From the NCBI RefSeq assembly GCF_017744095.1, contig NZ_JAGHQX010000008.1, positions 124,001 through 188,000 on the forward strand: 64,000 bases of DNA. Reading direction: 5' to 3'. This document shows, one piece after another, positions 1 through 64,000 of the stretch (the first letter of the stretch is position 1; every line of letters starts with the position of its first letter). Position numbers and translations under genes: made by a program. The DNA is from Shimia sp. R10_1. Its GTDB lineage: Bacteria; Pseudomonadota; Alphaproteobacteria; Rhodobacterales; Rhodobacteraceae. The notes beneath the pieces are model-generated. The model was given only the letters and a program-made list of their open reading frames with translations. It was not told the DNA's origin and did not search any database.

Positions 1-415
1 CAGATTTGAGGTTTGGAGGCAGCGCGGCGCGCAGTTTTTCAAGCGCTTGCGGGCGCCCCGTCACCAGAATGACCACATCCCCAAGGCGCGCCCAGGGCAA
101 GACGCAGTGTTGCAGGCAGAATTCAGGCGCGAGCAGCGAGGTCAGGGCACCTGCTGGCGGTGTTCTGTTCAGATCAATCTGGCGCAGGTCATGCCGCTCT
201 GCCAGCAAGGCGCGCATATCCGGCTCTGAAATCCAGCCGCGGGCCGTGAGAATTTCGGGCAAAGTGGCGTTCCATTGTGCCTCGCACCTCAAAGCATAAA
301 ACACCTGCCACGGGGTTATGATGTCTTTCTCAAGGAGGGTTCTTGCAAGCGGCAGGCGCGCGCTGTGACGCGTGAGTGGTGGTGCCGGGAGTTTGTGCAG
401 TCTCGCGCCTGCCAT
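1..415 (-). CDS. N-terminal fragment of a large protein with a GspE/MshEN-like domain, probably a family 2 glycosyltransferase (partial)
   Basis: An open frame runs leftward from an ATG at 415 off the window edge, giving 138 residues without a stop. The translation starts MAGARLHKLPAPPL and continues through a region (LLEKDIITPWQVFYALR, then LPEILTARGWISEPDM) with the spacing typical of the N-terminal domain of type II secretion ATPases (MshEN/GSPII_E_N). In Rhodobacterales this domain also heads membrane-bound family 2 glycosyltransferases of the polysaccharide-synthase type, which is my preferred reading. The catalytic part lies outside the window, so the enzyme class is inference. The Shine-Dalgarno sequence is weak (GTGGGCAAG before the ATG). 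The gene is divergent from nothing nearby: carA, 150 bases to the right, reads toward it on the same strand and ends in a terminator. Confidence 0.5.
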   Translation of the reverse strand, partial: MAGARLHKLPAPPLTRHSARLPLARTLLEKDIITPWQVFYALRCEAQWNATLPEILTARGWISEPDMRALLAERHDLRQIDLNRTPPAGALTSLLAPEFCLQHCVLPWARLGDVVILVTGRPQALEKLRAALPPNLKS

Positions 416-507
416 CTTGCCCACTTAACCTTCGGTTGTCTTGGTTAGGGTGCGCCGGTATGGTTAACGCTTCGTTAATTTTGCTGCGATAGGCTCTGAA
501 AATAAGG

Positions 508-538
508 AAAACCCGACCTGTGAGGCAGGCCGGGTTTT
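508..538 (-). terminator. Rho-independent terminator after carA
   Basis: A 13-base stem (AAAACCCGGCCTG on the minus strand) with a 5-base loop closes on CAGGTCGGGTTTT, with one G-U pair when read on the minus strand. The run TTTTCCTTATTTT follows. On the plus strand the same position is an A/C mismatch, so the structure suits carA transcripts. Confidence 0.75.
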
Positions 539-566
539 GGTGTTTTCAGCTTGTTGCCCTAGGCGT

Positions 567-1733
567 TTAGGCGCGGGCGGCCATAGCGGCGGCGAAGTTC
601 TCAAACAAGTAAAAGCTGTCTTGAGGGCCGGGGCTGGCTTCTGGGTGGTGCTGCACGGAGAAGACCGGGCGATCGGCCAAACGGATTCCACAGTTGGAGC
701 CATCAAACAGCGATACATGGCTTTCCACCACACCCTCTGGCAGGGTTTGCGCATCCACTGCAAAGCCGTGGTTCATGGAGGTGATTTCCACCTTGCCGGT
801 GTCATGGTCTTTCACAGGGTGGTTTGCCCCGTGGTGGCCGTGGTTCATTTTTACGGTCTTTGCGCCAAGCGCCAAGGCGAGCATCTGGTGGCCCAAGCAA
901 ATGCCAAAGACAGGGATGTCGGCTTTCAGCACCTCTTGGATCATTGGCACAGCATATGCGCCTGTGGCCGCCGGATCGCCGGGGCCGTTGGACAGAAAGA
1001 CGCCGTCTGGGTTGTGTGCGAGCACCTCTTCGGCGGTTGCGGTGGCGGGCAGGACGGTGACATCACAGCCCACAGACGCGAGGCAGCGCAGGATGTTGCG
1101 TTTTGCGCCAAAGTCCACAGCAACCACTTTGTGTTTGGGTGCGGTCTGGGTCGGGTAGCCATCGGGCCATGCCCAGCGCATTTCGTCCCAGCGGTAGCTT
1201 TGTGCGCAGGTCACTTCTTTGGCCAGGTCCAGACCTTCCAGACCGGAGAAGGCGCGGGCTTTGGCGACCAGGGCTTCGGTGTCGAAGTTGCCGTCTGGAT
1301 CATGTGCCAGTGCGACGTGTGGGGCGCCTTGCTGGCGGATGGCGCGGGTCAGGCGACGGGTGTCGATGCCGCCGATGGCGATGCGCCCACGTGCTGCCAG
1401 CCAGTTGGACAGCGTGTCCACCGAACGCCAGTTTGAAGGCGCGGTGGGGTCCCATTTCACCACCATGCCTTCGGCCACCGGATCGCCGGTTTCATCATCT
1501 TCGGGGGTCACACCGGTGTTGCCGATGTGCGGGAAGGTGAAGGTCACGATTTGGCCCGCATAAGACGGATCTGTCATGATTTCCTGATAGCCGGTCATTG
1601 CGGTGTTGAAGCACAGCTCGGCGACGGTTTCGCCGGTGGCCCCAAAGCCACGTCCGTAAAACAGGGTGCCATCCGCAAGAGCGAGGCAGGCGGTCGGGTG
1701 ATCTGGGGTTGGTGCGGTCTGTGAGGCGGTCAT
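567..1733 (-). CDS. carA: Carbamoyl-phosphate synthase small (glutaminase) subunit
   Basis: Class I glutamine amidotransferase subunit that hydrolyses glutamine and channels ammonia to CarB for carbamoyl phosphate, feeding arginine and pyrimidine synthesis. The protein has 388 residues, usual for CarA. The N-terminal half is the CarA-specific domain (GTLFYGRGFGATGET, then AMTGYQEIMTDPSYAGQ). The C-terminal half is the amidotransferase with nucleophile Cys near residue 279 in FGICLGHQ, and the His/Glu pair in QHHPEASPGP near 363 and 365. The start at 1733 (MTASQTAP) is chosen over one seven codons upstream because GGAGA sits about 8 bases before it. carB is not adjacent. The gene is divergent from yqeY across 184 bases. 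Confidence 0.97.
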   Translation of the reverse strand: MTASQTAPTPDHPTACLALADGTLFYGRGFGATGETVAELCFNTAMTGYQEIMTDPSYAGQIVTFTFPHIGNTGVTPEDDETGDPVAEGMVVKWDPTAPSNWRSVDTLSNWLAARGRIAIGGIDTRRLTRAIRQQGAPHVALAHDPDGNFDTEALVAKARAFSGLEGLDLAKEVTCAQSYRWDEMRWAWPDGYPTQTAPKHKVVAVDFGAKRNILRCLASVGCDVTVLPATATAEEVLAHNPDGVFLSNGPGDPAATGAYAVPMIQEVLKADIPVFGICLGHQMLALALGAKTVKMNHGHHGANHPVKDHDTGKVEITSMNHGFAVDAQTLPEGVVESHVSLFDGSNCGIRLADRPVFSVQHHPEASPGPQDSFYLFENFAAAMAARA

Positions 1734-1917
1734 GGGCGAGTCTCCGGCTGGCAAATTGGCCGATGCATATGTCGGCGCAGGGCGGGCGTCAAGCCATTCT
1801 GTGGTGAGGTGGAGCCCTTGTTTTTAGGGGGTTTGCGCAGGCGACACCGGCTGTTGCGAGTCAGTTTACGTTTCTGTAAGGTCGCAGGCTTGTGTTTGAC
1901 AGCAATTGGCAAGATGA

Positions 1918-2385
1918 ATGGCACTCAGAGACGACATCAATAGCGCATTGAAACAAGCAATGCGTGACCGAGCCGCTGACCGGCTTTCGACATTGCGCCT
2001 GATTATGGCCGCGATCAAAGATCGTGACATCGCAGCGCGGGGCGAAGGCGAAGACAGCGCCGGTGTGGGCGACGGAGAAATCCTGTCGATCCTGGCCAAA
2101 ATGGTCAAGCAACGCCAAGAAAGCGCGCGCACCTATGAAGAGGGTGGGCGTCTGGACTTGGCAGAGCGGGAACTGGGCGAAATCCCGGTGATCGAAGAAT
2201 TTTTGCCCAAGCAGTTGAGTGAGGATGAAATCACCGCTGCAATCACGGCTGCCATGGGCGAGGTTGGCGCTGAGTCGATCCGCGACATGGGCAAAGTGAT
2301 GGGCGCGCTCAAGGCAAAATACACGGGCCAGATGGACTTTGGCAAAGTGGGCCCAATGGTAAAGGACCAGCTGAGCAACAGCTGA
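1918..2385 (+). CDS. GatB/YqeY domain protein
   Basis: A 155-residue protein of the YqeY family, which resembles the C-terminal tRNA-binding domain of the amidotransferase subunit GatB. The stand-alone protein has no settled role. The family pattern is clear: N-terminal LRDDINSALKQAMR and RLSTLRLIMAAIKDRD, a central EEGGRLDLAERELGEIPVIEEFLP, and a C-terminal DMGKVMGALKAKYTGQMD. Length matches the family. The ATG at 1918 agrees with the conserved N-terminus but has no convincing Shine-Dalgarno sequence (preceding bases GGCAAGATGA). The gene is divergently placed with carA, and YqeY genes commonly lie near carA in this order. Confidence 0.93.
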   Translation: MALRDDINSALKQAMRDRAADRLSTLRLIMAAIKDRDIAARGEGEDSAGVGDGEILSILAKMVKQRQESARTYEEGGRLDLAERELGEIPVIEEFLPKQLSEDEITAAITAAMGEVGAESIRDMGKVMGALKAKYTGQMDFGKVGPMVKDQLSNS

Positions 2386-2418
2386 TCCCTGTAATGTGTT
2401 TCGCTAAGTCAGGTTGGC

Positions 2419-3213
2419 TTAGCTGCGAGGCCAGAGCATCGGGAACCAGTCTTCCCGGAGTTTCTGGCCTTCTTGCATGTCGTGGCCCGGGAACGGCGGG
2501 GACGTGCGGCCCGGACGCTCTACATAGCGGGCGTCATCTCCCAGCAGACGCAGAGAGAAGGCACGGCGGCGTGAGGTCGCGGTGTTGCCGCGTGCGCCAT
2601 GCAGAATGTGGTAGTTAAACGCCACAGCGTCGCCCGGCGCCATTTCCCATTCCAGCACACGCATGCCTTCGGCATCCGGGTCCGGGATCGGCATATAGTC
2701 GTCCTCATTTGGGAAGAAGCTTTCCTCAGAGACCCAGCGGGTGGGCAGAACAGGCTTTTCCCATTTGTGGCTGCCTGCCACCATGCGCAGGGTGGCGTCT
2801 TTCACCGGATCGAGCGGGGACCAGAAGCTGATGGTCTGGCTGCCTTCGACAAAATAGTAAGGGCCGTCGGTGTGCCATGGGGTGGCCATGGACGTGCCGG
2901 GCTCTTTCACAAGCACGTGGTCATGAAACATCTGCACCGTTTGCGATTTCATCAGTTTCGCGGCCACTTCGGCGGCCTCTGAGGTTTCAATAACCTCCTG
3001 AAACTCAGGGATGTTCTGCCAGTTGCAATAGTCATCAAAGAAGCGGCCGGATTCGCCTGCCTTTTCATTGTTGGAGGCATAGGGGCCGGGTGTTTCCATG
3101 TTGCGGGCCACGCCTGCGCGCAGGGTGTCCACGTGATCGGCAAAAAGCCCCCGGATCAGCACGACTCCGTCGCTTTGATATGTGTCGATGTCGGATTGCG
3201 TGATCTGCACCAT
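2419..3213 (-). CDS. Phytanoyl-CoA dioxygenase (PhyH) family Fe(II)/2-oxoglutarate oxygenase
   Basis: A 264-residue oxygenase expected to hydroxylate a small organic substrate or acyl chain using Fe(II), O2 and 2-oxoglutarate. The metal-binding facial triad is visible: HTD in PWHTDGPYYF near residues 113-115 and a distal His in YHILHGARGN near 204, followed by an arginine-rich strand (TSRRRAFSLRLLGDD) that usually binds 2-oxoglutarate. No signal peptide, so cytoplasmic. The start at 3213 (MVQITQSD) has AGGAGG six bases upstream; an in-frame ATG five codons earlier overlaps that site and is rejected. It lies 62 bases downstream of iclR on the same strand, so it may be co-transcribed with the regulator. 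The substrate cannot be read from the sequence. Confidence 0.88.
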   Translation of the reverse strand: MVQITQSDIDTYQSDGVVLIRGLFADHVDTLRAGVARNMETPGPYASNNEKAGESGRFFDDYCNWQNIPEFQEVIETSEAAEVAAKLMKSQTVQMFHDHVLVKEPGTSMATPWHTDGPYYFVEGSQTISFWSPLDPVKDATLRMVAGSHKWEKPVLPTRWVSEESFFPNEDDYMPIPDPDAEGMRVLEWEMAPGDAVAFNYHILHGARGNTATSRRRAFSLRLLGDDARYVERPGRTSPPFPGHDMQEGQKLREDWFPMLWPRS

Positions 3214-3275
3214 AGTGTGCCTCCTCATAGTTCAGCGCGCACGGTGGGGCAGCTGCCGGGGAGGGTCAAGAGGCA

Positions 3276-4103
3276 TTAGACCTGTATGGCGTGTAGGCGC
3301 AGAGCATTTGCAACTTCCAGAAGTTTTGGGGCCAGGTCATTTTCCATGCGCTCACGGGTGAGGAAAGGGGCAGGCCCGCCGAGATTAAGTGCGAGATCTG
3401 GGTTGGCGTCACCGGGGGTGGGGAAGGGCACGGCAATGGAGTGCACGCCTTCGTGCCAGTCGCCGTAGTTGCCATAAAACCCTTTCTCTGCGATCTGGCG
3501 TTCGGCATCCTTGATGCCCTCCAGAATGCCGGGCCAGCGTTCTGGGCCATGGTGCAGGGCGAGCGTTTCAAGGATTTCGGCGCGCTCTTCTGGCGGACAG
3601 CCTGCGATATAGGCGCGCCCCATGGCGGAGCGGGCCAGAGAGATGCGCGAGCCGACGCCAAGTTGCAGCGACATCATACCCTGTTCAGAGCGGGCGCAGG
3701 CGAGGTAGGTGACGGTGTGGTCATCGCGCGCGCCAAGGGCGACCTGCACCCCATCACCCGCGTAGTCAGCGAGGCGCTGCATGTGCTCTTTGGCAGCTTC
3801 GCGGATTGGCATGCTGCCGAGGCAGGCAAAGCCGAGGCTGAGCGCGGGCACGCCGATGCGGTAGCGGCCGGTTTGCTCATCATAGAGCAAATAGCCGGTT
3901 TGCAGCAATGTGTAGGTCAGCCGCGAGACGGTGGAATTGGGCAGGCCGGTGCGTTCGGCCAACTCGCGGTTTGACAGCCCCATGCGGTCACGGGGGCGGA
4001 AACAGCGCAGCACTTCGAGGCCGCGCGACAGCGCTGTCACAAACTGACGGTCTGCTTCTGGTGCTGGGCTGCTGTCGCTGTTTGCGAGGGAACGTTTTCT
4101 CAT
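3276..4103 (-). CDS. IclR-family transcriptional regulator
   Basis: A 275-residue regulator. The N-terminal winged helix-turn-helix (ALSRGLEVLRCF, LSNRELAERTGLPNSTVSRL, then TLLQTGYL) precedes the IclR effector domain (ISLARSAMGRAYIAG, then GFYGNYGDWHEGVHSIAVP). The effector of such proteins is often a substrate or acyl-CoA of the adjacent pathway. The gene sits between an acyl-CoA ligase gene (40 bases upstream, same strand) and a PhyH oxygenase gene. The 40-base spacer carries a palindrome whose relatives recur before maoC at 13.8 kb, so I infer it controls both halves of the beta-oxidation region and itself. Confidence 0.93.
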   Translation of the reverse strand: MRKRSLANSDSSPAPEADRQFVTALSRGLEVLRCFRPRDRMGLSNRELAERTGLPNSTVSRLTYTLLQTGYLLYDEQTGRYRIGVPALSLGFACLGSMPIREAAKEHMQRLADYAGDGVQVALGARDDHTVTYLACARSEQGMMSLQLGVGSRISLARSAMGRAYIAGCPPEERAEILETLALHHGPERWPGILEGIKDAERQIAEKGFYGNYGDWHEGVHSIAVPFPTPGDANPDLALNLGGPAPFLTRERMENDLAPKLLEVANALRLHAIQV

Positions 4104-4115
4104 GCAAATGACTCT

Positions 4116-4133
4116 ATTTCCGCATCGTGGAAT
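4116..4133. promoter_or_regulatory. Candidate IclR operator, copy 1
   Basis: The 18-mer ATTTCCGCATCGTGGAAT, with inverted ends ATTTCC/GGAAT, lies 12 bases before the iclR start. It matches 15 of 18 positions of the reverse complement of 13797-13814 (ATTTCCGCATTGCGAAAT), upstream of maoC. Sharing between two promoters of the same pathway points to a transcription-factor site; assignment to IclR is inference. Confidence 0.5.
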
Positions 4134-4143
4134 TTTCTATGCG

Positions 4144-5796
4144 TCATGTGAGATTTTTCCACAAGACTTTCCCAACGCCGGATTTTGGCAGAGCATCGAC
4201 AAATTCCACTATGGTGGGGCATTTGTAAGCGCTCATCTGGGTTTTGCACCACGCGATTATGCTGTCCTCAGTCAGCGTGTCTGCGGCTTCGGGCTTTGGC
4301 ACCACCACGGCTTTCACGCATTCGCCGCGCCGCGCATCTTTGGCGCCAATCACACAGGCTTCTGCAATGTCGGGATGGTGCAGCATGAGCATTTCGACCT
4401 CTGCGGGCCAGACTTTGAAACCGGCTGCGTTGACCATGCGTTTCACGCGATCCACCATGAAGAAATAGCCATCCTCATCACGATAGCCGATGTCGCCGGA
4501 GCGGAAGAAGGGCACGCCGTCGATCTCCACAAAGGCGGCTTTGGTGTCTTCTGGGCGTTGCCAGTAGCCGATGAAATTCTGTGGGGCGTGCATGACAATT
4601 TCGCCCACTTCGCCATGGGGCAACTCTGCGGTGCCGCCAATCTCCAGCACGCGGCTGTCGACTTCATAGATCGGCTGACCAAGGCATTGGCGTTTGGGGG
4701 CGTCCGTCGGGTTCACATGGGTGGCAGCCATGGTTTCCGAGAGGCCGTAGCCTTCGATATAGTCGAGCCCCGTCATATCCTTGAGCCTTTTGGCGATGGC
4801 ATCGGGCATCGCAGCGCCGCCGCCGCCAATCATTTTCAGCGTGGACAGATCATAAGTGTCAAAATCAGGGTCATTCACCAGATCAATGGCCATCGTGGCA
4901 ATGGAGCGCCAGCGTGAAATACCATAGCGCGCGATCAGCCCGGCCGCGAGCCTGCTCGACCAGCGCGGCAGGATCACATTGCGCCCGCCGGTGAGCACGG
5001 GGCTGGTCATGCCACCGACCATGCCGGTGACATGAAAGAATGGAAGAGCGGCCAGATGCACGGTGGTTTCGTCGGGTGGATTCCATTGCACGCTGGCATG
5101 GAGGGACGCCAGAAAACTGCGGTGGGTGTGCACACAGCCTTTCGGTTGGCCGGTGGTGCCAGAGCTGTAGGGGATGACAGCAAGGTCATCGGATGTTGTG
5201 GCGCGCGGCAAAGGCGTGTGGCCCGCATCCAGCGCAGTTTGAAAGCCGATGATGCCGAGGCGCTCGGCCTCCTGTTCAGACATGGCTTGCACGAGATTGT
5301 CTGGGATCAGGTCAAAATCGGGATCCCCCATGTCGGTCATCCGGGTGCCGATCAGGGTGCTGAGTGCGCCGCGGTTCAGTGCGGGCAGAATATGTTCAGA
5401 AAGCTCCAGCGCGCAGATGGCAATTTCGGCCCCTGTGTCTGCGACCAGATAGTCGATTTCTGCCTGTTTGTTCATGGGGTTCACGGGCACCACGGCACCG
5501 CCCGCGCGCAGGATGGCATAGAAGCTGATGATGTATTGCGGGCAATTCTGCGTATAAAGCAGAACACGCCCCCCTTTGCGGAGACCTGCGTTCTGCAAAT
5601 AGCCCGCCAGCGCCGAAACGCGCGCTGCGATGTCCTGATAGGTGTAGTCGGACCCATTGTAGGTGACGCCGATCCTATCGCCCCATTTGGCAACGGTTTC
5701 CTCCAGATGCACATCAATCGGCTGCTCCGGGCGATCAAATGTCCAGCGTTTGTCGGTGGGCCAGAAATCTGGGATGCGGGCATTTGGATGGGGCAT
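4144..5796 (-). CDS. AMP-forming acyl-CoA ligase (fatty-acid or dicarboxylate type; PimA-like)
   Basis: A 550-residue ANL-superfamily ligase that activates a carboxylic acid to its CoA thioester through an acyl-adenylate. Visible motifs are the P-loop (YSSGTTGQPKG), the A5 motif (EGYGLSETMAATH), the A7/A8 region (RSGDIGYRDEDGYFFMVDR) and the C-terminal catalytic lysine region (PKSGVGKVLWKNL). The start at 5796 (MPHPNARIPDFWP) is chosen because homologous N-termini begin near the PDFWPTDKRW segment; the upstream 35 codons look unrelated, though the nearest AGGAG lies about 16 bases away. Divergent from the hydratase/dehydrogenase gene. With the next genes it reproduces the content of the pim operon for dicarboxylic-acid degradation, so pimelate-like or medium-chain substrates are likely but unproven. 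Confidence 0.88.
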   Translation of the reverse strand: MPHPNARIPDFWPTDKRWTFDRPEQPIDVHLEETVAKWGDRIGVTYNGSDYTYQDIAARVSALAGYLQNAGLRKGGRVLLYTQNCPQYIISFYAILRAGGAVVPVNPMNKQAEIDYLVADTGAEIAICALELSEHILPALNRGALSTLIGTRMTDMGDPDFDLIPDNLVQAMSEQEAERLGIIGFQTALDAGHTPLPRATTSDDLAVIPYSSGTTGQPKGCVHTHRSFLASLHASVQWNPPDETTVHLAALPFFHVTGMVGGMTSPVLTGGRNVILPRWSSRLAAGLIARYGISRWRSIATMAIDLVNDPDFDTYDLSTLKMIGGGGAAMPDAIAKRLKDMTGLDYIEGYGLSETMAATHVNPTDAPKRQCLGQPIYEVDSRVLEIGGTAELPHGEVGEIVMHAPQNFIGYWQRPEDTKAAFVEIDGVPFFRSGDIGYRDEDGYFFMVDRVKRMVNAAGFKVWPAEVEMLMLHHPDIAEACVIGAKDARRGECVKAVVVPKPEAADTLTEDSIIAWCKTQMSAYKCPTIVEFVDALPKSGVGKVLWKNLT

Positions 5797-6054
5797 GTGC
5801 GTGTCCGGTTGGCTCCTCTGGGATGGCACTCTTGCACGGCAGCGTAGCGGCACCTTGGCATCTGTCATGAAGATTTTGGCCAAAGTCACGTCGCGTCGCA
5901 AATCCGGTGGTTTGGGCGAAACTGATTTTCACGGGCGCAATCGCGGCTCTACATTGGTTGCGAGGCAGCACGGGCAGTGCGCGTTTGATGCGCAGGTGTG
6001 CCTTGCTGTGGCGGCGTGTCGCCTGTTGGTTTGGCGGATCGAGGGAGGGTCCTG

Positions 6055-8139
6055 ATGAGCGAGAAAAAAGTCAGCGTAGAATTTGTGGATGATGTGGCTT
6101 TGATCTGCATTGACAACCCACCGGTGAATGCCAGCGGCATTGCGGTGCGCCAGGGTCTTGTGGATGCGTTGAAAGAGATTGATGCAGCAGGAAGCGTAAA
6201 GGCAATCGGGCTGTATTGTGCGGGGCGCACCTTTGTGGCTGGGGCGGACATCACCGAATTTGGCAAACCGCCGATGGCGCCGGGTCTGCCTGAGGTCTGC
6301 GATATTCTGGAAGCCAACGAGACACCGATTGTGGCGGCCATTCACGGCACCGCGTTGGGCGGAGGTCTGGAAACCGCGATGGGCTGTCACGCACGGGTGG
6401 CGGTGCCAAGCGCGAAGGTGGGTCTGCCCGAGGTGCTGCTGGGCATTCTGCCGGGCGCGGGCGGCACGCAACGTGCGCCGCGACTGGCGGGCATTCCCAA
6501 TGCGCTGGATCTGATCCTGTCTGGCCGCCATGTGCCTGCGGCGGAAGCGCATCAGATGGGTTTGATTGACCGGATTGATGACGGGGCGCCACGCGACGTT
6601 GCGCTGGCGGCAGCACGCGATGTGGTGCGCGGAACGCTGGCGACCCGGCGGACCTGTGATCTGACCACAACGCCGGATGAGGCCGCGATTGAAGCCACCG
6701 CGGCGATGGTTGCAAAGAAACATCCGCATCTGATGTCTCCGCAGAAATGTGTGGAAGCGGTGGCTGCCTCGACCGGGGACTTCAAGGAAGGTCTGGCGTT
6801 GGAACGGGCGGCCTTCATGACATGTGTGACCTCGCCGCAGTCTAAAGGGCTGATCCACGCCTTCTTTGGGGAACGTGCCGTGGCGAACATTCCCGAAAAG
6901 AAAGCGCAGGCGCGGGATGTGGCCGCAATTGGCGTGATTGGCGGCGGCACCATGGGGTCGGGTATTTCAACCTCTGCATTGATGGCGGGGCTGCCGGTCA
7001 CATTGGTGGAGGTCACGCAGGAAGCACTCGACAAAGGCGTGGCGACGATCACGGCCAATCTGGATGGTGCGGTGAAACGCGGTAAGATGAGCGGCGAGAA
7101 ACGCGATGCGGCGCTGGCGATGCTGACCGCCTCCACCACGCTTGAGAGCCTTGGCGAGGTCGATCTGGTGATTGAGGCCGTGTTTGAAAACATGGACGTC
7201 AAGAAAGAGATCTTTGGCAAGCTTGATGGCATCTGCAAGGAGGGGGCGATTTTGGCATCGAACACCTCCTACCTTGATATCAATGAGATTGCGGCGCAGA
7301 CCCGCCGGCCAAGCGATGTACTGGGCCTGCATTTCTTCTCACCCGCGCACATCATGAAGCTGCTTGAGGTGGTGGTGGGTGAGCACACCGCGCCTGAGGT
7401 TGTCGCAACAGGTTTCGCGCTGGCCAAGAAAATGCGCAAAGTGGGCGTGCGCGCGGGCGTGTGCGATGGTTTCATCGGCAACCGGATTTTGGGGCATTAT
7501 CTGAAGGCGGCGAGCTATCTGGTGCTGGATGGCGCACATCCCGATCAGGTGGACAAGGCGCTGGAGGGCTTTGGCTTTGCCATGGGGCCGCATCGCGTGG
7601 GCGATCTGGCGGGGCTGGACATCGGCTATATGACCCGCAAGCGGCTGGCGGCGACGCGGCCCGCCGAGGAGCGGTATGGTGGCGCGATTGCCGACCGGCT
7701 GAGCGAAAACGGCTGGAACGGGCGCAAGACGGGCAAGGGCTATTTTGTCTATGAGGGCCGCGAGACACTGGAGAACCCGGATCTGAACGGCATCATTGAG
7801 GAAGAGCGCGCCAAGGCGGGGATCACGCCGCGCAGCTTTAGCGACGACGAGATCGTGGAACGTTATATGACTGCGATGATTTCTGAGGCGGTGCGGGTGG
7901 TGGCCGATGGCATCGCGCTGCGGCCTGTGGATGTCGATGTGGTGTTTTTGATGGGCTATGGCTTCCCAAGGTTCCGCGGTGGGCCGCTGCATTATGCCGA
8001 CACCATTGGCGCGGCGGAGCTGGTGAAACGCATCGAAGCCTATGCGGCAGAGGATGCGCATTACTGGCAGGTGCCTGCGTTGCTGAAGCAAATGGCGACG
8101 GATGGCACGACCTTTGCGGATCTGAACAAGGGGAAGTGA
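6055..8139 (+). CDS. Bifunctional enoyl-CoA hydratase / 3-hydroxyacyl-CoA dehydrogenase (PimF/FadB-like)
   Basis: A 694-residue fusion performing the second and third steps of beta-oxidation. The N-terminal crotonase domain shows FVAGADITEFGKPP, a glycine-rich oxyanion region (GTALGGGLETAMG) and GLPEVLLGILPGAGGTQR. The dehydrogenase begins near residue 300 with the NAD-binding GVIGGGTMGSGIS and includes HFFSPAHIMKLLEVV and two C-terminal 3HCDH domains. The start at 6055 follows GAGGGAGGGT with good spacing. The stop is four bases before the first acyl-CoA dehydrogenase gene, indicating one operon. The domain order is that of PimF and peroxisomal-type multifunctional enzymes; no thiolase partner is adjacent on this strand, the thiolase being at 12.0-13.2 kb. 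Confidence 0.95.
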   Translation: MSEKKVSVEFVDDVALICIDNPPVNASGIAVRQGLVDALKEIDAAGSVKAIGLYCAGRTFVAGADITEFGKPPMAPGLPEVCDILEANETPIVAAIHGTALGGGLETAMGCHARVAVPSAKVGLPEVLLGILPGAGGTQRAPRLAGIPNALDLILSGRHVPAAEAHQMGLIDRIDDGAPRDVALAAARDVVRGTLATRRTCDLTTTPDEAAIEATAAMVAKKHPHLMSPQKCVEAVAASTGDFKEGLALERAAFMTCVTSPQSKGLIHAFFGERAVANIPEKKAQARDVAAIGVIGGGTMGSGISTSALMAGLPVTLVEVTQEALDKGVATITANLDGAVKRGKMSGEKRDAALAMLTASTTLESLGEVDLVIEAVFENMDVKKEIFGKLDGICKEGAILASNTSYLDINEIAAQTRRPSDVLGLHFFSPAHIMKLLEVVVGEHTAPEVVATGFALAKKMRKVGVRAGVCDGFIGNRILGHYLKAASYLVLDGAHPDQVDKALEGFGFAMGPHRVGDLAGLDIGYMTRKRLAATRPAEERYGGAIADRLSENGWNGRKTGKGYFVYEGRETLENPDLNGIIEEERAKAGITPRSFSDDEIVERYMTAMISEAVRVVADGIALRPVDVDVVFLMGYGFPRFRGGPLHYADTIGAAELVKRIEAYAAEDAHYWQVPALLKQMATDGTTFADLNKGK

Positions 8140-8143
8140 CGCG

Positions 8144-9331
8144 ATGGATCTGAGCTATTCCAAAGAGGAACTGGCGTTTCGCGATGAGGTGCGGGCGTTC
8201 CTTGCTGAGAAGCTGCCGAAAGAGATTTCGGATGCTGTGCGCGCGGGCGGAGAGCTGACCAAGGCGATGATGGAGGAGTGGCACGCCCTTCTGAATGCGC
8301 GGGGCTGGCTGGCGACAATCTGGCCCAAAGACTTTGGTGGGCCGGGATGGAGTCCTGTGCAGAAGCACATTTTTGAAGAAGAATGCTGTCGTGCCTATGC
8401 GCCGCGCATTGTGCCGTTTGGGCTGAATATGCTGGGGCCTGTGCTGATCGAATTTGGCTCCAAAGCGCAGCAGGATCACTATTTGCCGCGGATTTTGGAT
8501 GGCACCGACTGGTGGTGTCAGGGGTACTCGGAACCGGGCGCGGGGTCAGACCTTGCGAGCCTGAAAACCCGTGCGGAGCGGGATGGGGATCACTGGGTGA
8601 TCAATGGGCAGAAAACCTGGACCACACTAGGTCAGCACGCCGATTGGATTTTCTGTCTGTGTCGCACGGATCCTGAGGCCAAGCCGCAGGCGGGGATCAG
8701 CTTCATCCTTGTGGACATGGCGACACCCGGTATTGAGCTGCGCCCGATCAAGTTGATTGAGGGCGGTCACGAGGTGAATGAGATTTTCTTCACCGACGTG
8801 CGGGTGCCGATTGGCAATCTGGTGGGCGAAGAGAACAAAGGCTGGACCATTGCCAAGTTCCTGCTGACCCATGAGCGGACCGGGATTGCGGGGGTTGGTT
8901 TTTCCATACAGGCTCTTGAGGAGGTGAAGGCGATTGCCCGCAAGACCATGCGGGGTGGGCGACCCTTGATCGAAGACCCGCTGTTTGCGGCGCGGATCGC
9001 GCAGGCGGAGATTGATCTGGAGGCGATGAAAATCACCAATTTGCGCATGTTGTTCAAAGCACAGGCGCAGGGTGCGCCAGGGCCGGAAACCTCGCTTTTG
9101 AAAATCAAAGGCACGGTGATCAATCAGGAGCTCAGAGACCTCGCCCGCCGCGCGCTGGGCCCGGCGGCGGCCCCGTTCCCCGGCCATGTGGGTGAGGGCA
9201 ATCTGATGTTTGGCCCGCCCGATACCGAGCACAATGCGGCGCGGTATTTCAACAATCGCAAGACTTCGATCTTTGGCGGATCCAACGAGATCCAGCGCAA
9301 TATTGTGACCAAAACCATGCTGGAGCTCTGA
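8144..9331 (+). CDS. Acyl-CoA dehydrogenase, PimC-like large subunit
   Basis: A 395-residue flavin acyl-CoA dehydrogenase for the first beta-oxidation step. Typical segments are WWCQGYSEPGAGSDLASL, the FAD/substrate region VINGQKTWTTLGQHADWIF, and the C-terminal FGGSNEIQRNIV. The run GGHEVNEIFFTDVRVP and the N-terminus MDLSYSKEELAFRDEV resemble what I recall of the large subunit of pimeloyl-CoA dehydrogenase. It is separated by four bases from the upstream gene and three from the next, which encodes a second, shorter dehydrogenase. Such pairs often form heteromeric enzymes acting on bulky or dicarboxylic acyl-CoAs. Confidence 0.93.
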   Translation: MDLSYSKEELAFRDEVRAFLAEKLPKEISDAVRAGGELTKAMMEEWHALLNARGWLATIWPKDFGGPGWSPVQKHIFEEECCRAYAPRIVPFGLNMLGPVLIEFGSKAQQDHYLPRILDGTDWWCQGYSEPGAGSDLASLKTRAERDGDHWVINGQKTWTTLGQHADWIFCLCRTDPEAKPQAGISFILVDMATPGIELRPIKLIEGGHEVNEIFFTDVRVPIGNLVGEENKGWTIAKFLLTHERTGIAGVGFSIQALEEVKAIARKTMRGGRPLIEDPLFAARIAQAEIDLEAMKITNLRMLFKAQAQGAPGPETSLLKIKGTVINQELRDLARRALGPAAAPFPGHVGEGNLMFGPPDTEHNAARYFNNRKTSIFGGSNEIQRNIVTKTMLEL

Positions 9332-9334
9332 GAG

Positions 9335-10405
9335 ATGGATTTTAATCTGACGGAAGATCGCCAGATGCTGGCGGATACGCTGAGCCGGTTTCTGGCGGAT
9401 CAATACCCTGTCGAGCACCGCATAAAGGTGGCGTATGAAGCGCCTTACCATGATCCCGCCCTTTGGGAGCAGATGGTGGAGTTGGGCGCGCTTTATGCGC
9501 TGGCACCTGAAAGCGCAGGTGGCATGGGTGGCACGGGATTTGATATCGCTGTTGTGTTTGAGGCGCTTGGCAAAGCGCTGTGTCCGGAGCCGGTTCTGGG
9601 CGCGTTGATGGCATCACGGCTTTTGACAGCGGCAGATGCGGATCAAGAAGCGTTGCTGACCGGGGCCACCAAATATGCGGTTGCGATCACAGAGATCGAC
9701 GCGCCTTATGCACTGGAGCAGATTTCCACAGAGGCCCGTGAAACGGAGACAGGCTTTGTGCTCTCTGGGCGGAAGTCGACCGTGTATGGCGGGCAGGTGG
9801 CTGACGAAATCCTTGTGGCGGCACGTCATGGGGGCCGGCTTGGGGTTTTTGCCGTCACATCGGCGGATGCCAATATCACCGGCTATGGGATGATGGATGG
9901 CGGCGGGGCTGCCGAAGTGCTGTTGGATGAAACGCCGGCGCGGCTGGTTCTGGCAGAGGCGGAGGCAGCTTTGCAGGATGCGGTCAACGCAGGCATTGTG
10001 GCGCTTTGTGCTGAAGCTGTGGGGGCGATGGATGTGACCCATGCCACCACGGTCGACTACCTGAAGCAGCGCAAGCAGTTTGGTGTGCCAATTGGCAAGT
10101 TTCAAGTGTTGCAACATCGTGCCGTGGACATGTTGACCGAAATTGAGCAGGCGCGGTCAATTACCATCAAAGCGGCGGCGGAGCTTGGCGGAGAGGATGC
10201 CGCCAAATATGCGTCCATGGCCAAAAACATGATTGGTCGGGCTGCGCGGCTGGTGGCGGAAGAAAGCATTCAGATGCATGGCGGCATTGCGATGACCTGG
10301 GAATATGCGGTGAGCCATTATGCCAAACGTCTGGTGATGCTGGACGCGCAGCTTGGGGATACGGACTACCACCTGAGCCAAGTCATGAAAGGCTATGCCG
10401 CCTGA
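9335..10405 (+). CDS. Acyl-CoA dehydrogenase, PimD-like small subunit
   Basis: A 356-residue acyl-CoA dehydrogenase, shorter and more divergent than its neighbour. Recognisable parts are the N-terminal helical region (MDFNLTEDRQMLADTLSRFL), TVDYLKQRKQFGVPIGKFQ, which is a strong family signature, and EESIQMHGGIAMTWEYAV near the C-terminus. The middle domain lacks the W-x-T/S flavin-contact pattern clear in the partner, as expected for the less conserved small subunit of a heteromeric dehydrogenase. It starts three bases after the partner's stop and is the last gene of the operon; an inverted repeat with a T-rich tail follows. Confidence 0.92.
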   Translation: MDFNLTEDRQMLADTLSRFLADQYPVEHRIKVAYEAPYHDPALWEQMVELGALYALAPESAGGMGGTGFDIAVVFEALGKALCPEPVLGALMASRLLTAADADQEALLTGATKYAVAITEIDAPYALEQISTEARETETGFVLSGRKSTVYGGQVADEILVAARHGGRLGVFAVTSADANITGYGMMDGGGAAEVLLDETPARLVLAEAEAALQDAVNAGIVALCAEAVGAMDVTHATTVDYLKQRKQFGVPIGKFQVLQHRAVDMLTEIEQARSITIKAAAELGGEDAAKYASMAKNMIGRAARLVAEESIQMHGGIAMTWEYAVSHYAKRLVMLDAQLGDTDYHLSQVMKGYAA

Positions 10406-10423
10406 AAGGGGTGAGAGTGTCAG

Positions 10424-10457
10424 AAAGGCGCGCCACATATGCGGTGCGCCTTTCGTT
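10424..10457 (+). terminator. Terminator after the acyl-CoA dehydrogenase operon
   Basis: An 11-base stem AAAGGCGCGCC closes on GGTGCGCCTTT over an 8-base loop, followed by CGTTTCT. It lies 18 bases after the stop and only 16 bases from the end of the convergent YHS gene, so it may serve both directions. Confidence 0.7.
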
Positions 10458-10472
10458 TCTCTGGGTGTCTGT

Positions 10473-10928
10473 TTACCCCAGAATGCCCGGCCAGTTTGCC
10501 AGCCCGGCCTTGATGTTGCCGGGGATATCCTGACGCCAGAGCTCTTGTGCGCGCAGGTTTGCGTTCAGGTACAGTTTTCCGTCGTGCACTGTCCAAGCCT
10601 CTGGAATGGTTGGGGCCAGATAGCCTTTGGAGGCGGCATAAGCGCAGTAGCCGCCAAAAACAGGCGCATAGGCTGCGGGGTTGGCCTCAAATTTTGCCGC
10701 GTTTTGGGCGGTTGCGAAATGCCAGGTTGCCCCATTCCAATCGACCCGATTGGCACTGTCGCCTTTCACCGGTTTTTTCATTGTGAAATAGGCCACGGGG
10801 TCAATGCCGTTGATGGCGCGTGGGTTTTGAAACACCTGTGGTTTGGCGGCAAGTGCTGCGTTTGGTGCGAGGGTCAGAGCCAAGGGGGTGGCGGTGAAGA
10901 GGCCAAGAGCGGCGCGGCGTGTCAGCAT
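10473..10928 (-). CDS. YHS-domain protein with a Tat-like leader
   Basis: A 151-residue exported protein. The leader (MLTRRAALGLFTATPLAL, ending ALA-AKP) has a twin-arginine start followed by a hydrophobic stretch. The mature part is a YHS-type domain: NGIDPVAYFTMKKPVKGD, TWHFATAQNAAKFEANP and YAPVFGGYCAYAASKGY, the last carrying the single conserved cysteine. YHS domains are thought to bind metal; this family's role is not defined. The start at 10928 has AAGGAGA at correct spacing, better than an ATG 11 codons upstream. Convergent with the beta-oxidation operon and unrelated to it by function as far as I can see. Confidence 0.85.
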   Translation of the reverse strand: MLTRRAALGLFTATPLALTLAPNAALAAKPQVFQNPRAINGIDPVAYFTMKKPVKGDSANRVDWNGATWHFATAQNAAKFEANPAAYAPVFGGYCAYAASKGYLAPTIPEAWTVHDGKLYLNANLRAQELWRQDIPGNIKAGLANWPGILG

Positions 10929-11188
10929 GATCTGTCTCCTTTTCAGAATCAATATACGCATGTTGCGGCCCGAAAAGAGGTGGGGTCACCGGGCTGTGAC
11001 CGCTCGTGAAACGGTGTTGGCTGATGGGTGTCGTGTCCTTGAGGTTGATTGGCGCGTTCGAAATGCGCTCAGTCGCTCAAATTCTAGAGGTTTCGAGCTG
11101 AAGTTCAGGGGGCAGGAAACCTTTCATTTACGGGTTTGGCGCAGCGTTTCGGTATGAACGTCCAACGCTATTTCTGGAGAAAATCGCA

Positions 11189-11953
11189 ATGATCAATCGC
11201 CTGTTTTGCGCCGCTGCCGTGGCTTGTGCCTCTTTGGCGACAACAGCTTCCGCTGAAACAATTCGTCTTGTGCAAGATGAGGCTTATGCGCCGTACATGG
11301 GGGCCGAAAACGGGGCGCCGACGGGCATCTGGGTGGATGTCATCAACGAAGCGCTGACGCGGATCGACGCAGAGTATGATGTTGTGATCGAAGCTGTGCC
11401 ATGGTCGCGTGCTGTGAACCTTGTCGAAAGTGGTCAGGCGCATGGTCTGATCGGCACCTACGTGCGCCGTGACTCCCGCCCATGGATCGGCACTTATTCC
11501 ACCTCGCCGATGACGGAGAAAGTATCGGTCTATTGCCGCGAAGGTGTGGCCCAAGAAGGCTGGACCTATCCGGATGACTTTGGCGGGCTGACCTTTGGCA
11601 ATAACGCCGGGTTTGGCACGCCGGGCGATGCCTTCTTTGATATGGTCGCGGGTGGCCTGATCACGCTGCAAGAGGCGCAGACCACCAAGCAGAACCTGAT
11701 GAAACTCGATCGCGGTCGCATCGATTGCTACGTGCAGGAGCAGCTGGCCGCGGAGATGGTCATCAACGAGAATGATCTGAAAAACGTGGTGCGCGTTCTG
11801 GACACCTCTGCGGAGACGGCGCATGTGGGCTTCCGCGGTGACTGGCAGAGCGCGGAAGCGTCTGAGTTCATCGAGGCGTTTGATGCGGCAGTGCAATCCA
11901 TGTTGGATGATGGCACCATGGATGCGTTGGTGGCTGCCACTATAGGCAGCTGA
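11189..11953 (+). CDS. Periplasmic solute-binding protein, amino-acid (SBP_bac_3) type
   Basis: A 254-residue protein with a cleavable signal peptide (MINRLFCAAAVACASLATTASA) and a two-lobed binding fold of the family 3 type: IRLVQDEAYAPYMGAENGAPTGIWVD in pieces, then GLTFGNNAGFGTPGD and GRIDCYVQEQLAAEMV. No permease or ATPase genes are adjacent, so it is an orphan that may dock with a transporter elsewhere or act in sensing. A clear terminator follows. Signal peptide and single-gene layout are seen directly; ligand is unknown. Confidence 0.88.
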   Translation: MINRLFCAAAVACASLATTASAETIRLVQDEAYAPYMGAENGAPTGIWVDVINEALTRIDAEYDVVIEAVPWSRAVNLVESGQAHGLIGTYVRRDSRPWIGTYSTSPMTEKVSVYCREGVAQEGWTYPDDFGGLTFGNNAGFGTPGDAFFDMVAGGLITLQEAQTTKQNLMKLDRGRIDCYVQEQLAAEMVINENDLKNVVRVLDTSAETAHVGFRGDWQSAEASEFIEAFDAAVQSMLDDGTMDALVAATIGS

Positions 11954-11967
11954 TCTCGGTGACAGAC

Positions 11968-12006
11968 AAAGCGCGGCTTTCCGGTTGTGAGGCCGCGCTT
12001 TTTCTT
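11968..12006. terminator. Terminator between the binding-protein and thiolase genes
   Basis: A 10-base perfect stem, AAAGCGCGGC closing on GCCGCGCTTT, is followed by TTTCTTTGG on the plus strand. It sits between convergent genes and is probably used in the plus direction. Confidence 0.78.
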
Positions 12007-12018
12007 TGGGTGCTTGGG

Positions 12019-13221
12019 TTAAAGCACCTCAAAAAGACCCGCAGCGCCCATGCCGCCGCCGACACACATGGTGCAGACAACATATCTGGCACCCCGGCGT
12101 TTGCCTTCGATCAGGGCGTGGCCGACCATGCGGGCCCCGGACATGCCATAGGGGTGACCAATCGAAATTGCGCCGCCGTTCACATTGAGGATCTCGTTTG
12201 GGATGCCCAGAACGCGTGCGGAGTGCAGCACCTGACAGGCAAAGGCTTCGTTTAATTCCCAAAGCCCGATGTCATCGATCTTGAGCCCGTGCGCTTTCAG
12301 CAGTTTGGGCACAGCGTGGATCGGGCCGATGCCCATCTCATCAGGTTCCAGTCCGGCGGCCATTACACCCACATAGCGGCCAAGGGGCTCAAGCCCCTGT
12401 TTCTCCGCCATCTTTGCTTCCATGATCACGGAGGCTGAGGCCCCATCAGACAGTTGGGAGGCGTTGCCTGCGGTGATGTGTGCGCCCTGCTGCACTTGCT
12501 GGCCGTCTTTGAATACTGGGTTCAGGCCTTGCAGGTTTTCAAGCGTGGTGGTCGGGCGGTTGCCTTCGTCTTTCTCCAAGGTCACGTCGTGGAAAGAGAT
12601 CTCTTTGGTGTCTTTGTCCATGAGCCCTTTGGTGGAGGGCAGCGGCACGATCTCCTCGTCAAACTTGCCTGCGGCCTGTGCGGCGGCGGTGCGTTGTTGC
12701 GATTGCAGTGCGTAGGCATCCTGATCTTCGCGGCTGACGCCATAGCGGGCGGCCACGATCTCAGCGGTTTCCAGCATAGACATGTAAAGCGCGGGTTTGT
12801 GTTCTTTGATCCACGGATCGACCAGCCGATCGCGGCGGATGTTTTCGTTTTGCACAAGCGAAATGCTTTCGACACCCCCGCCGATGGCAACCTCCATGCC
12901 GTCGTGGATCACCTGTTTGGCCGCTGTGGCAATCGCCATCATGCCAGAGGCACACTGGCGATCCAGCGACATGCCGGCAACACTGACAGGCAGCCCGGCG
13001 CGCACCACAGCCTGACGGCCAATATTGGTGCCGGTTGAGCCCTGTTGCAGCGCGGCGCCGATGATGCAGTCTTCGATCTCATGACCTTCAAGTCTGGCGC
13101 GCGACACCGCGTGGGAAACCGCATGGCCGATGAGTTCCTGAGCCTGCGTGTTGTTGAATGCGCCGCGATAGGCCTTGCCGATTGGGGTGCGGGCGGTGGA
13201 GACGATGAGTGCGTCGCGCAT
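12019..13221 (-). CDS. Acetyl-CoA C-acyltransferase (thiolase; PimB-like)
   Basis: A 400-residue thiolase catalysing CoA-dependent cleavage of 3-ketoacyl-CoA, the last beta-oxidation step. All catalytic parts are present: the nucleophile Cys in [11 protein letters not shown] near residue 90, the NEAFA loop, the His in [10 protein letters not shown], and the second Cys in [13 protein letters not shown]. Length is typical. It is transcribed after the MaoC gene, 54 bases upstream, away from the ligase/dehydrogenase genes. Shared candidate operators suggest control together with them. It supplies the thiolase missing from the 6-10 kb operon. Confidence 0.95.
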
Positions 13222-13275
13222 GGGAAAGTCCTGATGTTGTGTTCTGACTGCGGCTGATGCGTGAGGGCAGCTGTG

Positions 13276-13758
13276 TTAGCCGGCTTTCTTGAGGGCGGTG
13301 GCCTCTTTTTCAAAGCGCAGGTTTTTCCATTGGGCCACGAGCGCAGGTTTTTCCTCGCCTTTGATTTCAACGGTCACATTCCACTGGGTTTCGATCACAC
13401 CGGGCTGGGGTTCTGCATATTTGGCCAGTGTGAAGCGGCCCCGGATTTCGGCACCAGCTTTCACCGGGGCGACAAAGCGGACACGGTCAAAGCCGTAGTT
13501 GATGCCGGTGCTTTCGGATTCCGTGCGTGGCACCGCATCGGCGATCATCTGAGACAGCAGAGACAGGGTCAGGAAACCGGGGGCAACTGTGCTGCCATAA
13601 GGCGTGTCTCGTGCCGCATCAGGATCGGTGTGAATGGATTGTGTGTCGCCGGTGGCCTTTGCAAAGGCGTCGATCATCGCCTGATCGACGCAGACCCATT
13701 TGGACAGGCCATATTCGCAGCCTACGCCATCTTCGAGTTTTAGAATGCGAGAAATCAT
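13276..13758 (-). CDS. MaoC-family (R)-specific enoyl-CoA hydratase-like protein
   Basis: A 160-residue single hot-dog-fold hydratase. The catalytic hydratase-2 motif is seen as FAKATGDTQSIHTDPDAAR (Asp and His separated by five residues), followed by GSTVAPGFLTLSLLSQM. MaoC proteins hydrate 2-enoyl-CoA to (R)-3-hydroxyacyl-CoA, in contrast to the (S)-specific crotonase domain of the 6.1 kb fusion. The region thus has hydratases of both kinds, useful for branched or ring-derived acyl chains. First gene of a two-gene operon with the thiolase. The divergent spacer upstream contains two candidate operators. Confidence 0.92.
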   Translation of the reverse strand: MISRILKLEDGVGCEYGLSKWVCVDQAMIDAFAKATGDTQSIHTDPDAARDTPYGSTVAPGFLTLSLLSQMIADAVPRTESESTGINYGFDRVRFVAPVKAGAEIRGRFTLAKYAEPQPGVIETQWNVTVEIKGEEKPALVAQWKNLRFEKEATALKKAG

Positions 13759-13796
13759 GTGACCGGCCTCCCAACCGTTGCGCTGTGGTCTGCTAA

Positions 13797-13814
13797 ATTT
13801 CGCAATGCGGAAAT
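13797..13814. promoter_or_regulatory. Candidate IclR operator, copy 2
   Basis: ATTTCGCAATGCGGAAAT, 38 bases upstream of the maoC start. Its reverse complement shares 15 of 18 bases with the palindrome before iclR at 4116. Position and similarity support a common regulator; binding is inferred. Confidence 0.5.
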
Positions 13815-13862
13815 TTATTTCGCTTATTAATTAGAAAACGGGATTCGCCACGATCTGTCAAT

Positions 13863-13893
13863 ATGCAGAATGTTATTCTGCATAGCGGAATAA
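13863..13893. promoter_or_regulatory. Overlapping inverted repeats, candidate operator copy 3
   Basis: A perfect 9-3-9 inverted repeat (ATGCAGAAT, GTT, ATTCTGCAT) spans 13863-13883. Its right arm starts a second hyphenated palindrome, TTATTC to GAATAA with a nine-base centre, at 13873-13893. The core ATTCTGCATAGCGGAAT matches the other two sites at 14 of 17 positions once a single base is dropped. It lies between maoC and the CoxG-like gene and could serve either. Confidence 0.45.
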
Positions 13894-14014
13894 TGAGCGA
13901 AGACACCAAGGGCGTGACCCCAATACGACCTTGGTGCGCTTGCGGAGGGCGCTGGCTCTGCATAGGTTGGCGGCGACATGGGCCACTGCGCCAAAGCCAA
14001 AGGGAAACGCCACC

Positions 14015-14542
14015 ATGCATATGAGTGACCAGAGAGAGATTGCTGCGCCAGTGGCAGAAGTTTGGGCCGCGCTGTTGAGTGCAGACACGCTTTTGGCCTG
14101 CGTGCCTGGTGCCAAAGAGGTGACAGGCAATGCCGATGAAGGGTTTGAGGCCACTGTTGTGCAGAAGGTTGGCCCGGTGAAAGCCACCTTCAAAGGTAAA
14201 GTAGACTTGTCCAATCTGGTGGAAGGCCAGAGCCTGACATTGACGGGAGAGGGCAAAGGCGGCGCGGCAGGGTTTGCCAAAGGCGGGGCGGATGTGACGC
14301 TGGCAGCAACAGAAAGCGGCACGCTGCTGACGTATGATGTGGAGGCCAAAGTGGGCGGCAAGCTGGCCCAGCTCGGCAGCCGCCTGATTGATGGGTTTGC
14401 CAAAAAGATGGCCGATCAGTTTTTTACGAACTTTCAAACCGCGCTTGAGGGCCCTGCTGAGACTGAGGACGCCACAGAAGAGGCCCCGTCTGAGGGCGGT
14501 GGCGAGAAGAAGGGGTTGCTGAAGCGGTTGACCGGCGGATAG
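14015..14542 (+). CDS. SRPBCC-family CoxG-like protein
   Basis: A 175-residue START/Bet v1-fold protein of the CoxG type: MHMSDQREIAAPVAEVW opens the fold, and DTLLACVPGAKEV, ATFKGKVDLSNL and LIDGFAKKMADQFFTNF are family signatures. The C-terminal 30 residues are acidic then basic (EDATEEAPSEGGGEKKG, ending LLKRLTGG) and may form a membrane or partner tether. CoxG proteins are classically associated with molybdenum CO-dehydrogenase maturation, but no cox structural genes are present, and stand-alone members are common. A second ATG two codons later is an alternative start. Divergent from maoC. Confidence 0.85.
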   Translation: MHMSDQREIAAPVAEVWAALLSADTLLACVPGAKEVTGNADEGFEATVVQKVGPVKATFKGKVDLSNLVEGQSLTLTGEGKGGAAGFAKGGADVTLAATESGTLLTYDVEAKVGGKLAQLGSRLIDGFAKKMADQFFTNFQTALEGPAETEDATEEAPSEGGGEKKGLLKRLTGG

Positions 14543-14680
14543 GCGCGCGTTGTGCGCATTTCAACCGCACCTGCGCAGAATGTCTGTGCGCAGGTGCACA
14601 ACACGGTCTCGTGAAATTGTCCTTGGCGTTATGGCTGCGCCTGATAGGTTGCTGCTCTCACAGGAAGGGGAGCCGCAGCT

Positions 14681-15604
14681 GTGATTGTAGAGATTGAAAA
14701 TCTGCGCAAGACCTATGCGGGTGGCTTTGAGGCGCTCAAAGGCATCACGCTGACCATAGAAAAAGGTGAAATTCTCGCGCTGCTGGGGCCAAATGGTGCT
14801 GGCAAGACCACGTTGATTTCCACGATCTGTGGCATCACCAAGCCGGGCTCTGGCCATGTGCGCGTTGGTGGACATGATGTGGTGACCGGCTATCGCCAAG
14901 CACGCTCGATGATTGGATTGGTGCCGCAGGAAATCAATCTGGAACCTTTCAACAAGGTGATTGATACGGTGACCTACACGCGCGGCCTGTTTGGCAAACC
15001 GCGTGATCCGGCCAAGATCGAGGCGATCCTGAAGCAGCTGTCGCTGTGGGACAAACGCAATTCCCGCGTGGTTGAACTGTCTGGTGGTATGAAGCGCCGG
15101 GTGCTGATTGCCAAGGCGCTGAGCCATGAACCTGATGTGTTGTTTCTGGATGAACCCACAGCGGGTGTCGATGTGGAGCTGCGCAAAGATATGTGGGACA
15201 TCGTTGCCGGGCTGAAGGCGCAGGGCGTGACCATCATTCTGACCACCCACTACATTGAAGAGGCTGAAGCGATTGCCGATCGGGTGGGCGTGATCAATGG
15301 CGGTGAGTTGTTGTTGGTTGAAGAGAAAGACGCGCTGATGGCGCGGCTCGGGCAGAAAACCCTGCAGATCGACCTGCAGGAGCCTGTGTCTGAGATCCCA
15401 GAGGCGCTCGCAGCCTATGCTCTGGAACTGGTCGAAGGCGGCGTCGCATTGCGTTACAGCTACGACACACGCGGCGAGAGCACCGGCATCACCCGATTGC
15501 TGCGCGATCTGGCAGCGGCTGGGTTGTCGCTGAAGGACTTGCAGACCCAGCAATCCAGTCTGGAAGATATTTTTGTGGGTCTGGTTTCGGAGGGCGCGGC
15601 ATGA
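14681..15604 (+). CDS. ABC transporter ATP-binding protein, ABC-2 exporter type
   Basis: A 307-residue ATPase of the drug/polysaccharide ABC-2 class. Walker A (GPNGAGKTT, residues 36-44), signature LSGGMKRR near 132, Walker [13 protein letters not shown] near 153 and the switch His in TTHYIEEAE are intact. The C-terminal extension (about residues 220-307) is typical of NatA/DrrA-like exporters. The GTG start at 14681 is preceded by AGGAAGGGGAG. It overlaps the permease gene by four bases (ATGA). Substrate is not evident. Confidence 0.95.
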
Positions 15605-16362
15605 ACTGGTCTGCGGTTTGGGCAATCTATCAGACAGAAATGGCGCGTTTTTTTCGCACCATTGCGCAAAGCTTCATTTCACCTGTGATTTCGACCTCGC
15701 TATATTTCGTGGTGTTTGGTGCGGCCATCGGCAGCCGCATTGATGAGGTCGAAGGCGTGAGCTATGGCGCCTTTATCGTGCCCGGTCTGATCATGCTATC
15801 GGTGATGACACAATCGCTCTCCAACGCCTCATTCGGCATCTATTTTCCCAAGTTCATCGGCACCATGTATGAGCTGCTGAGCGCGCCGATCAACTTTCTG
15901 GAGATCGTGCTGGGATTTGTGGGGGCAGCGGCCACCAAGGCGCTGTTTATTGGCGTGGTGATCCTTGTGACGGCGATGATGTTTGTGGATGTGCCAATCC
16001 AGCATCCCGGCGCGATGGTGCTGTTTCTGGTGCTGACCTGCCTGAGTTTCTCGCTGTTTGGCTTTATCATAGGCATCTGGGCGGGCAACTTTGAACAGTT
16101 GCAGCTGATCCCGCTGCTGGTTGTGACACCTTTGGTGTTTTTGGGCGGGTCTTTCTATTCGATCTCCATGTTGCCGCCGATCTGGCAAAACATCACGCTG
16201 TTTAACCCCGTCGTCTATCTGATCTCTGGTTTCCGGTGGTCGTTCTTTGGCACAGCGGATGTGCCGATTGGGCTGAGTTTGTTGGCGATTGGCGGGTTTA
16301 CGGCGATCTGTCTCGCCGCGATCTGGTGGATCTTTAAAACCGGTTGGCGGATCCGAAGCTGA
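15601..16362 (+). CDS. ABC-2 type permease
   Basis: A 253-residue integral membrane protein with about six hydrophobic segments. It contains the ABC-2 signature around [19 protein letters not shown] and the downstream [16 protein letters not shown]. It begins four bases inside the ATPase gene, the usual translational coupling of a two-component exporter. A short palindrome, GCACCAATTGGTGC at 16396-16409, followed by a T-rich stretch may end the operon weakly. Confidence 0.93.
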
Positions 16363-16463
16363 CGTAACGGCGTTTTGCGCAAGGCAAGTTTTTTGGCACC
16401 AATTGGTGCTTTCCTTCTGGCCTTGCCTTGTGAAAGGCATGTGCGCGTTCTACATCCGATCAA

Positions 16464-17261
16464 ATGAAACGCTTGAATCCTTTCGCCAAGAAACCGCCCA
16501 CCGTGGCGATTGTGCGCCTTCAAGGTGCGATCGCAGCCGGTTCGCGGGGGCAGCTGAACGATGCCACTTTGGCGCCTGTGATTGAAAAAGCCTTTAGCAA
16601 AGGCAAGCCTGCCGCTGTGGCGCTGGAGATCAACTCGCCAGGCGGGAGCCCCGTGCAAAGTGCGCTGATCGGGAGCCGCATTCGTCGTCTGGCCGACGAG
16701 AAGAGCATCCCCGTAATTGCCTTTGTTGAGGATGTTGCGGCCTCTGGTGGCTATTGGCTGGCCGCGGCGGCGGATGAGATCTATGCAGATGACAGCTCTG
16801 TTGTGGGCTCCATCGGGGTGATCTCTGCCGGGTTTGGTGCCAATGTTTTCCTGTCGCGGCAGGGGTTTGAGCGCCGGGTGCATACGGCGGGCAAAAGCAA
16901 GTCGATGATGGATCCGTTCCGTCCCGAAAAGCCTGAAGATGTGGCACGTCTGAAACAGATGCTGGAGCAGATCCACGACAATTTCATCGATCATGTGAAG
17001 GCACGGCGCGGCAGCAAGCTGGCCGAAGACCCTGCGCTGTTCACCGGTGAGATCTGGATTGGCCGCAAGGCCAAGGAGGTCGGGTTGATTGATGAAATCG
17101 GTCACCTTGCGCCCGTGCTGAAGGCGCGGTTTGGCGAAAAAGTCCGGTTCCGCCGCTATGGCGTGAAGCGATCGGTGCTGCAGCGCTTTGGGGCGACGCT
17201 GGCGCAGGATGCGCTGGCCGGGATTGAAGAACGCGCGGAGTTTGCGCGCTTCGGATTATAG
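16464..17261 (+). CDS. S49-family serine peptidase (SppA/SohB-like)
   Basis: A 265-residue member of the signal-peptide-peptidase family. The catalytic Ser is in VAASGGYWLAAAAD near residue 94, with the general-base Lys candidate in AGKSKSMMDPF near 143-145; EINSPGGSPVQSA is the substrate-binding loop. There is no clear N-terminal membrane segment (MKRLNPFAKKPP precedes the fold), so it may be peripheral or cytoplasmic. Followed one base later by a small zinc-ribbon membrane protein gene and then an ion antiporter gene, probably one transcript. Confidence 0.93.
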   Translation: MKRLNPFAKKPPTVAIVRLQGAIAAGSRGQLNDATLAPVIEKAFSKGKPAAVALEINSPGGSPVQSALIGSRIRRLADEKSIPVIAFVEDVAASGGYWLAAAADEIYADDSSVVGSIGVISAGFGANVFLSRQGFERRVHTAGKSKSMMDPFRPEKPEDVARLKQMLEQIHDNFIDHVKARRGSKLAEDPALFTGEIWIGRKAKEVGLIDEIGHLAPVLKARFGEKVRFRRYGVKRSVLQRFGATLAQDALAGIEERAEFARFGL

Positions 17262-17262
17262 C

Positions 17263-17445
17263 ATGTTGGTTAAAGTCGTTACCTTTTTCCTGATTGGCAT
17301 GGCGGTTCTGGCCATGTTTGGCAAACTGCGCCTGCCGGGGCAGAAGCTCCTTGGAAAGACACGGCTGAACTCAAAAAAATGCCCAAAATGCGGGCGCTTT
17401 CAAATTGGCAAAGGGCCGTGCCCCTGCCGCAAAAACATGGGGTAA
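17263..17445 (+). CDS. Small membrane protein with a C-terminal zinc ribbon
   Basis: A 60-residue protein. Residues 1-18 (MLVKVVTFFLIGMAVLAM) form one membrane helix; the C-terminal part carries CPKCGRF and GPCPC, four cysteines that could hold a zinc ion. The ATG at 17263 follows the S49 peptidase stop (TAG, 17259-17261) by one base, and the antiporter begins three bases after its own stop, so translation is probably coupled. I do not recognise a named family; role unknown. Longer frames through the peptidase gene are artefacts. Confidence 0.72.
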   Translation: MLVKVVTFFLIGMAVLAMFGKLRLPGQKLLGKTRLNSKKCPKCGRFQIGKGPCPCRKNMG

Positions 17446-17448
17446 CAC

Positions 17449-18402
17449 ATGGAATGGCTGCTGGTTGGGCTTGGGCTGGTGATCCTGCTGTTGGCGGGCG
17501 ATGCGCTGGTGCGTGGCGCCGTAAACGTGTCGCTGCGGATCGGTATCCCTGCGCTGATCGTTTCGCTGACGATTGTGGCGTTTGGCACGTCGGCGCCAGA
17601 GTTGTTGATCTCCATTGAAGCGGCGTTGAAAAACGCGCCCGGCATTGCACTTGGCAATGTGGTGGGCTCCAACATCGCCAATGTGTTGCTGGTGCTGGGC
17701 GTGCCCGCGTTGCTGGCGCCTATTCAGACGAGCCATTGCAATTCTCGTCGCAACTACGTGCTGATGATTGCCGCCAGTGTGCTGTTCATCGGTGTTGCGA
17801 CGGCGGGTTTCTTCACCTTTGTCAGCGGTTTGATCCTGCTGGCGGGGCTGATGGTTGCACTGGGCAGTGCCTTTTATCAGGCGCGCTGTCATCGCAAGGC
17901 TGAGGCTGCCTGTGCGATGGAGGAAGAAGAAGAGGTCGAAGGCGCGGACCCGGATATGCCATGGTGGCGCATCGGGGTGTTTTTGGTGCTGGGCCTGATT
18001 GGCCTGCCGCTGGGGGCAGATCTGATGGTGGACAATGCCGAGGTGATCGCGCGCCGCTATGGGGTGAGCGACACGGTGATTGGTCTGACGCTGATCGCGC
18101 TGGGCACATCGCTGCCCGAGCTGGCCACCACGGTGATGGCGGCCCTGCGCCGTCAGGCGGATGTGGCTTTGGGCAATGTCATTGGCTCTAATTTGTTCAA
18201 CCTGCTGGCCATTATTGGTGTGACCTCGCTGATCCATCCGATCCGTGTGGACCCGGACTTCTTTGAGTTTGATTTCTGGGTGATGTTGGGTGCGTCGCTG
18301 ATGTTGATCCCGTTTGTATTTCTGCGACAGGACCTTACCCGTATTTGGGGTGTTGTCTTTACCGCGCTCTATCTGCTCTACATTGCGGTGACTTTGACGT
18401 AA
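17449..18402 (+). CDS. Calcium/sodium antiporter, YrbG-type CaCA family
   Basis: A 317-residue antiporter with two inverted repeats of about five helices each. Both signature repeats are intact: GTSAPELLISIEAAL with GNVVGSNIAN (near residue 69) and GTSLPELATTVM with GNVIGSNLFN. The central cytoplasmic loop is acidic (MEEEEEVEGADPD). It should exchange cations, probably Ca2+ for Na+ or H+, at the inner membrane. Tightly linked to the small zinc-ribbon gene upstream and the SDR gene 14 bases downstream. Confidence 0.94.
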   Translation: MEWLLVGLGLVILLLAGDALVRGAVNVSLRIGIPALIVSLTIVAFGTSAPELLISIEAALKNAPGIALGNVVGSNIANVLLVLGVPALLAPIQTSHCNSRRNYVLMIAASVLFIGVATAGFFTFVSGLILLAGLMVALGSAFYQARCHRKAEAACAMEEEEEVEGADPDMPWWRIGVFLVLGLIGLPLGADLMVDNAEVIARRYGVSDTVIGLTLIALGTSLPELATTVMAALRRQADVALGNVIGSNLFNLLAIIGVTSLIHPIRVDPDFFEFDFWVMLGASLMLIPFVFLRQDLTRIWGVVFTALYLLYIAVTLT

Positions 18403-18416
18403 GGCAGGAGAGCGCA

Positions 18417-19193
18417 ATGCGGGCTTTGGTGACGGGCGCAGGGGCGCGGCTTGGGCAGGCAATGGCGGTCTATCTCGCAACGCGCGGCTATGACGTGGCC
18501 GTGCACTATGCCAGCTCCCACACCGGGGCCTTGGAGACCGTCGAAGGCATTGTGAAAGCCGGGCGTCGGGGCGTGACCTTGCAGGCCGATCTGCTGGATG
18601 AGAGGCAGACGCAGGCGTTGGTGCCACAAGCCGCAGAGGCTTTGGGAGGTCCGATCACCTGTCTGATCAACAATGCCTCGATTTTTGAGCACGACAGCCT
18701 GGAGACCGCGACGCGTGAAAGCTGGGATCGCCATATTGAAAGCAATCTGAGGGCGCCGTTTGTGCTGTCTCAGGCGATGGCGAAGCAAGGGCTGCGTGCC
18801 ACGCCAGATACGGCGGGCGAGCCAGTGGCCGCAGGGCTGATTGTGAACATGCTTGATCAGCGGGTGCGAAAGCTTACGCCGGAATTTGCGTCCTACACGA
18901 TTGCCAAGATGGGGCTCTGGGCGCTGACTCAGACCGCCGCGCAGAACGCGGCACCCCATTTACGGGTGAATGCCATTGGGCCGGGGCCAACTTTGCAGGG
19001 CAGTCGACAGTCCGAAGAGGACTTTGCCCAGCAACGCGCTCGGACTGTGCTGGAGCGTGGCGCGAATGTGGGGGATATTTGTGCCGCTCTCGGCTATCTG
19101 CTGGATGCAAAGGCTGTCACAGGACAGCTGATCTGTGTCGACGGCGGGCAGCATCTTGCGTGGCAGACACCGGATAATGCGGTTTCAGAGTAG
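18417..19193 (+). CDS. Short-chain dehydrogenase of the FolM/pteridine-reductase type
   Basis: A 258-residue SDR. The cofactor loop is TGAGARLGQAMA rather than the common TGxxxGIG, and the catalytic region reads VNMLDQRVRKLTPEF followed by YTIAK near residue 160. An Asp in place of the usual catalytic Ser, with the Tyr-x3-Lys retained, is characteristic of pteridine reductases and FolM, which reduce dihydromonapterin or dihydrofolate with NADPH. NNASIFEHDS also fits. Start at 18417 has GGCAGGAG upstream. The annotation is by motif; an unrelated SDR substrate is possible. Confidence 0.8.
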   Translation: MRALVTGAGARLGQAMAVYLATRGYDVAVHYASSHTGALETVEGIVKAGRRGVTLQADLLDERQTQALVPQAAEALGGPITCLINNASIFEHDSLETATRESWDRHIESNLRAPFVLSQAMAKQGLRATPDTAGEPVAAGLIVNMLDQRVRKLTPEFASYTIAKMGLWALTQTAAQNAAPHLRVNAIGPGPTLQGSRQSEEDFAQQRARTVLERGANVGDICAALGYLLDAKAVTGQLICVDGGQHLAWQTPDNAVSE

Positions 19194-19550
19194 GGCGCTG
19201 AGCCGCCTGATTTGCAATATCTGACATGCGGGTTTGGGTCTCTGTTTTGGAGCCATTCTAAAATGGGGGCGGCTGAGTTGTGCACGGATCACGGCGCTGT
19301 CATCTAAATGTTACTTTTTGTTAATGTTTTCAATAATTTGAGCTTTATACAAAAAAATATCGTTTAATTACATGTGCTTACAATATTGCCTAAAAAATAG
19401 GCGGATTAACATTCTGCGTTTAAAATAAGGAGTTTCGCTAAGGTTGAGGAAGATATCTCCAGACTTATCCACAGTTTCCGTGGATGTAATTCACCTTGCA
19501 CGGGGGCGCTTAAGATTGCAGACCAACCAAAAGAATCATATTTGTCGGTC
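19194..19550. other. Gene-free spacer with an AT-rich block and a DnaA-box-like site
   Basis: No convincing gene. Bases 19309-19437 are strikingly AT-rich for this genome. A perfect TTATCCACA (consensus DnaA box) lies at 19465-19473, inside the inverted repeat ATCCAC...GTGGAT (7-base spacer). The uvrC promoter must lie here or upstream. I see no cluster of further boxes. Confidence 0.55.
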
Positions 19551-21425
19551 ATGACTTCTGACATTGATACTTCGCCCGCGGGCCCGACCGGACACGCCTG
19601 TATTCAAGCCTATCTGAAAACGCTTGATGGCTCGCCCGGTGTGTACCGCATGCTCGATGCGCAGGCGCGGGTGCTGTATGTCGGCAAGGCCCGGAATTTG
19701 CGGGCAAGGGTGTCAAACTATGCGCGGCCCAGTGGGCACTCCGGGCGGATTGCGCGGATGATTTCTGAAACTGCGTCGATGATGTTTCTGACCACCAAGA
19801 CGGAAACGGAAGCGCTGCTGCTGGAGCAGAATCTGATCAAGCAGTTGAAGCCAAAGTACAATGTGCTGCTGCGTGATGACAAAAGCTTCCCCTACATCTT
19901 CATTTCCTCAGAACATGACTTTCCGCGTATTGAAAAACATCGGGGGGCGAAAACACGTAAGGGGCGCTATTACGGACCCTTTGCGAGTGCGGGTGCGGTC
20001 AACCGGACGCTCAACACGCTGCAAAAGGTATTTCTGCTGCGCAGCTGCAGCGATCGTGAGGTTGAGGCGGGGGATCGGCCGTGCCTGAATTATCATATGA
20101 AGCGCTGTGCTGGCCCCTGTGGCAGCAAGATCAGCAAAGAGGATTATGCCAAGCTTGTGGCCGCGGCAGATGACTTTCTGCGTGGCCGCTCGACCAAGGT
20201 GCAATCCGATCTGGCAGAAGAAATGCAGCTGGCTTCAGAGAACTTGGAGTTTGAAAAAGCCGCAGCCTTGCGGGATCGCATTCGGGCGTTGACCCATGTG
20301 CAGAGCGCGCAAGGCATCAACCCGCAGGGCGTGAAAGAGGCTGACGTCATCGCGCTGCATCTGGAAAACGGGCAAGCCTGTGTGCAGGTGTTTTTCATCC
20401 GTGCCAATCAGAACTGGGGCAACCGCGATTTCTATCCACGTGTTGGCAGTGAGATTGAGGCGGCAGAAGTTTTGGAAGCTTTCATTGGCCAGTTTTATGA
20501 CAGCAAAGAGCCGCCAAGGCAGCTGATCCTGTCGCATCCGATTGAAAACATAGAACTTATGGCGGAGGCGCTGAGTTCTAAGGCCGGGCGTAAGGTCGAG
20601 GTGATCGTGCCCAAACGTGGCGAAAAGGCGGAGCTTGTGGAAGGGGCCGCCCGCAATGCTCGCGAAAGCCTGGCGCGCAAGATGAGCGAAACCGCTACAC
20701 AGGCAAAGCTGTTGGCCGGTATGGCAGAGGCGTTCAATCTGCCGGCGCCACCGCAACGGATCGAAGTCTATGACAACAGCCACATTCAGGGCGCCCATGC
20801 CGTGGGCGGTATGATTGTGGCTGGGCCAGAAGGTTTCATGAAAAACAGCTATCGCAAGTTCAACATCAAGGGGGATGAGATCACGCCGGGCGATGACTTT
20901 GGCATGATGAAAGAGGTGCTACACCGCCGTTTCTCTCGCTTGCAAAAAGAAGACCCGGATCGCGAAAAGGGCATGTGGCCGGATTTGTTACTGATTGATG
21001 GCGGGGCTGGGCAGGTGAGCGCGGTCCATGAAATCATGGTGCAGCATGGGGTGCATGAAATCCCAATGGTGGGCGTTGCCAAGGGGGTGGATCGGGATCA
21101 CGGCAAGGAAGAGTTCCACCGTGTGGGGCAGCGCGCGTTTGCCTTGCGGCGCAATGATCCGGTGCTCTACTTCATCCAACGTCTGCGCGATGAGGCGCAC
21201 CGATTTGCGATTGGCACCCATCGGGCCAAACGCGCCAAGACTGTGAGCGCAACGCCATTGGATGACGTGCCGGGTGTGGGCGCGACCCGAAAACGCGCAT
21301 TGCTGGCGCATTTTGGCAGCGCCAAGGCCGTCACGCGCGCCAATTTGGCGGATTTGAAAGCGGTGGATGGCGTCTCTGACAAACTCGCAGAAACAATCTA
21401 TGACTTTTTCCATGAGGGGGGATGA
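19551..21425 (+). CDS. uvrC: UvrABC excinuclease subunit C
   Basis: A 624-residue nuclease making both incisions in nucleotide excision repair. Domains in order: GIY-YIG nuclease ([24 protein letters not shown]), cysteine region ([13 protein letters not shown]), UVR motif binding UvrB ([18 protein letters not shown], about residue 230), RNase H-like C-terminal nuclease ([31 protein letters not shown]) and the double helix-hairpin-helix tail ([29 protein letters not shown]). The ATG at 19551 is preferred; a TTG three codons upstream is possible. Neither has a strong ribosome-binding site. Confidence 0.96.
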
Positions 21426-21515
21426 ACCCTGCGTACGGTGGCCTTGTGGCGACAGGCAACACTTGTGGTGCGGAGAGGGCTTTTGATTGCACGGAAAAGC
21501 GCTTAGGAAGTGGCT

Positions 21516-22175
21516 ATGACTTGGAACATACCCAATATTCTTTCTGTGCTTCGCCTGATTGCCGCGCCCATGATTGCGGTGATGTTTCTGTATTTCGAAC
21601 GGCCTTATGCGGATTGGTTTGCGCTGATGCTGTTTATGACGGCCTCCGTTACGGACTGGTTTGATGGCTATCTGGCGCGGCTCTGGCGGCAGGAGACGCG
21701 GTTGGGGGCGATGATCGACCCGATTGCCGACAAAGCCATGGTGGTGATCGCGCTGATGGTGATTGTGGGGTATTCCTCGATGTCGCCGTGGCTGGTGCTG
21801 CCTGCGACGGTTATTCTGTTCCGTGAAGTGTTCGTGTCGGGCCTGCGCGAGTTCCTTGGGGATGTGGCTGGGACGCTCAAAGTCACCAAGCTGGCCAAGT
21901 GGAAGACCGCCACGCAAATGGTTGCGATTGCTTTCCTTTTTGGCCAAGGCGTGTTTGAGCATTACCTTGGCATGTCGGCCTGGGGCATGGATCAGGCGCT
22001 GGTCGATCAGATCATGCTGGGCGAGGTCGAAGACCTGCAGGGGCTGCGCTGGAAACACACCGGTATGGTCTGGGCTGGCTGGGTAGGACTTTTGTTGCTC
22101 TGGATTGCGGCCGCGCTGACCGCTATCACTGGGATTGACTACTTCAACAAGGCCAAGCCACATCTAAAGGATTGA
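21516..22175 (+). CDS. pgsA: CDP-diacylglycerol-glycerol-3-phosphate 3-phosphatidyltransferase
   Basis: A 219-residue membrane enzyme making phosphatidylglycerophosphate from CDP-diacylglycerol, on the route to phosphatidylglycerol and cardiolipin. The CDP-alcohol phosphotransferase motif is complete: DWFDGYLAR, then GAMIDPIADKAMV (D-x2-D-G-x2-A-R ... G-x3-D-x3-D). Several hydrophobic segments are visible. The ATG at 21516 has AGGA seven bases upstream; a GTG two codons earlier overlaps that site. The moaD gene begins 5 bases after its stop. Confidence 0.95.
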   Translation: MTWNIPNILSVLRLIAAPMIAVMFLYFERPYADWFALMLFMTASVTDWFDGYLARLWRQETRLGAMIDPIADKAMVVIALMVIVGYSSMSPWLVLPATVILFREVFVSGLREFLGDVAGTLKVTKLAKWKTATQMVAIAFLFGQGVFEHYLGMSAWGMDQALVDQIMLGEVEDLQGLRWKHTGMVWAGWVGLLLLWIAAALTAITGIDYFNKAKPHLKD

Positions 22176-22180
22176 TCGCT

Positions 22181-22426
22181 ATGGATGTTCTCTATTTCGC
22201 ATGGGTGCGTGAGCGCATCGGGATCCCCAAGGAAAAGGTGGAGACCGAGGCAAAAAGCGTTGCGGAATTGGTGGAAGAGCTCAAGGCGCGGGAAGAGCGC
22301 TATGCGGTTGCCTTCTCTGATTTGAGCGCGCTTCGCGTGGCGGTGGATCAGGAGCTGACGGAGTTTGACGCGTCACTGGACGGAGTGCGTGAAGTGGCGT
22401 TTTTTCCACCAATGACAGGCGGTTAA
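22181..22426 (+). CDS. moaD: Molybdopterin synthase sulfur-carrier subunit
   Basis: An 81-residue ubiquitin-fold protein ending in the required Gly-Gly (FFPPMTGG), whose C-terminal thiocarboxylate donates sulfur to precursor Z in molybdopterin synthesis. MDVLYFAWVRERIG opens the fold; LRVAVDQELTEFD is the central part. The ATG at 22181 has AAAGGA nine bases upstream. It lies directly before moaE, its catalytic partner, and after pgsA. Confidence 0.95.
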   Translation: MDVLYFAWVRERIGIPKEKVETEAKSVAELVEELKAREERYAVAFSDLSALRVAVDQELTEFDASLDGVREVAFFPPMTGG

Positions 22427-22438
22427 GAGGAGCGGGCC

Positions 22439-22882
22439 ATGCGGGTTGTTGTGCAGGAAGCGCCGTTTGACTTTGGCAAAGAAGCGCAGGAATTTGCGTC
22501 GGGCCACAGCAATATGGGCGCGATAGTCACCTTCACCGGTGTGGTGCGCGATGCCGATAAGGGCGGCATGGATCGCATGGTGATTGAACACTATCCCGGC
22601 ATGACCCAGAAGGCGCTGGAGGCGATCGCCGAAGAGGCGGTAAGCCGTTGGACTCTCGGCGATGTTCTGGTCATCCACCGTCATGGCGAGCTGCGTCAGG
22701 GCGACATGATCATGATGGTGGCCACCGCGGCGCGCCATCGTGTGGATGCCTTTGAGGCGGCAGAGTTTCTGATGGATTATCTGAAGTCCCGCGCGCCATT
22801 CTGGAAGAAAGAATACACCGCAGACGGGGCCGAATGGGTGGCTGCGAAAGACGAGGATGAGGACGCGCTGAGCCGCTGGTGA
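22439..22882 (+). CDS. moaE: Molybdopterin synthase catalytic subunit
   Basis: A 147-residue large subunit of molybdopterin synthase. Diagnostic stretches are GAIVTFTGVVRD, IEHYPGMTQKALEAIAEEA, VLVIHRHGELRQGD and the catalytic-lysine region RAPFWKKEY. The C-terminus is acidic (AAKDEDEDALSRW). The gene is 12 bases downstream of moaD, following AGGAGCGGGCC. It ends an operon converging on the OmpA-type genes. Confidence 0.96.
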   Translation: MRVVVQEAPFDFGKEAQEFASGHSNMGAIVTFTGVVRDADKGGMDRMVIEHYPGMTQKALEAIAEEAVSRWTLGDVLVIHRHGELRQGDMIMMVATAARHRVDAFEAAEFLMDYLKSRAPFWKKEYTADGAEWVAAKDEDEDALSRW

Positions 22883-22941
22883 TCCTCATGGGACGCAGCG
22901 AGATGTCGGCTCGTTAACCAAAAAGTTTTCCCAAAACCGCA

Positions 22942-22985
22942 CGTCGGTATCGCGTCGGTATCCCTACGGTATTGCGTCGGTGGAA
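22942..22985. repeat. Four imperfect tandem copies of an 11-base unit
   Basis: Consecutive units CGTCGGTATCG, CGTCGGTATCC, CTACGGTATTG and CGTCGGTGGAA follow without spacers between convergent moaE and the coiled-coil gene. The 11-base period is close to one DNA helical turn. The rest of the 22883-23118 spacer shows no gene. Confidence 0.6.
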
Positions 22986-23118
22986 ATTTCTGTGGCCTAT
23001 CGGTGGCCAAGTCTTACAGAAAAGAGCGGCGCAACAGAGGAAAGCGCAACGCCAAGAGTGGGTATGCGCGCTCCCGGCGGCACTCTCGGTTGCCGCCAGA
23101 AGCGTAAGGGTTCACAAG

Positions 23119-23433
23119 TTACCGCCCCAGCTGGCCGCGCAGTTCTTCAGCTTCCTGACGGGCGTCGCGCAGGCCGTCCATGGCGGCCGAAAGTTCGGCT
23201 TCGGTCTGGGTGAGCTGGTTGGTCAGCTCTGCCTCGCGCTGTTGCAGGTAGGTGATCGCCTGATCGCGGGTTTCTTCGGCCTCGTGCAGCTCTTGGCTCA
23301 TGCGCTCCAGCTGGTCCACATCGGATTGGGCCACGCGGGTGAAACGGTGTACCAGCCAATTGGCAAACCAGCCCATACAGAAGGCCACAAACAGGATCAC
23401 GGCTGTGGTCAGGATGAACTCAATACGGGTCAT
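23119..23433 (-). CDS. Small membrane-anchored coiled-coil protein
   Basis: A 104-residue protein. Residues 8-27 (LTTAVILFVAFCMGWFANWL) form one membrane helix; the remainder, from about residue 38, is a heptad-rich coiled coil (VDQLERMSQELHEAEE, then LTNQLTQTEAELSAA). It begins four bases inside the OmpA-domain gene (ATGA overlap), so the two are translationally coupled and probably work together at the envelope. I recognise no named family. Confidence 0.75.
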   Translation of the reverse strand: MTRIEFILTTAVILFVAFCMGWFANWLVHRFTRVAQSDVDQLERMSQELHEAEETRDQAITYLQQREAELTNQLTQTEAELSAAMDGLRDARQEAEELRGQLGR

Positions 23434-25607
23434 TGTTCTTCTGTCTCCTCGCCGTCGTTCTCTGCGGCGTTTTCGGTGGATGGGGCCTCTGCTGCTGCCT
23501 CTGGCTGGCCCTCTGCTTCGGTTTGTTCTGTGGTCGCTTCCGGCGCGGTGTCTGAAGGTGTTTCAGAGCCTGTGTCTGCGCTATCGGTTTCTGCCGGTGT
23601 GTCTGCTGTGTCTGCGTTTGCTGGTGCGGCCTCTTCTTCAGAGGGCGTATCCGCAGGTGTGGAGGCGTCTGTTGTTTGCGCTTCCGTGCCGTCGGTGGCT
23701 TGTTCAGCGGCTTCGGCGCCTGCCTCGGTTTCGGTGTCTGCTTGGGCTTCCGTTTCCGCGTCGCCCGTCTCTGTTTCTGGTGCTTCTGTGCCCTCTGGCA
23801 GGATGCGGACAAATTCGATGCGGCGGTTGGCCTCGCGGCCAGCCTCGGTGCCGTTGTCGGCAATCGGCTGGCTCTCGCCATATCCGACAGCGGTGTAGCC
23901 GGAGGTCAGCACGCGACGGTCCTGCAATGCGGTCAGAACGGCCTGCGCCCGGGTCTGGCTGAGCGCTTCGTTCATGGCCTCGCGGCCCTGACTGTCGGTG
24001 TGGCCCTGAATTTCGATGCGCAGGTCAGGGCAGGCTTCGAGTTGTTCGGCGAGTTGCGCGATGATGGGGCCAGCGCTTTCATCCAGCGTGGCTTTGCCCG
24101 GTTCAAAGGCAATTTTGGTGCTGTCCTGCAGCGCCTGAATGTTGGCCATGCATTCCTCGGCGGTGGGAATGCCTGCGAGGGGATCAAGCGCCTCGACATA
24201 GGTCACATTGATGGCGAAGTGGTCTGTCTGGCTGAGTTTGTCCGCGAGCAGTTGTGCAATGCGGGCGTTGGCCTCGGTGCTGCCGGTGTTGCCGGAAATG
24301 GACACGGCGTCAGGGGTGACTTGCAGCACGCCATTGTTCAGCAGTGAGAGCGCATCAAGCCCGGCCATGACGCGGAAGGGCCAGGAGGGGGGCAGCGTGT
24401 CATCAAGGCGGGTGGCCATATAGACCGTGTCGCTGCTGAAACGGGCGCGGGCGTAGCTGTCTGTGGTGTCGCGTGCGATCTCATTTGGCAAACGGCCACG
24501 CAGTTGCAACAGGCCCTCTGGGCTGAGTGTCGCGGTGAAGTCCTGTGCGAATGCGCTGTCATCATCGGTTTCTGGCGCAGGTGGCAGGATTGCGAGCAGG
24601 GCAAAGGCGTCGGGCAGGGCGGCTTCGGTTTCGGCGGCGACTTTATCAAACAGGCCCTGCTCCGTGCCCTGTTGCGCCGTGAGGGTGACATCGGCATCCG
24701 AGATGGTCAGCGTGCCGCCGCCAAGTTCAGACAGGCCCTTGAGGGAAGCGACCACCGCATCCGCCCAGCGGGTGGAGGGCACGCCGAGGCCAATCACACA
24801 GTCTGCGGTGCCGGTGAGGCCCGCGTCGCGTGCGGCGCTGAGAATGCGGCTGCGTGCGGCCTCTGTATCGGCAGAGCAGGCATCAAAGCGGGCGCTGTCT
24901 TCGGTCAGAACAAATCGCAGGGTGAACGGTGTGATCACCGGGCGCGGGGCTGAAATGGCGAGGTTGACCTCGACCGTTTTGGGCGCGCGGCGCATCAGAT
25001 CGGTTTCCAGCGCGGTGCGGGCTTCGGCGCTGTCGGCCATGGCGGTGACGTCGACGCGCCCGGCCTGAACCGAGATTTTGGCACGGGGGAGCTCTTCGAG
25101 CGCGCCAAGCGCATAGCGCACAGCTGGGCGCCAGCCGGTGGGCGCGGTGTAATCGGCGGTCTCCAGAAAATCGGCGACGTCCTGCGCGCCGGAGGCGTCT
25201 TTCAGGTCGCGGATGATGGCGGCGCGGTCTGCGCTTTTGGGAATCAAGCCGATAAGAGAGATGCCCGCGTCGTTGCGCAGGATTTCCACCGAGAAACGCG
25301 GTGGCGCGATGGCGGCGGTGGCGGGCACCTGCATGTTGTCGATCACGCGGGAGGCATCAACAATGCGGCTGGCAGCAGAGACGGCGCGGAACCGGTCTGC
25401 CTCGGTTGGGGCGACCCCGGCGAGGAAGATCTGCAGACCTTCGGCATGGACTTCGGCCCAGTCCATATTGCTGCTGGTCAGCTCACGCTCCACGGCGGTG
25501 CTGGAGGTTTCCTCAATCAGGTCGGCAGACAGGCTGGCGGCAACGAGGCTGAGCAGGGCCGCAGTGGCAAAAGTGACAAAGAGGATCAGTAGGGAAGATA
25601 GTCGCAT
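23430..25607 (-). CDS. OmpA-domain envelope protein with BON-like repeats and a long acidic tail
   Basis: A 725-residue protein. An N-terminal hydrophobic helix (LLILFVTFATAALLSLVAAS) is a signal or membrane anchor. Residues about 30-470 contain repeated short alpha/beta units resembling BON modules. An OmpA C-terminal peptidoglycan-binding domain follows, with IEIQGHTDSQGRE near 532 and REANRRIEFV near 592. The last roughly 120 residues are built almost only of Glu, Ala, Thr, Asp, Pro, Ser and Gly, with no lysine or arginine. The OmpA domain should bind diaminopimelate in the cell wall. The tail is unusual for the family and probably disordered in the periplasm. Confidence 0.85.
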   Translation of the reverse strand: MRLSSLLILFVTFATAALLSLVAASLSADLIEETSSTAVERELTSSNMDWAEVHAEGLQIFLAGVAPTEADRFRAVSAASRIVDASRVIDNMQVPATAAIAPPRFSVEILRNDAGISLIGLIPKSADRAAIIRDLKDASGAQDVADFLETADYTAPTGWRPAVRYALGALEELPRAKISVQAGRVDVTAMADSAEARTALETDLMRRAPKTVEVNLAISAPRPVITPFTLRFVLTEDSARFDACSADTEAARSRILSAARDAGLTGTADCVIGLGVPSTRWADAVVASLKGLSELGGGTLTISDADVTLTAQQGTEQGLFDKVAAETEAALPDAFALLAILPPAPETDDDSAFAQDFTATLSPEGLLQLRGRLPNEIARDTTDSYARARFSSDTVYMATRLDDTLPPSWPFRVMAGLDALSLLNNGVLQVTPDAVSISGNTGSTEANARIAQLLADKLSQTDHFAINVTYVEALDPLAGIPTAEECMANIQALQDSTKIAFEPGKATLDESAGPIIAQLAEQLEACPDLRIEIQGHTDSQGREAMNEALSQTRAQAVLTALQDRRVLTSGYTAVGYGESQPIADNGTEAGREANRRIEFVRILPEGTEAPETETGDAETEAQADTETEAGAEAAEQATDGTEAQTTDASTPADTPSEEEAAPANADTADTPAETDSADTGSETPSDTAPEATTEQTEAEGQPEAAAEAPSTENAAENDGEETEEQ

Positions 25608-25667
25608 TCAAGAGTGCCGTTGGCCAGAGGTTGGCAAGGTGATACGACGCGACGCGCGCGCTTGCAA

Positions 25668-26633
25668 TCACAGGAAAAAGGCGGTGGCGAAAAACAGCAG
25701 AGGGAGGAGCCCTGCATCGCGGTTGGAGCGGAACAGCATGACGAGGCGTTCGGCATCATCGGTTTGCAGCATCCGCAACTGCCACTGCATGTGCCAGCCC
25801 ATGGCGACAGGCCCCATCAGCGCCACGACAAGGGCGACAGGGGAGAGCGGCAGGGCGGTCATGAGCGTTGCCAACCCCATCAGGGCCACCGTGGCGATCA
25901 GGAAGCCTTGTAACCACTGCGGGCTGTTTTCGCCAAACAGACGTGCGGTGGATTTGATGCCGATGAGGGCGTCATCCTCGGTGTCTTGGTGGGCGTATAT
26001 AGTGTCATAAAACAAGGTCCAGGCGATGCCTGCCACATAGAGCACCACCGCGGGGGCATTGAGCGTGCCGTTGTGGGCTGTCCACGCCAAAAGGGCGCCC
26101 CAGTTGAAGGCGAGGCCCAGAAACACCTGTGGCCACCATGTGAAGCGTTTGGCAAAAGGATAGATGGCGACGGGGATCAGGGAGGCGATGCCCAAGAGGA
26201 TGGCATTCACATTGAAACTGAATAGGATCAGCGCGGCGATCACGGCCTGTGCCACCATCCAGACAGCCGCCTGTTTGACGCTGACCTGACCGGAGGGGAT
26301 CGGGCGGGAACGGGTGCGGGCGACTTGGGCGTCAAACTCGCGGTCGGTGATGTCATTCCATGTGCAGCCTGCGCCGCGCATGAGAAAAGCGCCAAGCGCG
26401 CAGCCAAGCGCGATCCAGAGATCGTGCCAGGAGGCCTGCCCATCCCAGAGCATGGCGAGCAGAAGCGACATCCAGCAGGGCAGCAGCAAGAGCCATGTGC
26501 CAATCGGGCGGTCGGCGCGCGACAGGCGCAGGTAGGGGCGCGTCCACGCCGGCGCGAGATGGTCCACCCAATTGCCGCGCACGGCGTCAGAGACCTGACC
26601 TTTTGGTTCTTCCTTCGCGGGCGTGTCGGCCAT
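25668..26633 (-). CDS. ubiA: 4-hydroxybenzoate polyprenyltransferase
   Basis: A 321-residue UbiA-family membrane prenyltransferase that attaches the polyprenyl tail to 4-hydroxybenzoate in ubiquinone synthesis. Both Asp-rich Mg-diphosphate motifs are present: GCTWNDITDREFD and DTIYAHQDTEDD. Eight or so hydrophobic segments are seen, and the stretch RLSRADRPIGTWLLLLPCW is typical. The start at 26633 (MADTPAKEEP) is chosen since further upstream codons lie inside the opposing rsmE gene. Its start codon is 12 bases from the rsmE start, so each gene's promoter must overlap the other's coding region. Confidence 0.94.
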   Translation of the reverse strand: MADTPAKEEPKGQVSDAVRGNWVDHLAPAWTRPYLRLSRADRPIGTWLLLLPCWMSLLLAMLWDGQASWHDLWIALGCALGAFLMRGAGCTWNDITDREFDAQVARTRSRPIPSGQVSVKQAAVWMVAQAVIAALILFSFNVNAILLGIASLIPVAIYPFAKRFTWWPQVFLGLAFNWGALLAWTAHNGTLNAPAVVLYVAGIAWTLFYDTIYAHQDTEDDALIGIKSTARLFGENSPQWLQGFLIATVALMGLATLMTALPLSPVALVVALMGPVAMGWHMQWQLRMLQTDDAERLVMLFRSNRDAGLLPLLFFATAFFL

Positions 26634-26645
26634 ATGTAGGTTCCT

Positions 26646-27371
26646 ATGAAACAGGCAAAAGTCAGATTGTATGTAGAGCAGGGGCTGGGGGAAGGGCAAA
26701 CCATTCCTCTGTCCAAAGAGCAGGCGCATTATCTTTTTGGGGTGATGCGGATGGCGGTGGATGATCCGGTGCTGCTGTTTAACGGGCGGGACGGCGAATG
26801 GCGCTGTGTTGTTACCGTGGCCAACAAGCGCAATGGCGAGCTGGTGTGTGAGGCGCAGACCAAGCCGTTGCAGATGCCGCCGGACCTGTGGCTGTGTTTT
26901 GCCCCGATCAAAAAGGCGCGCACGGATTTCATCGTCGAAAAAGCCGCCGAGATGGGGGCGGCACGGATTGTGCCGGTGAACACGGATTTCACCAACAGCG
27001 AGCGCATCCGGCAGGATCGGCTTCAGGCCCATGCGGTAGAAGCGGCCGAGCAATGTGGTGGCACCTATGTGCCAGAGGTGGCCGAGCTGACCAAGCTGGA
27101 GCGGCTGTTGGCGGATTGGCCCGAGGGGCGGCAACTGATGTTTTGTGACGAGACAGAGGTGGGCAGCGCCAAGCGGCTTGCAGCCTCTGAAGGTGGCGCT
27201 TGGGCGATTCTGATTGGCCCAGAAGGCGGGTTTAGCGCGGCGGAACGGGCAAAGCTGCGGGCCTTGCCGTTTGCCCATGTGGTGAGCCTTGGGCCTCGGA
27301 TTTTGCGTGCGGATACAGCGGCGGTGGCGGCGATGACGCTTTGGCAGCAGGCCTTGGGGGACTGGGGATGA
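26646..27371 (+). CDS. rsmE: 16S rRNA (uracil-1498-N3)-methyltransferase
   Basis: A 241-residue SPOUT methyltransferase. The C-terminal trefoil-knot AdoMet site reads AILIGPEGGFSAAERAKL and LGPRILRADTAAVAA, diagnostic for RsmE; the N-terminal PUA-like domain covers roughly residues 1-75. It methylates U1498 in the decoding centre of the small ribosomal subunit. The stop overlaps the start of the GNAT gene by four bases (ATGA). Confidence 0.95.
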   Translation: MKQAKVRLYVEQGLGEGQTIPLSKEQAHYLFGVMRMAVDDPVLLFNGRDGEWRCVVTVANKRNGELVCEAQTKPLQMPPDLWLCFAPIKKARTDFIVEKAAEMGAARIVPVNTDFTNSERIRQDRLQAHAVEAAEQCGGTYVPEVAELTKLERLLADWPEGRQLMFCDETEVGSAKRLAASEGGAWAILIGPEGGFSAAERAKLRALPFAHVVSLGPRILRADTAAVAAMTLWQQALGDWG

Positions 27372-28216
27372 GCTGGCGGGAGATTGACCAGAGTGATCTT
27401 GCATGGGTGGAGGCTTTCCTGAGAGAGCACATCCAGAGCTCGATGTTTTTTCTGAGCAATCTTGTGGAACATGGGCTGAACAGCCAAGCGGAACGCGCCA
27501 TGCGCATTTGGGCGCTGCGTGATGGGCGCAAAGGGCTTTTTGCGCTCTCCAATGGCGGGATGATCCTGATGCAAGCGCCCGATGCCGCCGAGGATGATTG
27601 GCGGGCGGCAGCAGAGCTTTGCAAAGGCCGTGCGTTGATCGGTTGTCTTGGCGAAGGCGATCAGGTGGCTGCGTTTTTTGCGGCGACGGGCTTGGGCGAG
27701 CGCCCGATGTCTCTGAATGAAAGAGAACCGGGCTACAGGCTCGATTTGGCGCTGATGGTGATGCCGGAGTGCGACGGCTTTGCCTTGGTACCGCTTGATG
27801 AGACGCACCGCGCCTTGGCCATTGCGTGGCGAGCCGTCTATCACGGCGAGGTTTTGGGCACGCCAGAACACAAATGTGTTGAGATCGCCGCGCGCGATAT
27901 TGCCGGATGCATCGAACGGGACAGCCACCGGATTTTGCTCAAGGACGGCGTGCCGGTGGCGATGACCGGGTTCAACGCTACCTTGCCAGATACGGTGCAG
28001 ATTGGCGGGGTGTTCACGCCTTCTGAGGCGCGCGGGCAGGGGCTGGCACGGCGGGCGGTGGCTTTGCATCTGGAGGAAGCCAAGGCGCGGGGCGTGACAC
28101 AGGCGATCCTGTTTGCCGCCAGTGCGGCTGCGGCGCGGGCCTATGAGGCTATTGGGTTTCAGCGGGATGGAACGTTTTCATTGATGCTGTTTGCGGATGA
28201 AGAGGAGATGGCGTGA
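27368..28216 (+). CDS. GNAT-family N-acetyltransferase, two-domain
   Basis: A 282-residue protein. The C-terminal half is a GNAT fold with the acetyl-CoA loop ARGQGLARRAVALHLEEA and the following AARAYEAIGFQRDG. The N-terminal half (about residues 1-130) looks like a degenerate GNAT-like domain with no acetyl-CoA loop. The substrate is unknown. The ATG at 27368 overlaps the rsmE stop, suggesting coupled translation; an upstream in-frame ATG inside rsmE is unlikely. Confidence 0.85.
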   Translation: MSWREIDQSDLAWVEAFLREHIQSSMFFLSNLVEHGLNSQAERAMRIWALRDGRKGLFALSNGGMILMQAPDAAEDDWRAAAELCKGRALIGCLGEGDQVAAFFAATGLGERPMSLNEREPGYRLDLALMVMPECDGFALVPLDETHRALAIAWRAVYHGEVLGTPEHKCVEIAARDIAGCIERDSHRILLKDGVPVAMTGFNATLPDTVQIGGVFTPSEARGQGLARRAVALHLEEAKARGVTQAILFAASAAAARAYEAIGFQRDGTFSLMLFADEEEMA

Positions 28217-28242
28217 CATGAGATTTCATCCACACGTCAAAG

Positions 28243-28382
28243 AGTTGAAAGAGCCGCGCCTGACCCTGGGAGGAAGCGAATGCGCCCTCCCGTGGGGAGG
28301 CCCCCTCTCGGGAGCTTTTCTGCGAAAAGCCCCTGACGGGCAATGGGGCGCTGCCCGACGGTTCCGTCGGGCGAAGGCTATG
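28243..28382. repeat. Clustered hairpins, REP-like intergenic element
   Basis: Between the GNAT gene and the next gene lie several stem-loops in a row: CTCCCGTGGGGAG with its flanks, GGGAGCTTTTC...GAAAAGCCCC, and GCCCGAC-GGTTCC-GTCGGGC. The content (GGGAGGAAGCGAATGCGCCC) is like short palindromic elements I associate with Roseobacter intergenic regions. An open frame from 28218 covers it (58 codons) but looks like translated repeat and is not called as a gene. Confidence 0.45.
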
Positions 28383-28393
28383 AGGAGAACATG

Positions 28394-28903
28394 ATGAGTT
28401 TCTTTCGACCGGAAGCGCGGGAGGCTTTGGTGCAGTGGCGCGAGACCTTGGTGGGCGCGGCGGTTTTGCTGCTTGGGCTGTGGTGGGCCAGCGGCTTTGG
28501 CCTCTTGAAATGGCTGGGTATCGGGCTTGTGGCCGTCGGGGCTGTGCTGATCGTCAGCGGCATTCAGCGGGCGCGGTTTCGCAACGGTCAGGGTGGCCCC
28601 GGCGTGGTGCAGGTGGATGAGGGCGAGGTGGCTTACTTTGGCCCGCTCAATGGCGGCAGCGTGGCGATGCGCAGCCTCAGCCGTGTGGTGCTGGATGGGC
28701 GCAGCCATCCGCCGGTCTGGGCGCTGTATCAGCCGGGGCAGGCGCCTTTGCAGATCCCTGTGAACGCCGCGGGGAGCGATGCGCTGTTTGACGCCTTTGC
28801 CAGCCTTGAGGGCATCAAGACCGAACATATGCTGGCGCAGTTGAAGGCCGCGCCTGATCACCCGGTTGTGATCTGGGCAAAAGAGGATCGCAGGCTGCAT
28901 TGA
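28394..28903 (+). CDS. Conserved membrane protein of unknown function
   Basis: A 169-residue protein. Two adjacent hydrophobic helices near the N-terminus (LVGAAVLLLGLWWASGFG and LGIGLVAVGAVLIVSGI) are followed by a soluble domain of about 110 residues (VDEGEVAYFGPLNGG onward). The start at 28394 is six bases after AGGAG; another ATG immediately upstream is too close. It precedes gshA by 63 bases and may share its transcript. I do not recognise a characterised relative. Confidence 0.72.
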   Translation: MSFFRPEAREALVQWRETLVGAAVLLLGLWWASGFGLLKWLGIGLVAVGAVLIVSGIQRARFRNGQGGPGVVQVDEGEVAYFGPLNGGSVAMRSLSRVVLDGRSHPPVWALYQPGQAPLQIPVNAAGSDALFDAFASLEGIKTEHMLAQLKAAPDHPVVIWAKEDRRLH

Positions 28904-28966
28904 CACGGCCTGCAAAAAACCCCACCACAGACGCCTGAAACCAGTCTCAGGAGCAGAGCATACGCC

Positions 28967-30337
28967 ATGTCCATTCCACAGTCCGGCGGCGGCCCGATCG
29001 AGCATCATGACCAGTTGGCTGAATACCTCAGCTCCGGCTGTAAGCCGCGTGAAGACTGGCGGATTGGCACCGAGCATGAGAAATTTGGCTATTGCAAAGA
29101 CAGCCTGAAACCCCTGCCATATGAGGGCGAACGCTCTATTCTGGCGGTGCTGGAAGGGCTGCGCGATGGCCATGGCTGGACCCCTCTGGAAGAGGGCGGC
29201 AAGCTGATTGGTCTGGAAAAAGACGGGGCCAATGTGAGCCTGGAGCCCGGGGGGCAGCTGGAGCTGTCTGGTGCGCCGCTGGAGAACATTCACCAGACCT
29301 GTGATGAGGTGAATCAGCACCTCAAGGATGTGAAAGACATCGCCGACAAGATTGGCGTGGGCTTCATCGGGCTGGGCTCTGCCCCGATCTGGAGCCATGA
29401 CGAGATGCCGGTGATGCCCAAGGGGCGTTACAAGCTGATGACCGACTACATGGACCGCGTGGGCACCATGGGGAAGGTCATGATGTATCGCACTTGCACG
29501 GTGCAGGTGAACCTCGACTTCTCAAGCGAAGCGGACATGGTGCAGAAGCTGCGCGTGGCGCTGGCGCTGCAGCCGGTGGCTAATGCGCTGTTTGCCAATT
29601 CGCCGTTTCTGGACGGCAAGCCCAATGGGGTGAAATCCACCCGGGGTCTGGTCTGGCGCAATCTGGATAACGCGCGCACGGGCATGTTGCCCTTTGTGTT
29701 TGAAGAGGGTTTTGGCTTTGAGCGCTGGGTGCAATATGCGCTGGATGTGCCGATGTATTTTGTCTACCGCGATGGCAAATACATCAATGCGCTGGGCATG
29801 AGCTTCCGTGACTTTCTCAAAGGCGAGCTGCCTGCATTGCCCGGTGAAACCCCAACCCTGAGCGACTGGGCGGACCATCTGACCACCGCTTTCCCTGAGG
29901 CGCGGATCAAGAAATTCATGGAGATGCGCGGGGCCGATGGTGGCCCATGGCGACGTCTGTGCGCCTTGCCGGCTTTCTGGGTTGGCCTGATGTATGATCA
30001 ATCCGCGCTGGATGCGGCCTGGGATCTGGTCAAAGGCTGGGATGCGGAGACCCGTGAGGCGCTGCGTGTGGCGGCGAGCGAACAGGCGCTGCAGGCGCAG
30101 GTTGGCAAGATCAACATGCACGATCTGGCGCGCGAAGTGCTGGCGATTTCAGAAGCGGGGCTGAAAGCGCGCGGTCAGGCTGGGGCCGGAGGGCTGGTGC
30201 CGGATGAGACCCATTTCCTCAACGCGCTGAAAGAAAGCGTCGAGAGCGGTCAGGTGCCTGCGGATGAATTGCTGGCGCAGTACCATGGCGAATGGGATGG
30301 CGATCTGAGCAAGATATACGCCGCACACAGCTACTGA
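28967..30337 (+). CDS. gshA: Glutamate-cysteine ligase, plant/proteobacterial (GCS2) type
   Basis: A 456-residue enzyme that joins glutamate and cysteine, the first step of glutathione synthesis. Typical stretches are WRIGTEHEKFGY, LEPGGQLELSGAPLENIHQT, MMYRTCTVQVNLDFSSE and NGVKSTRGLVWRNLDNAR. Length and sequence fit the alphaproteobacterial/plant class rather than the E. coli GshA class. Upstream AGGAGCAGAGCATACGCC supports the start. A terminator follows directly. Confidence 0.95.
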   Translation: MSIPQSGGGPIEHHDQLAEYLSSGCKPREDWRIGTEHEKFGYCKDSLKPLPYEGERSILAVLEGLRDGHGWTPLEEGGKLIGLEKDGANVSLEPGGQLELSGAPLENIHQTCDEVNQHLKDVKDIADKIGVGFIGLGSAPIWSHDEMPVMPKGRYKLMTDYMDRVGTMGKVMMYRTCTVQVNLDFSSEADMVQKLRVALALQPVANALFANSPFLDGKPNGVKSTRGLVWRNLDNARTGMLPFVFEEGFGFERWVQYALDVPMYFVYRDGKYINALGMSFRDFLKGELPALPGETPTLSDWADHLTTAFPEARIKKFMEMRGADGGPWRRLCALPAFWVGLMYDQSALDAAWDLVKGWDAETREALRVAASEQALQAQVGKINMHDLAREVLAISEAGLKARGQAGAGGLVPDETHFLNALKESVESGQVPADELLAQYHGEWDGDLSKIYAAHSY

Positions 30338-30347
30338 GTATTGAAAG

Positions 30348-30372
30348 AGGTCCCCTTGGGGGCCTTTTTTCT
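30348..30372 (+). terminator. Terminator after gshA
   Basis: AGGTCCCC pairs with GGGGGCCT (one G-U pair) with a very small loop, then six T residues. It lies 11 bases after the stop. Confidence 0.75.
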
Positions 30373-30380
30373 TGGCTGAT

Positions 30381-30839
30381 CTAGCCCAGATGCGCGTCGT
30401 CTTGGCGATCCTTGGGGAACAGCGTGATCATGTCTTCGGGCAGATCAAGAACCGCGAGCAGTTCGTGAAAGCCACTGACAACTTCCACCGTGACCATGCC
30501 GGGATCCATTTCGGCGAGCGCAATGAACATGTCGGACAGCCAGCGGCCCGGATCAGAGTCATAGATCGCAAACATGCAGAACGCAGCACCGCGTGCGCCG
30601 TGGCGTTCGCGGGTGAGCCGAGAGAAGGCCTGCATCTGATCAAAACCGATGTCAAAACTCTCCATATCCAGCATGTCGATCACAGAATGCGTTCCGGGCA
30701 CAAAGGCGGGGTTCTGATGGATTTCAGCGGTGGAGCGGCCGAGCTCTTCCATTGTGACGTGCCCTGAGAAACGACGATACACAAGCGACGCGTCGGGCAG
30801 AAAGGTGTCTTGAATTGGCATGGGCTGAGACGTTTTCAA
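30381..30839 (-). CDS. Uncharacterised protein, paralogue A of a tandem pair
   Basis: A 152-residue soluble protein without signal peptide. It shares with the next gene the central SFDIGFDQMQAFSRL (paralogue: AFDIGFDEMLAFAKD) and the C-terminal LLAVLDLPEDMITLFP (paralogue: FALLDLSPEDIALFP). Both begin with a beta-rich segment followed by a helix; the overall pattern resembles a STAS/SpoIIAA-like fold, an inference only. No enzymatic motif is visible. The two genes lie in tandem 153 bases apart on the minus strand and end facing gshA. Confidence 0.7.
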   Translation of the reverse strand: MKTSQPMPIQDTFLPDASLVYRRFSGHVTMEELGRSTAEIHQNPAFVPGTHSVIDMLDMESFDIGFDQMQAFSRLTRERHGARGAAFCMFAIYDSDPGRWLSDMFIALAEMDPGMVTVEVVSGFHELLAVLDLPEDMITLFPKDRQDDAHLG

Positions 30840-30992
30840 TAAGCGTTTGCGCTGTCGCTAATAGTGTATCGCGACAGTGTAAAGAGTGTGAACTCACGAT
30901 AGTGAGACAGGATTATTTTTTAACGATTTTAGTATGTTATGACTGAATAAAGGTGTCGCGAATGGAGCCGCAAGTGCCGCTTAGGTGCCGCG

Positions 30993-31433
30993 CTAGAGCA
31001 GGTGCGATTCTGTGTGGCAGGACGCGGGAAACAGCGCGATGTCTTCCGGGGACAGATCCAACAGCGCAAACGCTTCCGGATAGCCCTGAACAATCACCAG
31101 ATCATTGCCATGATCCACGGCCGCGGCGAGATCTGTGAACATGTCGGCAACTTTGCTGGACATGTTGCTGGGGGCGATGATGATGAGTGTGATTTTGGTT
31201 TGGCGCGCTGCATGAATGGCTTGGGAATCTTTTGCGAAGGCCAACATTTCATCAAATCCGATGTCAAACGCGGTGGTGGCGCTGCAATCGACGATTTCAT
31301 TCATGCCCACTTCGAAGTCGGGATCTTCGTAGACGGTTTTCCAGGCGTCGCGCAGCTCTGGCATCGTGAGCGCGCCTGAGTGCGTGACATGGGTGACCGA
31401 GATCTCTTTGAAAATGTTGATAGTTGTTGGCAT
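30993..31433 (-). CDS. Uncharacterised protein, paralogue B of a tandem pair
   Basis: A 146-residue relative of the previous gene (see the two shared motifs there), so the pair arose by duplication. The chosen start (MPTTINIFKEISV) aligns lengthwise with paralogue A; a longer frame from 31547 is possible but its first 38 codons look non-coding. NEIVDCSATTAFDIGFD and MSSKVADMFTDLAAAVDH are other conserved-looking parts. Function unknown. The 153-base gap between the pair is AT-rich and likely holds the promoter of paralogue A. Confidence 0.68.
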   Translation of the reverse strand: MPTTINIFKEISVTHVTHSGALTMPELRDAWKTVYEDPDFEVGMNEIVDCSATTAFDIGFDEMLAFAKDSQAIHAARQTKITLIIIAPSNMSSKVADMFTDLAAAVDHGNDLVIVQGYPEAFALLDLSPEDIALFPASCHTESHLL

Positions 31434-31649
31434 ATTGCTTGTTCCGAAACACATGACCCTACCGGTGCAATAGGCGTGATAGGTTAAGTTCCTGCGACCT
31501 TTTGGCGGCGCCCTTCGGTGCGGTGCTGCGGGCGTGCCACATCCCATGTGATGTCGTCAACTCATACTGTCGGAAAACGACGCGCAAACGCTCAGCCGCG
31601 CGTATTGGAACACAGGTCTGGTTTGGTGTGGGGCAGTCGGCAGATTTTT

Positions 31650-31682
31650 AGGAAATTGTGGTAAATTCGAAGCGAATTTCCT
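31650..31682. promoter_or_regulatory. Nested inverted repeats upstream of uxaC
   Basis: A perfect 7-3-7 palindrome (AAATTCG, AAG, CGAATTT) at 31663-31679 lies within AGGAAATT...AATTTCCT. It sits about 150 bases before the uxaC start. GntR-type regulators of hexuronate genes bind AT-rich palindromes of this kind; assignment is inference. No gene is seen between 31434 and 31832. Confidence 0.45.
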
Positions 31683-31774
31683 GCAAACCGAACCGGACGC
31701 ATTAGCGGATCATCAATCAATATGTGCGTTTTTAGGGGGAGCCAGTGTGCGCGTGATTGGGTTGTGAAATGCAA

Positions 31775-31800
31775 TCTGCCGCTCCGGGCGATGCGGCAGA
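31775..31800 (+). promoter_or_regulatory. Hairpin in the uxaC leader
   Basis: TCTGCCGC pairs perfectly with GCGGCAGA across a 10-base loop, 32 bases before the uxaC ATG. There is no T-run after it, so it is more likely a leader structure than a terminator. Confidence 0.4.
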
Positions 31801-31832
31801 TGCCCTGCCGACTAGCAGAGAGACAAAGTTTG

Positions 31833-33248
31833 ATGAATGATCCAGTGATCCAATTGCCGATTCACAATGTGCCGACCCTGAACCTGTCTGAGGCAGCGCT
31901 GGACATCTATGAAGGAGTGCGCAGTCTCCCGATTGTCTCTCCGCATGGGCACTGCAAACCGCAGTGGTTTTCCGAAAATCGCCCGTTTGCGGACCCGGCG
32001 GAGCTGCTGATCATTCCCGACAGTTTTGTGGTGCGTATGCTTTACAGCCATGGTGTATCCCCTGAGGATATGGGCATTGGAGTGCCGCCAGAGCAGCGTG
32101 ATGCCCGCGCGATATTTCGGGTTTTTGCAAGCCACTGGCACAAGTTCCGCGGCACCCCCAGCCACATGTGGATTTCCAGCGCGCTGGCCCATGTTTTCGG
32201 CGTGGTGATGCCGTTGAATGAGGAAACAGCAGATCAGGTCTATGACCGGATTGATGCGGAGCTGAAATCCGCACGGATGTATCCGCAGTCGCTTTTGCAG
32301 GCGTTCAATATCGAGGTGCTGGCGACCACAGACAGCGCATTGGATGATTTGGCGCATCACAAAGCGGCGCGGCGCCAGAAGCTGCGTGGCAAGATCATAC
32401 CGACTTTCCGACCAGATTCAGTGCTGGATCCCAAACATCCAGACTTTGCAGCCGATGTCGCCGCGTTGGGTGACATCACGGGCGAAGACACGCAGAGCTT
32501 CACAGGCTATTTGGAGGCGCTGCGGGAACGCCGCGCTTACTTCATGGCCAATGGCGCGACCGCAACGGACCATGTGGTGGATGCGCTGATGACGTGTCAT
32601 TTGACAGAAAAGCGCGCAGCCACTCTGTTTGCCAAGGCGCTGGCGGGCACGATCACGCCCAAAGAAACACAGGTGTTTTACGGGCATATGCTGACGGAAA
32701 TGGCGCAGATGTCTGTGGAGGATGGCCTGGTGATGCAGATTCACGCGGGCAATTTGCGCAACACCAATAAATCGCTTTATGCGACCTATGGCGCAAACAT
32801 GGGCGCGGATATGCCAGTGCCGGTCGATTGGGTGCGTGGTATGGATGCGTTGCTCAACCGTGTGGGCAATGTGCGCGACATGAACATTCTTTTGTTCACT
32901 CTGGATGAAAGCACCTATGCCCGAGAGTTGGCGCCCATGGTGGGGCACTGGCCGGCATTGCGTCTGGGGGCGCCGTGGCGGTTCCACGACAGCGCCAATG
33001 GCATCGCGCGCTATTTGGATCAGGTGGTGGAGACCGCCGGATATTGGAACCTTGCGGGCTTCAATGATGACACACGTGCGTTGATGTCGATCCCGGCGCG
33101 TCATGACATGTGGCGGCGAGGCGTGAGCCTGCATCTGTCGCAACAGCGCTCGCGCGGGGTGCTTGGGCGCAGTGATGCGGATGAAATTGCGCGGCTGCTG
33201 TGCCGCGATCTGGCGATTGATGCCTACAAGCTTGGCAAAGTTGTGTGA
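31833..33248 (+). CDS. uxaC: Glucuronate isomerase
   Basis: A 471-residue enzyme of the amidohydrolase-like UxaC family, converting D-glucuronate to D-fructuronate and D-galacturonate to D-tagaturonate. Signatures: IVSPHGHCKPQWF near residue 33 with the metal-ligand H-x-H, VMQIHAGNLRNTN, and ELAPMVGHWPALRLGAPWRFHDS. The start at 31833 (MNDPVIQLP) is chosen over the ORF's first Met 37 codons upstream, which lies in the leader. No other uronate genes (uxuA, uxuB, kdg) are adjacent, so it is isolated here. A strong terminator follows. Confidence 0.94.
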   Translation: MNDPVIQLPIHNVPTLNLSEAALDIYEGVRSLPIVSPHGHCKPQWFSENRPFADPAELLIIPDSFVVRMLYSHGVSPEDMGIGVPPEQRDARAIFRVFASHWHKFRGTPSHMWISSALAHVFGVVMPLNEETADQVYDRIDAELKSARMYPQSLLQAFNIEVLATTDSALDDLAHHKAARRQKLRGKIIPTFRPDSVLDPKHPDFAADVAALGDITGEDTQSFTGYLEALRERRAYFMANGATATDHVVDALMTCHLTEKRAATLFAKALAGTITPKETQVFYGHMLTEMAQMSVEDGLVMQIHAGNLRNTNKSLYATYGANMGADMPVPVDWVRGMDALLNRVGNVRDMNILLFTLDESTYARELAPMVGHWPALRLGAPWRFHDSANGIARYLDQVVETAGYWNLAGFNDDTRALMSIPARHDMWRRGVSLHLSQQRSRGVLGRSDADEIARLLCRDLAIDAYKLGKVV

Positions 33249-33251
33249 TGT

Positions 33252-33283
33252 GAAAGCCGCCTCATGAGGCGGCTTTCTTTTTG
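33252..33283 (+). terminator. Terminator after uxaC
   Basis: A perfect 26-base palindrome (GAAAGCCGCCTCA and its complement) is followed by TTTTT. It begins 3 bases after the uxaC stop. Confidence 0.85.
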
Positions 33284-34020
33284 CCCGTGTGTGTCGCGCG
33301 GTGTGGCGTGATTCTGCACACCAACCCGCGTGTCTGCCCCGATTCCGGGGCGGCTGGCGTGAGGCGCACAAAAACCATGTCGCCCCCGCCGCGTTTTTCC
33401 TTCAAATTGATAGCTTTTCGGTTACCGGCAGTTAGGAAATTGGCGCGGTTCCGGGGCAGGCAGGCTGGGATATTTCTGCGCCTGACCGTGGTGCGCATGA
33501 GGCATGGGTATGCGTGGTTTTTTGGGCAAAACCCCATAAAAATAAGAAGAAAATTGCCGTGAATGCGCCGAAGTCGATCCAGGAAGACGCGCGCGCAGGG
33601 CTGTTTGTGGTGGGGCCGAAGCCTGCGTCACCTTAAGCGCTTTCTGTTTGGGGCGCACAGAGGAGAGCGGCGGCCGCAGTGCTGTGCCCCATAAAGCGCG
33701 CTGGCGTTATCAGTTCGGTAACCACTTTGGCAAAAAATAGGGTCACGGAGCCAAGAAATGGCTTCGGGATCGCCACCGCACAGAAGTGCACGCGGCGGCA
33801 ATGGAAAAAGTCCATTTGTACCATTGGGTTACGCCCGTTGGGCGCGATACAGAAAGTTGACGACCAAAATGGATACAGACGTTGAGAACGCTGACTTCAG
33901 GCAGACCCGGGTACAGGCACCGGGTCGCGCCCTGAAAGGTGTTTGTCCAGCCAATATGGGACCGCATGCGGATCGTGTGCAGCTCTCATTCGCCACGCAA
34001 ACGTCACATGGCCATCCGTC
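33284..34020. other. Gene-free region upstream of the surface-polymer locus
   Basis: About 740 bases without a frame that looks coding. Candidate frames of 60-93 codons on both strands have no recognisable residues or ribosome-binding sites. Base composition is less GC-rich in the 33395-33560 part. The promoter of the polymer locus presumably lies here; I see no clear hexamers or repeats. Confidence 0.5.
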
Positions 34021-34764
34021 ATGAATTTGCATCCGCTCACACGCCCTCAACGCACGCCCCAGGTGTCCTTTCTGTTGCTGTCTGGTGGTGTGGGTGCGCG
34101 GGCTGAACACCACGAACCCAAACAATTTTATAAACTCGCCGGTCACCCCATGCTGGCACATTCGCTGATCGCGGCTGTGCGGTCGCCCTATGTGGCAGAG
34201 ATTTTGATCAACGCGCCGGCAGGTTATGAGGCCCGTACGCGGCAGATCATGGAGGCCTATTGCGGCAGTGTGCCATTTCAGGTGGTGCCAGCGGGGCAGA
34301 CACGACAGGAGAGCTGCGCTGCCTTGGTTGAGGCGGCGCGCCACGCACAGGTTGTGCTGCATGAGGCGGCGCGCCCGTTTCTGAACCCTGAGATGCTGGA
34401 AAAGCTGATCACCTGTGAAGCGCAGAACGCGGGCTATTGCCATGCCATCGCTTTTTCCATGTGTCGCATCGACAGCGAAACGCGTCTGGTGCAGCGCGGC
34501 GTGTCACGCGAGAAGGTGTTTGACATCCAGTTGCCGCAGAAGTTTGACCGTAGCACGCTGCGTGAAGCCCATGCTGCGGCGCGTGCGGCGGGGGCTGCCT
34601 ACAACGAGGACACGGTGATGGTGGTGGAGATGACCGGCCAGCCCGTGCAAGCTCTTGAAGGCTTCAGCCGCAATCGCAAGGTCACCACACCGGAGGACTT
34701 TGTTATCGCCCAAGAGATGATGAAGGGCTTTCATAGCAACAGAAAGGCCTTTGCGCATGGCTAA
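34021..34764 (+). CDS. IspD/TarI-like cytidylyltransferase, probably for CDP-polyol synthesis
   Basis: A 247-residue nucleotidyltransferase. The CTP-binding start (SFLLLSGGVGARAE, EPKQFYKLAGHPML) and the end (NRKVTTPEDFVIAQEM) follow IspD and TarI. The segment at 114-120 reads HEAARPF, with Glu where IspD/TarI usually have Asp. The neighbouring gene is an SDR overlapping by eight bases, the same two activities that are fused in the Haemophilus Bcs1/Acs1 protein making CDP-ribitol from ribulose 5-phosphate. With the downstream polymerase and capsule exporter, CDP-ribitol (or a similar polyol) synthesis is more likely than isoprenoid synthesis. The start at 34021 follows from family length. Confidence 0.8.
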   Translation: MNLHPLTRPQRTPQVSFLLLSGGVGARAEHHEPKQFYKLAGHPMLAHSLIAAVRSPYVAEILINAPAGYEARTRQIMEAYCGSVPFQVVPAGQTRQESCAALVEAARHAQVVLHEAARPFLNPEMLEKLITCEAQNAGYCHAIAFSMCRIDSETRLVQRGVSREKVFDIQLPQKFDRSTLREAHAAARAAGAAYNEDTVMVVEMTGQPVQALEGFSRNRKVTTPEDFVIAQEMMKGFHSNRKAFAHG

Positions 34765-35461
34765 ATCCGTTTTGATCACTGGCGCATCCAAGGGCATTGG
34801 GCTGGCCACCGCACGGCGGTTTGCCCGCGGCATGGATGATGTGGATTGCATCGTGATGGTGGCGCGCGCCTCAGAGTATTTTGACAGTGCCCTGGCTGAA
34901 GTGCGGGCGCTGGCGGGCAACCGGCAGGTGGTGTCCATTGAGGTGGATCTGGCCGACCCGGATGCCGTTTCAGCGGTGTTTGATCGGCTTGAGACGGAAA
35001 ACATCGCCGTGTCCACCATTGTGAACAACGCGGGCTTCACCAAGCCTGCGTCGATCAATGAAACTCGGATGGCAGATTTTGAACGCACGATGCAGATCAA
35101 TCTGTATGCACCCTTCCGCTTTGTGCAGGAGGCGCTGCTGCGCAGCCATCCGCTGGAGAAAGTGATCAATATCGCCTCGACCGCCGGGATTGGCGGGCGC
35201 TCTGGCTGGATGAGCTATTCCACCTCTAAGGCGGCGGTGATCAATATGTCGGAAGTGATGCGCGAAGAGCTGGCGCCTTATGGGATTGATGTGGTCTGCC
35301 TGTCGCCGGGGCGCTGCGCGACCGATCTGCGCAAGACGCTGGCGCCGGATGAAGATCCGAGCACGATCATGCAGCCGGAACATGTGGCAGATGTGATTGC
35401 GATGATGTCTTCGCCTGCTGGCAAGATGCTGATGAGCGAAAACCTGGTGGTGCGTCTGTAG
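34757..35461 (+). CDS. Short-chain dehydrogenase, probably the reductase partner for CDP-polyol synthesis
   Basis: A 234-residue SDR: cofactor loop GASKGIG at residues 8-14, NNAG motif, and catalytic YSTSK near 154. The C-terminal stretch LSPGRCATDLRKTLAPDED resembles what I recall of the reductase half of Bcs1, which reduces ribulose 5-phosphate to ribitol 5-phosphate. It overlaps the cytidylyltransferase gene by eight bases and is five bases from the polymerase gene. ATG at 34757 is chosen over a TTG two codons upstream. Confidence 0.82.
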   Translation: MAKSVLITGASKGIGLATARRFARGMDDVDCIVMVARASEYFDSALAEVRALAGNRQVVSIEVDLADPDAVSAVFDRLETENIAVSTIVNNAGFTKPASINETRMADFERTMQINLYAPFRFVQEALLRSHPLEKVINIASTAGIGGRSGWMSYSTSKAAVINMSEVMREELAPYGIDVVCLSPGRCATDLRKTLAPDEDPSTIMQPEHVADVIAMMSSPAGKMLMSENLVVRL

Positions 35462-35465
35462 TTGG

Positions 35466-36740
35466 ATGCTGGTGACGCGTAACTCAGAGCGACAGAAAAC
35501 CGTTTCGGCAGGGGCGGCGGCGTCTGCGCAGGCTGTCCGTGCTGTGCACCGTGCGGATGACACCAGCCGATTGCCAGATCAGGCGGTGTATCTGGACAGC
35601 CCTGTGCTGTCTGCGGTGAGCCAGATCCGCCCGTTTTTTGCAAGCGGTGCGTTTGGGGTGGCGTCGACGCCTTTGCTGCTGCGCCAGAAGCCGATGAGCC
35701 AGATACAGCGTGCATTGGGCCGGTTGCCCCGAGAGCTGGACATTCGCTGGATCAAGGGGCGGGCGGCGGCGCTGCCTGTCGCCACAAATGGCGTGGTGTT
35801 TTACCCCTTCAATGCACGGTCAAACCTGCAAACGGTGACAAAACGGGATGTGCGCCACGTGCTGACGCTGCATGGGGAAAGCAACAAGGGTGCCTCCATG
35901 CGCCCGGCGGCGCGGATTTATGACTATGTGTCCATCGCAGGGCCACTGGCGCGCGATCGCTATCTGAAGGCGGGGATTTTCACCGCCGATGATGTGGACA
36001 GGGGCCGGTTGGTGATGATGGGGGACACATTTGTGCAAACCCTGCCAGAGATCCGCGCAGCCCGTGCCACAGATGCGGATCCGGCGATTTTCTATGCGCC
36101 CACCTGGGAAGGGTTTGGCGGGCAGGCGGACAATCACAGCTCCATTGAGGCGCAACGTGGGTTTGACGCGGTGGTGCAGGCGGCACAGGCGCTGCGCCTG
36201 GAGCGGGTTGTGATCAAACCGCATCCCTATCTGGGGCTTTTGCGGCCCGCGATCATCGGGCGCTTCATGGCGGGGGTGCGCCTGCTGAGGCAGGCCGGAT
36301 TGCAGGTTTCGGTGATGCTGCAGGAGGCCAGCCCGCCATTGCGACTGGCCTGCGCGCTTCAGCGTGGGCAGCGGCTGACTTTGGCATGCAAGAGCTCGGT
36401 GTCCGTGCCCGTGCCGGTGGCGCTGGGCATTTGTGATGTCTCTGGCATGGAGGCGATTTTTCTGAAGCACCGCATCCGGCATCTGGTGATGGCGCGCGAA
36501 GAGACGGTGCCGCATGAGATTGCCCGGCTTTATCTGCGCAAGGCGCTGTTGCCGGGGGGCGATGTCGGGCGCGTGATGGCCCGGTATCTGGCGGACGCCG
36601 CAGAGGTGGATGCCGCCCATCGGGCCCATGTTTTTGGCTGGAGCGCGTCAGAATTGGCAGAGGGATCAGCCGCCGCTGCGCGTGGTTGGCTGGTGAACTA
36701 TGTGCGCCAGGATCCGTTCTGGCGCGGACAGATGGGCTGA
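35466..36740 (+). CDS. CDP-glycerol/ribitol-type polyol-phosphate transferase
   Basis: A 424-residue protein resembling teichoic-acid-type glycerophospho/ribitolphospho transferases (TagB/TagF family). Family landmarks are LHGESNKGASM, YAPTWEGFGG near residue 209, VVIKPHPYLG near 248 and CDVSGMEAIFLKHRI near 323, corresponding to the His and Asp/Ser motifs that bind the CDP-polyol. The N-terminal 50 residues are variable. It should use the CDP-polyol made by the two upstream gene products to build or prime a polyol-phosphate polymer, probably at the cytoplasmic face. Gene spacing indicates one operon. Confidence 0.78.
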   Translation: MLVTRNSERQKTVSAGAAASAQAVRAVHRADDTSRLPDQAVYLDSPVLSAVSQIRPFFASGAFGVASTPLLLRQKPMSQIQRALGRLPRELDIRWIKGRAAALPVATNGVVFYPFNARSNLQTVTKRDVRHVLTLHGESNKGASMRPAARIYDYVSIAGPLARDRYLKAGIFTADDVDRGRLVMMGDTFVQTLPEIRAARATDADPAIFYAPTWEGFGGQADNHSSIEAQRGFDAVVQAAQALRLERVVIKPHPYLGLLRPAIIGRFMAGVRLLRQAGLQVSVMLQEASPPLRLACALQRGQRLTLACKSSVSVPVPVALGICDVSGMEAIFLKHRIRHLVMAREETVPHEIARLYLRKALLPGGDVGRVMARYLADAAEVDAAHRAHVFGWSASELAEGSAAAARGWLVNYVRQDPFWRGQMG

Positions 36741-36868
36741 CGTGATGGCCAGTGACAAGCGCGCTGCGGAGCTGCTGACAATTCGTAAACCCTTGCGGGC
36801 TAGACTGGGGGATGATCACGGGGGCCTTGAGGCGGGCACCGCTGCCACAGGGGGCAGAAAGGGACAGA

Positions 36869-38059
36869 ATGGCTGAGATCAAAGTGCTGAAACCTGTGCC
36901 GGTGTCTGAGGGCCCGCTGGGCGTTGTGCGGGCGGGGCCGAAGGCTGTGCCGCGGGGCCGCCGCCGCTGGGGGCTCATGTTGTCTTTTCTGGCGCTGTTT
37001 GTTTTGCCCGTTGCCCTGGCTGGGAGCTATTTCGGTTTTGTTGCGACAGATCGTTACGCGGCCAGTGCGAGCTTTGTGATCCGATCCCTGGATGGGGGCG
37101 GCACACCTGATCTGATGGCGTCTGTCACCGGGTTTCCGGCGAGTGGTGCCAACAATTCTGACAGCTACGTGGTGCGCAACTATCTGGAAAGCCCGGATCT
37201 TCTGCGGGAAATTGATGAGGAGCTGAACCTGCGGGGGCATTATTCGCAGGACCATATTGACCTGATTGCCCGCCTTGGGGTGGAGAGCAGTTTTGAGGAT
37301 ATGGTGGACTATTGGCAGTGGCGCATCAGCACGAGTTTTGACAGCACCACCGGCATCGTGAGCTTTGAGGTGCAGGCCTTTGATCCGGGCACAGCGGTGC
37401 GCGTGGCGCGCAGTGCTTTGGCGGCGGCCGATCGTTTGGTGAATGAGCTGTCTGAAGCTGCGCGCCGGGATTCGGTGCAGTTTGCCGCCGATGAGGTGGC
37501 CCGCGCCGAAGAGCGGCTGCGCGCCGTCAGCTTGCAGCTGGTCGCCTTTCGCACCGAAAGCGGCACGGTTGACCCGATGGCCAATGCACAGCTGGACGCG
37601 GAGCTTTTGTCCTCGTTGGAAACGAAATTGGTCAAAGTGCAATCTCAAATTGATGAGGTGGCCGGATCGGTGGGGGAAAATTCGCCCATTCTGAAACAGC
37701 TCAACCGGCAAGCCAGAGCCTATCGCCAGCAGATTGCCGAGCGGCGCAATCTGATTGGGGCCGCGGGGCAGGCCGCCAATGCCAAAACCGCTGAGACGCT
37801 GGCGGGCTATGAGGCGTTGCAGATTGAAAAGCAATTTGCTGAGCAGACCTATGCCTCTGCCATGACATCGCTTGAGGCGGCGCGGCTGGATGCGGATCGC
37901 CAGCAGCGTTACCTTGGCGTGTTCACCCGCCCCTTTGCACCAAGTGAGCCGGCCTATCCGCTGCGCTTGCGGGACTTTTTGCTGATTGCTGCTGCGGCCT
38001 TTGCGTTTTGGGCGATTGCCGCCCTCGTCGGCTATGCCGTGCGCGATCACATGCGGTGA
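36869..38059 (+). CDS. Capsule export inner-membrane protein, KpsE/BexC/Wzz type
   Basis: A 396-residue polysaccharide co-polymerase/export adaptor. One membrane helix near the N-terminus (LSFLALFVLPVALAGSYFG, about residues 36-54), a large periplasmic coiled-coil region (QFAADEVARAEERLRAV onward) and a C-terminal helix (FLLIAAAAFAFWAIAALVG). PFAPSEPAYPLRLRD before the last helix is a hallmark of KpsE/BexC. It links the KpsM/KpsT exporter to the outer-membrane channel (KpsD/BexD), absent from the window. AAAGGGAC precedes the ATG at 36869. The KpsM gene starts 9 bases later. Confidence 0.9.
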   Translation: MAEIKVLKPVPVSEGPLGVVRAGPKAVPRGRRRWGLMLSFLALFVLPVALAGSYFGFVATDRYAASASFVIRSLDGGGTPDLMASVTGFPASGANNSDSYVVRNYLESPDLLREIDEELNLRGHYSQDHIDLIARLGVESSFEDMVDYWQWRISTSFDSTTGIVSFEVQAFDPGTAVRVARSALAAADRLVNELSEAARRDSVQFAADEVARAEERLRAVSLQLVAFRTESGTVDPMANAQLDAELLSSLETKLVKVQSQIDEVAGSVGENSPILKQLNRQARAYRQQIAERRNLIGAAGQAANAKTAETLAGYEALQIEKQFAEQTYASAMTSLEAARLDADRQQRYLGVFTRPFAPSEPAYPLRLRDFLLIAAAAFAFWAIAALVGYAVRDHMR

Positions 38060-38068
38060 GGGCAGGCA

Positions 38069-38836
38069 ATGCTGCAGGCGATCTGGCTGCAAATGCGGGT
38101 GGTGGCGTCGCTGACGCTGCGGGAAACGCGCATGACGTTTGGCACGTCGCACGTGGGGTATCTGTGGGCGATTGCGCAGCCGGTGATTTCGGTCGGTTTT
38201 ATGGTCGGGCTGTTTTACCTGATCGGGCGGCAGGCCCCGTTTGGGGCGTCGCTGGCGCTGTTTTTTGCCACCGCTGTGTTGACACTGGACCTGTATAACA
38301 AGCTTTCTGTGTCGCTGATGCGGGCGTTTACCACCAACAAATCGCTGTTGAGCTACCCGATGATCAAAGAGCCGGACACGCTGTTTGCGCGGCTCACGCT
38401 GATTGCGCTGACCTTTCTGGTGATCAATGCGCTGGTCTATGGCGGGCTGATGGCGATGGGCTGGGCGGAGCTGCCAGCGCATCCTGAAAGACTGATCTAT
38501 GCCTTTGGCACTACGTGCTTTTTAGGTTTTGGCGTGGGCGCGATCAATGCGCTGCTGTATCAGCGCACCCAGGCGTGGCAGCACGTCGAAAAGCTGATCG
38601 CGCGGCCCTTGTTCTTTCTGTCGGGGGTGTTCTACATTCCGTCAACCCTGCCGCCGGAGGCGGTGGCGGTGCTGAAATGGAACCCGCTGTTGCACATTGT
38701 GGAATGGACGCGGGAGGGGTTTTACACCAATTATCGCAGTGATGTGCTCAACATCGCCTATCCGCTGTCGCTGGCCGCCACTCTGGTGATCATCGCGTTG
38801 TTTGCAGAGCGGATCACCCGCAAACAAAGGGCGTGA
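38069..38836 (+). CDS. Capsule polysaccharide ABC exporter permease, KpsM/BexB type
   Basis: A 255-residue membrane protein of the ABC-2 family with about six helices. TFGTSHVGYLWAIAQPV in the N-terminus and FYIPSTLPPEAVAVL with NPLLHIVEWTREGFY near the end are typical of capsule and O-antigen permeases. It pairs with the ATPase gene three bases downstream, exporting a complete, lipid-anchored polymer through the inner membrane. Confidence 0.93.
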   Translation: MLQAIWLQMRVVASLTLRETRMTFGTSHVGYLWAIAQPVISVGFMVGLFYLIGRQAPFGASLALFFATAVLTLDLYNKLSVSLMRAFTTNKSLLSYPMIKEPDTLFARLTLIALTFLVINALVYGGLMAMGWAELPAHPERLIYAFGTTCFLGFGVGAINALLYQRTQAWQHVEKLIARPLFFLSGVFYIPSTLPPEAVAVLKWNPLLHIVEWTREGFYTNYRSDVLNIAYPLSLAATLVIIALFAERITRKQRA

Positions 38837-38839
38837 GCG

Positions 38840-39490
38840 ATGATCGCCTTTGAGCATGTGAGCAAGGATTATCACGTCAAAGGGGTGCACAAACGCATTC
38901 TGGAGGACGCCAGTTATCAGTTTGCCGAGGGCAAAAATATCGCGCTGATGGGTCACAACGGCGTAGGCAAATCCACCATGATGCGGATGATTGCCGGGAT
39001 TGAGCCGCCCACATCCGGCACGGTGCGTTGCAGCGAAAAGGTCAGCTGGCCTATGGGGTTTTCCAAAGGCTTCAACGGCTTGATGACCGGCGTGGAGAAT
39101 GTGCGATTTGTCGCGCGGGTCTATGGCTGTGATACAGAGCAGGTGCTGGCAGAGGTGCAGGAGTTTGCCGAACTCGGGCCCTCGCTGGATCTGCCCATTG
39201 AGACCTATTCCAGTGGGATGAAGGCGCGCCTTGCCTTTGGGCTTTCATTGGCGATCCGCTTTGACTGCTATCTGGTGGATGAAATCACTGCTGTGGGCGA
39301 CCAGCGGTTTCGCAAGAAAAGCGAGCAGGCGCTGCGCGCGCGGATCACAGACTCGCGGGTGGTGATGATTTCCCATTCCGAACGCACGATCCGTGAGTTT
39401 TGTGATGAGGGTGTGCTCGCTTATGGCGGCAAGCTTTATCATTATGATGATCTGAACACATTGATCGCGGACTATAAGCGCTTCTGCTAA
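38840..39490 (+). CDS. Capsule polysaccharide ABC exporter ATPase, KpsT/BexA type
   Basis: A 216-residue ATPase. Walker A GHNGVGKST (near residue 36), signature YSSGMKARLAFGLSLA and Walker B CYLVDEITAVGD with RFRKKSEQALRAR are the exact style of KpsT/BexA. It is short, without the carbohydrate-binding C-terminal domain of O-antigen Wzt proteins. It is the last gene of the locus. kpsC, kpsS and kpsD homologues are not in the window. Confidence 0.94.
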   Translation: MIAFEHVSKDYHVKGVHKRILEDASYQFAEGKNIALMGHNGVGKSTMMRMIAGIEPPTSGTVRCSEKVSWPMGFSKGFNGLMTGVENVRFVARVYGCDTEQVLAEVQEFAELGPSLDLPIETYSSGMKARLAFGLSLAIRFDCYLVDEITAVGDQRFRKKSEQALRARITDSRVVMISHSERTIREFCDEGVLAYGGKLYHYDDLNTLIADYKRFC

Positions 39491-39491
39491 A

Positions 39492-39637
39492 CGAAAGAAA
39501 ATACGAGATTTGGCCTGGCAACATATGCGTTGTGGGCGGTTTTGGTTTCGTTTTGGTGCGAAAAACGCGCCGTTTTCGCGTTGGCGGGCGAAACCTCCTT
39601 GGCGTTTCTTTCGGTTTGAATTAGGACTCGAAAGAAA
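39492..39637. promoter_or_regulatory. Array of CGAAA/TTTCG half-sites upstream of the DeoR gene
   Basis: CGAAAGAAA at 39492-39500, TTTCG-8-CGAAA at 39546-39563, TTTTCG near 39572 with CGAAA near 39588, and a perfect 9-base inverted repeat TTTCTTTCG (39605-39613) / CGAAAGAAA (39629-39637) just before the deoR-type gene. DeoR-family repressors commonly bind TTTCG-type repeats, so autoregulation is likely. Confidence 0.6.
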
Positions 39638-39650
39638 TGGAGGGGAGATG

Positions 39651-40424
39651 ATGAAGGCACGTGCCAAGACCCGCGCCCGTCAGGAAGAGATCCTGAAGCT
39701 GCTCAAACAGGCCGGGCGCGCCATGGTTGAGGAGCTGGCGGAGCGGCTCGACACCACGCCGCAAACCATCCGAAAAGACCTGACCATGCTGGCTGAGGAC
39801 AACCAGATCATCCGCTTTCACGGTGGGGCGACGCTGGCGGCGGGCACGGAATATGCGGGCTTTGATGTGCGCAAGGAAATCATGCGCGATGAGAAGGATG
39901 CAATCGGGGCCACCATCGCCGCTCAAATCCCAAACCATGCCAGTGTGATCCTCAACGGGGGCACCACCACCATGGCTGTGGCCCGCCATCTGAGCCACCA
40001 TGTCGGGCTGAGCGTGGTTGTGGATTCTGTGCATATTGCCAATATTTTAAGAGAGTTTCCCGGCGTTCAGGTGATGATCCCGGCCGGTGTTGTGCGGGGC
40101 GCGGATGGCGCCATTCTTGGGGCCGCAGCGGTTGATTTCATCCGCAAATTTCGCGCCGACATTGCCGTTGTCGGAGCTGCGGCCATGGGGCGGGACGGAG
40201 ATCTTGTGGACTATGATCTGGAGGAAAGCGCGGTCAGCGCCGCGATTATTTCCAGTGCGCGCAACGTGATCCTGGCGCTGGACAGCTCCAAGTTTGGAAG
40301 CTTCGCACCGGTGTCTTTTGGCACGCTGGCGGATGTGAATTCGCTGGTGACCGATGCGCAGTTTGATCCGGAGATGGGAGCACTCGCTGCGGCTCATGGT
40401 GTAGGCTTTGTGGTGGCGGTGTGA
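39651..40424 (+). CDS. DeoR-family transcriptional repressor of the adjacent sugar locus
   Basis: A 257-residue regulator. The N-terminal helix-turn-helix (RQEEILKLLKQAG, MVEELAERLDTTPQTIRKDL, IIRFHGGA) is typical DeoR; the C-terminal sugar-phosphate-sensing domain shows ILNGGTTTMAVARHL, VVVDSVHIANIL and VILALDSSKFGSFA. It probably senses a phosphorylated intermediate of the pathway encoded downstream. In E. coli the sulfoquinovose genes are also under a DeoR-family protein (CsqR/YihW), which fits. ATG at 39651 has GGAGG seven bases upstream; the preceding ATG is too close. Confidence 0.92.
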   Translation: MKARAKTRARQEEILKLLKQAGRAMVEELAERLDTTPQTIRKDLTMLAEDNQIIRFHGGATLAAGTEYAGFDVRKEIMRDEKDAIGATIAAQIPNHASVILNGGTTTMAVARHLSHHVGLSVVVDSVHIANILREFPGVQVMIPAGVVRGADGAILGAAAVDFIRKFRADIAVVGAAAMGRDGDLVDYDLEESAVSAAIISSARNVILALDSSKFGSFAPVSFGTLADVNSLVTDAQFDPEMGALAAAHGVGFVVAV

Positions 40425-40446
40425 GTCAAATGGGTTGACGTGTAGC

Positions 40447-40504
40447 TTCGTTTTGTGACCTAATCGAAAAAAACGAAATTACTTTCGATAGAAAAGTGGT
40501 TTCG
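40447..40504. promoter_or_regulatory. Operator-like CGAAA/TTTCG array before the TRAP transporter genes
   Basis: Within 58 bases are TTCGTTTT, TCGAAAA, ACGAAA, CTTTCG and TTTCG, the same half-sites as before the DeoR gene. They cover the probable promoter of the dctQ-type gene, which starts at 40534 after GGGAGGA. Confidence 0.55.
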
Positions 40505-40533
40505 GCGCGATATTTTTGGGAGGATATATCGCA

Positions 40534-41121
40534 ATGATGTTGGTCTTGCGGCCTTTGGCGTGGGTGAATACCCACATTTTGCGCCTGTGCAGGCGGTTGG
40601 GTGCCTTGGCGCTGGCGCTGATGGTCATCGTGATTCTGACACAGGTTTTCTGCCGTTATGTGCTGAACAACGCCTTGGCCTGGCCGGATGAGGCGGCGCG
40701 ATTCCTGATGTTGTGGCTGGTTGGGCTGATGGCGCCTTCGGCGATGCGCTGGGGCGGGTTTGTGGCGATTGATACGCTGCCCAATATGCTGTCGCGGGTG
40801 CCGGGGCTGGTGCTCAATCTGGTGCTTTTGTGTTTCTCATTTGCGGTGCTGATGATCGCGGTTCAGCACGGGCAGGCGCATACATTTGGGTTTGGTGGCA
40901 ACTTTGACAGCTCCTCGCTGCGTGTGCCGCTGGAGTGGATTGGCGGCGAGGGTTTCAAGATCAAGCTGCGCTATATGTATGGCTCGTTGCTGTTTTGCGC
41001 GGTGATGCTGAGCGTGATCACGGTTGAGCTGATCCTGCGCACGATTATGGCGCTGATCAGCCCGGAGACTGAGCTTCCTGACACCGATGAATTTGCAATG
41101 GCCATGGGGGCGGCGGACTGA
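40534..41121 (+). CDS. TRAP transporter small permease (DctQ type)
   Basis: A 195-residue membrane protein with four predicted helices. ILTQVFCRYVLNNALAWPDEAARF is present in pieces and is the DctQ signature (F-x-R-Y-x3-N ... W-x-E/D-E). Unlike many DctQ proteins there is an extended periplasmic loop (about residues 105-140). The ATG at 40534 is chosen; the longer TTG-start frame places the Shine-Dalgarno sequence inside the gene. It is coupled to the large subunit by TGATG overlap. Confidence 0.9.
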   Translation: MMLVLRPLAWVNTHILRLCRRLGALALALMVIVILTQVFCRYVLNNALAWPDEAARFLMLWLVGLMAPSAMRWGGFVAIDTLPNMLSRVPGLVLNLVLLCFSFAVLMIAVQHGQAHTFGFGGNFDSSSLRVPLEWIGGEGFKIKLRYMYGSLLFCAVMLSVITVELILRTIMALISPETELPDTDEFAMAMGAAD

Positions 41122-42617
41122 TGCTGGCGTTTTTTCTACCGCTTTTCCTGATCTTTCTGATGATCGGCCTGCCGGTGTTTTTTGCACTGCTGCTGTCGCC
41201 GGGTCTGCTGCTCTGGCTCAATGGGCAGGAGCGTGACATCGCGCTGCTCTATCGCAATGTTTACAATGGGATGGACAGTTTTCCGTTGATGGCGTTGCCG
41301 TTTTTCGTGCTCGCAGGTGAGTTGATGAACCGGGGCGGGATCACCACGCGGCTGGTGGAGTTTTCCCAAGCCTTGATGGGGCATCTGCGCGGGGGGCTGG
41401 CGCATGTGAACATCCTGTCCTCGATCCTATTCGCGGGCCTGTCGGGATCGGCTGTGGCGGACACGTCGGCGCTGGGGTCCACGCTCATACCAGCGATGGA
41501 AAAGAACGGCTATTCGCGCAAATTTGCGGCGGCGATCACCGCGGCAAGTTCGGTGATCGGGCCGATCATTCCGCCCTCGGGTATCATGATCATCTACGCC
41601 TATGTGATGGGCGAGAGCGTGGCCGCGCTGTTCCTTGCGGGGATCGTGCCGGGCGTGCTGGTGGGCGTCGGCCTGATGGTGATGGTGCGCCTGATGGCGG
41701 ATAAATATGATCTGCCCAAGGCGGAGCGGATCGTGACCGCCGGGCAGACCATCAGCAAGACCGAAGCGGCATTCAGCTTTGTGCTGCTACGGATCAATTT
41801 TGCCGGTGTGCTGTTTGGGATTTATGCGGCGATCAGCGCCGTTCTGGCGGCCTCCGGTACGGTGATCGCGGTAAACGGCTGGCTGGTGTTCCTTGTCTTT
41901 CTGCCGATTGCCCATGTGATCCTGCTGCGCATTCGCAGGACGGTGAGCGCGGATTTCCGTATCATCTGCAAAAAGGCGGTGGTGCCGCTGCAAACGCCGA
42001 TCATCATTCTGGGCGGCATTCTGGTGGGTGTTTTCACCCCGACCGAGGCCTCCGCTGTCGCCGTGGGCTATGCGCTGGTTGTCGGGCTGTTCATTCTGCG
42101 TCTGCTGAAGGTGCGCGACCTGCCGGGCATTCTGATGCGCGCGGGGCTGGCAAGCGCGACCGTGCTGCTTTTGGTGGGGGCGGCGGTGGCTTTTAAGACT
42201 GTGGTGTCCCTGAGCCATGCGCCGGAGACCATGGCGGGCTTTATCCTTGGCCTGTCAGAAAATCCGCTGGTGCTGCTGTTCCTGATCAACGTGCTGCTGT
42301 TTGCGGTGGGCATGTTTCTGGATGCGGGTCCGGCGATCATCATTCTGGGGCCAATCTTAGGGCCGATCTTTGTCGATCTGGGTGTGCATCCGGTGCATTT
42401 CGCAATCATCATGAGCGTCAACCTGACCGTTGGTCTGGCGACGCCGCCGATGGGGCTCGTGCTGTTTGTGGCCAGTTCGGTTTCCGGGGAACGGGTGGAG
42501 ACAATCGCCAAGGCGATCCTGCCGTTTCTCGCTGTGGAGGTCTTTGTGATCTTCCTCATCACCTATGTGCCTGCCATTTCCATGACAATACCAAGACTAA
42601 CGGGATTTGTGCAGTGA
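41121..42617 (+). CDS. TRAP transporter large permease (DctM type)
   Basis: A 498-residue permease with a dozen hydrophobic segments; somewhat longer than the usual 425-440 residues because of extra helices in the middle (about residues 215-275). MIGLPVFFALLLSPGLL, FAGLSGSAVADTSALGS, VIGPIIPPSGIMIIYA and FTPTEASAVAVGYAL are classical DctM motifs. It couples Na+ flow to uptake of an organic acid-like or sulfonated solute delivered by the DctP protein. Confidence 0.95.
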   Translation: MLAFFLPLFLIFLMIGLPVFFALLLSPGLLLWLNGQERDIALLYRNVYNGMDSFPLMALPFFVLAGELMNRGGITTRLVEFSQALMGHLRGGLAHVNILSSILFAGLSGSAVADTSALGSTLIPAMEKNGYSRKFAAAITAASSVIGPIIPPSGIMIIYAYVMGESVAALFLAGIVPGVLVGVGLMVMVRLMADKYDLPKAERIVTAGQTISKTEAAFSFVLLRINFAGVLFGIYAAISAVLAASGTVIAVNGWLVFLVFLPIAHVILLRIRRTVSADFRIICKKAVVPLQTPIIILGGILVGVFTPTEASAVAVGYALVVGLFILRLLKVRDLPGILMRAGLASATVLLLVGAAVAFKTVVSLSHAPETMAGFILGLSENPLVLLFLINVLLFAVGMFLDAGPAIIILGPILGPIFVDLGVHPVHFAIIMSVNLTVGLATPPMGLVLFVASSVSGERVETIAKAILPFLAVEVFVIFLITYVPAISMTIPRLTGFVQ

Positions 42618-42652
42618 CATCAATCGCTTGAACGACATCAGGGAGGATAGAC

Positions 42653-43711
42653 ATGTTCAGCAAAACCTTTAAAGCAGTGGCGACAGCCGCGCTGGTCGCG
42701 AGCAGCGCAATCGCCGCGCAGGCGGCGGATTACACCATTCGCGCGACCGCCAACTCCAATGAAAACGACGAGGATTATGACGGCCTCGTGGTCTTCAAAA
42801 ACTTCGTGGAAAGCGCGTCCAACGGGGCCATCGAGGTTGAGTTGTTCATCGGCACGCAGCTCTGCTCCAAAGGGGCGGAATGCCTTCAGGGTGTGGCTGA
42901 CGGCACGATTGACGTCTACATCTCCACCTCTGGCGGCGCGTCGGGCATCTTCCCCTATGTGCAGGTGCTGGACCTGCCGTATCTGATGGCCAATGACCGC
43001 ATTGCAGAGACCGTGCTGGCGGGGGATTTCACCCGCAAAATGCGCGAGATGGCGCTGGCGGATTCCGGTGACAGCATTCGTCTGATGACCATCGGCAACA
43101 CCGGCGGCTGGCGCAACTTTGCCAACACCAAACGCCGCGTGGCGTCGCCATCTGATATGGAAGGCCTGAAGATCCGCACCGTGGTGGCCGACCTGCCGCA
43201 GGAGCTGGTGCGGGCGCTGGGTGCTTCCCCAACTCCGATCCCATGGCCTGAGCTGTTTACCTCTTTTCAGACTGGTGTGGTGGAAGGCTCCAAAAACGGC
43301 ATCACCGACATCATGGGCATGAAATTCCCGGATGCAGGTCTGCAATATGTGACGCTCGATGGGCACGCCTACATGGGTGCGCTGTGGTGGATGAACAACC
43401 AGAAGTTCCTTGGCATGCCTGAAGACATGCGCCGCGTGGTTGTGGATGGCTTCTCCGCGCTGCAGCAGGCCACTTTTGCCTCACCAAAGCGTAAGTCGAT
43501 CAAAGCTTATGAGGATTTTGTCGCCGGTGGCGGGGATCTCTATGTGCCGACACCTGCGGAAAAAGCAGCGTTCAAAGAGGCTGCTGCGCCGGTTTATGAC
43601 TGGTTCAAAGGCAACGTGAAAGGTGGCGAAGAGATCTTTGACGCGCTGACAGCTGCGGTGGCCGACGCAGAGGCGGATATCGAAGCGGGTATGGCGTCTG
43701 ACCTGAACTAA
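42653..43711 (+). CDS. TRAP transporter substrate-binding protein (DctP type)
   Basis: A 352-residue periplasmic protein with signal peptide (cleavage after AIAAQA, near residue 24) and DctP signatures GVADGTIDVYISTSGG, FANTKRRVASPSDMEGLKIRT and TSFQTGVVEGSKNGITD. The last contains the usual Q-x-G-V-V-E-G; the conserved arginine that grips a carboxylate (or here perhaps a sulfonate) is within GLKIRT. Its position in the locus makes a sulfosugar or its glycoside the likely ligand, an inference. Confidence 0.93.
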   Translation: MFSKTFKAVATAALVASSAIAAQAADYTIRATANSNENDEDYDGLVVFKNFVESASNGAIEVELFIGTQLCSKGAECLQGVADGTIDVYISTSGGASGIFPYVQVLDLPYLMANDRIAETVLAGDFTRKMREMALADSGDSIRLMTIGNTGGWRNFANTKRRVASPSDMEGLKIRTVVADLPQELVRALGASPTPIPWPELFTSFQTGVVEGSKNGITDIMGMKFPDAGLQYVTLDGHAYMGALWWMNNQKFLGMPEDMRRVVVDGFSALQQATFASPKRKSIKAYEDFVAGGGDLYVPTPAEKAAFKEAAAPVYDWFKGNVKGGEEIFDALTAAVADAEADIEAGMASDLN

Positions 43712-43778
43712 GACGTTGATATAGCGAAAGATTGGTGTCGGGCTGGCGATGTATGCGCATGGCCCGTCACCTCCAAAA

Positions 43779-44252
43779 TCACCGGAATGGATAGAGCCAT
43801 GTCCGGTAGTCATCCACCAGAATATGGGCTTTTTGAATTTGCTCGTCCGTCATCTTTTTCACCACTTCCTCAAGGGAAATGGCCGCATCAGGATCGCCTC
43901 CGATCGCGGAAAGTGTGTACCACATGTAGGCGCGCACGAGATCGGGCGCGGGCATGCCCCGGCCGACTTCGTAGTACCAGCCGATGCCGCTCTGAGCGCC
44001 GGCGTGGCCCTTGAGCGAGGCGCGCAGGTACCACTCAAAAGCACGGACGTCATCACGCTCCACCCCCAGCCCAAGCGCGTACATCACGCCAATCAATTCT
44101 TCGGCTTCCGCATTGCCGCTGTTGGCAGCGGGCAGAAGCTCCTGCATCGCTTTGGTGTACTCTTTGGCATCCATGTAATCCCGGCCGGTCTCGATCTCGG
44201 CCAAAACGGGTGTGGTGCTGGCCAAAAGTGCAGCAAAAACAAAGCGTTTCAT
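43779..44252 (-). CDS. Exported Sel1-like repeat protein
   Basis: A 157-residue protein with a signal peptide (MKRFVFAALLASTTPVLA) and tetratricopeptide/Sel1-like repeats (AEELIGVMYALGLGVERDD, AFEWYLRASLKGHAGAQS, VRAYMWYTLSAIGGDPDA). Such repeats usually mediate protein-protein contacts. It is on the opposite strand inside the catabolic locus, convergent with the dctP gene and divergent from the cytochrome gene, whose 5' end it appears to overlap. GAGGGAG precedes the start. Confidence 0.85.
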   Translation of the reverse strand: MKRFVFAALLASTTPVLAEIETGRDYMDAKEYTKAMQELLPAANSGNAEAEELIGVMYALGLGVERDDVRAFEWYLRASLKGHAGAQSGIGWYYEVGRGMPAPDLVRAYMWYTLSAIGGDPDAAISLEEVVKKMTDEQIQKAHILVDDYRTWLYPFR

Positions 44253-45572
44253 TCTTTCTCCCTCATCGCAGTTCTTGGCGCTCTCACGTGTGCGCCCGCG
44301 TATGGGAGCCCGCTTCCGCAGCCGTTGCAAGAGGATGATTTCATCCAGTTTGACCCGCGTCAGGCCAAGATCGGGCAGCTCTTGTTTTTTGATCCGATCC
44401 TGTCGGGCAACCGCAACATTGCCTGCGCCACCTGTCACCATCCGGAGCTGGGGTCCGGCGACGGGCTGAGCCTTGGGATTGGCGAGGGTGGTGACGGGCT
44501 GGGGCGGGAGCGGACGCCGGGCACAGGGGACAGCCGGATTGTGAAACGCATCCCGCGCAATGCACCGGCGCTGTGGAATCTGGCGGCGAAAGAGATCGAC
44601 ATCCTGTTTCACGACGGCCGCCTGTCGGTGAGCGATATTTATGAGACCGGTTTTGACAGCCCGGCGCAGGAATGGCTGCCGGGTGGGTTGAATTCAATCC
44701 TTGCGGCGCAGGCGCTGTTTCCAATGACCGCTGAGTTTGAGATGGCGGGCAATCCGAAGGAAAACCAGATCGCAGGGGCGGTCTATGACCGGATCGACAA
44801 TGTCTGGCCGATTGTGGCCAAACGGGTGCGGATCATCCCGGAATATGCGGAGATGTTCATTGCCGCCTATGACGATGTAGATCAGCCGCTCGACATCAAT
44901 ATCACCCATATTGTCAACGCTTTGGCGGCCTTTGAGGGCACGGAGTTCAAGAGCTATGATAGCCCGTTTGATGCCTATCTGAACGGTGACGAAACGGCGC
45001 TGAATGCCGAACAAAAGGCCGGTATGGATCTGTTTTACGGCAAGGCGATGTGCAGCAGTTGTCATGCGGGGCCGCTGATGACGGATCAGAAGTTTCACGC
45101 GCTGATGTTGCCGCATTTTGGCCCCGGAAAGACGCGCCAATGGGATCCGATTGTGCGCGACGTGGGGCGCATGGGGGCGTCGGACCGGTTGGAGGATGCC
45201 TACCGCTTTCGCACGCCCGCGCTGCGCAATGTGGCGTTGACGGCGCCTTATGGCCACAACGGGGCGTATGACAGTCTTGAGGGCATGGTGCGCCATCACA
45301 TGGACCCGCGCGGCGCCTTTGCGGCTTGGGAAAAGGACAACGCGGTGCTGCCGGAGGTGCCGTGGTTGGCGAAGGTGGATTTTCTGGCCTTTTCTGACAC
45401 GCGGGAGCGGGCGCGTTTGGCCTCGCGTACCGATATTGAGCGGATTGAGCTTGATGATGCCGAGGTGGCGCAGATCGTGGCGTTTTTGCATGCGCTGACC
45501 GGGACGGAGAGCATCAAGGGGCGGCTGGGCGTGCCGGACAGCGTGCCAAGTGGGCTGGAGGTGCCGGAATGA
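44241..45572 (+). CDS. Di-heme cytochrome c peroxidase / MauG-family protein, start codon unclear
   Basis: A roughly 440-residue periplasmic di-heme protein. Two c-type heme motifs are seen: CATCH near 44431-44445 and CSSCH near 45051-45065; NAPALWN, HDGRLS and RTPALRNVALTAPYGHNG are family landmarks. A typical signal peptide (KAFHSFSLIAVLGALTC, ending APAYG) begins near 44241, but no ATG, GTG or TTG lies in frame for more than 100 bases upstream, and the frame there runs antisense to the Sel1 gene. The true start is therefore undefined: a rare start codon, a frameshift in this region, or a mis-extended N-terminus. It overlaps the sugar kinase gene by four bases, so it is translated with the pathway operon. 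Confidence 0.8.
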   Translation, partial: KAFHSFSLIAVLGALTCAPAYGSPLPQPLQEDDFIQFDPRQAKIGQLLFFDPILSGNRNIACATCHHPELGSGDGLSLGIGEGGDGLGRERTPGTGDSRIVKRIPRNAPALWNLAAKEIDILFHDGRLSVSDIYETGFDSPAQEWLPGGLNSILAAQALFPMTAEFEMAGNPKENQIAGAVYDRIDNVWPIVAKRVRIIPEYAEMFIAAYDDVDQPLDINITHIVNALAAFEGTEFKSYDSPFDAYLNGDETALNAEQKAGMDLFYGKAMCSSCHAGPLMTDQKFHALMLPHFGPGKTRQWDPIVRDVGRMGASDRLEDAYRFRTPALRNVALTAPYGHNGAYDSLEGMVRHHMDPRGAFAAWEKDNAVLPEVPWLAKVDFLAFSDTRERARLASRTDIERIELDDAEVAQIVAFLHALTGTESIKGRLGVPDSVPSGLEVPE

Positions 45573-46456
45573 GCAGGATCCTGTGCGTCGGCGCGGCGGT
45601 GGTGGATTTTGTCTTTCACCTGCCAGACTTGCCCAATCGGGCGGAGAAATACGGCACGGAAGAAGCGGACATCGTGGGGGGCGGCTGTGCCGCCAATGCT
45701 GCTGTGGCGATTGCGCGGATGGGTGGCGCGGCCGTGCTGGGCGCGCGGCTGGGGGAGGACAGCATTGGCGACATGATCGTGGCGGATCTGGCGCGCGAAG
45801 GCGTGGATGTCTCCAATGTCACGCGCACGGCGGGGGCGCAGAGTTCCTATTCGTCGGTGCTGATAGATGCGCAGGGAGAACGCCAGATTGTGAATTTCCG
45901 CGGGGCGGGGCTGGTGCTGAACACCGACTGGTTTGACGGCCTGACCGATCTGGGCGCGGTGCTGACGGACACGCGGCGAGTGGATGCGGCGCTGGCGGCG
46001 TTGGAGCTGGCCCGTGCGCGGGGTATTCCCGGAATTCTGGACGGGGAAGCGCCGATTGATCCGGCGCTGATGGGGGCTGCAAGCCATGTGGCGCTGTCGA
46101 TGCAGGGGCTGCGCTCGCTTTATCCGGGGGCGGGTATCGAAGAGGCGCTTTTACAGATCGCGGAGGAACACGACTGCTGGGCCTGTGTGACCGACGGGGC
46201 GGATGGCGTTTGGTTTACTGATGGGGGCGCGGTGCGCCATGTGGCGGCCTTCCCGATCAGCCCAATTGATACGCTGGGCGCGGGTGACGTCTGGCACGGT
46301 GTTTTTGCGCTGATGCTCGCAGAGGGCATGGGCGCTGAAGAGGCAATCCGTCACGCAAACGGCGCGGCGGCCCTGAAATGTTTGACAAAAGGCGGGCGGG
46401 CCGGAGCTCCGAGCCGCGCTCAACTCAACGACTTCCTTAAGGAGACGAAGGTATGA
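45569..46456 (+). CDS. PfkB-family sugar kinase, probable sulfofructose kinase
   Basis: A 295-residue ribokinase-fold kinase. The substrate loop GGGCAANAAVAIARMG and the ATP/catalytic motif DTLGAGDVWHG (residues 234-244, base Asp near 240) are intact. Several stretches resemble the E. coli sulfofructose kinase YihV as I recall it: VLTDTRR, ILDGE, and the C-terminal AALKCLTKGGRAGAP (YihV: AALKCTRPGGRAGIP). It would phosphorylate 6-deoxy-6-sulfofructose at C1. It overlaps both neighbours by four bases (ATGA), so it is firmly in the operon. Another ketose substrate cannot be excluded from sequence alone. Confidence 0.82.
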   Translation: MSRILCVGAAVVDFVFHLPDLPNRAEKYGTEEADIVGGGCAANAAVAIARMGGAAVLGARLGEDSIGDMIVADLAREGVDVSNVTRTAGAQSSYSSVLIDAQGERQIVNFRGAGLVLNTDWFDGLTDLGAVLTDTRRVDAALAALELARARGIPGILDGEAPIDPALMGAASHVALSMQGLRSLYPGAGIEEALLQIAEEHDCWACVTDGADGVWFTDGGAVRHVAAFPISPIDTLGAGDVWHGVFALMLAEGMGAEEAIRHANGAAALKCLTKGGRAGAPSRAQLNDFLKETKV

Positions 46457-47481
46457 TTTCCCTGACACCCGGCAAGCTGAGCGGGATGCGCCGCATGGCC
46501 GATGAGAACGGCATTTACAAGATGACCGCCGTGGATCAGCGCCCGCCGATCAAGGGCCCGATTGCGAAACATCACGGGGTGGAGACCGCGCCGTGGGAGG
46601 AGGTCGCAAAGTTCAAAGGCATGCTGGTGGAGACGCTTCAGGCACATTCCACTGCGATGCTGCTCGACCCACACTACGCCATTCCCTACAGCTTTGATGC
46701 GCTCTTGCCGCACAAGGGGCTGGTGGTCACGCTGGAGGACAGCCTGTTCAAGGAAACCCCCGGTGGGCGGCTCTCTGACAGCATCGACAACTGGTCGGTG
46801 GGCAAGATCAAGCGCATGGGTGGTGACGCGGTGAAGGTGCTGGCCTGGTATCGGCCGGATGCCTCAGACGCGGTCAATCAGGCGCAGAAGGACTATGTGA
46901 AACAGGTGGGCGAAGCCTGTGCAAAATATGACATTCCTTTCCTGTTCGAGCTGTTGGTTTATCCGCTGGCCGCAGACGCCCATCAGACCAAGGAATACGT
47001 GGAGATGAAGGGCAAGAAGGCCGATGACGTTCTGAAATCGGTCGAGGAGTTTGCCAAGGCGGACTACGGCGTGGATGTGTTTAAGCTCGAAAGCCCGGTG
47101 AATGCGGCGGATGCGGATGGCTCTGCCGAGGTGCAGGCGGTGTTTGATGAGATGGGGCGTCTTGCTGGTCGGCCCTGGGTGATGCTGTCGGCAGGGGCGG
47201 GCAAAGCGGAGTTCCGCAATGTGCTGGAGCATGCATTCAAAGCAGGGGCGAGCGGTTTTCTGGCCGGGCGGGCGATCTGGCTCGATGCCTTCAATGCTTA
47301 TCCGGATTGGGACGCGGTGCGCGCCGGGCTTGAGGGCGATGCGGTGGACTACATGAAAGACATCTCTGCCTTGGCGGATGCGCAGGCGGCCAATTGGGCG
47401 CAGCACAGCTGTTATGGCACAGGCGGCGCGCGGCTGCTGGCCGATGATGCCAGATTCCGCAACAGTTACGCAGACATCTGA
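46453..47481 (+). CDS. Class I aldolase of the LacD/YihT type, probable sulfofructose-1-phosphate aldolase
   Basis: A 342-residue TIM-barrel aldolase. MTAVDQRP (near residue 24), VKVLAWYRPD, VFKLESP near 208-214 with the Schiff-base lysine near 211, PWVMLSAGAG and AGASGFLAGRAIW match the tagatose-bisphosphate / sulfofructose-phosphate aldolases (YihT has LYKVEMP and GASGFLAGRAVW). It would split 6-deoxy-6-sulfofructose 1-phosphate into DHAP and 3-sulfolactaldehyde. The protein is longer than YihT, closer to LacD. Co-translated with the kinase gene. Confidence 0.82.
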   Translation: MISLTPGKLSGMRRMADENGIYKMTAVDQRPPIKGPIAKHHGVETAPWEEVAKFKGMLVETLQAHSTAMLLDPHYAIPYSFDALLPHKGLVVTLEDSLFKETPGGRLSDSIDNWSVGKIKRMGGDAVKVLAWYRPDASDAVNQAQKDYVKQVGEACAKYDIPFLFELLVYPLAADAHQTKEYVEMKGKKADDVLKSVEEFAKADYGVDVFKLESPVNAADADGSAEVQAVFDEMGRLAGRPWVMLSAGAGKAEFRNVLEHAFKAGASGFLAGRAIWLDAFNAYPDWDAVRAGLEGDAVDYMKDISALADAQAANWAQHSCYGTGGARLLADDARFRNSYADI

Positions 47482-47493
47482 GGGCATAAGCGC

Positions 47494-48876
47494 ATGAAAC
47501 TCGGCATTCTTCCATTGGGGCGTCCCACCTTTGACGTGCCCTTTGCAGAGGAAAACCTAACCGCGATGCTGGCGGCTTTGGAAGCGACCGGCCATGAGAT
47601 TGTTGGCCCGCGTGAGCTGCTGTTTGATGAGGCGGCGACCAAAGCGGGCATTGCCGCGCTGAAGGCCGCGGAGGTGGATCAGGTGATGATCCTGCAGGTC
47701 ACCTTTACTGACGCGTCGATGACCGTGGCGATTGGCGCGGCGTTTGAGCAGCCGCTGTCGATCTGGTCGATCCCAGAGCCGCGTTTGGGTGGGCGACTGC
47801 GGCTGAACTCTTTCTGTGGGCTCAATCTGGCGAGCCATGCTTTGGGTCTGAACAACCGTGCCTTTGGCTGGCTTTATGCGGACCCGACAGGCGATGTGGC
47901 TGCGGATTTGACCGCCATGCTCGCGGGCGCGCGGCCCTCAGGTAAGCTGGCGCTGGGCGCGGTGCCGGAGGCCACAGAGGCGGGCCGGGCGATTGCCAAA
48001 GCGGTGAACGGGCAGCGGATTGCGCGGATTGGCGAACATCCGGCGGGGTTTGACACCTGCGCCTATGACAAGGCGGATATGAAGGCGCTGTCCGGCGTTG
48101 AGGTGGATGAGCTGGCGCTGGACGATCTGTTTGATCTGGCCCGCGCGGTGCCTGCCGAGGCCGCCGCCGAAGTGCGCAAGCAGGCGGATGCGGAGCTGTC
48201 GGGGCTGGATGAAGTGGACCCGGAAGAGCTGGACCGCTCACTGCGCCTGAAGGTGGGGCTGGATACGCTCAAAGCAAACGGCGGCTACGGGGCCTTTGCC
48301 ATTCGCTGCTGGCCAGAGACGTTTACCGAATATGGCGGCGCGGTCTGTGGCCCGGCGTCGATGATGGGGGAGGCGCGGGTGCCTTGCGCCTGTGAGGCGG
48401 ATGTGTACGGCGCGCTCACGCAGATGGTTCTGGCAGCGGCGGCGGATGCGCCGGTGTTTCTGACCGATCTGGTGGATATGGACGCGGATGATGACACCGG
48501 TGTGGTCTGGCACTGCGGACAGGCCCCGATCTCGATGATCGCGCCGGAGGTGCAGGCCGAGGCGACCATTCACACCAACCGCAAGCAACCGCTGCTCTAT
48601 CAGTTTCCGCTGAAGGCCGGTGAGGTCACGCTGATGCGGATCAGTCAGGCGCATGGGCGGCGGCATATGGTTTTGAGCCATGCCATGATGCTGACGCGGC
48701 CAATGTCTTTTACCGGCACGTCTGGGGTCTTGCGTTTTGGGCGCGGGGCGGGTGATGTGCTGAGCGATATCATTGCGAGCGGGCTCGAGCATCATATGGC
48801 TCTGGCTTATGGCGATCATCGGGTCGCCCTGCGTGGCGCTGCGGGGGCCATGGGGCTGCCGCTTTTGGAGATTTAA
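47494..48876 (+). CDS. L-fucose/arabinose isomerase-family protein, probable sulfoquinovose isomerase
   Basis: A 460-residue protein with the fold and layout of L-fucose isomerase-type enzymes: N-terminal alpha/beta part (MKLGILPLGRPTFDVPF, VMILQVTFTDASMTVAI), a central part with AIRCWPETFTEYGGAVCGPASMMGE, and a C-terminal beta-rich part (ISQAHGRRHMVLSHAMM). In sulfoglycolysis by the transaldolase and some EMP-type routes, sulfoquinovose isomerases come from this family instead of the YihS type. Twelve bases after the aldolase gene. A role in aldose-ketose interconversion is well supported; the exact sugar is inferred from the neighbours. Confidence 0.75.
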   Translation: MKLGILPLGRPTFDVPFAEENLTAMLAALEATGHEIVGPRELLFDEAATKAGIAALKAAEVDQVMILQVTFTDASMTVAIGAAFEQPLSIWSIPEPRLGGRLRLNSFCGLNLASHALGLNNRAFGWLYADPTGDVAADLTAMLAGARPSGKLALGAVPEATEAGRAIAKAVNGQRIARIGEHPAGFDTCAYDKADMKALSGVEVDELALDDLFDLARAVPAEAAAEVRKQADAELSGLDEVDPEELDRSLRLKVGLDTLKANGGYGAFAIRCWPETFTEYGGAVCGPASMMGEARVPCACEADVYGALTQMVLAAAADAPVFLTDLVDMDADDDTGVVWHCGQAPISMIAPEVQAEATIHTNRKQPLLYQFPLKAGEVTLMRISQAHGRRHMVLSHAMMLTRPMSFTGTSGVLRFGRGAGDVLSDIIASGLEHHMALAYGDHRVALRGAAGAMGLPLLEI

Positions 48877-48877
48877 G

Positions 48878-49963
48878 ATGACGATACGATATGGCCTGAT
48901 CGGGTCAGGCATGATGGGGCAGGAGCATATCCGCAACCTCACCCTGCTTCAGGGCTGTGAGGTGACAGCGGTGAGCGACCCGGATGCGGGCATGCGCCAG
49001 CTGTCGGTGGAAAGCTCGGGTGGAACCGCCAAAGCCTTTGGTGACTATAAAGAGATGCTGGGGTCCGGTCTGGTGGATGCGCTGTTGATTGCCGCGCCCA
49101 ATGACACGCATCATGAAATCCTGCTGGATGTATTAGAGACACCGCACCCGATTTTGGTGGAAAAGCCGCTGTGCACCACATCGGCGCATTGTTCCGAGGT
49201 TCTGGCAAAGGCTGAGGGGCGGGCAGCGCCGGTCTGGGTGGCGATGGAGTATCGCTATATGCCCCCGGTTCAGCGTTTGCTGAAGGAGTTGAACGACGGC
49301 ACCCTGGGCACGCCGCGCATGATGGCGATCCGCGAGCACCGCTTTCCGTTTCTGGAAAAGGTTGGTGATTGGAACCGGTTCAATGCGCGCACGGGCGGCA
49401 CATTGGTGGAGAAATGCTGCCACTTCTGGGATCTGATGCGGCTGACGCTGCAGAGCGATCCGGTGCGGGTTTACGCCAGCGCGGGTGTGGATGTGAACCA
49501 TCTGGATGAGGCCTATGACGGGCGCACGCCGGATATTCTGGACAACGCTTTTGTCACCGTTGAGTTTGCCAATGGGGCGCGCGGGATGCTGGATCTGTGC
49601 ATGTTTGCAGAAGGCTCTTACTGGCAGGAGACTATTGCCGTGACCGGCGAAAAGGCGCGGGTGGAGGCCAAGGTGCCGGGGCCTGCGCGGTTTACCCATG
49701 ATGGCAAAGAGCGCCACAGCGAGGTGGAGATTAGCCACCGCGCGACCAAAGAGGTGGTGCGCGAAGAGGTCGAGGTGGATGAAAAGGTGTTGCAGGCCGG
49801 CGATCACCATGGCTCGACCTATTTTCAGCACGAACGCTTCCGCGATCTGGTGATGCGCGGGCAGGGTGAACCCGAAGTGAGCCTACAGGATGGGCTTTGG
49901 TCGGTGCGTGTGGGCGAGGCGGCCGAGGAAAGCGCGCGCAGCGGGCAGGCGGTGACCCTGTGA
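48878..49963 (+). CDS. Gfo/Idh/MocA-family NAD-dependent protein, candidate NAD-dependent sulfoquinovosidase (GH188-like)
   Basis: A 361-residue Rossmann-fold protein: GLIGSGMMGQEHI at residues 5-17, the EKP motif in ILVEKPLCTT near 94, and TLVEKCCHFWDLMRL in the C-terminal substrate domain. It starts one base after the isomerase gene, so it belongs to the operon. Members of this superfamily near sulfoquinovose genes were recently shown to hydrolyse sulfoquinovosides by transient NAD-linked oxidation (family GH188), and no GH31 sulfoquinovosidase (YihQ) is present here. That makes this the best candidate for releasing the free sulfosugar. A simple sugar dehydrogenase remains possible. Confidence 0.7.
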   Translation: MTIRYGLIGSGMMGQEHIRNLTLLQGCEVTAVSDPDAGMRQLSVESSGGTAKAFGDYKEMLGSGLVDALLIAAPNDTHHEILLDVLETPHPILVEKPLCTTSAHCSEVLAKAEGRAAPVWVAMEYRYMPPVQRLLKELNDGTLGTPRMMAIREHRFPFLEKVGDWNRFNARTGGTLVEKCCHFWDLMRLTLQSDPVRVYASAGVDVNHLDEAYDGRTPDILDNAFVTVEFANGARGMLDLCMFAEGSYWQETIAVTGEKARVEAKVPGPARFTHDGKERHSEVEISHRATKEVVREEVEVDEKVLQAGDHHGSTYFQHERFRDLVMRGQGEPEVSLQDGLWSVRVGEAAEESARSGQAVTL

Positions 49964-50958
49964 GTGACGTCTGGGGCCATATGCCGGATGGCAGCGCGGT
50001 GCATCGGATCACGCTCACGGGCGGCGGGCTGACTGCCCATCTGCTGACCTATGGCGCGGTGTTACAGGATTTGCGGCTGGCGGGGCATGACGCGCCCTTG
50101 GTGCTGGGGTTTCCTGAGTTTGCGCCCTATCTGACCCATTCGCCTTACTTTGGGGCCACGGCGGGGCGGTTTGCGAACCGCATTCGAGACGGGCATCTGG
50201 AACTGGACGGGCAAAGCTATCAGCTCGATCGCAACTTCATCGGCACGCACACGCTGCACGGTGGGGCGGACAGCATGGGCAAGCGTCTGTGGGAGATCGC
50301 GGCGGAGGCGGAAGACAGCGCGACGCTGCAGATCACGCTGCCCGATGGCCATATGGGCTTTCCCGGCAACCTGACTGCACGGGTGACATTTGCGCTCCTT
50401 GACGGCGGCGTGCTGGACATTCGTATGAGGGCCGAGACGGACAAGGCGACGCTGTGCAGTCTGGCGCATCACAGCTATTTCAAGCTGGATGATGTAGAGA
50501 CGATTTCAGAGCACAGTCTTCAGATTGCTGCAGAGAGCTATCTGCCGGTGGATGCGGAGCTGATCCCAACCGGTGAACAGGCGCCTGTTGCGGGCACCTG
50601 CTTTGATTTCCGCCAAGGCGCGCCGGTGAAACAGGCGCATCCGGTGGATCACAATTATTGCTTGTCTGACAAACGCGAAGCCTTGCGTCCGGTGGCCGTG
50701 CTTAAATCTGCGGCATCCGGGGTGACAATGCGCTGTTTGACCACCGAGCCGGGTTTACAGGTTTATGATGGCACCCATATCGATATAGCGCTGCCCGGAT
50801 TGGATGGGCGCGCCATGGGGGGCTTCAGTGGGCTTGCGATGGAGCCGCAAGTCTGGCCAGATGCGCCGCATCACGCGACATTCCCACAGGCCGTGCTGCG
50901 GCCTGATGAGACTTATCAACAACACACGCAGTTCGTCTTTTCGAAAGGGCAAACATGA
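49960..50958 (+). CDS. Aldose 1-epimerase (mutarotase)
   Basis: A 332-residue galactose-mutarotase-like protein. Visible are YFGATAGRFANRI, the His in THTLHGGADSMGKRLW near residue 97-100, HHSYFKL near 169 and the catalytic Glu candidate in GLAMEPQVWPDAP near 295. It equilibrates sugar anomers; E. coli sulfoquinovose genes also include a mutarotase (YihR). The GTG at 49960 overlaps the previous stop by four bases; an internal ATG at 49981 is an alternative. Confidence 0.88.
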   Translation: MSDVWGHMPDGSAVHRITLTGGGLTAHLLTYGAVLQDLRLAGHDAPLVLGFPEFAPYLTHSPYFGATAGRFANRIRDGHLELDGQSYQLDRNFIGTHTLHGGADSMGKRLWEIAAEAEDSATLQITLPDGHMGFPGNLTARVTFALLDGGVLDIRMRAETDKATLCSLAHHSYFKLDDVETISEHSLQIAAESYLPVDAELIPTGEQAPVAGTCFDFRQGAPVKQAHPVDHNYCLSDKREALRPVAVLKSAASGVTMRCLTTEPGLQVYDGTHIDIALPGLDGRAMGGFSGLAMEPQVWPDAPHHATFPQAVLRPDETYQQHTQFVFSKGQT

Positions 50959-52403
50959 GCAACTTCAATGGATTGATGCTGGAAGCCAACCTGATTGGTG
51001 GCCAGTGGGTGGGCGCAGACAATGGCGCGACCACAGAGATCACAAACCCTGCAACCGGCGCGGTGCTTGGCACGGTGCCAGACGCGGGTGGCGCAGAAAC
51101 CGAGCGCGCCATTGCCGCCGCGTCCCAAGCGTTTAAAAGCTGGTCCAAAACCACGCTGGCAGAGCGCGTGGGCTTGCTGCACAAGCTGCATGATGCGCTG
51201 ATGGACAACCAAGAAGACCTTGCGCAGCTGCTGACCGCAGAGCAGGGCAAGCCGCTGTTTGAGGCGCGCGGCGAGATCGCGATTGGCGCGGCCTATGTGC
51301 GCTGGTTTGCCGAGGAAATCCGACGCACCAAAGGCGAGATCATTCCGGCCCCCACCAATGACAAACGCCTTCTGGTGACCCACCATCCGGTGGGCGTGGT
51401 GGGCATGATCACGCCATGGAACTTCCCAAGCTCCATGCTGGCGCGCAAGATTGCACCGGCGCTGGCGGCGGGCTGTACCGTTGTGGCCAAGCCTGCGCCA
51501 CAGACGCCCTATAGCGGTCTGGTCTGGGGCAAGCTGTGTCAGGACGTCGGCTTCCCAGATGGTGTGGTCAACATCGTGACCGGCGATGCGCCTGCGATTG
51601 GCGGCGCGATCATGAGCAACAAAGAGGTGCGTAAAGTGACCTTCACCGGCTCCACGGGCGTGGGCAAACTGTTGCTGCGTCAGGCAGCGGATCAGGTGAA
51701 GAAGGTCTCCATGGAGCTGGGCGGCAATGCGCCGTTCATCGTGTTTGACGACGCCGATCTCGATGCCGCTGTCGAAGGCGCGATGATCGCGAAGTTCCGC
51801 AACATGGGGCAGACCTGTGTCTGTACCAACCGTTTCTATGTGCAGGCGGGCATTCACGATGCCTTTGTGGCCAAGCTGAAAGACGCGATTGCGGCGATGA
51901 AGATTGGCGATGGCACCGAGGATGGCGTGGTGCAGGGACCGTTGATTGACGAGAACGCGGTCAAGAAGGTGGAAGGCATGATTGCTGACGCCAAGGCCAA
52001 GGGCGGCGAGGTTGTGCTGGGCGGCGGACGCCATGCGCTGGGCCAGACTTTCTTTGAGCCGACCCTGATCACCGGCGCGACATCGGAGATGCAGTTCACG
52101 TCTGACGAGATATTTGGCCCGCTGGCGGCGATCTACAAGTTTGAGGACGAAGAGGATGCCGTGGCGGCGGCCAATGCCACCGACTATGGCCTCGCGGCCT
52201 ATGCCTACACCAAAGATCTCGCCCGTGCGTTCCGCATGAACGAAAATCTGGAGTACGGCATGGTGGGCGTGAATTCCGGCCTGATCACAACTGTCGAGGC
52301 GCCCTTTGGCGGCGTGAAAGAAAGCGGCATGGGCAAAGAGGGCGGCAGCCAAGGTTTGGATGATTACATGATCACCAAATACACCTGTGTCGCCGGGCTC
52401 TAA
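50955..52403 (+). CDS. NAD(P)-dependent aldehyde dehydrogenase, probable sulfolactaldehyde dehydrogenase
   Basis: A 482-residue aldehyde dehydrogenase of the succinate-semialdehyde (GabD) type. Catalytic residues are present: Glu in SMELGGNAPF near 254, Cys in GQTCVCTNRF near 287, and the NAD-binding TFTGSTGVGK. In Entner-Doudoroff-type sulfoglycolysis the sulfolactaldehyde dehydrogenase is a GabD homologue, so here it would oxidise 3-sulfolactaldehyde to 3-sulfolactate. Overlaps the mutarotase gene by four bases. Confidence 0.85.
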   Translation: MSNFNGLMLEANLIGGQWVGADNGATTEITNPATGAVLGTVPDAGGAETERAIAAASQAFKSWSKTTLAERVGLLHKLHDALMDNQEDLAQLLTAEQGKPLFEARGEIAIGAAYVRWFAEEIRRTKGEIIPAPTNDKRLLVTHHPVGVVGMITPWNFPSSMLARKIAPALAAGCTVVAKPAPQTPYSGLVWGKLCQDVGFPDGVVNIVTGDAPAIGGAIMSNKEVRKVTFTGSTGVGKLLLRQAADQVKKVSMELGGNAPFIVFDDADLDAAVEGAMIAKFRNMGQTCVCTNRFYVQAGIHDAFVAKLKDAIAAMKIGDGTEDGVVQGPLIDENAVKKVEGMIADAKAKGGEVVLGGGRHALGQTFFEPTLITGATSEMQFTSDEIFGPLAAIYKFEDEEDAVAAANATDYGLAAYAYTKDLARAFRMNENLEYGMVGVNSGLITTVEAPFGGVKESGMGKEGGSQGLDDYMITKYTCVAGL

Positions 52404-52427
52404 GACCCATTTGGGAGGAGACCTCTG

Positions 52428-53345
52428 ATGATTTTGATCACAGAGTTCATGGATGACACGGCGGTGGGGCGGCTGAAGGCGGCCCACAGCACCACCTATG
52501 CGCCAGAACTGGCCGATGCGCAGGGCGATATCCCTGCGCAGATGGCCGGGGTGCAGGCGCTGATTGTGCGCAACCGGACGCAGGTCACGGCTGCGTTGCT
52601 CGATGCGGCGCCAGATCTGAAATGCGTTGGGCGCTTGGGCGTCGGGCTCGACAATATCGATGTGGCGGCCTGTGAGGCACGGGGCGTGGAGGTGATGCCT
52701 GCGCTTGGGGCCAATACGTTGTCGGTGGCGGAATATGTGGTGACCAATGCCGCCATTCTGCTGCGTGACGCCTATCAGGCCAATGCGGCGATGTTGGCTG
52801 GCGATTGGCCGCGCGCAGAGTGTTCCGGCCGTGAGGCGGGCGGGCGTGTGCTCGGCCTGCTGGGCTTTGGCGCCAATGCGCAGGAAACCGGCCGTCTGGC
52901 GCGGGCCATGGGGATGACGCTGATCGCCTATGATCCGTTTTTGCCGGAAGATCACCCGGCGTGGCAGCATGCGGAGCGCGGCGAGATTGCGGATGTGTTG
53001 GCCAAGGCGGATGTGGTGAGCCTGCATGTGCCGCTGACCGATCAGACGCGCCATATGATGAACGCTGAAGCCTTTGCTCAGATGAAACCGGGGGCTGTGG
53101 TGATCAATGCGGCGCGGGGCGGTGTGCTTGATGAAGCGGCGCTGGTGGCGGCGATGCGCTCTGGCCACATCGCAGGCGCGGCACTGGATGTTTTTGAAAC
53201 CGAACCTCTGACGCAAGATGCGGCAGAGAGATTCAAAGGGGTCAGCAATTTGATCCTGACCCCGCATATCGCGGGGGTCACGCAGGACAGCAATGTGCGC
53301 GTGAGTGCAATGATCGCCGATCTGGTGCTTGACCGGTTGGCGTGA
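52428..53345 (+). CDS. slcC: D-isomer-type 2-hydroxyacid dehydrogenase, probable (S)-sulfolactate dehydrogenase
   Basis: A 305-residue NAD-dependent dehydrogenase of the phosphoglycerate-dehydrogenase family. Cofactor loop LGLLGFGANAQETG near residue 143, catalytic Arg in INAARGGVLDE near 230, Glu in VFETEPL near 259 and His in TPHIAGVT near 280. It lies between an aldehyde dehydrogenase gene and the sulfopyruvate decarboxylase genes, which is where an SlcC enzyme oxidising (S)-sulfolactate to sulfopyruvate is expected. Symbol is by context as well as family. Confidence 0.78.
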   Translation: MILITEFMDDTAVGRLKAAHSTTYAPELADAQGDIPAQMAGVQALIVRNRTQVTAALLDAAPDLKCVGRLGVGLDNIDVAACEARGVEVMPALGANTLSVAEYVVTNAAILLRDAYQANAAMLAGDWPRAECSGREAGGRVLGLLGFGANAQETGRLARAMGMTLIAYDPFLPEDHPAWQHAERGEIADVLAKADVVSLHVPLTDQTRHMMNAEAFAQMKPGAVVINAARGGVLDEAALVAAMRSGHIAGAALDVFETEPLTQDAAERFKGVSNLILTPHIAGVTQDSNVRVSAMIADLVLDRLA

Positions 53346-53366
53346 GCCAAAGTTAAGGGAGGAACG

Positions 53367-53873
53367 ATGGCTACAAAGATGGATCAGCAGATCGTCAATG
53401 ATCTGAAGGCAGCGGGGATCGACTATGTCACCTCGGTGCCGTGTAAACAGCTGGCGGGCGTGATTGAGGTGCTTGATGAGACCTCCGAGATCATGCACAT
53501 GCCCTCCAACAAGGAAGACGAAGGCATGGGGCTGTGCGCCGGGGCCTTTATGGGCGGCATGAAGCCTTGCATCGTGATGCAGAACACCGCGCTGGGCGTG
53601 GTGGTGAACACGCTCGCGACACTCATCCAGTTCTATCAGATCCCGCTGCCCATGCTGATTTCCTATCGCGGGGAAGTGGGCGAGCCGGTGGCCTGTCAGG
53701 TGGAGATGGCGCTGCACACCAAAGCGATCCTGAACCAGCTGCACATTCCGACCTATCACTTCCACAAGCCGGAGGATGCGGCCGAGCTGCCGGGCATTCT
53801 GGAATATTGTCAGATGTCGTCCAAGCCGGTCGCCATTCTTTGTGACGCATCTTTCTGGAGGGCCTCGGCATGA
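53367..53873 (+). CDS. comD: Sulfopyruvate decarboxylase subunit alpha
   Basis: A 168-residue thiamine-enzyme subunit equal to the N-terminal (PYR) domain of decarboxylases. YVTSVPCKQLAGVIE, PSNKEDEGMGLCAGAFMGG (with the glutamate that activates thiamine diphosphate) and QNTALGVVVNTLATL are the sulfopyruvate/phosphonopyruvate decarboxylase signatures. The alpha/beta split into two short genes is typical of sulfopyruvate decarboxylase. It would decarboxylate sulfopyruvate to sulfoacetaldehyde with ComE. Overlaps comE by four bases; GGGAGGAACG precedes the ATG. Confidence 0.9.
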   Translation: MATKMDQQIVNDLKAAGIDYVTSVPCKQLAGVIEVLDETSEIMHMPSNKEDEGMGLCAGAFMGGMKPCIVMQNTALGVVVNTLATLIQFYQIPLPMLISYRGEVGEPVACQVEMALHTKAILNQLHIPTYHFHKPEDAAELPGILEYCQMSSKPVAILCDASFWRASA

Positions 53874-54424
53874 TCCGCAATGACGTATTTCAGACGCTGA
53901 AACCGATCATCAGCGAGCATCTTGTGGTCTGTAACATCGGCGCGCCGAGCCAGGAGCTGCATGCGATGGACGATCAGCCGTCCAATTTCTACATGCTGGG
54001 CACCATGGGGCTGGCGTCGTCTATTGGTCTGGGGCTGGCAGCGGCGCAGGACAAGCCGGTGATCGCGATTGACGGGGACGGCTCTGTGCTCACAAACCTC
54101 GGCACGCTCGCGACCATTGGCAACAACGCGCAAGGCAACTTCACGCTGTTGATCATCGACAATGGCTCTTATGGCTCCACCGGGGATCAGCCGACCTATG
54201 CGGGGATGAACACCGACCTGGCGGCCGTGGCCCGGGCCTGTGGCGCGCAGAACGTGCAGACCGTTTCGGCGGAGGACACGGCGGCGGCGGTGCAGGCGGC
54301 GATTGCCAGCGACGAGATGACCATCATCGTCTCCAAATGTGAGAGCGGCAATGTGAAGGTGCCGGTGATCAAGACCAATCCGATCGTGATCCGCGAGCGC
54401 TTTATGGAAGAGGTGCGGCGCTGA
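53870..54424 (+). CDS. comE: Sulfopyruvate decarboxylase subunit beta
   Basis: A 184-residue partner of ComD, equal to the C-terminal thiamine-diphosphate-binding domain. The motif starts at IDGDGSVLTNLGTLATIGN near residue 66 and ends at the conserved IIDNGSYGSTGDQPTY near 97. MGLASSIGLGLAAAQDKP is the usual preceding helix. Together with ComD it forms the decarboxylase. It is the last gene of the operon, followed by a terminator; sulfoacetaldehyde acetyltransferase (xsc) does not follow. Confidence 0.9.
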   Translation: MIRNDVFQTLKPIISEHLVVCNIGAPSQELHAMDDQPSNFYMLGTMGLASSIGLGLAAAQDKPVIAIDGDGSVLTNLGTLATIGNNAQGNFTLLIIDNGSYGSTGDQPTYAGMNTDLAAVARACGAQNVQTVSAEDTAAAVQAAIASDEMTIIVSKCESGNVKVPVIKTNPIVIRERFMEEVRR

Positions 54425-54460
54425 GCGCTTTGCCGACTGAACAAAAGTTCATCGAAACCC

Positions 54461-54493
54461 AAAGGGGCACCGTTCTGAGTGCCCTTTTTTTAT
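54461..54493 (+). terminator. Terminator after comE
   Basis: AAAGGGGCAC pairs with GTGCCCTTTT (one bulged G) over an 8-base loop, followed by a run of T residues. It closes the sulfonate operon. Confidence 0.8.
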
Positions 54494-54608
54494 TGGGTCA
54501 GACGGATTTGCGCTTTGTTGCGGAGAAAAAAGGGGCCGGTTGTGGCTTGATAATTCTCGCGCGGGCGTGGATCATCGCGCCACCAACTTTATCAGGGGAG
54601 TGAAATTG

Positions 54609-56189
54609 ATGAAGTTCAAAACAATGATGCTGGCGACCGCTGCGATGGTGGCGATGCCAATGCTGGCACAAGCGGAAACCCTGCGCTGGGCGCGTGCGGG
54701 TGATGCGCTTACGCTTGACCCACATGCACAGAACGAAGGCCCGACATCGGCGCTGGCGCACCAGATCATGGAAACGCTGGTGATGCGTGACCATGCGGGT
54801 GCGATGGTGCCATCGCTGGCCACTGAATGGGGTCCGTCCGCGGACAATCCAAATGTGTGGGTGTTCAAACTGCGGGAAGGTGTGACCTTCCATGACGGCG
54901 CAAGTTTTGACAGCGAAGATGTCAAATTCTCGCTTGACCGCGCGATGACCGAAGACTCGGATTACAAAGAGCTGCTGGCCTCTGTGAAAGAGGTGCGCGC
55001 CACCGACGCTTACACGATTGAGATTGAGACCAACGGTCCCAACCCGATCATGGCCAACAACCTGACCAACATGTTCATCATGGACAAAGACTGGGCAGAG
55101 GCCAACAACGCCACCAAGGTGCAGGACTATGAAGGCGGCGAAGACACTTTTGCAGCCAAGAACGCCAACGGCACCGGCCCTTACAAGCTGGTCAGCCGCG
55201 AGCCGGACGTGAAGACCGTTCTGACGATCAACGAGAACTACTGGGGCAAAGATGAATTCCCGCTTCAGGTGACCGAGATCATCTACACCCCGATCCAGAA
55301 CGCAGCGACCCGTGTGGCGGCGCTTCTGTCTGGTGAAGTGGACTTCATTCAGGACGTGCCAGTGCAGGATCTGGGCCGTGTGGACAACACCGCTGGTCTG
55401 GACGTGCGCACAGCCCCACAGAACCGCGTGATCTTCTTCGGGATGAACCAGGCGGCAGAAGACATTGCCAATGATGATGTGGATGGTGTGAACCCCATGT
55501 CTGACGTGCGTGTGCGCAAGGCGATGTCCATGGCGATTGACCGCAACGCGATCATGAAGGTTGTGATGCGTGGTCAGTCCGCGCCTGCGGGCATGATTGC
55601 ACCGCCATTTGTGAACGGCTGGAACGAGGCGATGGACAGCTCCTCCACCACCGACATCGAAGGCGCGAAGGCGCTGATGGCGGAAGCGGGCTATGCGGAC
55701 GGCTTTGGCATCACGCTGAACTGCCCGAACGACCGCTATGTCAACGACGAGAAGATCTGTCAGGCGGCTGTGGGCATGCTCGCCAAAATTGGCGTGAAGG
55801 TGAATCTGGACGCCAAGCCGAAAGCACAGCACTTCCCGCTGCTCAGCAATCTGGAAACAGATTTCTACATGCTGGGCTGGGGTGTTCCGACCTACGATTC
55901 CGAGTATATCTTTAACTTCCTCGCCCACTCCAAAGGTGAGAAGTATGGCTCCTGGAACGCAACCCGCTTTGCGGATGCGGATCTCGATGCGAAGATCGAA
56001 GCGCTGGCCGGGGAAACCGATCTGGAGAAGCGCAACGGCATGATCAATGAGATCTGGCAGGTTGTGCAGGATCAGCAGCTGTATATCCCGATCCACCACC
56101 AGGTGCTGAACTGGGGCATGAAAGAGAACGTTGGCACCATCGTGGAGCCGGAAGATTCTCCGAAGTTCAAATACTTTGAAATGAACTAA
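54609..56189 (+). CDS. Oligopeptide-type ABC substrate-binding protein (family 5)
   Basis: A 526-residue periplasmic protein with signal peptide (MLATAAMVAMPMLAQA) and SBP_bac_5 signatures: DALTLDPHAQNEGPTSAL, VWVFKLREGVTFHDGASF, NGTGPYKLVSREP and VRKAMSMAIDRNAIMK. It follows its own promoter region and AGGGGAG; terminators flank it on both sides, so it is a single-gene unit. No dppBCDF-type permease genes are near. Ligands of this family range from peptides to sugars and nickel; here undefined. Confidence 0.9.
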   Translation: MKFKTMMLATAAMVAMPMLAQAETLRWARAGDALTLDPHAQNEGPTSALAHQIMETLVMRDHAGAMVPSLATEWGPSADNPNVWVFKLREGVTFHDGASFDSEDVKFSLDRAMTEDSDYKELLASVKEVRATDAYTIEIETNGPNPIMANNLTNMFIMDKDWAEANNATKVQDYEGGEDTFAAKNANGTGPYKLVSREPDVKTVLTINENYWGKDEFPLQVTEIIYTPIQNAATRVAALLSGEVDFIQDVPVQDLGRVDNTAGLDVRTAPQNRVIFFGMNQAAEDIANDDVDGVNPMSDVRVRKAMSMAIDRNAIMKVVMRGQSAPAGMIAPPFVNGWNEAMDSSSTTDIEGAKALMAEAGYADGFGITLNCPNDRYVNDEKICQAAVGMLAKIGVKVNLDAKPKAQHFPLLSNLETDFYMLGWGVPTYDSEYIFNFLAHSKGEKYGSWNATRFADADLDAKIEALAGETDLEKRNGMINEIWQVVQDQQLYIPIHHQVLNWGMKENVGTIVEPEDSPKFKYFEMN

Positions 56190-56212
56190 GCCCGCGGGTT
56201 TAGGACAACAAG

Positions 56213-56246
56213 AAACCCCCGCAGTTTGCGCTGCGGGGGTTTTTCT
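56213..56246. terminator. Bidirectional terminator between convergent genes
   Basis: A 12-base perfect stem (AAACCCCCGCAG with CTGCGGGGGTTT) and 6-base loop, followed by TTTTC on the plus strand and preceded by a T-run on the minus strand. It separates the binding-protein gene from the E1 gene. Confidence 0.85.
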
Positions 56247-56267
56247 TTGGTTGGCTGTGATCGGTGC

Positions 56268-58451
56268 TTAGGATTTGGCCCAGAGCGCGCGGGCGGCCTC
56301 TGCGATGCTCTCGCGTGACGGCATGGTGGCGGCATAGGCTGGGCCGGTTGCGATAAAGCTGTCATGGGCGGCGATGCGGGCATGGGGCAGGGTGGTCTGC
56401 TCATGCAGCAGCGTCATCAGCGCCTCAGACTGGCTGCCGGTGGAGCGGCATTCATCCACCACCAGAACCTTCTCGGCCCCTTCAAGCGCGGCAAGGATGC
56501 CCTCTGCAGGCAGGGGCGCGAGCCAGCGCATGTCGATCACGCGAGTCTGGATGCCTTCCTTGGCAAGATCCGCTGCTGCCTGTGTGGAGAGGTAGCGCCC
56601 GTTGCCATAGGTCAGAATGGCCAGCGGGCCGTCTCCCTCAACGCCCACTTCACCCAGAGCGATGGATTGATCCGGCGCTGGGTAGGTGGCCATCCAGCCG
56701 CTGTCTTTGTCCTCGAGCAGGTCTCGCATCGGATAGAGCGCGATCGGCTCCACCATCACCACCACGCGGTTTTCCGCATGGGCCAGCCGCACACATTCGC
56801 GCATCATCTTGGCCGCGTCATCGCCGCGCGAGGGGCAGGCGATGATGATGCCGGGGATGTCGCGCAGCACAGCCAGCGAGTTGTCATTGTGGAAGTGCCC
56901 GCCAAAGCCTTTTTGATAGCCGAGCCCGGCGATGCGCAGCACCATCGGGTTGGTGAATTGGCCGTTTGAGAAGAACGACAGGGTTGCCGCCTCGCCGCGC
57001 AGCTGGTCTTCGGCGTTGTGCAGATAGGCGAGGAATTGGATTTCCGGCATCGGCACAAAGCCGTTATGTGCCATTCCGATGGCGAGGCCGAGGATGGATT
57101 GCTCATCCAGCAGCGTGTCGATCATACGGTCCGCGCCAAAGCGGTCTTTGAGCTTTTGGGTGACGCCGTAGACCCCACCCTTGGTGCCGATGTCCTCGCC
57201 CATCATCACGATCTCGCCGTGCTCCAGCATCAGATCGGTGAGGGCCCAGTTGAGCAGGCGCGACATGGGCTGGGGTTTGTCCATCTGCTTGAGATCCGCG
57301 CCAAAGGCCTTTTCGCGGGCCTCCGGTGTGGGGCCGTTGCTGGCGGCAATCTCGCGGGCTGGTGGCACCAGCGATGCCATCACCTCAGCTGCATTTGAAA
57401 GGCGCGGGGTCTTCACTGCTTTTTCCGCCAGCGCGGCGCAGCGGTCCTCAGCCTGCTGATAGACCGCCAGAGAGGCCTCAGGCGTCTGCGCACCGGCCTC
57501 AGACAGCAGGCGCACGGAATGCAGCAGCGGATCATCCGCTTCCCAAGCCTCAAAGGTGGCTTTGGGCAGGTAGGCCTGCTGCATGTCAGAGCCGGCATGG
57601 CCGTAAAGGCGCACAAGCGTCAGATGCAGAAAGGCTGGTTTGCGGTGTTTGCGCACATACTCAGCGGCCTCCTGGGCGGCGCGGAACGTGTCATAGATAT
57701 CAAGCCCGTTGGCGGTGAAGTATTTCAGGCCGGGTTTGTGGGCGAAGTTGGCGTTGATCCAGCCGCCGGGCGTGCGGGTGGAGATGCCGATGCCATTGTC
57801 CTCGCAGACAAACAACAGCGGCATGGGGGCAGATTGATAGGCCGTCCAGCAGGCGGTGTTGATCGCCCCCTGCGCGGTGGAGTGGTTGGCGGAGGCGTCG
57901 CCAAAGGAGCAGAGGACGATGCTGTCATCGGCCAGTTGTTTATGCTCGGGCGCGCGGCGCTTGGCGAGGCCGATAGAATAGGCGGCTCCCACGGCTTTGG
58001 GCAGGTGGGAGGCAATGGTGGAGGTCTGCGGCGGGATGTTGAGCGCCTTGGAGCCCAGCACCTTGTGACGCCCGCCAGAGATCGGATCCTCCATCGAGGT
58101 GCAGAAGCTCAGAAGCATGTCCCAAGCCGCATCCACGCCTTCGACCTGCGTTGAACGCATGGTTTGAAACGCGCCGTCGCGATAGTGCAGAAACGCCATG
58201 TCATCAGGGCGCAGGGCGGCCGCCACAGCGGCCATGCCCTCATGTCCAGAGGAGCCAATGGTGTAATAGCCATTGCCTTCAGACTGCATTTTGCGCGAGC
58301 GGCGGTCCAGATTGCGGCTGAGGCACTGCGCGGCAAAAATCTCTTTGGCTTGTGCGGCCTCAAGGGGACCGTCTGCGGTGGCGCCGGTTGGAAATGCGCC
58401 CTGTGCCACGCGTTCTCTGAACGCCTGATCCACGATATCTGCTCGATCCAT
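56268..58451 (-). CDS. Fused alpha-beta E1 component of a 2-oxoacid dehydrogenase
   Basis: A 727-residue thiamine-dependent dehydrogenase in which the E1 alpha part (about residues 1-365) and beta part (about 390-727) are one chain. The alpha part has the thiamine motif CSFGDASANHSTAQGAINTA near 183 followed by CEDNGIGIST; the beta part has MMGEDIGTKGGVYGVT, IQFLAYLHNAEDQLRG and VLVVDECRSTGSQSE. Such fusions resemble branched-chain 2-oxoacid dehydrogenases. No E2 (dihydrolipoyl acyltransferase) or E3 gene is adjacent, so its partner is elsewhere. Start at 58451 has GAGGGAGGAG upstream. Substrate unknown. Confidence 0.88.
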   Translation of the reverse strand: MDRADIVDQAFRERVAQGAFPTGATADGPLEAAQAKEIFAAQCLSRNLDRRSRKMQSEGNGYYTIGSSGHEGMAAVAAALRPDDMAFLHYRDGAFQTMRSTQVEGVDAAWDMLLSFCTSMEDPISGGRHKVLGSKALNIPPQTSTIASHLPKAVGAAYSIGLAKRRAPEHKQLADDSIVLCSFGDASANHSTAQGAINTACWTAYQSAPMPLLFVCEDNGIGISTRTPGGWINANFAHKPGLKYFTANGLDIYDTFRAAQEAAEYVRKHRKPAFLHLTLVRLYGHAGSDMQQAYLPKATFEAWEADDPLLHSVRLLSEAGAQTPEASLAVYQQAEDRCAALAEKAVKTPRLSNAAEVMASLVPPAREIAASNGPTPEAREKAFGADLKQMDKPQPMSRLLNWALTDLMLEHGEIVMMGEDIGTKGGVYGVTQKLKDRFGADRMIDTLLDEQSILGLAIGMAHNGFVPMPEIQFLAYLHNAEDQLRGEAATLSFFSNGQFTNPMVLRIAGLGYQKGFGGHFHNDNSLAVLRDIPGIIIACPSRGDDAAKMMRECVRLAHAENRVVVMVEPIALYPMRDLLEDKDSGWMATYPAPDQSIALGEVGVEGDGPLAILTYGNGRYLSTQAAADLAKEGIQTRVIDMRWLAPLPAEGILAALEGAEKVLVVDECRSTGSQSEALMTLLHEQTTLPHARIAAHDSFIATGPAYAATMPSRESIAEAARALWAKS

Positions 58452-58717
58452 ATGCTCCTCCCTCAGATCTTGAAGACTGCGTAGCACCCCGGAGGAGGAA
58501 GGCCAATGTGAAGTTTGTAGATTTACGAAAACTCTCCTTAGGGGTGTGTGATGCCCCTGTCGCACCCTGTCTGGTTCCTGCCTCAAAAGGACCTGATTTT
58601 GCCCCAATCCGGGCCCCGGAATGGTCGCATTTACACTTCATTAACCATGGAGGGGACGTCCGGGTGTTGCTGGGCGCGCCGCAGTCACGGGGGCGGCAGT
58701 GTGAGGTGTAAAGACCG

Positions 58718-59212
58718 ATGAGACACGGGTTTCGTTTGGGAGAGTTTGATGTGGATGCGTCGCAGGATCTGGCAACGGGTCTGCGGGTGGGCATCCCGTC
58801 ACAGGGTAAAGAAGATCGACGTTTGATGCGTGAGGCCAAGCGGCGCATGAAAACGTTGTCACGGCGAGAAAAGCCGCCGGTTCAATTGAGCAATGTGGAG
58901 CGCGCGATGCTGCGCAATGCGCCGGATCTGGTGACACCGGACATTCGCGCCTTTGCTGATGATACAACGGCGGATTGGCGTGCGCGCTGGCCGCGTCCGC
59001 GACTGCTTGCTCTGATTGTTATCATCACCTTGGCAGCGATCGTACCTTCGGTGGCGATGCGGTTGCTGATCTGGTGCGTGATCATGTTGCTTTTGACGTC
59101 TGTGATGCTGGGGCCGGAACGGGCACGGGATGCTGTGCAGTTTGCGGGGCAGCATATTGCGCGCGTCTGGGGGCGGGAGATCCGCTTTGTGCAGAGGTTG
59201 TGGAGCCGATAA
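58718..59212 (+). CDS. Membrane protein of unknown function upstream of secE (A)
   Basis: A 164-residue protein. The N-terminal half is hydrophilic and basic (EDRRLMREAKRRMKTLSRREKPP); the second half has two close hydrophobic segments (LLALIVIITLAAIVPSVAM and LLIWCVIMLLLTSVML) followed by a basic amphipathic tail. Layout is like the next gene's C-terminal part, suggesting a similar role at the membrane. I do not recognise a named family. The 266 bases between it and the divergent E1 gene hold the promoters. Confidence 0.7.
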   Translation: MRHGFRLGEFDVDASQDLATGLRVGIPSQGKEDRRLMREAKRRMKTLSRREKPPVQLSNVERAMLRNAPDLVTPDIRAFADDTTADWRARWPRPRLLALIVIITLAAIVPSVAMRLLIWCVIMLLLTSVMLGPERARDAVQFAGQHIARVWGREIRFVQRLWSR

Positions 59213-59382
59213 GGCGATTTGCAGAAGGGGCGCCCTTATCGCTCGCGCCGGCCTGAAACCTGCGGGGCGGGGCGCCACATTTTTTCCATAGTTTTATCGC
59301 GCCGGTGCCTCATTGATTGCCGAATCTTAACCGCAGGCGCCCGATTTGGGCAGCTGTTGGGTGGTGGTTGTAGGTGTAAGCG

Positions 59383-60114
59383 ATGAGCCAAGATGTTTTG
59401 GGAAAAAGTTCCGCGCAATCAGGTGAGTTCGGACGGGCCATAGTGGCCCCTGGAGAGCCATTCACCGATACAACCTTGCTGACCATTCGGGCGCTTCTGG
59501 CAGAATCAGACCCCGTGCCGCAGCCCAAACCCCTCTCTTTCAGCTTGCCGGCCAAATCCGCTGGCCGGTCTGACCCTTTGGTGTCGCCGCAGCGCAATCC
59601 GTATGCCGCAGCGCCTGAGCCAGTGGATCACGGCCCTGAAGGGCACGGCGAGCGGCAGGTGGAGGTTGCGCGCGGGCGCGGCCAGTCTAGTGCCGCATGT
59701 GCCGCAGAAGAGAGCTCTTTGCCGCCAAGGCGCAGCTGGCGTCGGATCGAGGTTGTGGAGAGCTGGCCTGGGCGAAACTTGCGGCGGGTGCTCATGTCGC
59801 CGAGAATGCTGGCCGTTGGCTTTCTGTGTGGTGTCGTGGTTTGGGAGCCTTGGTTTATTCCCGCGCTTGCTTTGATGATGGTGTCTGCGGTTTTGCTGAT
59901 CGGAGCCTTGATTGGGCAGGATCGCATGGCCCGGATTGTGCTGTATCTTCTCAAGCGCTTTGTCTGGGCGGATCCGTCGCTTGGGCGGCTGTTACAGCGG
60001 ATTTTGCCTGCGCGATGGCATGGTATCCTATATCGCCCGGTGACCGAAGCAGATGCCTGGGACGGTCTGATCGATCCCAGCTTTGAGGCCCGTCTGGCGC
60101 GGATCCGACGCTGA
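59383..60114 (+). CDS. Membrane protein of unknown function upstream of secE (B)
   Basis: A 243-residue protein. Residues 1-120 are a low-complexity, probably disordered region rich in Pro, Ser, Glu and Arg; then a basic stretch (PPRRSWRRIEVVESWPGR) and hydrophobic segments (MLAVGFLCGVVVWEPWF and PALALMMVSAVLLIGALIG), and a C-terminal tail with basic residues. The arrangement (basic stretch, paired helices, basic tail) is like the previous gene's. Function is unknown; secE follows 97 bases later. Confidence 0.7.
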   Translation: MSQDVLGKSSAQSGEFGRAIVAPGEPFTDTTLLTIRALLAESDPVPQPKPLSFSLPAKSAGRSDPLVSPQRNPYAAAPEPVDHGPEGHGERQVEVARGRGQSSAACAAEESSLPPRRSWRRIEVVESWPGRNLRRVLMSPRMLAVGFLCGVVVWEPWFIPALALMMVSAVLLIGALIGQDRMARIVLYLLKRFVWADPSLGRLLQRILPARWHGILYRPVTEADAWDGLIDPSFEARLARIRR

Positions 60115-60211
60115 GCATTTCAGGCTGCTTTTCTATTCCCTGCGCTTGGGCCTTGAAATTGCCGCAAGCCCCAAGTATGTCAGCCTTTGATCAAGGCAAA
60201 GAAGAAGCGTC

Positions 60212-60409
60212 ATGGCGAAAACCAATCCGATCACTTTTATTCAGCAAGTCCGCGCGGAAGTTTCCAAAGTGGTCTGGCCGACCCGTCGCGAGGTGCTGTT
60301 GACCACCGTAATGGTCTTCATCATGGCGGCGTTGACGGCGGCCTTCTTCTCGTTGGTGGATATTCTGATCCGCTCTGGCCTTCAGGGCATTCTGGCGCTT
60401 TTCGGCTAA
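60212..60409 (+). CDS. secE: Preprotein translocase subunit SecE
   Basis: A 65-residue single-span SecE of the short (non-enteric) type. FIQQVRAEVSKVVWPTRREV is the conserved amphipathic surface helix, followed by one membrane helix (TTVMVFIMAALTAAFFSLV). It clamps SecY in the translocon. Position directly before nusG is the usual one. No tRNA-Trp gene precedes it here. Confidence 0.96.
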   Translation: MAKTNPITFIQQVRAEVSKVVWPTRREVLLTTVMVFIMAALTAAFFSLVDILIRSGLQGILALFG

Positions 60410-60624
60410 TCCACACAGGCCTTTGCGCAGGCTTTCAGCGGCCTGCGTCCGTCGGTTGTCCCTTGAATTGAGCGGGCAAGGGCGGTAGGGACTGCGTCTA
60501 TAAGATGCATGGCGTGTGGCGATTCGAGTTGCACGCCGATTTTTTGTTCCTGACAGTCCGATTTGAGACTGCGAACATAAACGACACTCCGGCCAGATGC
60601 CGGCAAGGACGGGAAGAACAACAG

Positions 60625-61158
60625 ATGGCGAAACGGTGGTATTCGGTTAGCGTGCTTTCGAACTTCGAAAAGAAGGTCGCCGAGACAATTCGCACGTCGG
60701 TCGAAGAGCAGGGGCTTGAGGACCAGATTGACGAAGTGCTGGTGCCGACCGAAGAAGTGATCGAAGTGCGCCGTGGCAAGAAGGTGACCACCGAGCGCCG
60801 CTTTATGCCGGGCTACGTGCTTGTTCACATGGAAATGAGCGATCAGGGTTATCACCTGATCAACTCCATCAACCGCGTCACCGGCTTCTTGGGTCCGCAA
60901 GGTCGCCCCATGCCAATGCGTGACGCTGAAGTTCAGGGCATCCTGGGCCGCGTTGAAGAAGGCGAAGCAGCACCGAAGCTGATGATCAGCTTTGAGGTGG
61001 GCGAGAAGGTCAAGGTCAACGAAGGTCCGTTTGAGGACTTCGACGGTATGGTTGAGGAAGTGGACGAAGAGAACCAGCGCCTGAAGGTGACCGTGTCGAT
61101 CTTTGGCCGCGAGACCCCGGTTGAGCTGGAATACACGCAGGTGACCAAGCAGATGTAA
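60625..61158 (+). CDS. nusG: Transcription termination/antitermination factor NusG
   Basis: A 177-residue elongation factor. N-terminal NGN domain (AKRWYSVSVLSNFEKKVAE, MPGYVLVHMEMSD, VTGFLG), linker, and C-terminal KOW domain (VKVNEGPFEDFDGMVEEVD). The start at 60625 matches the family; the longer frame has no support. It lies between secE and rplK as usual, except that a strong terminator and rpiB on the other strand separate it from rplK. Confidence 0.97.
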   Translation: MAKRWYSVSVLSNFEKKVAETIRTSVEEQGLEDQIDEVLVPTEEVIEVRRGKKVTTERRFMPGYVLVHMEMSDQGYHLINSINRVTGFLGPQGRPMPMRDAEVQGILGRVEEGEAAPKLMISFEVGEKVKVNEGPFEDFDGMVEEVDEENQRLKVTVSIFGRETPVELEYTQVTKQM

Positions 61159-61179
61159 GCTGCGCACTTTGCAGAGACA

Positions 61180-61217
61180 AAAAAGCCCCGCATCAGACGA
61201 TGCGGGGCTTTTTCTTT
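61180..61217. terminator. Bidirectional terminator between nusG and rpiB
   Basis: A 15-base stem (AAAAAGCCCCGCATC with its complement) and 4-base loop, flanked by A and T runs on either side. It separates nusG from rpiB, which converges on it. Confidence 0.88.
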
Positions 61218-61239
61218 GTCTGGTGGTTGCCTGTGAAGA

Positions 61240-61680
61240 TCAGGCTTCGATCATGTCCACGCGGGTCGCGTGGCGGCCTCCTTCAAATTCGGTGGATAGG
61301 AAGGCATCCACGATTTCAAGCGCGAGTCCCTCGCCGACCACACGGGCGCCAAGCGACAGAATGTTGGCGTTGTTGTGCGCGCGGATCATCGCGGCGGAAA
61401 ACGTGTCAGAGCAGACACCGCAGCGGATGCCTTTGACCTTATTGGCGGCCATCATGATGCCCTGACCGGTGCCGCAAAGGATGATGCCAAGATCCGCCTC
61501 GCCAGCGACGACGCGTTCGGCGGCGGCTTGCCCGTGTTTGGGGTAGTGGGTGCTTTCGGTGGTGGTCGGGCCGATGTCGAGCACCTCATAGCCTTGGGCG
61601 GAGATGTGATCGGCCACTGCGCGGCGCAGATCAATGGCGGCGTGGTCGCTGGAAAGCACGATGCGTTTGTTGGATGTCAT
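61240..61680 (-). CDS. rpiB: Ribose-5-phosphate isomerase B
   Basis: A 146-residue isomerase of ribose and ribulose 5-phosphates. SSDHAAIDLRRA, LGIILCGTGQGIMMAANK (with the active-site Cys) and HNNANILSLGARVVG are diagnostic. Start at 61680 (MTSNKR) after CTCCCTC (GAGGGAG on the coding strand). It is on the opposite strand within the nusG-rplK interval, an unusual insertion. Besides the pentose-phosphate route, it could supply ribulose 5-phosphate for CDP-ribitol synthesis. Confidence 0.95.
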   Translation of the reverse strand: MTSNKRIVLSSDHAAIDLRRAVADHISAQGYEVLDIGPTTTESTHYPKHGQAAAERVVAGEADLGIILCGTGQGIMMAANKVKGIRCGVCSDTFSAAMIRAHNNANILSLGARVVGEGLALEIVDAFLSTEFEGGRHATRVDMIEA

Positions 61681-61974
61681 GAGGGAGCCTCTGAAGGTTG
61701 CGGAGGAGATAGAGTGCGGCGCGCTTGAAGCAGGTGGGGCGGGCTTTGTCAAATTTTGGGGTGGAAGATGCGAGACCGGTTGCGCAAAAGGGTTTGGCAC
61801 AGTGCGCAAAGACGGATCCCCCTTGCCAACACCCCAAAACAGGTCTAAACGCCGCCTCTATCGTCTTCGGGCGAGATTCTCTCGTGGGAGGTCTTGGGCA
61901 TCGCGATGCACAGATCGGACCACGCAACACAAACCGGGCAGATCGCGTTCTGCCTATGTTGAAAGGAAAACCAA

Positions 61975-62400
61975 ATGGCTAAGAAGCTTGCTGGTACAAT
62001 GAAGCTGCAGGTTCCTGCAGGTCAAGCCAACCCTTCCCCACCCGTCGGTCCGGCGCTGGGTCAGCGCGGCATCAACATCATGGAATTCTGTAAAGCGTTC
62101 AACGCTAAGACACAGGACATGGAGCCAGGTGCGCCTTGCCCAACCGTGATCACCTACTATCAGGACAAGTCCTTCACCATGGACATCAAGACGCCACCTG
62201 CGTCTTACTACCTGAAGAAGGCTGCCAAGCTGAAATCCGGTGCAAACCTGCCAGGTCGTGAGACCGTAGGTTCCGTGACCGCCGCTCAGGTGAAAGAAAT
62301 CGCCGAAGCGAAAATGAAAGACCTGAACGCAAACGACATCGATGCTGCAATGCAGATCATCCTTGGTTCCGCGCGCTCCATGGGCATCGAGGTGAAGTAA
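61975..62400 (+). CDS. rplK: 50S ribosomal protein L11
   Basis: A 141-residue L11: [20 protein letters not shown] and [30 protein letters not shown] and the C-terminal RSMGIEV match the family fully. It forms the GTPase-associated centre on 23S rRNA. AAAGGAAAACCAA precedes the start. Overlaps rplA by one base (TAATG). The roughly 290-base spacer from rpiB holds its promoter. Confidence 0.98.
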
Positions 62401-63098
62401 TGGCTAAGCTTGGTAAACGTACTGCCGCAGCGCGCGAAGCGTTCGCAGGCAAATCCGACCTGACCGTTGAAGAAGCTGTTGCACTGGTCAAAGGTGCAGC
62501 CTCTGCAAAATTCGACGAGACCGTTGAAATCGCTGTTCAGCTGGGTGTTGACCCACGTCACGCAGACCAGATGGTGCGCGGCGTTGTTGGTCTGCCTAAC
62601 GGCACCGGCAAAGACGTGCGTGTTGCGGTATTCGCACGCGGCGCAAAAGCCGAAGAAGCTCAGGCAGCTGGCGCGGACATCGTTGGCGCAGAAGATCTGA
62701 TGGAGACCGTTCAAGGCGGCACCATCGACTTTGATCGCTGCATCGCGACTCCTGACATGATGCCTGTTGTTGGCCGTCTGGGTAAAGTGCTTGGCCCACG
62801 TAACCTGATGCCAAACCCAAAAGTTGGCACCGTGACCATGGACGTTGCTGACGCTGTCAAAAACGCCAAGGGCGGCGAAGTTCAGTTCAAAGTGGAAAAA
62901 GCCGGTGTTGTACACGCAGGCGTTGGCAAAGTGTCTTTTGACGAAGGCAAGCTGGTTGAGAACGTGAAAGCCTTCATGGGCGCAGTTCTGAAAGCCAAGC
63001 CTGCTGGCGCAAAAGGTGCCTACGTGAAAAAAGTTGCGCTGTCCTCCACAATGGGCCCAGGCGTGACCATCTCTGTGGACGCTGCTTCCGCTGAGTGA
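62400..63098 (+). CDS. rplA: 50S ribosomal protein L1
   Basis: A 232-residue L1, with [54 protein letters not shown] and [17 protein letters not shown]. It forms the L1 stalk and can repress its own mRNA. A terminator follows, and rplJ-rplL do not come next in this window. Confidence 0.98.
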
Positions 63099-63129
63099 TT
63101 TCGAACTCTGTTCGAACTGTTGAATTTTG

Positions 63130-63163
63130 AGAGCCCCTGTTGCCGCAGGGGCTCTCTTTTTAT
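63130..63163 (+). terminator. Terminator after rplA
   Basis: AGAGCCCCTG pairs with CAGGGGCTCT over a 6-base loop, followed by CTTTTTAT. It ends the rplKA unit before the licD-like gene. Confidence 0.85.
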
Positions 63164-63298
63164 GTTTCATGACGTAAATGTATATTTTTTGTAAAGAAAA
63201 TTGACTTGGTCTCTCTTTTGGTTACGGTCCCTGCATTAAATCGCGCGTGGACCTAAGCTGCGCGCCTATAACACGTATTGATTTTGAAGAGGCGGTGA

Positions 63299-64000
63299 AT
63301 GGCAAATGCAGTGGACTTGCCGCGTTGGAAGCGACGCCGGCGTATTGAAAAGATTCATGCTCAGGCCAAAGCGCAATTGACCGACAAAAGCGCAGATTTT
63401 CGCCCGCGTCGCCTCCTCAAAAGGCTGGAAGAGATTTCCACGCCCAATCTGCGGGCAACGCCCACCTATCAGGAAGCCAAGCTGTTGCTTTGGATCGGCA
63501 TGGAGGCCCGCGCAGCGCGCGCCCGGCGCACGATGAGCCGGCTGCGGGAATTGCGCATTGAACGGAATGAAATCGCGAAATTCAACGCCTTTGAAGCCCT
63601 GCTTAAGGAGGCTGTTGGGCGTGATTTCATCTTTGGTCATGACTATGAAACCAAGTTTTTTGCGGATGTAGACCATAGCGTCGTCTGGTCTGAGGTGGGG
63701 CGCATCATCGACTGGTTGCAGCGTGATTATGGTGAGGTGTTTCTGAACTCAGGGACGTTGCTTGGCGTGATCCGCGACAAGCGGCTGATTGGGCATGATG
63801 ATGACATTGACCTTGCGATCAGGCTAAAGGCGGGCAACGCAGAAGAGGCCGCGCGGGAATGGAATGGTTTGTGTCGCCGCCTTCAGGCCGAGGGGCTTTT
63901 GAGCGACGAAATGGACGCTGGGCCTGCAGACATTTTGAAGCTGAAGACCGATGGCCAGCATCAGGTGGATCTGTTCCCCTGCTGGATTGCGGACGGGCGT
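63299..64000 (+). CDS. LicD-family phosphotransferase (partial, 3' end outside window)
   Basis: The first 234 residues of a protein running off the window. NSGTLLGVIRDKRLIG near residue 149 and GHDDDIDLAI near 164 form the LicD nucleotidyl/phosphocholine-transferase-like motif (the Asp triad holds metal), then VDLFPCW. LicD proteins add phosphocholine or polyol phosphate to surface glycans. The N-terminal 140 residues are helical and highly basic (PRWKRRRRIEK; RAARARRTMSRLREL). AAGAGGCGGTGA precedes the start. It lies behind the rplA terminator, where rplJ would be expected. Confidence 0.85.
   Translation, partial: MANAVDLPRWKRRRRIEKIHAQAKAQLTDKSADFRPRRLLKRLEEISTPNLRATPTYQEAKLLLWIGMEARAARARRTMSRLRELRIERNEIAKFNAFEALLKEAVGRDFIFGHDYETKFFADVDHSVVWSEVGRIIDWLQRDYGEVFLNSGTLLGVIRDKRLIGHDDDIDLAIRLKAGNAEEAAREWNGLCRRLQAEGLLSDEMDAGPADILKLKTDGQHQVDLFPCWIADGR

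Follow-up and report, generated by a model that had tools for sequence, protein, structure and literature searches.

We find that the open reading frame at positions 48878-49963 of a 64,000-nucleotide stretch of the Shimia sp. R10_1 genome (hereafter the window) very probably encodes SqgA, a predicted sulfoquinovosidase of GH188, a recently described family of NAD-using enzymes that make a common sulfur sugar of plants available. The frame is open and its first base lies one nucleotide past the isomerase frame, whose stop closes at 48876. Coordinates and Pfam matches (PF01408, 73.4 bits; PF02894, 97.5; PF22725, 62.1) thus agree with the first-pass annotation, which had noted a Gfo/Idh/MocA member one base past the isomerase gene, and its reading of that member as a probable NAD-dependent sulfoquinovosidase of the GH188 type is supported by PDB scores, residues, tree and fold. 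Since the family has been published, as have its placement in clusters of the sulfo-EMP type and how abundant it is among Roseobacters, the window protein is a further member of a known family. The gene and its surroundings are as follows.

39510..40424, + strand: DeoR-family regulator, true start probably inside the ORF (PF00455, PF08220)
40516..41121, + strand: TRAP transporter DctQ (PF04290)
41121..42617, + strand: TRAP transporter DctM (PF06808)
42653..43711, + strand: TRAP binding protein DctP (PF03480; many DctP structures match, none of them decisive for the ligand)
44301..45572, + strand: di-haem protein of the cytochrome c peroxidase/MauG family (PF03150, 119 bits; two CxxCH motifs; PDB matches are di-haem peroxidases)
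45569..46456, + strand: PfkB kinase, probable sulfofructose kinase (from its best PDB match)
46453..47481, + strand: LacD/DeoC-family aldolase, probable sulfofructose-phosphate aldolase (PF01791; role from context)
47494..48876, + strand: SftI-like isomerase of the sulfoquinovose isomerase family (NF048012, 248.3 bits, below the cut-off of 700)
48878..49963, + strand: sqgA, predicted GH188 NAD-dependent sulfoquinovosidase, 361 aa (PDB sequence matches, contact residues, tree, fold)
49960..50958, + strand: aldose 1-epimerase, probable sulfoquinovose (SQ) mutarotase (PF01263, 254 bits; its GTG start overlaps the sqgA stop)
50955..52403, + strand: SSADH-like aldehyde dehydrogenase, probable sulfolactaldehyde dehydrogenase (PF00171, TIGR01780; role from context)
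52428..53345, + strand: D-isomer-type 2-hydroxyacid dehydrogenase, probable sulfolactate dehydrogenase (PF02826/PF00389)
53367..53873, + strand: ComD, sulfopyruvate decarboxylase alpha (TIGR03845, 158.6 bits, over the cut-off of 147.95)
53870..54424, + strand: ComE, sulfopyruvate decarboxylase beta (TIGR03846, 231.4 bits, over the cut-off of 221.5)
54461..54488, + strand: terminator-like hairpin with T run, 3' of comE (hairpin scan, position)

Among PDB sequences, the window protein matches 8zn9 at 417.4 bits, 8qc3 at 416.9 and 8qc2 at 403.9 (E of about 1e-120 or below, far beyond chance), and the next match, 3ezy, reaches 75.3 bits. Identical residues number 193/357, 195/358 and 189/359 for the three GH188 structures, respectively, or about 53-54% over the full length. 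The alpha-N-acetylgalactosaminidase 2IXA, which we take to be a GH109 enzyme, is alike in its Gfo/Idh fold but scores only 35.2 bits against the sqgA protein. An analogous NAD redox mechanism for such GH109 enzymes is given in PMC10755693. The same paper describes the founding structures of GH188, FlSqgA from Flavobacterium sp. K172 (8QC2, 8QC8) and ArSqgA from Arthrobacter sp. U41 (8QC3, 8QC5, 8QC6). The window protein resembles ArSqgA and FlSqgA in full-length identity (54% and 53%), in eight mapped contacts and in fold; unlike them, it has an alphaproteobacterial host and a different gene set that includes a TRAP transporter and ComDE, and its function here is assigned by sequence. 8ZN9, deposited under the title 'A vast marine sulfonate-based carbon cycle fueled by novel sulfoquinovosidases', is likewise 54% identical with the same fold and contacts and, judged by eye only, is more like a second GH188 type of the genus (see below) than like that of the window.

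To examine the active site, we mapped the contact positions of the ArSqgA complex in PMC10755693 by alignment of the window protein, the three crystallised enzymes, 80 loci from named genomes, eight Gfo/Idh paralogs from the window's own genome and 3ezy. The contacts given there are Lys107, Tyr136, Arg166, Leu170 (through its amide), Lys172, Glu189, His193 and His321, and all eight are identical in the window protein. The sulfonate triad Arg166/Leu170/Lys172 becomes R155/L159/K161, so the positively charged sulfonate pocket, whose absence the first-pass annotation had named as counting against its reading, is present in its residues. Lys107, Tyr136, Glu189, His193 and His321 correspond to K96, Y125, E178, H182 and H310, and the contact to the C4 hydroxyl (Glu189, hence E178) is kept. 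Each site carries the same letter in 80 of 80 GH188 loci except K96, where the count is 79 of 80; the exception is a gap in a single locus (L078) that aligns from residue 111 only. According to PMC10755693, the sulfonate-binding residues are unique to SqgA. Because position 170 is Leu (L159), the window protein falls outside the GH188 groups described in PMC11465081, in which Tyr replaces Leu170. Glu163 as numbered in PMC10755693 corresponds to Val in our ArSqgA numbering and to Arg in the window protein; the invariant Glu is at 164 (E153 in the window protein).

A first tree of 35 rows placed one of the genome's own paralogs, with a branch length of 10, inside GH188, and the family needed two changes in it. 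Because of this, three long-branch paralogs (L002_own, L008_own and L009_own) were left out of a second tree, whose 38 rows comprise 32 GH188 sequences, chosen from 84, and six other Gfo/Idh proteins, with no GH4 or GH109 sequences. GH188 forms one side of a branch supported at 100/99 in the second tree, so the grouping with plain sugar or inositol dehydrogenases that had been named beforehand as speaking against the assignment did not occur. The closest partner of the window protein is from Shimia haliotis, and five long branches are still found among the outgroup rows.

An AlphaFold2 model, computed from an alignment of the window protein with 23 related loci, has a mean pLDDT of 90.6 and a pTM of 0.90, with the blocks around the sulfonate site among the weaker (mean pLDDT of 68 for residues 151-160 and 75 for 161-170). 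The first 12 ranks of a Foldseek search with this model are GH188 chains, with TM scores of 0.90-0.96 by query length. A further 38 rows among the matches listed are other Gfo/Idh proteins at TM scores of 0.71-0.84 and 16-23% identity. The protein is thus predicted, as modelled, to have the two-domain Gfo/Idh fold of SqgA.

These data also bear on two other explanations. A plain NAD-dependent sugar or inositol dehydrogenase, present in the operon by chance, would belong to the same Pfam superfamily, and the best NCBIfam match of the window protein is indeed inositol 2-dehydrogenase (TIGR04380). However, that match, at 116.9 bits, is far below the curated cut-off of 355, and inositol dehydrogenases in the PDB score at most 60 bits against 404-417 for GH188. 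The Arg/Lys pair that holds the sulfonate is found in none of the eight other Gfo/Idh/MocA proteins found in the same genome (L005 has Arg at the Lys172 site only), and 3ezy has Ala and a gap at the two positions. Together with the GH188 branch in the tree, this makes a dehydrogenase exceedingly improbable, and we rejected the IolG/sugar dehydrogenase reading of sqgA on scores, residues and tree.

A glycosidase of the GH188 type could also act on a different sulfonated sugar, for example a sulfofucoside, and feed a tagatose-like route. The aldolase of the operon belongs to the tagatose-bisphosphate aldolase family, and PMC12421959 has kinase and aldolase homologues that possibly act on 4-epimeric intermediates but reports no candidate sulfofucosidase. 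Against a sulfofucoside, E178, which contacts the C4 hydroxyl, is retained along with the rest of the contacts in the SQ complex, the best PDB match of the kinase is a sulfofructose kinase, and within the same genus GH188 occurs with a DctP about 86% identical to that of the window in apparent sulfo-SMO clusters. We therefore regard this explanation as quite unlikely, and a GH188 sulfoquinovosidase remains our reading of the window protein.

The first-pass annotation had also pointed out that the operon lacks a GH31 sulfoquinovosidase. This holds for the entire genome: a profile search for the GH31 domain PF01055 at E<=0.001 gave no match in the window's genome, and as a control the same domain was matched in 6 of 14 well-known genomes. 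A GH31 enzyme as the alternative sulfoquinovosidase is rejected on this basis. Across 25 genomes of the genus, 8 have weak PF01055 matches (21-24 bits over about 120-130 domain residues, inside frames of 730 aa). Five of these eight exceed the cut-off of 23.5, and four of the eight also carry the close type of sqgA described below, which 7 genomes have in all. We take these proteins for distant relatives rather than YihQ-type sulfoquinovosidases; given such matches, the statement that GH188 occurs where GH31 is absent holds for the window's genome, not for the genus. In four Shimia genomes (G005, G006, G010 and G021) a weak match of this kind (about 23-24 bits, 730-aa frames) shares a contig with sqgA, at a distance of 25-40 kb.

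The operon holds one candidate gene for each member of the sulfo-EMP set: isomerase, kinase, aldolase and aldehyde dehydrogenase. Of these four, the kinase alone finds a sulfosugar enzyme at the top of its PDB matches (sulfofructose kinase, 174 bits, with an unspecified sugar kinase a close second at 170.6). For the aldolase, the best PDB match is 8tnf, a DUF2090 protein, at 320 bits, with tagatose-bisphosphate aldolases at about 143 and a sulfofructosephosphate aldolase at 61; the isomerase had no match in a PDB sequence search. The aldehyde dehydrogenase reaches 639.1 bits with TIGR01780, against a cut-off of 646.35, and its best PDB matches are succinate-semialdehyde dehydrogenases, with 8c54, presumably a sulfolactaldehyde dehydrogenase, sixth among the eight matches listed. 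By name, we take the 2-hydroxyacid dehydrogenase at 52428..53345 to be SlcC-like. Four-base overlaps are found at five junctions of the operon, counting sqgA/epimerase if the epimerase begins at the GTG at 49960. A hairpin scan, which returned 17 hairpins with T runs where shuffled sequence averaged 13.5, proves nothing by itself; it is position and T run that favour the site at 54461..54488. A promoter scan gave 3 sites against a shuffle mean of 4.6 and hence nothing usable. Past the hairpin 3' of comE lies the gene for a family 5 ABC-type binding protein (54606-56189, + strand), which has no ABC permease gene directly after it and is kept in just 2 of 80 GH188 loci. At the other end of the region, two frames (35466-36740 and 36812-38059, + strand) encode proteins of 424 and 415 aa with no Pfam match and are flanked by short-chain dehydrogenase and ABC-2/ABC genes.

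We propose that sulfoquinovosyl glycerol or some other SQ glycoside enters the cell through the TRAP transporter and that cytosolic SqgA would bind NAD+ and hold the sulfonate through R155, K161 and the amide of L159. Following the transient NAD-linked oxidation at C3 described for GH188 in PMC10755693, the enzyme would oxidise C3, eliminate the aglycone, add water and reduce C3 again, which would yield SQ with no net NADH. SQ would then be mutarotated, isomerised to sulfofructose, phosphorylated and split to DHAP and sulfolactaldehyde, and the latter oxidised to sulfolactate and on to sulfopyruvate. ComDE would decarboxylate sulfopyruvate to sulfoacetaldehyde, and desulfonation by Xsc would release sulfite. 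The kinase/aldolase/isomerase logic that leads to sulfolactaldehyde is that of the hybrid sulfo-EMP/EMP2 clusters described in PMC12890257, which covers hybrid sulfo-EMP1/2 gene sets in Proteobacteria and mentions 2025 work on marine GH188, and in PMC13372026, which covers hybrid sulfo-EMP/EMP2 in Vibrio. Unlike those clusters, the operon of the window adds the hydroxyacid dehydrogenase and ComDE, so that sulfolactate is probably not the end product. Xsc is encoded elsewhere in the genome (913.8 bits, cut-off 676.4) at a locus that by ORF reading alone also has acetate kinase, phosphotransacetylase, an aminotransferase and a taurine-type binding protein. PF04295, which we take to cover sulfolactate sulfo-lyase, was not found in the window's genome; its absence argues against a sulfo-lyase route, which we set aside, and favours ComDE-Xsc. 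We infer every step of catalysis, which substrate is imported and what the other neighbours act on, and we judge the whole route from SQ glycoside to sulfite to be likely, if with some reserve.

Clusters of related content are known. According to PMC10755693, GH188 genes occur without GH31 in sulfo-EMP, -ED, -SFT, -SMO and -SDO clusters and throughout Roseobacters; the family of ArSqgA and FlSqgA is thus also found in sulfo-EMP clusters without GH31, as here. We compared 80 GH188 loci, the best 80 of at least 592 relatives, which are by this choice close (56-91% identity). Using tblastn at 1e-10, we find the isomerase in 65, the aldolase in 57, the kinase in 56, DctM and the hydroxyacid dehydrogenase in 50 each, the epimerase in 46, the di-haem gene in 36, the aldehyde dehydrogenase in 31, and each of ComD and ComE in 8. 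Many of the loci are truncated where the contig stops, and paralogs may account for some of the weak matches. All 16 queried genes are present in Shimia haliotis, whose SqgA is 91% identical.

Within the genus, 14 of 25 genomes have GH188 (E<=1e-80), in two types. A close type of sqgA (77-100% identity) is found in exactly the 7 genomes that have the isomerase, and a second type (51-54% identity) in 7 others, none with the isomerase. We examined the surroundings of the second type in 3 of its 7 genomes (L096, L097 and L098), where it is about 50-53% identical to that of the window. In L098, GH188 lies beside genes for a luciferase-like monooxygenase, an aldo/keto reductase, a flavin reductase and a GntR regulator. 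The monooxygenase scores 695 bits with 7olf and 683 with 7oh2, against 188 for the next match; the depositors name both as sulfonate enzymes, and we take them to be SmoC structures. Judged by eye, three ORFs at L096 and L097 (384, 296 and 236 aa) begin alike and follow the same order as in L098; ORF picking missed a flavin reductase and DctQ at these two loci. We take all three to be sulfo-SMO clusters. With the second GH188 type beside monooxygenase, aldo/keto reductase and TRAP genes, the genus would have two SQ pathways that share a related gateway enzyme and transporter.

The di-haem gene sits between dctP and the kinase gene; its stop overlaps the kinase start, and it has no ordinary start codon near its signal-peptide-like beginning. 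A Sel1-repeat protein gene (43779-44612, - strand), matched in 13 of the 80 GH188 loci, adjoins it. For 56 of the 80 loci the sequence extends a full 10 kb upstream. Of these, 35 have a DctM of at least 65% identity, and 32 of the 35 carry the di-haem gene, against 0 of the 21 that have no such DctM; the loci are related, so these counts are not independent trials. Identity to the window's proteins at L096-L098 is 75-77% for DctM, about 86% for DctP and 58-60% for the di-haem protein. Every one of the 14 GH188 genomes of the genus has a di-haem copy no more than about 9 kb away from GH188 (7 at 78-100% and 7 at 57-60% identity). Of the 11 genomes without GH188, 7 have a copy at 45-49% and 4 have none at E<=1e-60. 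A survey of 120 genomes from the family found GH188 in 57 of them. DctP (E<=1e-110) is present in 42, of which 40 also have GH188, 37 of them within 10 kb. The di-haem gene (E<=1e-130) is found in 30 of the 120, with 22 copies within 12 kb of GH188 and 7 near neither GH188 nor DctP, and 15 of the 42 DctP genomes lack it at this threshold. The link of the di-haem gene to GH188 and the TRAP genes is strong but not universal.

The newer observation may be that the di-haem gene keeps company with dctQMP and GH188 in clusters of two distinct chemistries, sulfo-EMP and presumed sulfo-SMO; among the literature matches listed, no title or abstract opening joins a di-haem peroxidase or MauG with sulfoquinovose use, and such a link may be in print. 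Tentatively, and with more doubt than confidence, we suggest that DctQMP and the di-haem CCP/MauG protein form a conserved Roseobacter-type module for uptake of SQ glycosides, which is plugged together with GH188 into different pathways, and that the di-haem protein is an unrecognised periplasmic redox partner. If this is true, it might for example remove peroxide from sulfite autoxidation or modify a protein of the uptake system.

As the marine abundance of GH188 is already in print, what is gained here is a well-supported annotation and a testable lead in the di-haem gene. For the organism, the annotation means that it can probably use SQ glycosides, beyond free SQ alone. With ComDE in the operon and Xsc elsewhere in the genome, it might take them all the way to sulfite unaided, not leaving sulfolactate for others.
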